From positions 1-21,885 of IMG/VR virus record IMGVR_UViG_3300023281_000855: a DNA stretch of 21,885 nt, one strand, 5' to 3'. A program made the translations under genes and the position numbers. Position 1 is the stretch's first letter, and every line of letters starts with the position of its first letter. Origin of the DNA: a virus. The notes under the pieces are model-generated. The model did not search any database and was not told where the DNA came from. It saw nothing but the letters and a program-made list of their open reading frames with translations. Of this stretch, positions 1 to 21,885 are shown piece after piece.

Positions 1-23
1 CTGGCTTTAAATAAGGAATAATA

Positions 24-191
24 ATGCCCCGTAAAAATATCAACATGAGCGCCGAGCAGCTTGAACAGCTCCGAATACATAAGTCTAATTTTCAGTATTA
101 CATGAAGATTGGCCAGTTGTCGGACGTTGCTTATATTTTACGCTTGGCGGGCATTGTTGAGAAAACTATAGAAATGAAAAAAGGGAAATAA
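24..191 (+). CDS. Small uncharacterised phage protein (55 aa)
   Basis: This short gene has a good ribosome binding site (AAGGAA at 13-18) before an ATG, and its stop overlaps the next gene's start by one base (TAATG), which is typical of a tightly packed phage operon. The product is basic at both ends and predicted mostly helical, with a hydrophobic stretch around residues 36-46 (an AYILRLAGIV-like segment) that looks like an amphipathic helix rather than a membrane span. I do not recognise a family. Its place just before the terminase genes suggests a late-region accessory or a small DNA- or protein-binding factor, but this is inference only. Confidence 0.6.
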   Translation: MPRKNINMSAEQLEQLRIHKSNFQYYMKIGQLSDVAYILRLAGIVEKTIEMKKGK

Positions 192-388
192 TGAAAATAC
201 TATTTTTTATCATTGCTGTTATGTGCTTCTTTGCTTCCGTCGGTGTCAATATATTGGCAAAGTCGGCAATACATGAGATATTAGCAGCGCTTTGTATGAT
301 TGCGGCAATCTTGTCACTTTCTACTTATGCAATATTAAAAGAGATGTCAGAAACTAAAAAAAAAAGGATGAAGAACAATGCCAGCTAA
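191..388 (+). CDS. Small two-span membrane protein (65 aa)
   Basis: The product has two hydrophobic segments, about residues 3-24 and 28-50, separated by a short turn, followed by a strongly basic tail (ETKKKRMKNN). This predicts a hairpin inner-membrane protein with a cytoplasmic C-terminus. The start overlaps the previous stop by one base and the 3' end overlaps the next gene by 11 bases, so the three genes are probably translated together. Two-span proteins of this size in phages include holins and superinfection-exclusion proteins. No endolysin lies beside it, so a holin role is possible but unsupported. The function is not known. Confidence 0.6.
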   Translation: MKILFFIIAVMCFFASVGVNILAKSAIHEILAALCMIAAILSLSTYAILKEMSETKKKRMKNNAS

Positions 389-656
389 AAAAACAGTCAA
401 AAAAGTACCGGTTAAGAAAGCGCCGGCAGTAAAGAAAGTAATTGCAAAGGCTTTAGTGGCCACAGCTTCAGAAGGTAAGGTAATTGCCAAGATTGAGGCA
501 TTACAGAAAGACGGATTTGCTGTTACGCTAAAATGTGAAGGCCGAAACAAGCAAGTTAAGTGCGGCGAGTGTATAATTGAATATATTCGTACTAATAAGC
601 CTGTTGAGCTTATCGGCATGAAGTCCGGAATGGCTGCAAGAACCGTTCAACTATAA
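378..656 (+). CDS. Lys/Ala-rich histone-H1-like small protein (92 aa)
   Basis: The first 25 or so residues are a low-complexity Lys/Ala/Pro/Val tail (KKTVKKVPVKKAP) like the tails of bacterial histone-H1-like and Alba-like DNA-binding proteins. It is followed by a compact region of about 65 residues with two closely spaced cysteines (KCGEC near residues 61-65). The tail would bind nucleic acid or another polyanion non-specifically. An AGGATG ribosome binding site lies within the end of the upstream gene. The position just before terS could fit a DNA-condensing or packaging-associated role. The DNA-binding call is inferred from composition only, and I do not recognise a named family for the C-terminal part. 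Confidence 0.6.
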   Translation: MPAKKTVKKVPVKKAPAVKKVIAKALVATASEGKVIAKIEALQKDGFAVTLKCEGRNKQVKCGECIIEYIRTNKPVELIGMKSGMAARTVQL

Positions 657-672
657 TCATCGAGGGCAAGCG

Positions 673-1137
673 ATGACAAGGCAAGAAGAAACAGACAAGG
701 CCGCTGACGATAGCTTAATATTGTCGGCGGCCTCTATGGGTTTAGAAACTACCGAGGTTCTATTGCCTGCACAGTACGAAGCTAAAGCGGATTTGTTTCA
801 TGAGAAGCTTATAAATGAATTAAAGTCAGCAGGACAGGCCGCGAGCATCGATGAGTTTCTTATTGACATTATACGCGACACTTTTCGCAATATGATAGAG
901 TTACGCGACCAGATCCGCGGCAATTATACCGAAGAAGGCAAGTTTGGCGCTAAAGAGCATCATTTATTCAAATCATACCAGACAGAGAGAGCAGCTTTTA
1001 ACAAATATCTAGCTCAGGTCGGAGCCACGCCGATGTCACGGATTAATAAAGGCTTATCGGGCTATAATGACAAGTCCGGCACAGTTCCACACGGTAACGC
1101 GAAAGCTTCAAGCATAATGGACATTATTAATGAGTAG
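673..1137 (+). CDS. terS: Terminase small subunit, P27-like
   Basis: Terminase small subunits recognise phage DNA and load it onto the large subunit for packaging. The 154-residue product is mostly helical. It contains a helix-rich core (about residues 35-115) and the segment VGATPMSR at 116-123, which resembles the 'LGLTPxSR' ending seen in P27-family small terminases. The GAGGG ribosome binding site lies before ATG 673. The terL gene follows after one small overlapping gene, as expected for this pair. The N-terminal 30 residues are acidic and probably disordered, and the C-terminal 25 residues are also low in structure. The family assignment rests on the short motif, length and position, so TerS is likely but the exact family is less certain. 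Confidence 0.75.
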   Translation: MTRQEETDKAADDSLILSAASMGLETTEVLLPAQYEAKADLFHEKLINELKSAGQAASIDEFLIDIIRDTFRNMIELRDQIRGNYTEEGKFGAKEHHLFKSYQTERAAFNKYLAQVGATPMSRINKGLSGYNDKSGTVPHGNAKASSIMDIINE

Positions 1138-1372
1138 TAAGGCATACTTATACAGGATAAAGCTTGACCCATTGAATTTGATTGAAGCTATGAAGTTTTA
1201 TGGCCTCAATAAGGCTGAGGTCAGATATTATGGCGATGAGATACTATTATTCTTCAAAAGTGACATAGATACTTTAGTTAAGTTTCCGAAAGGGTCAAAA
1301 TTTGCCTATTGTGACTTTCATCATTATGAATTTATGTCCGGCGGTTGGGTTAATGAGGTGATCAATGATTGA
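1130..1372 (+). CDS. Uncharacterised 80-aa protein between terS and terL
   Basis: The gene overlaps terS by 8 bases and terL by 8 bases, so it is embedded in the packaging operon and almost certainly translated. The product is compact and rich in Tyr and Phe (KAYLYR, RYYGDEILLFF, YCDFHHYEF). It looks like a small alpha/beta fold with no membrane span and no cysteine or histidine cluster beyond the FHHYEF segment. I do not recognise a family. Its position suggests a packaging accessory protein, but the sequence itself gives no activity. Confidence 0.6.
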   Translation: MSSKAYLYRIKLDPLNLIEAMKFYGLNKAEVRYYGDEILLFFKSDIDTLVKFPKGSKFAYCDFHHYEFMSGGWVNEVIND

Positions 1373-3023
1373 TGACTATTATGGTTACCCCTTTGACTTC
1401 CCAAGGGGTTATAAACCGTCCAATGCTTCCGACCGAGATGATTATTATTTCGATGAGAAGATATTTAATAACTATGTCGCGGTTATAGAGTCTTGTGTAT
1501 TTCACGTTAAAGGGCCACTGACCGGAACAACCTTAAAGCTTGAGAAATGGCAGAAAGATGTTATTGCGGCATTGTTTGGCTTAATTCACAAAGAGACAGG
1601 CCGCAGACGTTACTCAGAGTGCCTTTTATACGTTCCGCGCAAAAATGGTAAGAGTATGTTGTGTAGTGCGCTTACAATCGCTTATTTGATCATCGACAAG
1701 GAGAAAGGTAAAGAAGTTGTAAGTGTTGCCGGTTCAAGCGATCAAGCCAGTTTAATATATAAGCCAATACGCTTGTCATTAATGCACAAAGACAGCCCTT
1801 TAAATTCCCCGAATAATACAAACCCAAGTAACCGGTTTAAAGTGTTGGCTAATCCTAAAAAGATCATCTCAGCCAATGAATTAAATACTTATATCCCCTT
1901 AACGGCTGATGCAGAGACAAACCACGGTCTAAACGTCAGCTTATCTGTAATGGATGAAATACATACGTGGAAACAGAAGCAAGGCGCGGCGCTTTATGAG
2001 GCTGTAGTGACTTCGGGCGGCATGAGGGAGAGCCCGCTAAATATAATTATTACCACGGCTGATTTTTCGCGGGACTCGCTTTGTAATGCCAAGTTTCAAC
2101 ACGCAAAGAATGTTTGTTCTGGCCGAGCTGACGACTCTAAGTTTTTGCCGGTCCTTTATTACCTAGATAAAAACGACGATTGGCAAGATCCGAAAATGTG
2201 GGCTAAGTGTAATCCTCAATTAGGTAAATCAATACCAGAGCAGTATTATATTGATAATGTTAAAAAAGCTTTGATGGATCCGACATTCACAAACAGTTTT
2301 AAGCGGCTTTACATGAACATACAAACACAATCAGAAAATAAGTTCCTCGACTTTCTTAAATGGGAAGCTTCAGTGATGCCCGCAGATGTTGACTTAACCG
2401 GACAAGACTGTTACGGCGGTTTAGACTTGGCTTTTAAGTCTGACCTTTGTGTATTTGTTCTAGAGTTTCCTTTAGATGGTAAATACTACATAAAGACTCT
2501 AATGTGGATACCAGAAGAGCACCCGCAAATTAATTTCTATAAAAATAAAGGCTGGTTAGACAATGGAGATATTAAAACAACGCCAGGCAACGGGATAGAC
2601 TTTAAACAGGTCAGAGAAGACATCGTAAATTTTTGTAAGCCTTATAATCCTTTAGAAATTGGCTACGATCCGAGGTTCAGTACTGAGCTAGTCCAAAGTC
2701 TTTATAATGATTTTGATTTGCCTATGATTGAAGTAAATCAAAGTCCTAGATACCTTTCAGAACCTCTCAAGGATATAGCAGTTTCGATATTAGATGACAA
2801 GTTTAGGCATGATGGAAACACCGCTGCAAGTTGGCAGATAGGTAATTCTTCAGCCAAGGAATTAGATGGGGGGTTGATAAAATTAATAAAGCCGACCGGT
2901 AAAGATACCACTTTAGCCAAGGTCGACTTTACAGCAAGTCTTTCAATGGCCCATTTTCGGATGATAGCCAATGAGGAAGATATAGGGGCTTTATTGGAGT
3001 CTGACAACTATTCTATATTTTAG
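1365..3023 (+). CDS. terL: Terminase large subunit (ATPase and nuclease)
   Basis: TerL is the packaging motor: an N-terminal ATPase pumps DNA into the prohead and a C-terminal RNase-H-like nuclease cuts the concatemer. The 552-residue product has a Walker A variant PRKNGKS at 91-97, a Walker B LSVMDE at 193-198 with the catalytic Glu after Asp, and a coupling motif IITTA near 228-232. The nuclease domain follows, with GGLDLAFKSDL near 351-361 supplying metal-binding Asp residues, a YDPRFS segment, and a late Asp in KVDFTAS. Length and motif order match the HK97/Terminase_1 group. Its last 11 bases overlap the 3' end of the convergent HNH gene, so the terminase reading frame is intact. Confidence 0.97.
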   Translation: MIDDYYGYPFDFPRGYKPSNASDRDDYYFDEKIFNNYVAVIESCVFHVKGPLTGTTLKLEKWQKDVIAALFGLIHKETGRRRYSECLLYVPRKNGKSMLCSALTIAYLIIDKEKGKEVVSVAGSSDQASLIYKPIRLSLMHKDSPLNSPNNTNPSNRFKVLANPKKIISANELNTYIPLTADAETNHGLNVSLSVMDEIHTWKQKQGAALYEAVVTSGGMRESPLNIIITTADFSRDSLCNAKFQHAKNVCSGRADDSKFLPVLYYLDKNDDWQDPKMWAKCNPQLGKSIPEQYYIDNVKKALMDPTFTNSFKRLYMNIQTQSENKFLDFLKWEASVMPADVDLTGQDCYGGLDLAFKSDLCVFVLEFPLDGKYYIKTLMWIPEEHPQINFYKNKGWLDNGDIKTTPGNGIDFKQVREDIVNFCKPYNPLEIGYDPRFSTELVQSLYNDFDLPMIEVNQSPRYLSEPLKDIAVSILDDKFRHDGNTAASWQIGNSSAKELDGGLIKLIKPTGKDTTLAKVDFTASLSMAHFRMIANEEDIGALLESDNYSIF

Positions 3024-3531
3024 GCGCGAAATCACCGAAGTACTTTTTTTCTCCTTTTATGCGCGCGTTGATTGCATCCTGTTTATTGACAAAATGACCA
3101 AGGTGTTTTCTTTTGCGGTTTATCTTTATATAAGCTTCCCACTTTCCAGTATTGCTATTCTTGCTAACTCCAGTCTTTCCGCTTGAGTTGCAGCCAGCCA
3201 CCTTCCTATTCATGTTATTTTGGGATGGTGTACAGGCTCTTAAGTTGATAATACGGTTATCATCACGAATGCCGTTAATATGATCGACATTGATAGGTAA
3301 TTCATTATTTATAAAGTACCAAGCGAGCCGATGACATAAAGGTTTTTTATACACTCCATCAATAGTTATTGTGATAACTCTATATCCATTTGACATATTA
3401 GTTCCGGCCAAGTCTCCAGACTTAAGACTGTTTGTTGTCGAGATATTCCAAGTAAATAATCCAGTTTCAGGATTGTAACTAATTACCTCTTTTGCTTTTT
3501 CGTAATATTCGATAGGCACTCTTTTTTTCAT
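3013..3531 (-). CDS. HNH homing-type endonuclease with AP2 DNA-binding domain
   Basis: Free-standing HNH endonucleases cut DNA at a target and spread by gene conversion between related phages. The 172-residue product shows the HNH core (HRLAW at 67-71, VDHING at 82-87, DNRIINLR at 91-98, then CTPSQNNMNR) and a C-terminal AP2-like domain (about 119-166, with KTGVSKN, GKWEAYI and LGHF), the standard layout of HNH_3/AP2 phage enzymes. It lies on the reverse strand, last in a six-gene antisense operon. Its start overlaps the upstream stop (ATGA), and its 3' end runs 11 bases into the convergent terL end. The catalytic His and Asn residues appear present, so it may be active. Its target cannot be told from the sequence. 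Confidence 0.93.
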   Translation of the reverse strand: MKKRVPIEYYEKAKEVISYNPETGLFTWNISTTNSLKSGDLAGTNMSNGYRVITITIDGVYKKPLCHRLAWYFINNELPINVDHINGIRDDNRIINLRACTPSQNNMNRKVAGCNSSGKTGVSKNSNTGKWEAYIKINRKRKHLGHFVNKQDAINARIKGEKKYFGDFAPKI

Positions 3532-3545
3532 TTCTTCAGCTCCAA
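3527..3545 (-). repeat. 19-bp direct repeat, copy 1 (HNH start junction)
   Basis: The forward-strand sequence TTCATTTCTTCAGCTCCAA occurs here and again at 3691-3709, identical over 19 bases and 164 bases apart. Read on the reverse strand it carries a GGAG ribosome binding site, the last codons LELKK and the ATGA stop/start overlap. Here it couples the 55-aa gene to the HNH gene. Confidence 0.9.
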
Positions 3546-3695
3546 TTTATAAGCATTGGCGGCAGCGGCAGCGGCATCAGTATTATTACTTAGAGCATTA
3601 TTAGCAGCATTGAAAGCAGCATTAAAAGCTCTGCTTTGCTTTTCTAGCTCGTCAAGCTTTGCCATTCTAATCTGTCCTTTATCTGCATTATTCAT
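3528..3695 (-). CDS. Small Ala/Asn-rich protein (55 aa)
   Basis: This short reverse-strand gene lies between the HTH gene and the HNH gene, and both junctions are ATGA start/stop overlaps. The product begins with a charged helix (about residues 5-22) and continues as an Ala/Asn-rich stretch including a six-alanine run, ending in LELKK. The HTH protein ends in the same five residues, because a 19-bp repeat covers both stop/start junctions. It looks like a short coiled or amphipathic helix and no family is recognised. It may be a small operon protein, or a remnant produced when the junction was duplicated. Its translation is supported by the ribosome binding site GGAGCTGAAGAA carried in the repeat. 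Confidence 0.6.
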   Translation of the reverse strand: MNNADKGQIRMAKLDELEKQSRAFNAAFNAANNALSNNTDAAAAAANAYKLELKK

Positions 3696-3709
3696 TTCTT
3701 CAGCTCCAA
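3691..3709 (-). repeat. 19-bp direct repeat, copy 2 (HTH/55-aa gene junction)
   Basis: This is the second exact copy of the repeat at 3527-3545. It holds the end of the HTH gene, the ribosome binding site and the start of the 55-aa gene. The duplicated junction suggests that the 55-aa gene arose or was inserted by duplication of a translational coupling site. Confidence 0.9.
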
Positions 3710-3862
3710 ATCCAACAGCATCAGCGCGGCCTTTGACGGCTTACTGATACCCTGCTCCCAGTTCTTTATGGTTTTAGTTGATACGCCGAGTAGCGGGGCT
3801 AGCTCGGCTTGGGTTAGGTTTAGGCGGTGGCGGCCTTGTTTGATTTTTATTTTTCCATCCAT
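3692..3862 (-). CDS. Small XRE-type helix-turn-helix transcription regulator (56 aa)
   Basis: The 56-residue product is nearly all one XRE/Cro-type domain. LNLTQAELAPLLGVSTKTIKNWEQG (residues 14-38) is a classic helix-turn-helix with TQAELA as the first helix, the GVS turn and TIKNWEQG as recognition helix and following conserved Trp-Glu-Gln-Gly. It closely resembles the DNA-binding domains of antitoxin-type and YiaG-type regulators. It has no sensor or dimerisation domain beyond a short tail (about residues 42-56). The ATG at 3862 is inside the end of the upstream gene (16-base overlap). It probably represses its own operon through the palindrome at 4548-4562, which is inference from position. 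Confidence 0.88.
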   Translation of the reverse strand: MDGKIKIKQGRHRLNLTQAELAPLLGVSTKTIKNWEQGISKPSKAALMLLDLELKK

Positions 3863-4050
3863 GATTTACCTTGTTTTATATCTTTAATGTTTTCACCCTT
3901 CCTTTTTAGTCGCTTGTCTATCTCATCAAGGCAGAATCTTAACTCGCCTCTCACTTTTCCGTCCAGATACTTATCTCTATTATTTAATAGATCTTCGGCG
4001 GCCTCTTCTAAATTCTCATAAAGAACCATTAATTTATTATCTTTACTCAT
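3847..4050 (-). CDS. Small charged helical protein (67 aa)
   Basis: This gene is in the antisense operon. It overlaps the upstream gene by an ATGA junction and the HTH gene by 16 bases. The product is highly charged and predicted almost entirely helical (NLEEAAEDLLNNRDKY, then LDEIDKRLKRKGENIKD), with no membrane span, no cysteine pair and no catalytic motif. Such a protein could act as a partner or adaptor, and its location directly before an HTH gene recalls small two-gene modules, but no toxin or antitoxin family is recognisable. Function unknown. Confidence 0.65.
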   Translation of the reverse strand: MSKDNKLMVLYENLEEAAEDLLNNRDKYLDGKVRGELRFCLDEIDKRLKRKGENIKDIKQGKSWMEK

Positions 4051-4319
4051 AATTCTAACTCCATTAAATTTCTATGGTCATTTATCCAGTTTTTTAACTC
4101 ATCAATGGTTTTGAAAATAGATATACTATGAAGACTATTTCCACTGTATACTATATCCCCATTGTGTTTTGAGAATACCCATACAAAAGCAAATCCATTT
4201 GAGAATCTAAAAGGCTTAAACTCATACAATCCAGCTTTGTAATACTTCCCTTCAATTGGTGATATAAAGTACTCAGGAGATCTGTAGTTAATCTCCTTCT
4301 TTATAGAGGTAAGGTACAT
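4047..4319 (-). CDS. Uncharacterised 90-aa protein of the antisense operon
   Basis: The product is rich in aromatic residues and predicted mixed alpha/beta, with strands around residues 15-65 (YFISPI, YYKAGLYEF, FAFVWVF, DIVYSG) and a C-terminal helix (about 68-83, FKTIDELKNWINDH). It has no signal peptide and no long hydrophobic helix, so it is probably cytoplasmic. The start overlaps the stop of the 62-aa gene by one base and its own stop overlaps the next start (ATGA). I do not recognise a family. The tight coupling says it works in the same unit as its neighbours. Confidence 0.65.
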   Translation of the reverse strand: MYLTSIKKEINYRSPEYFISPIEGKYYKAGLYEFKPFRFSNGFAFVWVFSKHNGDIVYSGNSLHSISIFKTIDELKNWINDHRNLMELEL

Positions 4320-4507
4320 TAAAAGACCTTTACAATACCGTTACTTCTATTTCTTGGCATCCAGACAGCGAGAGTTTTGTTTGATGAGTCTTTTAAAATA
4401 ACGCTATCTGCCGACTTTACTGCCTTAGTGATTCCAGATACTTTAGATTTAATCATCTTGATTGTCTTTTTTCCGAATGTTTTTTGTTTGGTTTCTAATG
4501 TTGTCAT
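4319..4507 (-). CDS. Small basic protein, first gene of the antisense operon (62 aa)
   Basis: This is the promoter-proximal gene of the reverse-strand operon. A GGAAAG ribosome binding site lies just upstream, and a clear promoter is about 35 bases before the start. The product is strongly basic in its first half (KQKTFGKKTIKMIKSKVS) and ends in a short beta-like segment (TLAVWMPRNRSNG). The charge suggests nucleic-acid or membrane-surface binding. No family is recognised. As first gene of an autoregulated unit it is a reasonable candidate for the operon's effector, but that is speculation. Confidence 0.65.
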   Translation of the reverse strand: MTTLETKQKTFGKKTIKMIKSKVSGITKAVKSADSVILKDSSNKTLAVWMPRNRSNGIVKVF

Positions 4508-4541
4508 TTTCTTTCCTTTGTTTTATTGTTTCGATATAAAG

Positions 4542-4569
4542 ACTATATACCCAACTTGGGTACTTTCAA
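4542..4569 (-). promoter_or_regulatory. Promoter of the antisense operon
   Basis: On the reverse strand the sequence reads TTGAAA (4569-4564), a 16-base spacer, then TATAGT (4547-4542), a good sigma70-type promoter. Transcription would start near 4535, about 28 bases before the 62-aa gene. The spacer is exactly occupied by the palindrome at 4548-4562 plus one base, so a protein bound there would block RNA polymerase. Confidence 0.72.
4548..4562. promoter_or_regulatory. Operator-like palindrome TACCCAA-C-TTGGGTA
   Basis: This is a perfect inverted repeat with 7-base arms around one central base, located between the -35 and -10 of the antisense promoter. The size and placement are typical of XRE-type repressor operators. 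The operon it controls encodes an XRE-type protein, so autoregulation is the simplest reading. I saw no second full copy elsewhere in the window. Confidence 0.7.
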
Positions 4570-4623
4570 ACCCTAATCCAACATTTCTTTAAAAAAAACT
4601 AACATTTCTTTTTATTGCCTACA

Positions 4624-4652
4624 TTGTAATAACTTATAAACAAAACTATATG
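4624..4652 (+). promoter_or_regulatory. Possible weak promoter before the portal gene
   Basis: The very AT-rich 4563-4684 stretch contains TTGTAA (4624-4629), 17 bases, then TATATG (4647-4652) on the forward strand. Forward transcription entering from terL would have to cross the 1.5-kb antisense block, so a new promoter for the portal operon would be useful here. The match is weak and AT-rich DNA gives many such hits. Confidence 0.3.
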
Positions 4653-4684
4653 TATAAACATAACTTATATATATAGGGTTTCAC

Positions 4685-6493
4685 ATGAAATTACTCCCAA
4701 GCTTCTTAAAGAAGAAGTCAACAGCGCTAATGTCTGGAGGTAATCAAGACCCTTCATTCTGGCCCAGCTCTAATTCGTTAAGGTCTTTGTATCAACAAGT
4801 TGTAAACCCTACTAAGGCCAATATTCCCGTAACATCAGAGAGCGCCTATCAGTTGGCGGCTTATTGGTTGGCAGTTCGGGCCATCTCTGAAGATATCGCA
4901 AAATTACCAATTAATTTATTCACAGTTGACAGCGATGGCAAGAAAAAGCCGATTATAAAAAGCCCACTACAGCAAATCTTGACGCAGGGTTTTAATTCCG
5001 AAACTGATTCAATGACCGGACTTCAAACGCTTATTCAGTGGATGCTGACTTATGGCAATGCTTATGCGGAGATTCAGCACAATGCAATGGGTGAGATGCA
5101 ATGGATTCTAATACATCCAGAGCGGGTAAGCGTACAGCGTGACGGCAACGGGGAACTAGTTTATAGAATTACAGAAAGTAGCGAGCTCGACAAAAGAAGA
5201 ATTAGACATAACTATTCAACTTTAAAGGCTAATCAGATATTGCACCTTAAAGGCCCAGGTAATGGCGTCGTAGGTTATTCGATCGGCCAAATAGCCGCGC
5301 AAAGCTTAGGCATCTCAATAGCTGCTCAAGACTTTACCGGTTCATTCTTTGGTAACAGCCTTTCTTTAGGCGCGGCACTTGAGACAGACAAATCATTAAA
5401 TGCTGATCAAAAAGACGCCATTAGAAAAGATTGGGAAAAGAGTTACGGAGGTTCAAACAAGGCCGGAAAAATGGCAATCTTGGACCGGAGTTTTAAATTT
5501 AATCGACTTCAGATGAACTCGACAGATGCGGAGTTATTAAATACTCGTAAGTTTCAGATTGAGGAAATCGCGCGATGGTTTAGAATTCCACCGCATAAAC
5601 TAATGGATATGAGTAAATCAACGTTTAACAATGTTGAACAACAAGACATTAATTATGCTACCGATACGCTCACGCCTTGGATTAGTCGCTTAGAAAAACA
5701 ACTCAAGTTTAGATTCCACCGCAAAGACAATACCGTCATCGACATTGACGAAAAGGCACTAAGTCGCGGAGACATGGCGGCTCGTTCTAGTTTCTTAAAA
5801 GAAATGTTTGCAATGGGCGCAATGTCAGGAAATCAAGTTGCTTTGGCTGAAGGCTTGCCAGAATACAAAGGCGGTGAGGCTCGCTTTATCCCAATGAACT
5901 TAACACCTCTTGATCAAGGCTTAAAATCAGCCGCTTTAGATAATGATGTTAAAGAAAAATCTCTTGTGGAACCTGAGCCCGTAGACGAACCGGAACCAGT
6001 CGAGCCGGAACCTGTCGAGGATGAGGAACCAGAGCCAACGCCGGACCAAGCCCAAGGAGTATCAGAACAAGGCGCTATTGCTGCTTATCTCCCAAGCATG
6101 GCCGATTCAATCAGCCGGTTAACCCGTAAAGAGCAATTAAATCACGAATCAGCAGCGAAGAAAGAACCGCAGCAGATGAAAGAAGCCCTAGACAAGTTTT
6201 ATATAAAGTTTGAGGCAGAATTAAAAGACTGCTTACAGCTTCACGCCAATTATCTTTGCAGCATCTTAAATAAAGATATGTTTACAGAAGATAAACTTTT
6301 GTTTATGTCTCAGGAAATATGCCAGTTAGAAAAGAAAGAAAACCAAGCTGACATAATTGTTGAAATGCTTTTAAAAGATATTGACGAAGCTTTCGACGCT
6401 CCGAAGCTTGGAGAGATCCGGCAAGACGACGACGGGACCGCGTATAGTTTTACAATGAATGGATGGGTTGAAGTTGATACAGTCAAAAAATAA
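4685..6493 (+). CDS. Portal protein, HK97-like, with acidic Pro-Glu extension
   Basis: The portal forms the dodecameric ring at one capsid vertex through which DNA is packaged and to which the tail attaches. The first 415 or so residues match HK97-type portals: the conserved N-terminal YQLAAYWLAVRAISEDIA segment near 56-73, a clip/stem region with NAYAEI, and the FQIEEIARWFRIPPHKL segment before the crown. Residues about 428-455 form an unusual low-complexity repeat (EPEPVDEPEPVEPEPVEDEE) followed by a helical C-terminal domain of about 130 residues, making the protein about 200 residues longer than a typical portal. The AGGG ribosome binding site is weak. The last 35 bases overlap the collagen-like gene. 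Confidence 0.94.
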   Translation: MKLLPSFLKKKSTALMSGGNQDPSFWPSSNSLRSLYQQVVNPTKANIPVTSESAYQLAAYWLAVRAISEDIAKLPINLFTVDSDGKKKPIIKSPLQQILTQGFNSETDSMTGLQTLIQWMLTYGNAYAEIQHNAMGEMQWILIHPERVSVQRDGNGELVYRITESSELDKRRIRHNYSTLKANQILHLKGPGNGVVGYSIGQIAAQSLGISIAAQDFTGSFFGNSLSLGAALETDKSLNADQKDAIRKDWEKSYGGSNKAGKMAILDRSFKFNRLQMNSTDAELLNTRKFQIEEIARWFRIPPHKLMDMSKSTFNNVEQQDINYATDTLTPWISRLEKQLKFRFHRKDNTVIDIDEKALSRGDMAARSSFLKEMFAMGAMSGNQVALAEGLPEYKGGEARFIPMNLTPLDQGLKSAALDNDVKEKSLVEPEPVDEPEPVEPEPVEDEEPEPTPDQAQGVSEQGAIAAYLPSMADSISRLTRKEQLNHESAAKKEPQQMKEALDKFYIKFEAELKDCLQLHANYLCSILNKDMFTEDKLLFMSQEICQLEKKENQADIIVEMLLKDIDEAFDAPKLGEIRQDDDGTAYSFTMNGWVEVDTVKK

Positions 6494-7115
6494 AAAGCTA
6501 ACACAGCAGCAATTAAAAGGCATTAGGGCTCAAAAATCCTTAATGGTTGAATCTATGCGCGGCTTGACTGGCCCCAAAGGCGATCAAGGCGAAACAGGTT
6601 TACAAGGTATCGCCGGTGCTAATGGCTCTAATGGTTCGGCCGGTATGAATGGCGAAGCAGGCCCACGCGGTCCAAGAGGGCCACAGGGCGAAGCTGGAAA
6701 AAATGGCGCTGTAGGTGCAACGGGCAAACCTGGAGAAGATGGCGAAGACGGGCGGGGTATTGTCAGGTTACAAATTAGGGCGATGGATTTAATTGTCACT
6801 TACACGGACGGCGACAAGGTGAACTTAGGCCGCGTTGTAGGTGATCGCGGGCCAAAGGGCGACAAAGGGCAGTCCGGCTATGCTTTCGGAGACTCAACAA
6901 CAAACACAACAAACATCACGGAGGAAGTTTTGAGCCCAGAAGACAGCGCAAATTTAGCAGCGATAAGCCCAGCAATAGAGGAACTTATTCGAAATCAACA
7001 ATTTCAAATCGACAAGATGGTTCTAGAATTAAAGCTAGTTAGAACTCACATGTCTTTAGTAACGGGCGAAGAAATTAACTTAACCGATGTACAAGAAGAG
7101 GATTCAGAATTATGA
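6459..7115 (+). CDS. Collagen-like fibre protein with Gly-X-Y repeats
   Basis: Residues 35-99 are an uninterrupted run of about 22 Gly-X-Y triplets (for example GPRGPRGPQGE). There is then a beta module of about 27 residues (IVRLQIRAMDLIVTYTDGD), and four more triplets (GDRGPKGDKGQSG, 128-140). A helical C-terminus (about 160-200) could trimerise. This is the layout of phage collagen-like fibres, which form a thin trimeric stalk. The first ATG lies within the portal gene and lacks a clear ribosome binding site. A TTG at 6474, just after GGATGGG, or the ATG at 6543 could be the real start, so the N-terminus is uncertain. Its position beside head genes suggests a head or neck appendage. Confidence 0.85.
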   Translation: MDGLKLIQSKNKKLTQQQLKGIRAQKSLMVESMRGLTGPKGDQGETGLQGIAGANGSNGSAGMNGEAGPRGPRGPQGEAGKNGAVGATGKPGEDGEDGRGIVRLQIRAMDLIVTYTDGDKVNLGRVVGDRGPKGDKGQSGYAFGDSTTNTTNITEEVLSPEDSANLAAISPAIEELIRNQQFQIDKMVLELKLVRTHMSLVTGEEINLTDVQEEDSEL

Positions 7116-7705
7116 GCATGATTCAAGACGGAACGGGCAAAGGCGATTTTGCTGCTGTTACTGTAAACAACAGACTAAAAACCACAGGCGTTGACTTGAC
7201 GCTCGAAGAGGCAGCAACGGAAAGCGGCGACACTTACAATATTTCAAGTGACGAAATTACACTCAATACTACCGGCGAAAATGTCTTATTTTACGTCAAG
7301 AGTAACGAAGCAAATAACCTTTTAATTACAAATGTCATTGTAAATATTAAGGATTATACGGGCACCGATGGACAGCCAGAAATAAAAGTATATAGAGATC
7401 CAACGGCCGGAACTATCGTTACTAATGCAGTAGCAGCCACGCAATTAAATAGAAATTTTGGAAGTGCTAAGACTTTAGACGCTGATTTATACCAAGGCGT
7501 ACAAGGTGATACTATAAACGGCCAAAGCGGCACTATACAAGTTTATTTACCAAGTACCGCCGCACTAACCTTTAATGCTTTTAGCACTGGAACGGTATTA
7601 CCCAAAGGCGGAACTTTTGCAGTCTCATACACTCCACCGGCTGGGATTACATCAATGAAGGTGATTGTGGCAATAAACGCAACTCTTAACGGAAGCCAAC
7701 TATAA
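7112..7705 (+). CDS. Fibre/decoration protein A with N-terminal DGTG motif (197 aa)
   Basis: This is the first of three consecutive proteins that begin with the same short signature, here MIQDGTGKGD followed by VNNRLKT. The remaining 175 residues are predicted all beta, with long stretches such as NVLFYVKSNEANNLLITNV and a late aromatic-poor barrel-like pattern. It aligns through most of its length with the next gene (shared PTAG, NFG and LY-G positions), so the two are diverged tandem duplicates. The start overlaps the previous stop (ATGA). I know no named family, but similar DGTG-starting proteins occur among phage structural genes. It is probably a virion surface protein. Confidence 0.7.
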   Translation: MSMIQDGTGKGDFAAVTVNNRLKTTGVDLTLEEAATESGDTYNISSDEITLNTTGENVLFYVKSNEANNLLITNVIVNIKDYTGTDGQPEIKVYRDPTAGTIVTNAVAATQLNRNFGSAKTLDADLYQGVQGDTINGQSGTIQVYLPSTAALTFNAFSTGTVLPKGGTFAVSYTPPAGITSMKVIVAINATLNGSQL

Positions 7706-8292
7706 TGAAAATTCAAGACGACACAGGAAATGGCAAGGGCCTCAAGATAAATACTAACAATGAAGCTCATGTTTTCGCAGTTGTAGAGACTGAGATTGAG
7801 AGCGCAGCCGATAAAGGCATGGGCTATAACCTAAACAGCGGCGAAGTCTCAAGCATTGCTTCAGGAGATGCAACATTGCTTTATTTTAAAAATGATGAAG
7901 ATGAAACTTATGTCATTGATGCGGTGGCTTTAGGTGTTCGAGGCTTTACGGGATTATCTGACATGGCACAGGTTAGCGTTATTAAGAACCCTACAGCGGG
8001 CGATCTAATAACAGACGCGACAGCCGCAGACATGAAGAGCAACACAAACTTTGGAAGCTCTAACGAGTTAGAAGTGGGTAGCCTGCTTTACAAAGGTAAG
8101 AACGCCGGAACAATTACAGGTGGTGAGCTTCACGCGCTAATATATGCAGGAAATAACGGGCGTGTATTTGCTTCGTTAGTTATGGAGATACCACGCGGCG
8201 GATCTGTAGCTATAAAGATTGAATCAGATGCAACAGCGGGCACGGCCTATGCTGCACTTGTTGGGCATCTAAAGGACCCTAACAGAGAATGA
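7705..8292 (+). CDS. Fibre/decoration protein B, paralogue of protein A (195 aa)
   Basis: The start overlaps the previous stop by one base. The N-terminus repeats the shared signature (MKIQDDTGNGKGLKINTNNE). The body follows protein A in order: a GYNLNSGEV segment, LLYFKNDEDETYVIDAV, a NPTAGDLITDATAA segment, NFGSSNELEV, then a GGSVAIKI barrel end. No cysteine, no signal peptide and no membrane span are seen. It is probably a beta-sandwich virion component that assembles like protein A. Divergence between the copies is large enough to suggest different ligands or positions rather than recent duplication. Confidence 0.7.
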   Translation: MKIQDDTGNGKGLKINTNNEAHVFAVVETEIESAADKGMGYNLNSGEVSSIASGDATLLYFKNDEDETYVIDAVALGVRGFTGLSDMAQVSVIKNPTAGDLITDATAADMKSNTNFGSSNELEVGSLLYKGKNAGTITGGELHALIYAGNNGRVFASLVMEIPRGGSVAIKIESDATAGTAYAALVGHLKDPNRE

Positions 8293-8930
8293 TTGAAACG
8301 AACATAGTAGACGGCACCGGAGACAATCACCCGCTTAAGGTTAATAAAGGCGGTGAGATTGAGGTAATTGTGCATAATCACCCGCCATTGGTTGAAGATG
8401 TTATATCCCAGCCTTTCCGGCAATATTTCACGGATGACGGGACCACAGCGGGCTCGAATGATTGGACTATTGACGGCTCAACAAATAACGTTGATTTTTA
8501 CATTAAGGCGGTGCCTGAATTTGATATCTATATTAAGTCTATATCTGTCGTAATTGGTGACGGTGGAAGCCCAGCTTTAAATAAGTATGGTGCGCTAACT
8601 GCTCTTACCAATGGCGTGGAATGGTCCACTTTTGACCAAGCAAACGGAAGTTATATTTTACATGATGGCATAAAATCAAACTTAGAATTTATAAGAATAG
8701 GCGTTGATACTGCCGGAATTGGTACAGGCACAGACGCTTTTCTAGCTGATGTCTCCGGCGGTGGAACTGAAAAGAGCTATCTTCCAACCATTGACATGTC
8801 GGAAACGTTCGGGATGCAATACGGGGTAAGGCTCCGGAAAGGCTCGACAGATAAAATTGTATTTACGGTTAAGGATGATTTGACGGGTTTAATTACCCAT
8901 AACGCAATAGCATACGGTATAAGGATTTAA
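8289..8930 (+). CDS. Fibre/decoration protein C with the same N-terminal motif (213 aa)
   Basis: The N-terminus (IVDGTGDNHPLKVNKGGEIEV) repeats the shared signature, but the rest of the protein differs from A and B. After a HNHPP segment it continues as a beta-rich domain (about residues 45-213) with YITFDDG-like and long glycine-rich loops, ending YGIRI. Common N-terminus with variable body is the pattern of a docking element joined to different outer domains. The ATGA overlap couples it to protein B. No known domain is recognised in the body. Probably another virion appendage. Confidence 0.65.
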   Translation: MIETNIVDGTGDNHPLKVNKGGEIEVIVHNHPPLVEDVISQPFRQYFTDDGTTAGSNDWTIDGSTNNVDFYIKAVPEFDIYIKSISVVIGDGGSPALNKYGALTALTNGVEWSTFDQANGSYILHDGIKSNLEFIRIGVDTAGIGTGTDAFLADVSGGGTEKSYLPTIDMSETFGMQYGVRLRKGSTDKIVFTVKDDLTGLITHNAIAYGIRI

Positions 8931-8934
8931 TAAG

Positions 8935-9441
8935 ATGGCCACAAAAGAAATACCACTAAGAGGGTGGACGAAAGAGAAGAGATGGGTGCCACGCAAGAAA
9001 GAATTTAGACGGCAGCGGGTTATTGTCGGTTATGCTTTAGTGTCGGCTGAAGATTTTGATAAAGTCTCAGAAAGAAGTTGGCACAAAAGCGCGGACGGTT
9101 ATGCGATGTCTGATTATCCAACCAGGACAGGAATGCATAAACTTATAACTGGTTATGACATGACAGATCATGCAAACCATAACAAGCTTGATAATACTAG
9201 AAGCAATTTAAGGAAATGTACAAGTAAGCAAAATAATCAAAACCGATTACCAAGCGGGGCAATTAATTACAAGGGTGTCTCCCTCTGTAAACAAACAGGA
9301 AAATATAGAGCCTGTAAAAATAGAGTTCATATAGGCCGCTATAGTACAGCCGAAGAAGCTGCGCACAATTATAATTTATATGTTCTGTCTCTACCAGATC
9401 ATGAATTTGAATATTTAAATGAGGTAGCATTATGTCTGTAA
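8935..9441 (+). CDS. Second HNH homing-type endonuclease with AP2 domain
   Basis: The 168-residue product has a short N-terminal DNA-binding-like basic region (WTKEKRWVPRKKEFRRQR), an HNH core (MHKLI at 67-71, DHANHNKLDNTRSNLR at 78-93, then CTSKQNNQNR) and an AP2-like domain (about 112-150, YKGVSL, GKYRACK, IGRYSTAEEAA). The usual DHING is DHAN here, with the key His and Asn kept. It lies between protein C and the beta-solenoid gene on the same strand, 4 bases after the former and overlapping the latter by 10. It interrupts no obvious gene, so it inserted at or replaced an operon junction. It is only distantly similar to the HNH gene at 3013. Confidence 0.9.
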   Translation: MATKEIPLRGWTKEKRWVPRKKEFRRQRVIVGYALVSAEDFDKVSERSWHKSADGYAMSDYPTRTGMHKLITGYDMTDHANHNKLDNTRSNLRKCTSKQNNQNRLPSGAINYKGVSLCKQTGKYRACKNRVHIGRYSTAEEAAHNYNLYVLSLPDHEFEYLNEVALCL

Positions 9442-10310
9442 AAACATGGATTGGAACTGACAGCGGGAACGAAGGCGATTATGGAACGGCGGCAAACTGG
9501 AGCCCCTCAGGCGTACCAATTGCAGCCGATGACGTTATTATCGCCAATAGCTCACAAGACATCACAGGAACACTTGACCAGTCAGCGGTAGCGCTTGCAA
9601 GTATCACAATTGACCAGAGCTACACCGGTTTAATTGGCTCAAGCGAAAGCGACTTTTTAGAGATCGCGGCAAGTGCGGCGGTAATTGGTCAGCGCAGATC
9701 GACCACGGGAAGCTTTACCGGATCGAAGCGTTTGAACTTAGACTTTGGTAGTTCGACAGCTTGCCAGATCACAGTGAATGGCACGGCCTCGACAGGTCAG
9801 GACTCGAACAGGCAACCGCTAAGAATACGGGCCGTCAATGCCTCAACTGATTTACAAGTCTATGCGGGCTCACTTGCGATTAGTGATGACTCAAGCAATT
9901 CAAGCACACTTGGCGACATCTCAGTCAATGGCGGTTCTGTCAATGTTGGGGCAAGCGTAACACTTACCAACCTGATTACATCCGGCGGCATTATCAATAT
10001 AGATTCAAGCGTGACTACAGCGACAATAAAAGGCGGTACGGTTAATTTTTACGACTCTACAGCGGCCTCAACTATTGGGACTTTAACAGCTTCAAGCGCT
10101 GCAATAATCAATCATTACGCGACTGGTACAATTACAACGCTTAATCATAACGGCGGAACTATTGATCTAACCAAAACTCAGCTAGCTAAGACGGTAACGA
10201 CTTACACAGCCGACAAAGGCGCGGTATTAATCACCGATACCGGAACAGTCACGCTTACAAATGATATAGCGCTCGCATCTACTAAAAAACTAACTATAAG
10301 TATAAACTAA
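9432..10310 (+). CDS. Beta-solenoid-like fibre protein (292 aa)
   Basis: The N-terminal segment (TWIGTDSGNEGDYGTAANW, then SPSGVPIAADDVII) matches a pattern common at the start of repeat-rich surface and spike proteins: Trp, Asn-Trp, Gly, Pro and Asp-Asp. The rest is low in charge and very rich in Ser, Thr, Gly, Ile and Val in short alternating strands (for example GGTVNFYDSTAASTIGTL), which is typical of a right-handed beta-helix. No catalytic motif is visible. The 10-base overlap with the HNH gene and an 8-base gap to the next gene keep it in the operon. A trimeric spike or fibre is likely. A receptor or glycan target cannot be inferred. Confidence 0.7.
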   Translation: MSVKTWIGTDSGNEGDYGTAANWSPSGVPIAADDVIIANSSQDITGTLDQSAVALASITIDQSYTGLIGSSESDFLEIAASAAVIGQRRSTTGSFTGSKRLNLDFGSSTACQITVNGTASTGQDSNRQPLRIRAVNASTDLQVYAGSLAISDDSSNSSTLGDISVNGGSVNVGASVTLTNLITSGGIINIDSSVTTATIKGGTVNFYDSTAASTIGTLTASSAAIINHYATGTITTLNHNGGTIDLTKTQLAKTVTTYTADKGAVLITDTGTVTLTNDIALASTKKLTISIN

Positions 10311-10319
10311 GGACATACC

Positions 10320-10598
10320 ATGCAATACGGATCAAAAATACAAAACACAGACATTAACAATCTAGAACGCGCTTCAGTTCATGAGCTTTGGGAAAATGGC
10401 GACAGTGCGAGAGTGTTCACCAAGGCGGAGGGCTGGCCTCGCGCTTTACGTGTTGACGTTGCCGGGACTCTTGTTATCAAAGATCAGCAATCTTCACCAG
10501 TTGAAGTTACTTACAATGTTATCCAAGGTGAAATTTTGCCGATTGCCATTTCTAATATTGCGGCGTCTAGTACTGCCTCAGTAGTAATATTTTGGTGA
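10320..10598 (+). CDS. Small spike-base-like virion protein (92 aa)
   Basis: The middle and C-terminal part reads RALRVDVAGTLVIKD, then VTYNVIQGEILPIAI and ASSTASVVIFW. From memory this follows the pattern of small beta proteins grouped with the head-spike base protein of the Rhodobacter gene transfer agent (Rcc01079-like: R-L-V-aGTL, v-GeiLPi, T-As). In that particle the spike base sits on the capsid surface and carries a fibre. If correct, it would anchor one of the neighbouring fibres (beta-solenoid before it, PKD/leucine-rich protein after it) to the head. The resemblance is a pattern match only, with no alignment done. Short phage tail-fibre accessory proteins are an alternative. Confidence 0.6.
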   Translation: MQYGSKIQNTDINNLERASVHELWENGDSARVFTKAEGWPRALRVDVAGTLVIKDQQSSPVEVTYNVIQGEILPIAISNIAASSTASVVIFW

Positions 10599-10602
10599 TA
10601 TT

Positions 10603-11442
10603 ATGTTAGGACTAGCAAACAGAATGAGCCTTAGTCTCGGCGCTGCTAACAATGGAGTTGTTGTTTTTGGTGAAACTGACTTTGTCACCACCTGGAACAC
10701 TGAGAACCTAGGCGGCACCGGATCGGCTACTAAGGTAATCCTATTGCCTATGTCGGCAGGTGTTGAGGTTGATTGGGGTGACGGGACAGTTAATAATCTC
10801 AACACCCATACTTACTCGACAGGCGGAGTCAAAACCGTTAAGATTGCTGGTGCCGTTACGAACTTTAGGTTTAATGATCTCGGTGATAAGCTAAAAATTA
10901 CAGATGTCTCTAATGTTGGCGGCTTGGTCGTTGATTCAAGTTCTATGTTTAGAGGTTGTGCAAATATGACTTGGACGGCCACGAGTGCGCCTTCTTTCAC
11001 AACGGCGGCCCCCACTCAGCTATTTAGGGGTTGCACAGTATTTAATGGGGCGATTGGTGATTGGGATGTAAGCTCAATCTCTGGGAGTATGGCATCTATG
11101 TTTTTTGATTGCGCAGCGTTTAATCAAAACCTGAATTCTTGGGATGTATCCGGTGCTACAAATATGGTCGGTTTATTTAGGGATTGCGCAGTATTTAATC
11201 AAGATTTGTCTGGTTGGGATGTTTCGGCCGTTACAGATATGACCAACATGCTTTTAAACTCATCATTTTCTCAAACCAACTATGATTTATTATTAGTTGC
11301 TTGGGATGCTCAGACGTTACAAAGTGGGGTGCCATTCCATGCAGGTAGTGCCACTTATGGCGCAGGCGCACCAGCCACGGCAAGAGCGAACCTAGTAGGA
11401 GCACCGGATTTATGGACAATAACAGATGGAGGTCCAGCCTAA
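10603..11442 (+). CDS. PKD domain plus BspA/DUF285-type repeats (279 aa)
   Basis: Residues about 45-83 form a PKD-like beta-sandwich (VEVDWGDGTVN, then HTYSTGGVKTVKI). Residues 116-216 hold four repeat units of 25-26 residues with the BspA/DUF285 pattern (FxxC, FN, WDVS, M). The C-terminal end (AWDAQ, FHAGSATY, ARANL, WTITDGG) is the usual cap of BspA-like surface proteins. BspA-like proteins bind host or matrix proteins in bacteria and protists, so in a virion this would be an outer binding domain. A Cys recurs at each repeat (119, 144, 170, 195). There is no signal peptide, which fits a virion protein rather than a secreted one. Origin by capture from a cellular gene is plausible. Confidence 0.82.
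   Translation: MLGLANRMSLSLGAANNGVVVFGETDFVTTWNTENLGGTGSATKVILLPMSAGVEVDWGDGTVNNLNTHTYSTGGVKTVKIAGAVTNFRFNDLGDKLKITDVSNVGGLVVDSSSMFRGCANMTWTATSAPSFTTAAPTQLFRGCTVFNGAIGDWDVSSISGSMASMFFDCAAFNQNLNSWDVSGATNMVGLFRDCAVFNQDLSGWDVSAVTDMTNMLLNSSFSQTNYDLLLVAWDAQTLQSGVPFHAGSATYGAGAPATARANLVGAPDLWTITDGGPA
11023..11250 (+). repeat. Three BspA-type repeat units in the 10603 gene
   Basis: Codons 141-216 hold three consecutive units of 25-26 codons, with near-identical bases at GATTGCGCAG-GTTTAATCAA around 11108 and 11184. The DNA similarity between the last two units shows recent expansion or conversion. An earlier, degenerate unit precedes them. Confidence 0.75.
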
Positions 11443-11642
11443 TGATTGCAAATACAGACCCCAAAGATAAAATGTGTTGTGTGCTAGTTTATAATGATGG
11501 TTATGTCATCGTTCAGCAGTGCAATAGATTCCAAGAAACAAGCACGTCATTTACCCTTGAGACTTTTCTCACAATGAAAGCGATGCAGGCAAGAGTTGAT
11601 GAGCTAGGATTAAAATATAAAGAAGGATGGAACAATGTTTAA
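11442..11642 (+). CDS. Small uncharacterised protein before the protease (66 aa)
   Basis: The ATG at 11442 overlaps the previous stop (TAATG) and has a GGAGG ribosome binding site at 11428-11432. That makes it better than an in-frame ATG 30 bases upstream inside the previous gene. The product has a beta hairpin at the start (CCVLVYNDGYVIVQQ) and a C-terminal helix (about 40-58, FLTMKAMQARVDELGLKYK). No family is recognised. It may be a small adaptor or scaffolding-like protein of the head region, but no evidence goes beyond position. Confidence 0.6.
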   Translation: MIANTDPKDKMCCVLVYNDGYVIVQQCNRFQETSTSFTLETFLTMKAMQARVDELGLKYKEGWNNV

Positions 11643-12486
11643 TAATCAATATTTAATGATCGATGAGCTTTATCTAAACGGGATAGCTCAGAAGTTTACA
11701 CCGGCAATGGTCAACACTTTAGAAAAGACACTTGCAAAAATGGAAGCGGGCGAAGCTGTCAGCCTAGGTAAGCCAGTATTACAGAAAGAAGGCTCGCGCG
11801 CAATGATCAGCATTGACGGGCCGATGATGTATAACCCCTCAATGTTTGACAAGTTATTCTATCAAGCGGTATCGACTCAGGAAGTTCAGGCCGCAATTTT
11901 AGACGTTGCCAAAGATCCAAAGATTAAAGCGGTTGTAAATAACTTTAATTCTCCAGGCGGTGAAGCTCACCAGATCCATAAAGTAGCGGCCGACATGAGC
12001 CGACTGTCAGCAATGAAAGCCGTTGCTTCGGTTAATACTGGCATGATGTGCAGTGCGGCGTATTTTATCGGATCTCAAGCCAGTAATGTTTTTTCAACTG
12101 ATAGCCTAAACGAAACAGGTTCGATCGGTACGGTTACACTTATTGCTGATCATAGCAAAGCCGCAGAGATGGCAGGGATTAAGATTCACAAGATTGCAAC
12201 AGGTGAACTAAAAGCAGCCGGAGCAATGGGCACAGAGTTGACGACTGGAATGATTGCACATATTCAAAAGAAGATTAACAAGATGCAAGAAAATTTCTCA
12301 AATGCTGTTAGCTCAAAGCGGCCTAATGCCGATATGAACGACGGTTCAGAAGCTAGAAGCGGTGCAAGTTTCTTTCAGGAAGACGCGGAAAGACTCGGCT
12401 TATCTGATGGCGTAAAGTCAATAGAGGAAGCTTTTCAATTCTTAGAACAAGGCAACAGAGCAAGCAGATTGCGTCAAAGTATCTAA
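11635..12486 (+). CDS. Prohead protease, S49 (SppA/lambda C-like) family
   Basis: Capsid maturation proteases cut scaffolding and capsid N-termini inside the prohead. The 283-residue product shows the S49 signature: an early substrate-binding strand with NSPGG (105-109), nucleophile Ser140 in MMCSAAYF, a GSIGTV segment (162-167) and general base Lys193 in GELKAAG. The Ser-Lys dyad spacing of about 53 residues suits SppA-type proteases. Unlike lambda C there is no long C-terminal scaffold after about residue 260, so the scaffold function probably lies in the capsid protein's N-terminal delta region. It is placed directly before the capsid gene, as in HK97-type phages. The AAGGA ribosome binding site is good. 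Confidence 0.92.
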   Translation: MFNNQYLMIDELYLNGIAQKFTPAMVNTLEKTLAKMEAGEAVSLGKPVLQKEGSRAMISIDGPMMYNPSMFDKLFYQAVSTQEVQAAILDVAKDPKIKAVVNNFNSPGGEAHQIHKVAADMSRLSAMKAVASVNTGMMCSAAYFIGSQASNVFSTDSLNETGSIGTVTLIADHSKAAEMAGIKIHKIATGELKAAGAMGTELTTGMIAHIQKKINKMQENFSNAVSSKRPNADMNDGSEARSGASFFQEDAERLGLSDGVKSIEEAFQFLEQGNRASRLRQSI

Positions 12487-12500
12487 ATATTTTATACAGT

Positions 12501-12529
12501 TTGACTTTTGTATAAGTTGAACTTATAAT
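12501..12529 (+). promoter_or_regulatory. Near-consensus promoter before the capsid gene
   Basis: TTGACT at 12501-12506, 17 bases, then TATAAT at 12524-12529. This is a near-perfect sigma70 promoter with ideal spacing, and the strongest I see in the window. Transcription should start near 12536, about 120 bases before the capsid ATG. It would boost capsid production over the upstream genes. Confidence 0.82.
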
Positions 12530-12535
12530 AAAGCA

Positions 12536-12655
12536 ATTGTTGTTTGTTGCTATAGAGCAGCGGCGGCAAACTAAACATACATACTTAAATAGTTAAGACT
12601 ACCTAATACGGATCGGTTCCGTATATGGCGGTCTTTTTTTTTGGAGAATAAAAAC
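12536..12655 (+). promoter_or_regulatory. Structured capsid leader or small RNA
   Basis: The stretch between the promoter and the capsid ATG can fold in two parts. A first hairpin pairs GTTTGTTGC (12542-12550) with GCGGCAAAC (12563-12571), 9 pairs including two G-U. A second, larger hairpin followed by nine T is a complete intrinsic terminator (12595-12642). Between them CTTAA (12584-12588) could pair with TTAAG (12593-12597), which would remove the base of the terminator stem. The result is either a stand-alone RNA of about 105 bases that ends at the terminator, or a regulated leader that must be read through to express capsid. The folds are from reading the bases, not from an energy calculation. 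Confidence 0.55.
12595..12642 (+). terminator. Intrinsic terminator directly before the capsid RBS
   Basis: Outer stem AAGACTACC (12595-12603) pairs with GGCGGTCTT (12627-12635) with one mismatch and one G-U. Inner stem ATACGGA (12606-12612) pairs exactly with TCCGTAT (12618-12624) around the loop TCGGT. Nine T follow (12634-12642), and the capsid ribosome binding site GGAGA begins at 12643. This is a textbook Rho-independent terminator, in an unusual place between a strong promoter and the gene it should express. Confidence 0.82.
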
Positions 12656-13918
12656 ATGGATAAGATCCTATTAAAACAAGAAGAAATCAAGACGCTTATG
12701 GGCACTCTTGAAGGTCTTGAGCAAGGCTCAGCCGAGTTTAAAACTGCTCTTGATTCTGTCGAAGCTTCTCAAGCCGAGCTTGTAAGTTTGCAGGAAGACG
12801 CGGATAGATTCGCAGCCGTCCAGAAGTCGCTAAGTTCTTTTAGCATTCCTAAGACAGCTCAAGCAGGACCAGTACAAGGCGCGCCCACTACTGTCGTTTC
12901 CGGCTTTACTAAAGATCCTAAGTTTGGCTTTAAGTCAGGCGGTGATTTTTTACAGTCAGTCGTCAAGCATGGTAAAAACCCTATGCAAGATGAAAGACTC
13001 GCGGGCCTTGCAGCTTTGCAGACAAGCGGAACTCATACAACAATTGCCGACGGCTTAATGATTCCTACTGAATTCGCAGAAGGTCTATTGATTAATGAGT
13101 CTGGTATTACTGACGATTGGGTCAGCAAAATGGGCATTGAGTCCACCTCAAGCAATAGCAAGACTTTTAAAAGAAGTGCTGCTAATACTACAGGCGGAAC
13201 AACTGGCATCGTTGCAAGTCGTATCGCTGAAAATACACAGATGTCTTCAACTAAAGAAGTATTTGAAACTACTACTTTACCACTTGCTAAGCTTTATGCT
13301 TACTCTGAAGTTACCGAAGAAGACTTGAGTGATGTTGCATGGCTCGAAGGTCATCTACAGAAGCAAGCTCCTAAAGTTATTCGCGCAAAGTTTGCCGGTG
13401 AATTGCTCAACGGAACTGGTGTCGGTGAAGCTCAAGGCATGTTTAATGCGAACAACGCAAATAAAATTGCTGTTACTCGTAACGCTGCCACAAATGTAAA
13501 AGCTGAAGATATCGCCGCAATGTACGCTCGCGCTGTTATTTCTCCTTCTTCTTTCTGGCTTATCAATCGTGATGTTATGGCTAAGTTGCCATTGATGACT
13601 GTTGGCGACGTTCCTATCACTTGGGAATCTTACTTTAAAGATGGTATGATTGGTTTTCTTAATGGTCTCCCTGTTTATCAATCCGAAGACTGTGAAGCTC
13701 TAGGTACTCAAGGTGATGTTAGATTGATCAATCCTGAAGGTTATCGCGTACTTGAGAAAGTTGGCGGCGAGCAATTCGCGTCATCTATCCACGTTAAGTT
13801 TGATTATGACCTAACGGCCTTTAGATGGACTCACCGTATCAATGGAATTAGCTGGTCTAACGCTGTTTATACACCTCGTAAAGGCGCTACACTTTCGCCA
13901 TTCGTTGAACTTAATTAA
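12656..13918 (+). CDS. Major capsid protein, HK97 fold
   Basis: This is the main shell subunit. The ATG at 12656 sits 8 bases after GGAGA, and an in-frame TTG at 12641 is too close to the terminator to be the start. The 420-residue product has a helical delta-like N-terminus (residues 1-62, KQEEIKTLMGTLEGLE and similar), a linker, then the mature capsid from about residue 89 (KFGFKSGGDFLQSV). Conserved HK97-fold segments follow: an E-loop region, TLPLAKLYAYSEVTEEDL, GTGVGEAQGM, and a late P-domain (GFLNGLPVYQSED, RVLEKVGGEQFA). Cutting of the delta region by the 11635 protease is likely. The Lys-Asn crosslink cannot be judged. Expression should be highest from its own promoter. Confidence 0.95.
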   Translation: MDKILLKQEEIKTLMGTLEGLEQGSAEFKTALDSVEASQAELVSLQEDADRFAAVQKSLSSFSIPKTAQAGPVQGAPTTVVSGFTKDPKFGFKSGGDFLQSVVKHGKNPMQDERLAGLAALQTSGTHTTIADGLMIPTEFAEGLLINESGITDDWVSKMGIESTSSNSKTFKRSAANTTGGTTGIVASRIAENTQMSSTKEVFETTTLPLAKLYAYSEVTEEDLSDVAWLEGHLQKQAPKVIRAKFAGELLNGTGVGEAQGMFNANNANKIAVTRNAATNVKAEDIAAMYARAVISPSSFWLINRDVMAKLPLMTVGDVPITWESYFKDGMIGFLNGLPVYQSEDCEALGTQGDVRLINPEGYRVLEKVGGEQFASSIHVKFDYDLTAFRWTHRINGISWSNAVYTPRKGATLSPFVELN

Positions 13919-13930
13919 GGAGTATTTATT

Positions 13931-14359
13931 ATGAACGTATCATCTAATGCAACTGATCTAGTATCAGTACAAGGTATTATTGAGCCGGTTGCCGGTGCAG
14001 CTACTTACACAACGAGCTATTTCTATGCTGGCGATGCCAACGCATGGCTAGCGCTTGTTTCTGTCGGTACTGCCGGAACTACTACAAACGCCAAGATCGA
14101 ACAAGCTTCAGATTCTTCTGGGACTGGTGTAAAAGATTTGAGCGGTTCAGCTATCACAGAGATTAACGGCGACGGCGAATCTGCAATGATTCAGTTCAAG
14201 CCTGGTGATCTCGATGTAGCCAATGACTTTACACATGTAAGGTTAAGTATCACAACTGTCGGCGTAACAAATGTAACTGGTGGTGTTTTGATGGGTGCTT
14301 GTGTTGCACGTGCCCCTCTAGCCGCTGGTGCTAAAGTTGACGAAACAGTCACAGTATAA
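13931..14359 (+). CDS. Probable head decoration protein (142 aa)
   Basis: An AAGGAG ribosome binding site 9 bases before ATG and location right after the capsid gene suggest strong co-expression. The product is small, acidic and Thr/Ala/Gly-rich, with a beta pattern and no hydrophobic helix (for example NAWLALVSVGTAGTTTNAKIEQ and DFTHVRLSITTVGVTNV). Small proteins right after the capsid gene in HK97-type phages are commonly decoration or head-stabilising proteins. The call is from size, composition and position only. No named decoration family is recognised. Confidence 0.6.
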   Translation: MNVSSNATDLVSVQGIIEPVAGAATYTTSYFYAGDANAWLALVSVGTAGTTTNAKIEQASDSSGTGVKDLSGSAITEINGDGESAMIQFKPGDLDVANDFTHVRLSITTVGVTNVTGGVLMGACVARAPLAAGAKVDETVTV

Positions 14360-14375
14360 ATAAAAGGGGCATCAA

Positions 14376-14939
14376 ATGGCACTTAAAGTAATAACCCAAC
14401 CGGCTACAGAGCCCGTTACAAACGCGGAAGCGGATCTATGGATGCGCTATACTGGGTCACTACAAGATAACGTCATTGATGCCCTGATTACTGCGGCTCG
14501 GCAATCTGTCGAGTCGTGGATTAATCGAACTTTAGTAACCACGACATATGAATACTATTTGAATGATCTCTGCGCACTGATGGAGATACCTACAAGCACC
14601 GTTCAAAGTATCACCTCAATTACTTACATCGATACAAACGGCGACACTCAAACCCTTTCTAGTACTCTTTACGGCTTAGATAATGTAAGCGTTAAGAACT
14701 CAGTTTACTTAAAGCCAGAGCAGACATTTCCAGCGGTCCAAGTCCAGCCGAACGCGGTAAAGATTACCTTTCCGGCGGGATACGGCGCGGCGGCTGATGT
14801 TCCGGATTGTTTAAAGACAGTTATTAAAATGCGAGTCTCTGAGCTATTCGAACACAGAGAAGCAAACACCACAGCACCAAGACACGCTAACGACCAATAC
14901 ACGGCACTGATGAGCCCTGAAGCGGATTACAGGTTTTAG
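14376..14939 (+). CDS. Head-tail connector, phiE125 gp8 / HK97 gp6-like
   Basis: Connector proteins form a ring under the portal. The product begins LKVITQPATEPVTNAEADLWM, the typical start of the phiE125 gp8 family, and has an AARQSVESWINRTLV helix (about residues 42-56), a beta hairpin segment, and an ending of KMRVSELFEHREA (about 150-162). Length of 187 residues suits the family. The AGGGG ribosome binding site lies 9 bases before ATG. It is followed after 3 bases by the head-tail joining gene in the standard neck order. Confidence 0.88.
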   Translation: MALKVITQPATEPVTNAEADLWMRYTGSLQDNVIDALITAARQSVESWINRTLVTTTYEYYLNDLCALMEIPTSTVQSITSITYIDTNGDTQTLSSTLYGLDNVSVKNSVYLKPEQTFPAVQVQPNAVKITFPAGYGAAADVPDCLKTVIKMRVSELFEHREANTTAPRHANDQYTALMSPEADYRF

Positions 14940-14942
14940 ATT

Positions 14943-15275
14943 ATGGAAGCGGGCAAGCTTAGACACGAGGTTACAATTCAGCAGCGAAACGATTCTGTTA
15001 ATAGCATCGGTGAGTCGGTCGCATCTTGGGCCACTTATGCCTTGACTTATGCTGATGTGGTAAACCTTTCAGGAAACGAATTAGTCCAAGCTCAACAGGT
15101 TAATAGTTTTATCAATAGCCGCGTTCGTGTCCGGTTTGATTCTGGGATACGGGCAGACATGAGAATTTTATACAAGTCAAGACACTACAATATTATTTTT
15201 GTTAATGACATCGACGAACGCGACGAAGAAATGATTCTTCTTTGCAAGCGTCAGGAGAGTTCAACCAATGGCTAG
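14943..15275 (+). CDS. Head-tail joining (head-closure) protein, SPP1 gp16-like
   Basis: The product starts GKLRHEVTIQQR and includes SWATYALTYADVVNLSG and MRILYKSRHYNIIFVNDIDERDEEMILLCKR. These are hallmark segments of Phage_H_T_join proteins, which make the ring that closes the capsid after packaging and connects it to the tail. Length of 110 residues is normal. It overlaps the next gene by 8 bases, as is common in this order. Confidence 0.93.
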   Translation: MEAGKLRHEVTIQQRNDSVNSIGESVASWATYALTYADVVNLSGNELVQAQQVNSFINSRVRVRFDSGIRADMRILYKSRHYNIIFVNDIDERDEEMILLCKRQESSTNG

Positions 15276-15711
15276 AGACAATAGTTTTTTTAGAGTCCAC
15301 GGAGCGAAAGAGATAGCCGCAGAATTAGACGAGCTTGCAAGGGGTGCGAATAATGTAATCGTTCGTCCTGGCATGAGACAAGGCGCGGCTCACATTAGAA
15401 AGATCGCTAAAAGCATAGCGCCTGTTGATGATGGCCACTTAAAGAAAGCTATACAATCAAAAGTCGTCAGTAATAAAGGCCGCGGCAAAGGTGTAGTTGC
15501 CAAGATAGGCATATTAAAAAGAAGCTTCACCGATGAGAACGGGCGGCCAGTTATGGCATATGCCGGTGACCAAAATGACTTTCTAGGCGATGCTCTAAAA
15601 GAGGGGCGTCCCGAAGCTGTAAAGATTTTAATTAAAGTTACTCAGGAAAAGTTAAACACATTTCATCAAAAGCGAGCAGCGAAAGCAGCAGCAGCGGCGG
15701 CCAAACGATGA
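15268..15711 (+). CDS. Neck/tail-terminator-region protein, HK97 gp10-like
   Basis: The 147-residue product has the gp10-like layout: VHGAKEIAAELDELA near the start, MRQGAAHIRKIAKSIAPVDDGHLKKAI (helix, then the conserved aPvddG-L+ motif), a beta region, and an Ala/Lys-rich helical tail (KRAAKAAAAAAKR). It works at the head-tail joint or in early tail assembly. It overlaps the next start (ATGA). The poly-Ala end is a low-complexity feature without known role. Confidence 0.9.
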   Translation: MARDNSFFRVHGAKEIAAELDELARGANNVIVRPGMRQGAAHIRKIAKSIAPVDDGHLKKAIQSKVVSNKGRGKGVVAKIGILKRSFTDENGRPVMAYAGDQNDFLGDALKEGRPEAVKILIKVTQEKLNTFHQKRAAKAAAAAAKR

Positions 15712-16118
15712 GAGAACAATTATATTATCACTTAGCCAATACAGCAGGGTTGACCGCTTTAGTTTCAAGCCGTATTTATCCGCAACGCATACCGACCAGC
15801 GCGGCTTTGCCCTATGTCGGCTTTACCTTTGATGAGCGCACAGCCGCAAAAGATCAAGACGGTTACAATAAATATAATGAAGTGACTGTAACGATTCAAT
15901 CAAACGCGGCGACACTTGGCAGCGCTGTAGCAGTAGCGGAACAAGTTTTTGATTCACTCGCTATTCAAAATGTATTGATGGGCGAAGCACTTAATCAAGA
16001 GGAACTTTGTTCGACAACTCTTGAGACTGAATCAGATAATTTTGAACTATTTGACGGCTCCGAGGATGGAGTCAGAGAAGTAACACAAACATACACAATA
16101 AGATACTTGGAGGCCTAA
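15708..16118 (+). CDS. Tail completion protein, DUF3168/gp17-like
   Basis: The N-terminal REQLYYHLANTAGLTALV, SSRIYPQRIPTSAALPYVGF and the final QTYTIRYLEA fit the DUF3168 family, which forms a ring at the top of the tail tube and ends tail polymerisation. The 136-residue length is usual. It stands between the gp10-like gene and the tail tube gene, as in HK97-like tails. Confidence 0.9.
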   Translation: MREQLYYHLANTAGLTALVSSRIYPQRIPTSAALPYVGFTFDERTAAKDQDGYNKYNEVTVTIQSNAATLGSAVAVAEQVFDSLAIQNVLMGEALNQEELCSTTLETESDNFELFDGSEDGVREVTQTYTIRYLEA

Positions 16119-16119
16119 A

Positions 16120-16548
16120 ATGGCAGCTGGAACTGGAATTAAAGAAGGACAAGGAATTACGGGCTCATGGGCCTCTATTGCCGCTGTAATTAATATACTG
16201 GACATAAATATGGATGGCGTAAGCGTATCGGATATTTACACCGGTGACCAAGACACGACCGGATACAAAACTTATGTTGGTTCAACTCTTAAAGAGGGTG
16301 GAACTTATACATTAAACATTAATTGGAATCTATTGGACCAGGCCGTATTAATGGCCGCTATTGGTACGACTGATACATTTACTATCACTTATCCTAAGCA
16401 TGCGTCTGGTAACACTACAGCGCCAACTGATGCTTTCAGTTGCTACATTAATGATGTATCTAAGACTGGCGGAGAAGGTGAGCTTATCAATGGCACAATT
16501 AAAATTAAGATTGCTGGAGACATCACAACAGTAAGCGAAGCAGCATAA
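16120..16548 (+). CDS. Major tail (tube) protein
   Basis: The 142-residue product has a beta-sandwich pattern (VINILDINMDGVSVSDI, TYTLNINWNLLDQ, GTIKIKIAGDITTV) typical of siphovirus tail tube proteins, which stack in rings around the tape measure. A GGAGG ribosome binding site precedes the ATG. The chaperone pair and tape measure follow. There is no sheath gene next to it, which supports a non-contractile tail. The family is called from position, size and beta pattern. Confidence 0.85.
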   Translation: MAAGTGIKEGQGITGSWASIAAVINILDINMDGVSVSDIYTGDQDTTGYKTYVGSTLKEGGTYTLNINWNLLDQAVLMAAIGTTDTFTITYPKHASGNTTAPTDAFSCYINDVSKTGGEGELINGTIKIKIAGDITTVSEAA

Positions 16549-16578
16549 ACTAAAATATTATAACTGGGCAAGTATATA

Positions 16579-16908
16579 ATGAATATTGATGATTATAAAA
16601 AGATAAATGAAGACTGCATAAAAACTATTCCTATTAATGGGAAAAACCACTACCTGAGAATAGGCGGTGTTTTAGACTTTGATTTACTATCCTTAATGCA
16701 AGATGACAAGATTGACGGCAATGACAGGATGATAAAATTTCTTTGTCGCATGATTTGTGATGAGAATGGCGAGCGTGTTTTTGAATCTGACAACAAAGAG
16801 CATTATAAAATAGTTCAAAAGCTTCCTCACGATGTTCAAAACATTCTTACTTTACACGTGCAAGATGCTGTATTTCCTAAAAAAAAAGAATCAAAGGTAG
16901 TGAAATAG
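16579..16908 (+). CDS. Tail assembly chaperone, short (G-like) form
   Basis: The 109-residue product is soluble and helical (FDLLSLMQDDKIDG, MIKFLCRMICDENGERVF). It corresponds to lambda gpG, which covers the tape measure before tube polymerisation. It ends in Lys-rich codons on a nine-A run with the stop 18 bases further on. Most ribosomes should make this form, and a fraction should slip to make the longer product at 16579-17192. Confidence 0.88.
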   Translation: MNIDDYKKINEDCIKTIPINGKNHYLRIGGVLDFDLLSLMQDDKIDGNDRMIKFLCRMICDENGERVFESDNKEHYKIVQKLPHDVQNILTLHVQDAVFPKKKESKVVK

Positions 16909-17192
16909 AGTTTGTCTTTATCCTTGCTAAAGAGTTGGGTAAGTCAGTAAAAGAACTCTTTAGTAGTATGAATTTATATGAGTTTCAAATGTGGCTGAAG
17001 TACTATAATGAAAACCCCTTTGGCGAATATAGAAAAGATTTGCAATCCGCTCTTATGACTAAGAATTTACTTGCCCCTTGGTCTAAGAGTGAATTGTCTT
17101 TAAATAGTTTGTTGCTAGTCCAAGAAGAAACAAAACTTCCAAGTACAGAAGAATTAACCTTGAAAATTCAAGGAATGATAAGAGGTCGTTAA
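16579..17192 (+). CDS. Tail assembly chaperone, frameshifted (GT-like) form
   Basis: A -1 shift on the A run joins the short chaperone (103 residues, 16579-16887) to a second reading frame that is open from the slip site to 17192 (about 101 residues, starting RIKGSEIEFVFILAKELGK). The second frame has no good start of its own. A TTG at 16935 lacks a ribosome binding site, and the open frame extends upstream to the slip site without a stop. This is the conserved G/GT organisation upstream of the tape measure. The T-like part (MNLYEFQMWLKYY) recruits the tail tube in lambda. Total length is about 204 residues. Confidence 0.85.
16879..16888 (+). promoter_or_regulatory. Programmed -1 frameshift site (nine A then G)
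   Basis: The reading frame is CCT AAA AAA AAA GAA, so A-AAA-AAA (16881-16887) is a usable slippery heptamer for a -1 shift. A small hairpin TCTTTA/TAAAGA (16915-16920, 16928-16933) lies about 27 bases downstream. That is weaker and farther than usual, so the long A run may be the main driver. Confidence 0.82.
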
Positions 17193-17193
17193 A

Positions 17194-18279
17194 ATGGCAG
17201 ATGGAAAAACACGTTCAGTTTCAGTAGTCTTTCAGGCGTTTACTGATAAGTTTACGAACAAGACAAAGAAAGCCGGTACTACTATTGGAGGCTTTGCAAA
17301 AAAGGCCGTAGCTATTGGCGGCGGTTTCTTGGCTGCTCGTGCGGGACTTGCTCAGTTTAGAAAGGCATTCGAAAAGCTGGATGAGATTGGGAAACTGTCG
17401 GACGTTCTTGAAGTATCTCCGGACTTTTTGCGCGGCTTAGATTTAGCGGCCACTCAGACCGGCTCAAGCTTTGCCACTGCACAGAAAGCTTTATCTCGTT
17501 TCGTTCGTTCAGTTGGTGAAGCCAAGAGCGGCACAGGTGAAGGAATACAAGCCTTAGAGATTCTTAATGTTCAGCTCAAAGACATCGAGAACCTAAGCAC
17601 AGAGGACCAATTTTTCAAGATTGCCAATAGCATTAAATCAATGGAAGACCCAACACTTAGAGCAGCAGCAGCGGCTAAATTATTTGGTCGAAGCGGTCAG
17701 GACTTATTGAATTTATTTGCGGAAGGTGAAGAGGGGATAAAGAAATTTATTGAACAGCAAAAAGAACTTGGCGGCGGCGGTATTTCGAGAGGAGACATAA
17801 GAATGATTGAGTCCGCAAATGATTCCGTCGATAAGATGGGCCGAGCATGGGAGGGAATTATTCAACAACTCTCCATTCAGTTCGCACCGCTACTAGATGA
17901 CATGGCGCGCGGTATGACTAATCTCGTAAAGCTCGCTAAAGACTTCGGTATTGAGTGGAAAATCTCACAATTAGCTCTAGAAGATGTAATATCAGATGTA
18001 TTTTTTGGGGGGAAAGGTAAAGATATTACTCTAGGGTTAAGCACAGAGGGGAAAGGTGAAGAAGATAAAATTCAGCCTCTAGCAATTGCGCCAGCCTCAA
18101 TTAAAAGTTTTTCAGAGGCGGCCAGAGCGGGAAGCTCCAAGGCTTTTGATTTACTTAATCCTAACACTTCCAACTCTGTAGCAAATCAAACACTTAAGGC
18201 CACCGAAGAAACTAATAGCATATTGCAGGCCATAAGAGATAAAGACGGAATAAATTTTACAGAGGTTAATTTTAAATGA
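17194..18279 (+). CDS. Tape measure protein (short, 361 aa)
   Basis: The tape measure fills the tail tube and sets its length. The product begins with charged helical sequence, has a hydrophobic helix at about 28-55 (TTIGGFAKKAVAIGGGFLA), then a conserved-looking middle (KLSDVLEVSPDFLRGLDLAATQ, LRAAAAAKLFGRSGQDLLNLF) common to tape measures, and a Gly-rich break near 193-196 (GGGG). By the usual rule of about 1.5 angstrom per residue it predicts a tail of roughly 54 nm, short for a siphovirus. It follows the chaperones by one base of spacing. No lytic transglycosylase or peptidase domain is seen. Confidence 0.85.
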   Translation: MADGKTRSVSVVFQAFTDKFTNKTKKAGTTIGGFAKKAVAIGGGFLAARAGLAQFRKAFEKLDEIGKLSDVLEVSPDFLRGLDLAATQTGSSFATAQKALSRFVRSVGEAKSGTGEGIQALEILNVQLKDIENLSTEDQFFKIANSIKSMEDPTLRAAAAAKLFGRSGQDLLNLFAEGEEGIKKFIEQQKELGGGGISRGDIRMIESANDSVDKMGRAWEGIIQQLSIQFAPLLDDMARGMTNLVKLAKDFGIEWKISQLALEDVISDVFFGGKGKDITLGLSTEGKGEEDKIQPLAIAPASIKSFSEAARAGSSKAFDLLNPNTSNSVANQTLKATEETNSILQAIRDKDGINFTEVNFK

Positions 18280-19250
18280 GCGTAATATTAGCAAGACGAA
18301 AGGATGACAAGACCGGCGACGATAACGCATCATTAAGAAAGCTTAAGGATGTTTACAGGATTGAGGTAGATTCAGCAAGCGACGACCAGAGCACTATTCT
18401 CAATTCAAATTATTCTGGCCTTCCCCAAGTTGGCGACTCTCATCCTAAGGACCCACTTGTTACAGTCAAAAGCCGTTCAGTCAAACATCTTGGCTCAGGT
18501 GACCCCAATAGATTCCATTGGCAAATGACTGTTAATTATGACAGCAGCAGATCGGGGCTATCTGATAGCGGCGGCGGTGACGATGAAGCAGGCACGATAA
18601 TAAATGTCCAGATTGGTACATGGACCGAATCGTATACAGCACAGAAAGATTTTGATGATAAGCTCTATAAAGATTCAGCCAACGGAAAAATCAAGGTTGA
18701 ATTAGAGCGTCAGCATACAATGATTACCGTAACAAAGAATACATTTAATCCCAATTTACAAATATCAGAAAAGAAGGGCCGCGTAAATTCTGCACCGGTC
18801 AATTGGCTTGGGTTTGATTTCAATAATGATCAGTTACTTTTTGCAGACTATACCGCCAATAGTTTAGGCAACAATAACTGGCAGGAGGTTTTCACTTTCA
18901 AGGGCCGCAAAGTTCCGGATTTAATAAGCGTTACACCGGATGAAGGACTTTCTAAAGGGTGGCAACTGCAAATATTAGACGCCGGATTCTTTGAGATTTT
19001 AGGCGATGGGAAAAGAGTTCCTATTTATGTAAAGCAATCAGACGGCAAGAAGGCCACGCGACCAGTTACGCAGCCATGGCCATTAGACGGTGGTGGGAAA
19101 GCAATACCACAGGAATCTATAGACGACCTTAGACAATTCATAGACTTTAGAAGCGTCTTAAATATGCCTTTTAATGTTTTTGCTTTCGACTTCACGCCAA
19201 TTTTTGAACCATTGCCAGGCGTTGGCGCAGGCGGCGGGGGTTTATTCTAA
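18276..19250 (+). CDS. Probable tail-tip protein, distal-tail position (324 aa)
   Basis: Position directly after the tape measure is that of the distal tail protein. The sequence is beta-rich with an acidic linker (SSRSGLSDSGGGDDEAG near 90-106) and a C-terminal half with SVTPDEGLSKGWQLQILDAGFF and FNVFAFDFTPIFEP. I do not recognise a standard Dit or tail-hub signature, so the function is inferred from place. The last residues are a glycine stretch (GVGAGGGGLF). It overlaps the tape measure (ATGA) and the next gene (TAATG). Confidence 0.55.
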   Translation: MSVILARRKDDKTGDDNASLRKLKDVYRIEVDSASDDQSTILNSNYSGLPQVGDSHPKDPLVTVKSRSVKHLGSGDPNRFHWQMTVNYDSSRSGLSDSGGGDDEAGTIINVQIGTWTESYTAQKDFDDKLYKDSANGKIKVELERQHTMITVTKNTFNPNLQISEKKGRVNSAPVNWLGFDFNNDQLLFADYTANSLGNNNWQEVFTFKGRKVPDLISVTPDEGLSKGWQLQILDAGFFEILGDGKRVPIYVKQSDGKKATRPVTQPWPLDGGGKAIPQESIDDLRQFIDFRSVLNMPFNVFAFDFTPIFEPLPGVGAGGGGLF

Positions 19251-21766
19251 TGGCTGATGTAACTTTTTTTAGTCCAGAATCTAATAGAAAAATAGCTAAC
19301 ACGGTGCGAACTGTGGAACGCATGGCCAATGCCGGTCAAGAACTAATCAGCCAAGAGCAAGAAGATTTTAAAGATATCATCTATGCCCGCATAACTGCCA
19401 AAGATCCAGAGGGCAAGGCTGGTTATTTTCAGCTTGAAGAAGTCGGCTTTAATGGCGAGACATGGGAAGCTATAGACAACGGTAAGCAATTTAACGGCGA
19501 AGATTACGACTACGCGCACCACTACAACTGGGAAGATGCGGCAATTAATACAGTTGTGAAATTAAAACTAGTTGTGAATATAGATAGCGGCGCGGAAGAT
19601 TGGGTATTTTTTAACGAGGTCACGAACCCCGCAGCATTTGTATTTATTGCAGCCGAGACAGGCAACACAACACGCTCAAGTAATTCCGGATGGTCTATTA
19701 TTCGCGGCGGTTCTGTATTGACTAACGTGGGAAGCTTGAAACTTCCGAGTAGTTTATCAATGGGTTCTGAAGGTTACGCTGGTGTTTTGATCACCTTTGT
19801 AGAAGATGACGGGGCGTTGATTCTTGCGAGCGCATTTTACACAAGCTCACGGGGGCCATATTGGACGACAGACGAAGAAGAGGGGACAGTAATAATCAAC
19901 TATCCTTTAGCCAGTGCTGAAAAGATAGGCGACAAAACAGAGCTTACACAGCTACACGTCGGAGATATCCACTTAGAAGTTTCAATGCCAGAAGAGGAAG
20001 AAATTAGAATCTTAGGCGATGAAACGTGGATTCATGTGGAAAAAGTGGGTAATACTTGGACGGTCTCGCACATCTTACCCGGGACAGCATCATTAAAAAA
20101 GGGCGGCTTCACTGTTCTAGATGAAACTTTTTCATGTGATGCGGCAGTATTCTCAACTTTACAAGATGCGGAAGACTGGGCGAACACTTTAATTGATGCG
20201 ATCCAGAGAATTAGTTACGATACACGCGGCCATATTTACGAGCAAATAGAATGTGACGGTAATGTTGTTTATAGTTATGATGACGTTGATGACATAGCTT
20301 TAACGGCCACTCTCTCCTCGTTCTCTATCGCCTCGCAATTAGTCCCCAATGTTATCGATACAGCATCTGGGATAAACTACACATACACTATAATGAATGC
20401 AGGCGCTAACTTTCTCGACTATATAGCAGCCGGAAACAATAACACAATAGCCGCTAAGAATTCACTTGGCGAGATTGTCGGATTGTCTAAAGGTGACACC
20501 GGCGGCGCTCCAGATTTAAATGGAGTAGCGAGAAACGGCCCGACTATAATCGAAGCTATGAAAAATGTCAATGGCACTTCAGGCGGGATTTATGCGGCAG
20601 GACCAGCGGCGGGCACACAAGTTGTAAAACTTGACGTTCTGCGCTTTAGATTCAATGATTCGATCGATGTTATTGGCAATGTAGCAGGCAAGGCCGGAGT
20701 TCGTGACACTGTTAATATAGACACAGAAGTTTGCACATGGTCAGTTACAACAAGCTCAACAGTGATCAGACAAAACACAGACCCGAACGCTTCAGAATTC
20801 ACATTCACAGCTCAGGCCAGTATAGCAAATCTTGACAGAGCATATCAAGCGCGGTTAAGAATTGCCGCAAACGATGGGACTTTATTAGAGTTTAGCGTAA
20901 ACGGTCAAGGCGGGCCTTATAATGTAACGACTCATTTAATGTCACTTGATGCAACGAGCGACGCAGACACGACAGGATTATACTTTAACTTTCCAGCAGG
21001 AGCCGAAGCAGGTGATGTATTTAAAATGACTATTGATTTAGTCACAGATGACGCGAATCTGTATGACGCGAATGTAATATCTGAGACTTTGTTGTCTCTA
21101 TCTGTCGAAGATGATTGTGTTGTTGATGAGAATGGAAGCAACGCAACAAATGACAGTGATGATTGTTTAACAAGCGTAGAGGTCTTTACTGATTTACCTT
21201 TGGCTGATTGCTCAACAGCACCGGCGCGCGAATATTCCGCAGTTGCTGCCAATAAAAGCATGTATATGGTTTCTACCTTTGATAGCTTTTCAACAGTTAG
21301 AGCAGTACTTGAAGATTCATCCTCAATGGCGGGCACCTCAGGAAGTATAACTTTCCAAAATACAGACGGAATTGAGGGCTTTGGAATGTCTCGAAATGTG
21401 AGACAATATGACTTAACTGACCTAGGTATAGGCTCGCAGAATATTGTTAACCTCCCAATTAGTCGTGGTGTTCCTGTAGGCGGGCCGATTGATTGCCTTG
21501 TCGTTTATAAAGAGGGCGCTTTGCCTGCCGTCAATAATCCGTTGTATGATATGTCAAGCGGCGGAAGCTGGACTGTGTTAGGAAATGTTTCATTTCCACC
21601 GGTTCCAAGCGGCACAGTGAATGTAAACCTCGCAGACATACCAAAGGCCGCCGACGTCTGGATCGGCTTAATCTTTCGTGCGGACTATGAGAATGATTTT
21701 TCTGATTGGACCGGTGTAGAAGTTACCACCAATGCGACAAGAGGAACGCCATATGATTGCCCATAA
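19250..21766 (+). CDS. Large tail-tip or fibre protein (838 aa)
   Basis: This is the largest gene of the window. The N-terminal 130 residues include YARITAKDPEGKAGYFQLEEV and a WVFFNEV segment that resemble a repeated pattern of tail-tip-associated proteins in environmental phages. The rest is beta-rich and acidic, with several likely beta-sandwich domains (for example around 485-605, ending near NVISETLLSL), and a final domain with VNLPISRGVPVGG and WIGLIFRADYENDFSDW. Cysteines cluster after about residue 620 (DDCV, DDCLT, DCS, DCL, DCP), unusual for this region. No catalytic motif is seen. Likely the host-contacting tail tip or central fibre. Not recognised by name. Confidence 0.6.
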   Translation: MADVTFFSPESNRKIANTVRTVERMANAGQELISQEQEDFKDIIYARITAKDPEGKAGYFQLEEVGFNGETWEAIDNGKQFNGEDYDYAHHYNWEDAAINTVVKLKLVVNIDSGAEDWVFFNEVTNPAAFVFIAAETGNTTRSSNSGWSIIRGGSVLTNVGSLKLPSSLSMGSEGYAGVLITFVEDDGALILASAFYTSSRGPYWTTDEEEGTVIINYPLASAEKIGDKTELTQLHVGDIHLEVSMPEEEEIRILGDETWIHVEKVGNTWTVSHILPGTASLKKGGFTVLDETFSCDAAVFSTLQDAEDWANTLIDAIQRISYDTRGHIYEQIECDGNVVYSYDDVDDIALTATLSSFSIASQLVPNVIDTASGINYTYTIMNAGANFLDYIAAGNNNTIAAKNSLGEIVGLSKGDTGGAPDLNGVARNGPTIIEAMKNVNGTSGGIYAAGPAAGTQVVKLDVLRFRFNDSIDVIGNVAGKAGVRDTVNIDTEVCTWSVTTSSTVIRQNTDPNASEFTFTAQASIANLDRAYQARLRIAANDGTLLEFSVNGQGGPYNVTTHLMSLDATSDADTTGLYFNFPAGAEAGDVFKMTIDLVTDDANLYDANVISETLLSLSVEDDCVVDENGSNATNDSDDCLTSVEVFTDLPLADCSTAPAREYSAVAANKSMYMVSTFDSFSTVRAVLEDSSSMAGTSGSITFQNTDGIEGFGMSRNVRQYDLTDLGIGSQNIVNLPISRGVPVGGPIDCLVVYKEGALPAVNNPLYDMSSGGSWTVLGNVSFPPVPSGTVNVNLADIPKAADVWIGLIFRADYENDFSDWTGVEVTTNATRGTPYDCP

Positions 21767-21791
21767 ATTAACTAATAAAGGATTTTAAATA

Positions 21792-21885
21792 ATGGCTAAA
21801 GTACAATATTTTTTTACAGGCACAGCCGCACCAACAACTACACCAGCAAACGCAGGCGCGGTATTTGTGGACACTACAGGCGGGC
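21792..21885 (+). CDS. Tail fibre-type protein, N-terminal fragment (cut by window end)
   Basis: An AAAGGA ribosome binding site precedes ATG 21792. The visible 31 residues (MAKVQYFFTGTAAPTTTPAN, then AGAVFVDTTGG) have the G-APT-p-G-VFVDTTG pattern often found at the start of phage tail-fibre proteins. The gene continues beyond the window, so length and binding domain are unknown. Confidence 0.6.
   Translation, partial: MAKVQYFFTGTAAPTTTPANAGAVFVDTTGG

Follow-up and report, generated by a model that had tools for sequence, protein, structure and literature searches.

Genomic setting of the capsid leader

The locus studied here raises the question of why a near-consensus promoter should be followed, within a short leader, by a strong intrinsic terminator placed immediately before a major capsid gene. 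The window, that is the whole stretch of DNA analysed, corresponds to one linear, fragmentary virus record of 21,885 bases and carries an HK97-type structural cluster of the normal kind. Its gene order is small and large terminase, portal, tail-fibre-like and accessory genes, S49 protease, major capsid, connectors, tail tube, tape measure and tail genes. The S49-family prohead protease gene was assigned to 11635–12486 on the forward strand (Pfam Peptidase_S49, E = 4.1e-20) and the HK97-type major capsid gene to 12656–13918 on the same strand, with its ATG at 12656 (Pfam Phage_capsid PF05065, E = 8.2e-25). The intergenic gap between them is 169 nt long and houses a promoter, two RNA hairpins (hairpin I and a mini-hairpin), the terminator and a GGAG Shine–Dalgarno sequence, all in the forward orientation.

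Promoter and terminator

The promoter (12501–12529) is of the sigma-70 type, with a −35 element TTGACT at 12501–12506, a 17-nt spacer and a −10 element TATAAT at 12524–12529. An earlier reading made from the DNA letters, here called the sequence-only reading, had placed it exactly to the base. Its score of 11/12 was the highest among the 47 promoter-like sites found on scanning positions 1–20000, making it the best match in the window, and a promoter was present at the same position in all ten distinct leaders described below, for example as TTGCAA/TATAAT or TTGCAT/TATACT in relatives. The total number of sites was at the chance level (43.6 ± 7.2 expected over the same positions), so the weight of this promoter lies in its score and conservation only. 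The transcription start is predicted at about 12536.

Further elements around the promoter were considered. On inspection by eye for Q-binding direct repeats between the −35 and −10 elements, an imperfect TTTGACTT/GTTGAACTT repeat could be seen in the window group and none in the L003 group. An inverted repeat, TTATACA-N10-TGTATAA (12493–12516), surrounds the −35 element and has the same place in several relatives; it was rejected as an operator candidate because in most single sequences of such AT-rich DNA it was indistinguishable from chance. In the initial transcribed region, also judged by eye, the only sequence resembling a −10-like sigma pause element was TAWAGA, which spans about +16 to +21 and is missing its final T.

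The intrinsic terminator (12595–12642) was recognized from the sequence, a scan for hairpins followed by T-runs and the conservation of its pairs. It comprises a stem at 12595–12635 with one A–C mismatch and nine T at 12634–12642, and the GGAG (12643–12646) follows immediately 3′ of the T-run, as the sequence-only reading had described, correctly to the base. The T-run abuts the GGAG in every leader except that of L004. In the hairpin-plus-T-run scan no other sense-strand hairpin of the window had six or more uninterrupted T behind it, and no second strong terminator was found downstream of 12642. It was likewise the sole strong sense-strand hairpin with an unbroken T-run in each family contig covering the site. 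A scan for consensus terminators did not list it, probably because the rules of that scan bar stem interruptions.

Structure of the leader RNA

The leader had been proposed to be structured, and its predicted fold (12536–12660) was found to be significantly stable at −33.6 kcal/mol, with z = −3.1 relative to dinucleotide shuffles, of which 1 in 200 folded as well. Hairpin I (12537–12571) lies at the predicted 5′ end of the RNA and was identified by the fold, by pair conservation with double changes and by RNAalifold. The hairpin previously described at 12542–12571 was recovered, together with a feature absent from the earlier description: one 5′ arm is complementary to two alternative 3′ arms. 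Conformation A pairs 12537–12544 with 12562–12569 and 12546–12551 with 12556–12561; conformation B pairs 12542–12550 with 12563–12571. When the near arm is used, the stem is capped by the apical loop UAWAGA; use of the far arm produces a 9–13-bp stem enclosing a larger loop. In energy the two alternatives are similar, and both are conserved. Judged by its sequence, hairpin I has the anatomy of a two-state RNA, neither state being linked here to the terminator.

The apical loop, UAUAGA in the window (12551–12556), matches UAWAGA in 10/10 leaders, and hairpins with such a loop and a stem of at least five pairs numbered only 10 in 1.6 Mb of other loci, both strands counted. Rfam covariance models gave no match to the leader at gathering score or at any E value up to 5, so that no known Rfam riboswitch, T-box or leader family was recognized. 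A genome-wide nut- or put-like repeat was also rejected, hairpin I occurring once, before the capsid gene, in the family records, whose early regions are missing. A peptide-coding attenuator was dismissed in agreement with the earlier failure to see a leader peptide: the open frames are not preserved among relatives, differing through a one-base indel even between the near-identical leaders of L028 and L029, and they have no Shine–Dalgarno sequence.

Hairpin I is followed by an A-rich unpaired linker (12572–12583), variable in length in the alignments, and then by the mini-hairpin CUUAA-AUAG-UUAAG (12584–12597), which adjoins the terminator and shares 1–3 bases with its stem. The sequence-only reading had proposed that this short pairing competes with the base of the terminator as in an attenuator. 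The pairing itself is present and conserved as 5 bp in 10/10 leaders, with a double change at one pair, but it is too weak to open the terminator unaided. At about −1 to −4 kcal/mol, against about −15 to −20 kcal/mol for the terminator, it is weaker by at least 10 kcal/mol, and in folding it yields to the terminator once the terminator 3′ arm is made. A self-sufficient antiterminator is thus ruled out by the small overlap and the energy gap, and neither hairpin I nor the mini-hairpin by itself prevents terminator folding. The 5′ side of the mini-hairpin, CUU (CUY), can instead pair with the GAG of the Shine–Dalgarno sequence in 9/9 aligned leaders. An effect on translation is possible from this complementarity; in the window the pairing is weak, with the Shine–Dalgarno sequence about 75 % unpaired.

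Conservation and covariation among relatives

Relatives were obtained by capsid-based and pattern scans of IMG/VR, yielding nine further distinct leaders, all on metagenomic fragments of uncultured tailed phages. The pattern of T-run, GGAG and ATGGAYAARAT found mainly unrelated genes, as well as L057 and L111. Two family members were not counted as distinct leaders, namely L030, a near copy of L029, and L111, whose contig ends inside the leader. Capsid identity to the window was 85 % for L002, 76 % for L003, 74–75 % for L028, L029 and L031, 70 % for L057 (partial gene), 64 % for L004, 52 % for L005 and 47 % for L120.

The comparison with related phages that the sequence-only reading had put forward as a check found all parts in the same order in 10/10 leaders: promoter, hairpin I with UAWAGA at the predicted +1, A-rich linker, mini-hairpin, terminator, 7–9 T, GGAG and capsid start. 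The terminator begins within the final bases of the mini-hairpin in every case. The predicted terminated RNA is 105–107 nt long in nine leaders and 127 nt in the strongly diverged L004, where about 20 extra bases lie in the unpaired middle, the least conserved part of the leader.

In a structural alignment of the distinct rows, made by hand and leaning towards structure, pairing was kept in 51/51 cells of the distal and 20/20 of the proximal part of hairpin I, 15/15 of the mini-hairpin, and 39/40 of the lower and 32/33 of the upper terminator stem. All pairs of hairpin I are kept in either version, with double changes at 6 of the 9 distal and 5 of the 5 proximal pairs; the corresponding numbers were 1 for the mini-hairpin and 4 and 6 for the lower and upper terminator stem. 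Column shuffles matched the observed pairing in 0 (distal) and 2 (proximal) of 2000 trials for hairpin I, 701 for the mini-hairpin, and 1 (lower) and 0 (upper) for the terminator, a test that ignores descent; the well-separated lineages number no more than three, represented by the window group, the L003 group and L004. Support for the mini-hairpin is therefore one of conservation more than covariation. The clearest single case of compensation comes from the near-identical leaders of L028 and L029, which differ at two neighbouring pairs of the upper terminator stem, both of them compensated. RNAalifold on nine leaders gave the same hairpins, with hairpin I in conformation A, and six compensated pairs. 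Loss of the terminator stem in relatives, or change without compensation, had been named as evidence against the earlier reading; the stem is instead conserved, with compensatory changes.

A covariance model built from nine leaders, with L004 left out, returned the L004 leader as the top match in its own locus, at the right place, with E = 0.0009. This match was weak in a search of 0.6 Mb (E = 0.09), in which no stronger match occurred outside the family. Among six family records searched, the model found one match per record, only before the capsid gene, in the five with a complete leader; the sixth, L111, is cut inside it. Conservation and compensation together support the central idea of the sequence-only reading, and we regard it as almost certain from these comparisons that promoter, structured leader and terminator form one real, selected unit.

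In L005 and L120, the leader and the first approximately 60 capsid codons stay similar to those of the window, against an identity of only 47–52 % over the whole capsid gene. The pattern points to recombination within the capsid gene, at a site immediately following the delta domain. Positions 1–1000 of L120 (reverse complement) are GC-rich and encode nothing phage-like, and the contig may be chimeric.

Occurrence in other phages

Twelve isolate phages drawn along the ranking by terminase similarity had no terminator with a T-run ahead of the capsid gene, so this layout is not a common one; in six of them at most about 30 bases lie between the protease and capsid genes, or the two overlap. L007, a distant metagenomic relative with 31 % capsid identity, has a strong GC-rich terminator ending about 50 nt before the capsid gene, upstream of locus position 5001. 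The two observations suggest that the arrangement is unusual, perhaps without being confined to the family of the window. In the distantly related Bradyrhizobium phage L117, the protease–capsid gap contains a strong hairpin that no T-run follows.

Searching 84,980 species genomes with capsid and terminase for related prophages, which might have indicated the host, gave no match. At the DNA level there was no match in isolate phages, and a single match in plasmids (E = 0.5) was judged to be chance. Scanning for the promoter plus UAWAGA gave matches outside the family that had neither hairpin I nor the terminator, and a literature search on terminators before capsid genes retrieved nothing relevant.

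Comparison with known systems

The PR′–tR′ regions of phages lambda and 21, with their Q proteins, provide a precedent for gate logic built from a promoter and a terminator (PMC6606751), and AlpA of Pseudomonas aeruginosa for the bypass of an intrinsic terminator directly upstream of a gene (PMC7969949). The window shares with these systems a strong promoter, a short leader and an intrinsic terminator before structural or lysis genes, with a short RNA as the predicted default product. As at PR′–tR′, a strong sigma-70 promoter has an intrinsic terminator no more than about 200 nt downstream, ahead of late genes, and the arrangement is conserved. The position differs, however: lambda-type control usually lies ahead of all late genes, whereas in the window it lies inside the structural operon, right before the capsid gene and with terminase, portal and protease upstream. 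The leader also differs in carrying a conserved structured RNA, and neither a Q-binding repeat nor a −10-like pause element was recognized in it by eye. Nor was a Q-type antiterminator of family PF06530 found in six family records, all of them fragments without early regions.

IsrK of prophage Gifsy-1 is a precedent for a small RNA that is also an mRNA (PMC4825925). There, too, transcription from a single promoter can end early, giving a small RNA, or read through to give an mRNA, a likeness in anatomy alone: IsrK reads into anti-repressor genes and the window leader into the capsid gene, and no sequence similarity is claimed. In IsrK the short form also acts in trans on the long one through a trans-activating pairing. 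The put element of HK022 consists of two adjacent stem-loops of about 70 nt forming a V (PMC9378689). Like put, the window leader has a structured RNA shortly after a phage promoter that could act in cis on termination. Unlike the two long stem-loops of put, which act on distant terminators, it is followed by its terminator immediately, and a put-like element was rejected since fold and conservation give a single hairpin separated by a linker of variable length from a weak hairpin of 5 bp, rather than two adjacent stem-loops. The lambda N/nut system resembles the window in having a small hairpin with a conserved A-rich loop upstream of a terminator, and differs in that loop and stem depart from boxB and that the window element is present in a single copy per contig. 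A nut site, in which boxA precedes the boxB hairpin, was not recognized, no boxA-like sequence being seen in the leader by eye.

Interpretation of the leader

The leaders retain both a near-consensus promoter and a strong terminator even as paired substitutions replace the stem sequence, and a gate is the best reading of such a pair ahead of a gene that is expressed late and at a high level. The most likely reading, which we put forward tentatively from the sequence, is thus a conditional-termination leader. A host-type RNA polymerase would start at the strong promoter near 12536 and by default stop near 12642, releasing an RNA of about 106 nt with hairpin I at one end and the terminator at the other. 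The capsid gene and downstream tail genes would be reached only if termination were suppressed, for transcripts started locally and upstream alike; as no later strong terminator follows, such a gate would govern all that lies from there to the window's end. We infer that efficient termination would be relieved by a phage late factor or a modified polymerase, probably acting through the conserved 5′ hairpin with its UAWAGA loop and two 3′ arms, and perhaps also through the mini-hairpin. A more specific proposal, that hairpin I belongs to a new class of phage RNA switch that toggles its pairings on a late signal or protein and modifies the polymerase or terminator to release the capsid and tail genes from a single site within the structural operon, seems unlikely on present evidence.

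Other explanations were weighed against conditional termination; the options offered by the sequence-only reading, namely a phage small RNA, capsid dosage control and a 5′ stabiliser, each retain some probability. Joint function might be absent altogether, the promoter-like, hairpin and T-rich sequences being unrelated, and the chance-level number of promoter-like sites in the window would fit; the constant order of the parts and the compensated substitutions across the ten leaders, the fold z-score and the uniqueness of the strong terminator refute this, leaving it barely credible. A lesser but real possibility is a leader with a fixed leaky terminator, in which constant read-through supplies the capsid gene, the terminator trims or insulates upstream transcripts, the hairpins shield the 5′ end and keep the Shine–Dalgarno sequence open, and the T-run serves as a U-rich translation enhancer. 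Stem-loops at the 5′ end protect mRNA, and hairpin I begins at the predicted 5′ end; the T-run adjoins the GGAG in all leaders but one, and in L117 the hairpin of this gap has no T-run, which is what one would expect of an element for processing or stability. However, a lower dose would be set more simply by a weaker promoter than by a strong promoter and a strong terminator, protection has no need of two conserved alternative pairings in hairpin I, and the 7–9 T tract and stem repair kept in all leaders point to termination itself.

It is rather improbable that the terminated transcript of about 106 nt is a functional phage small RNA, with read-through giving the capsid mRNA as for IsrK. The near-constant distance from promoter to terminator in nine leaders, the hairpin at either end, the A-rich unpaired middle, the conserved apical UAWAGA and the prophage precedent would all suit such an RNA, but the middle is the least conserved part and accommodates the L004 insertion, unlike a base-pairing seed. 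Autogenous control, with hairpin I bound by the capsid protein, or by the N-terminal delta domain cleaved from it, to set termination or translation, is very unlikely. In its favour, the leader travels with the first approximately 60 capsid codons (the L005 leader is 89 % identical and the N-terminus similar) and the CUY segment can pair with the Shine–Dalgarno sequence. That pairing is weak in the window, however, and the leader is kept in L005 and L120 despite their divergent capsids, which makes the shell domain an unlikely ligand.

If conditional termination is correct, some HK97-type phages would control capsid and tail synthesis at a terminator inside the structural operon, which would explain a strong promoter without obvious control ahead of a late gene. 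The leader would then be an RNA element without an Rfam entry and would offer a small, transferable system for testing conditional termination, possibly involving a new antitermination RNA or protein.

Other features of the window

The interval between the large terminase and portal genes carries a reverse-strand block (3013–4507) with an HNH endonuclease gene (3013–3531) and three small ORFs of no assigned function. The block shows a local inversion of GC skew and has a promoter-like site at 4569–4542. In the relative L057, the terminase gene ends at 1180 and the portal gene starts at 1282, so that the two nearly abut and the block in the window looks like an inserted moron. A second homing-endonuclease-like gene with AP2 and HNH_3 domains lies amid the structural genes at 8935–9441. 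Between portal and protease, 6459–7115 encodes a collagen-like (Gly-X-Y) protein of tail-fibre type, and it is followed by several accessory structural-looking genes ahead of the protease, an unusual position.
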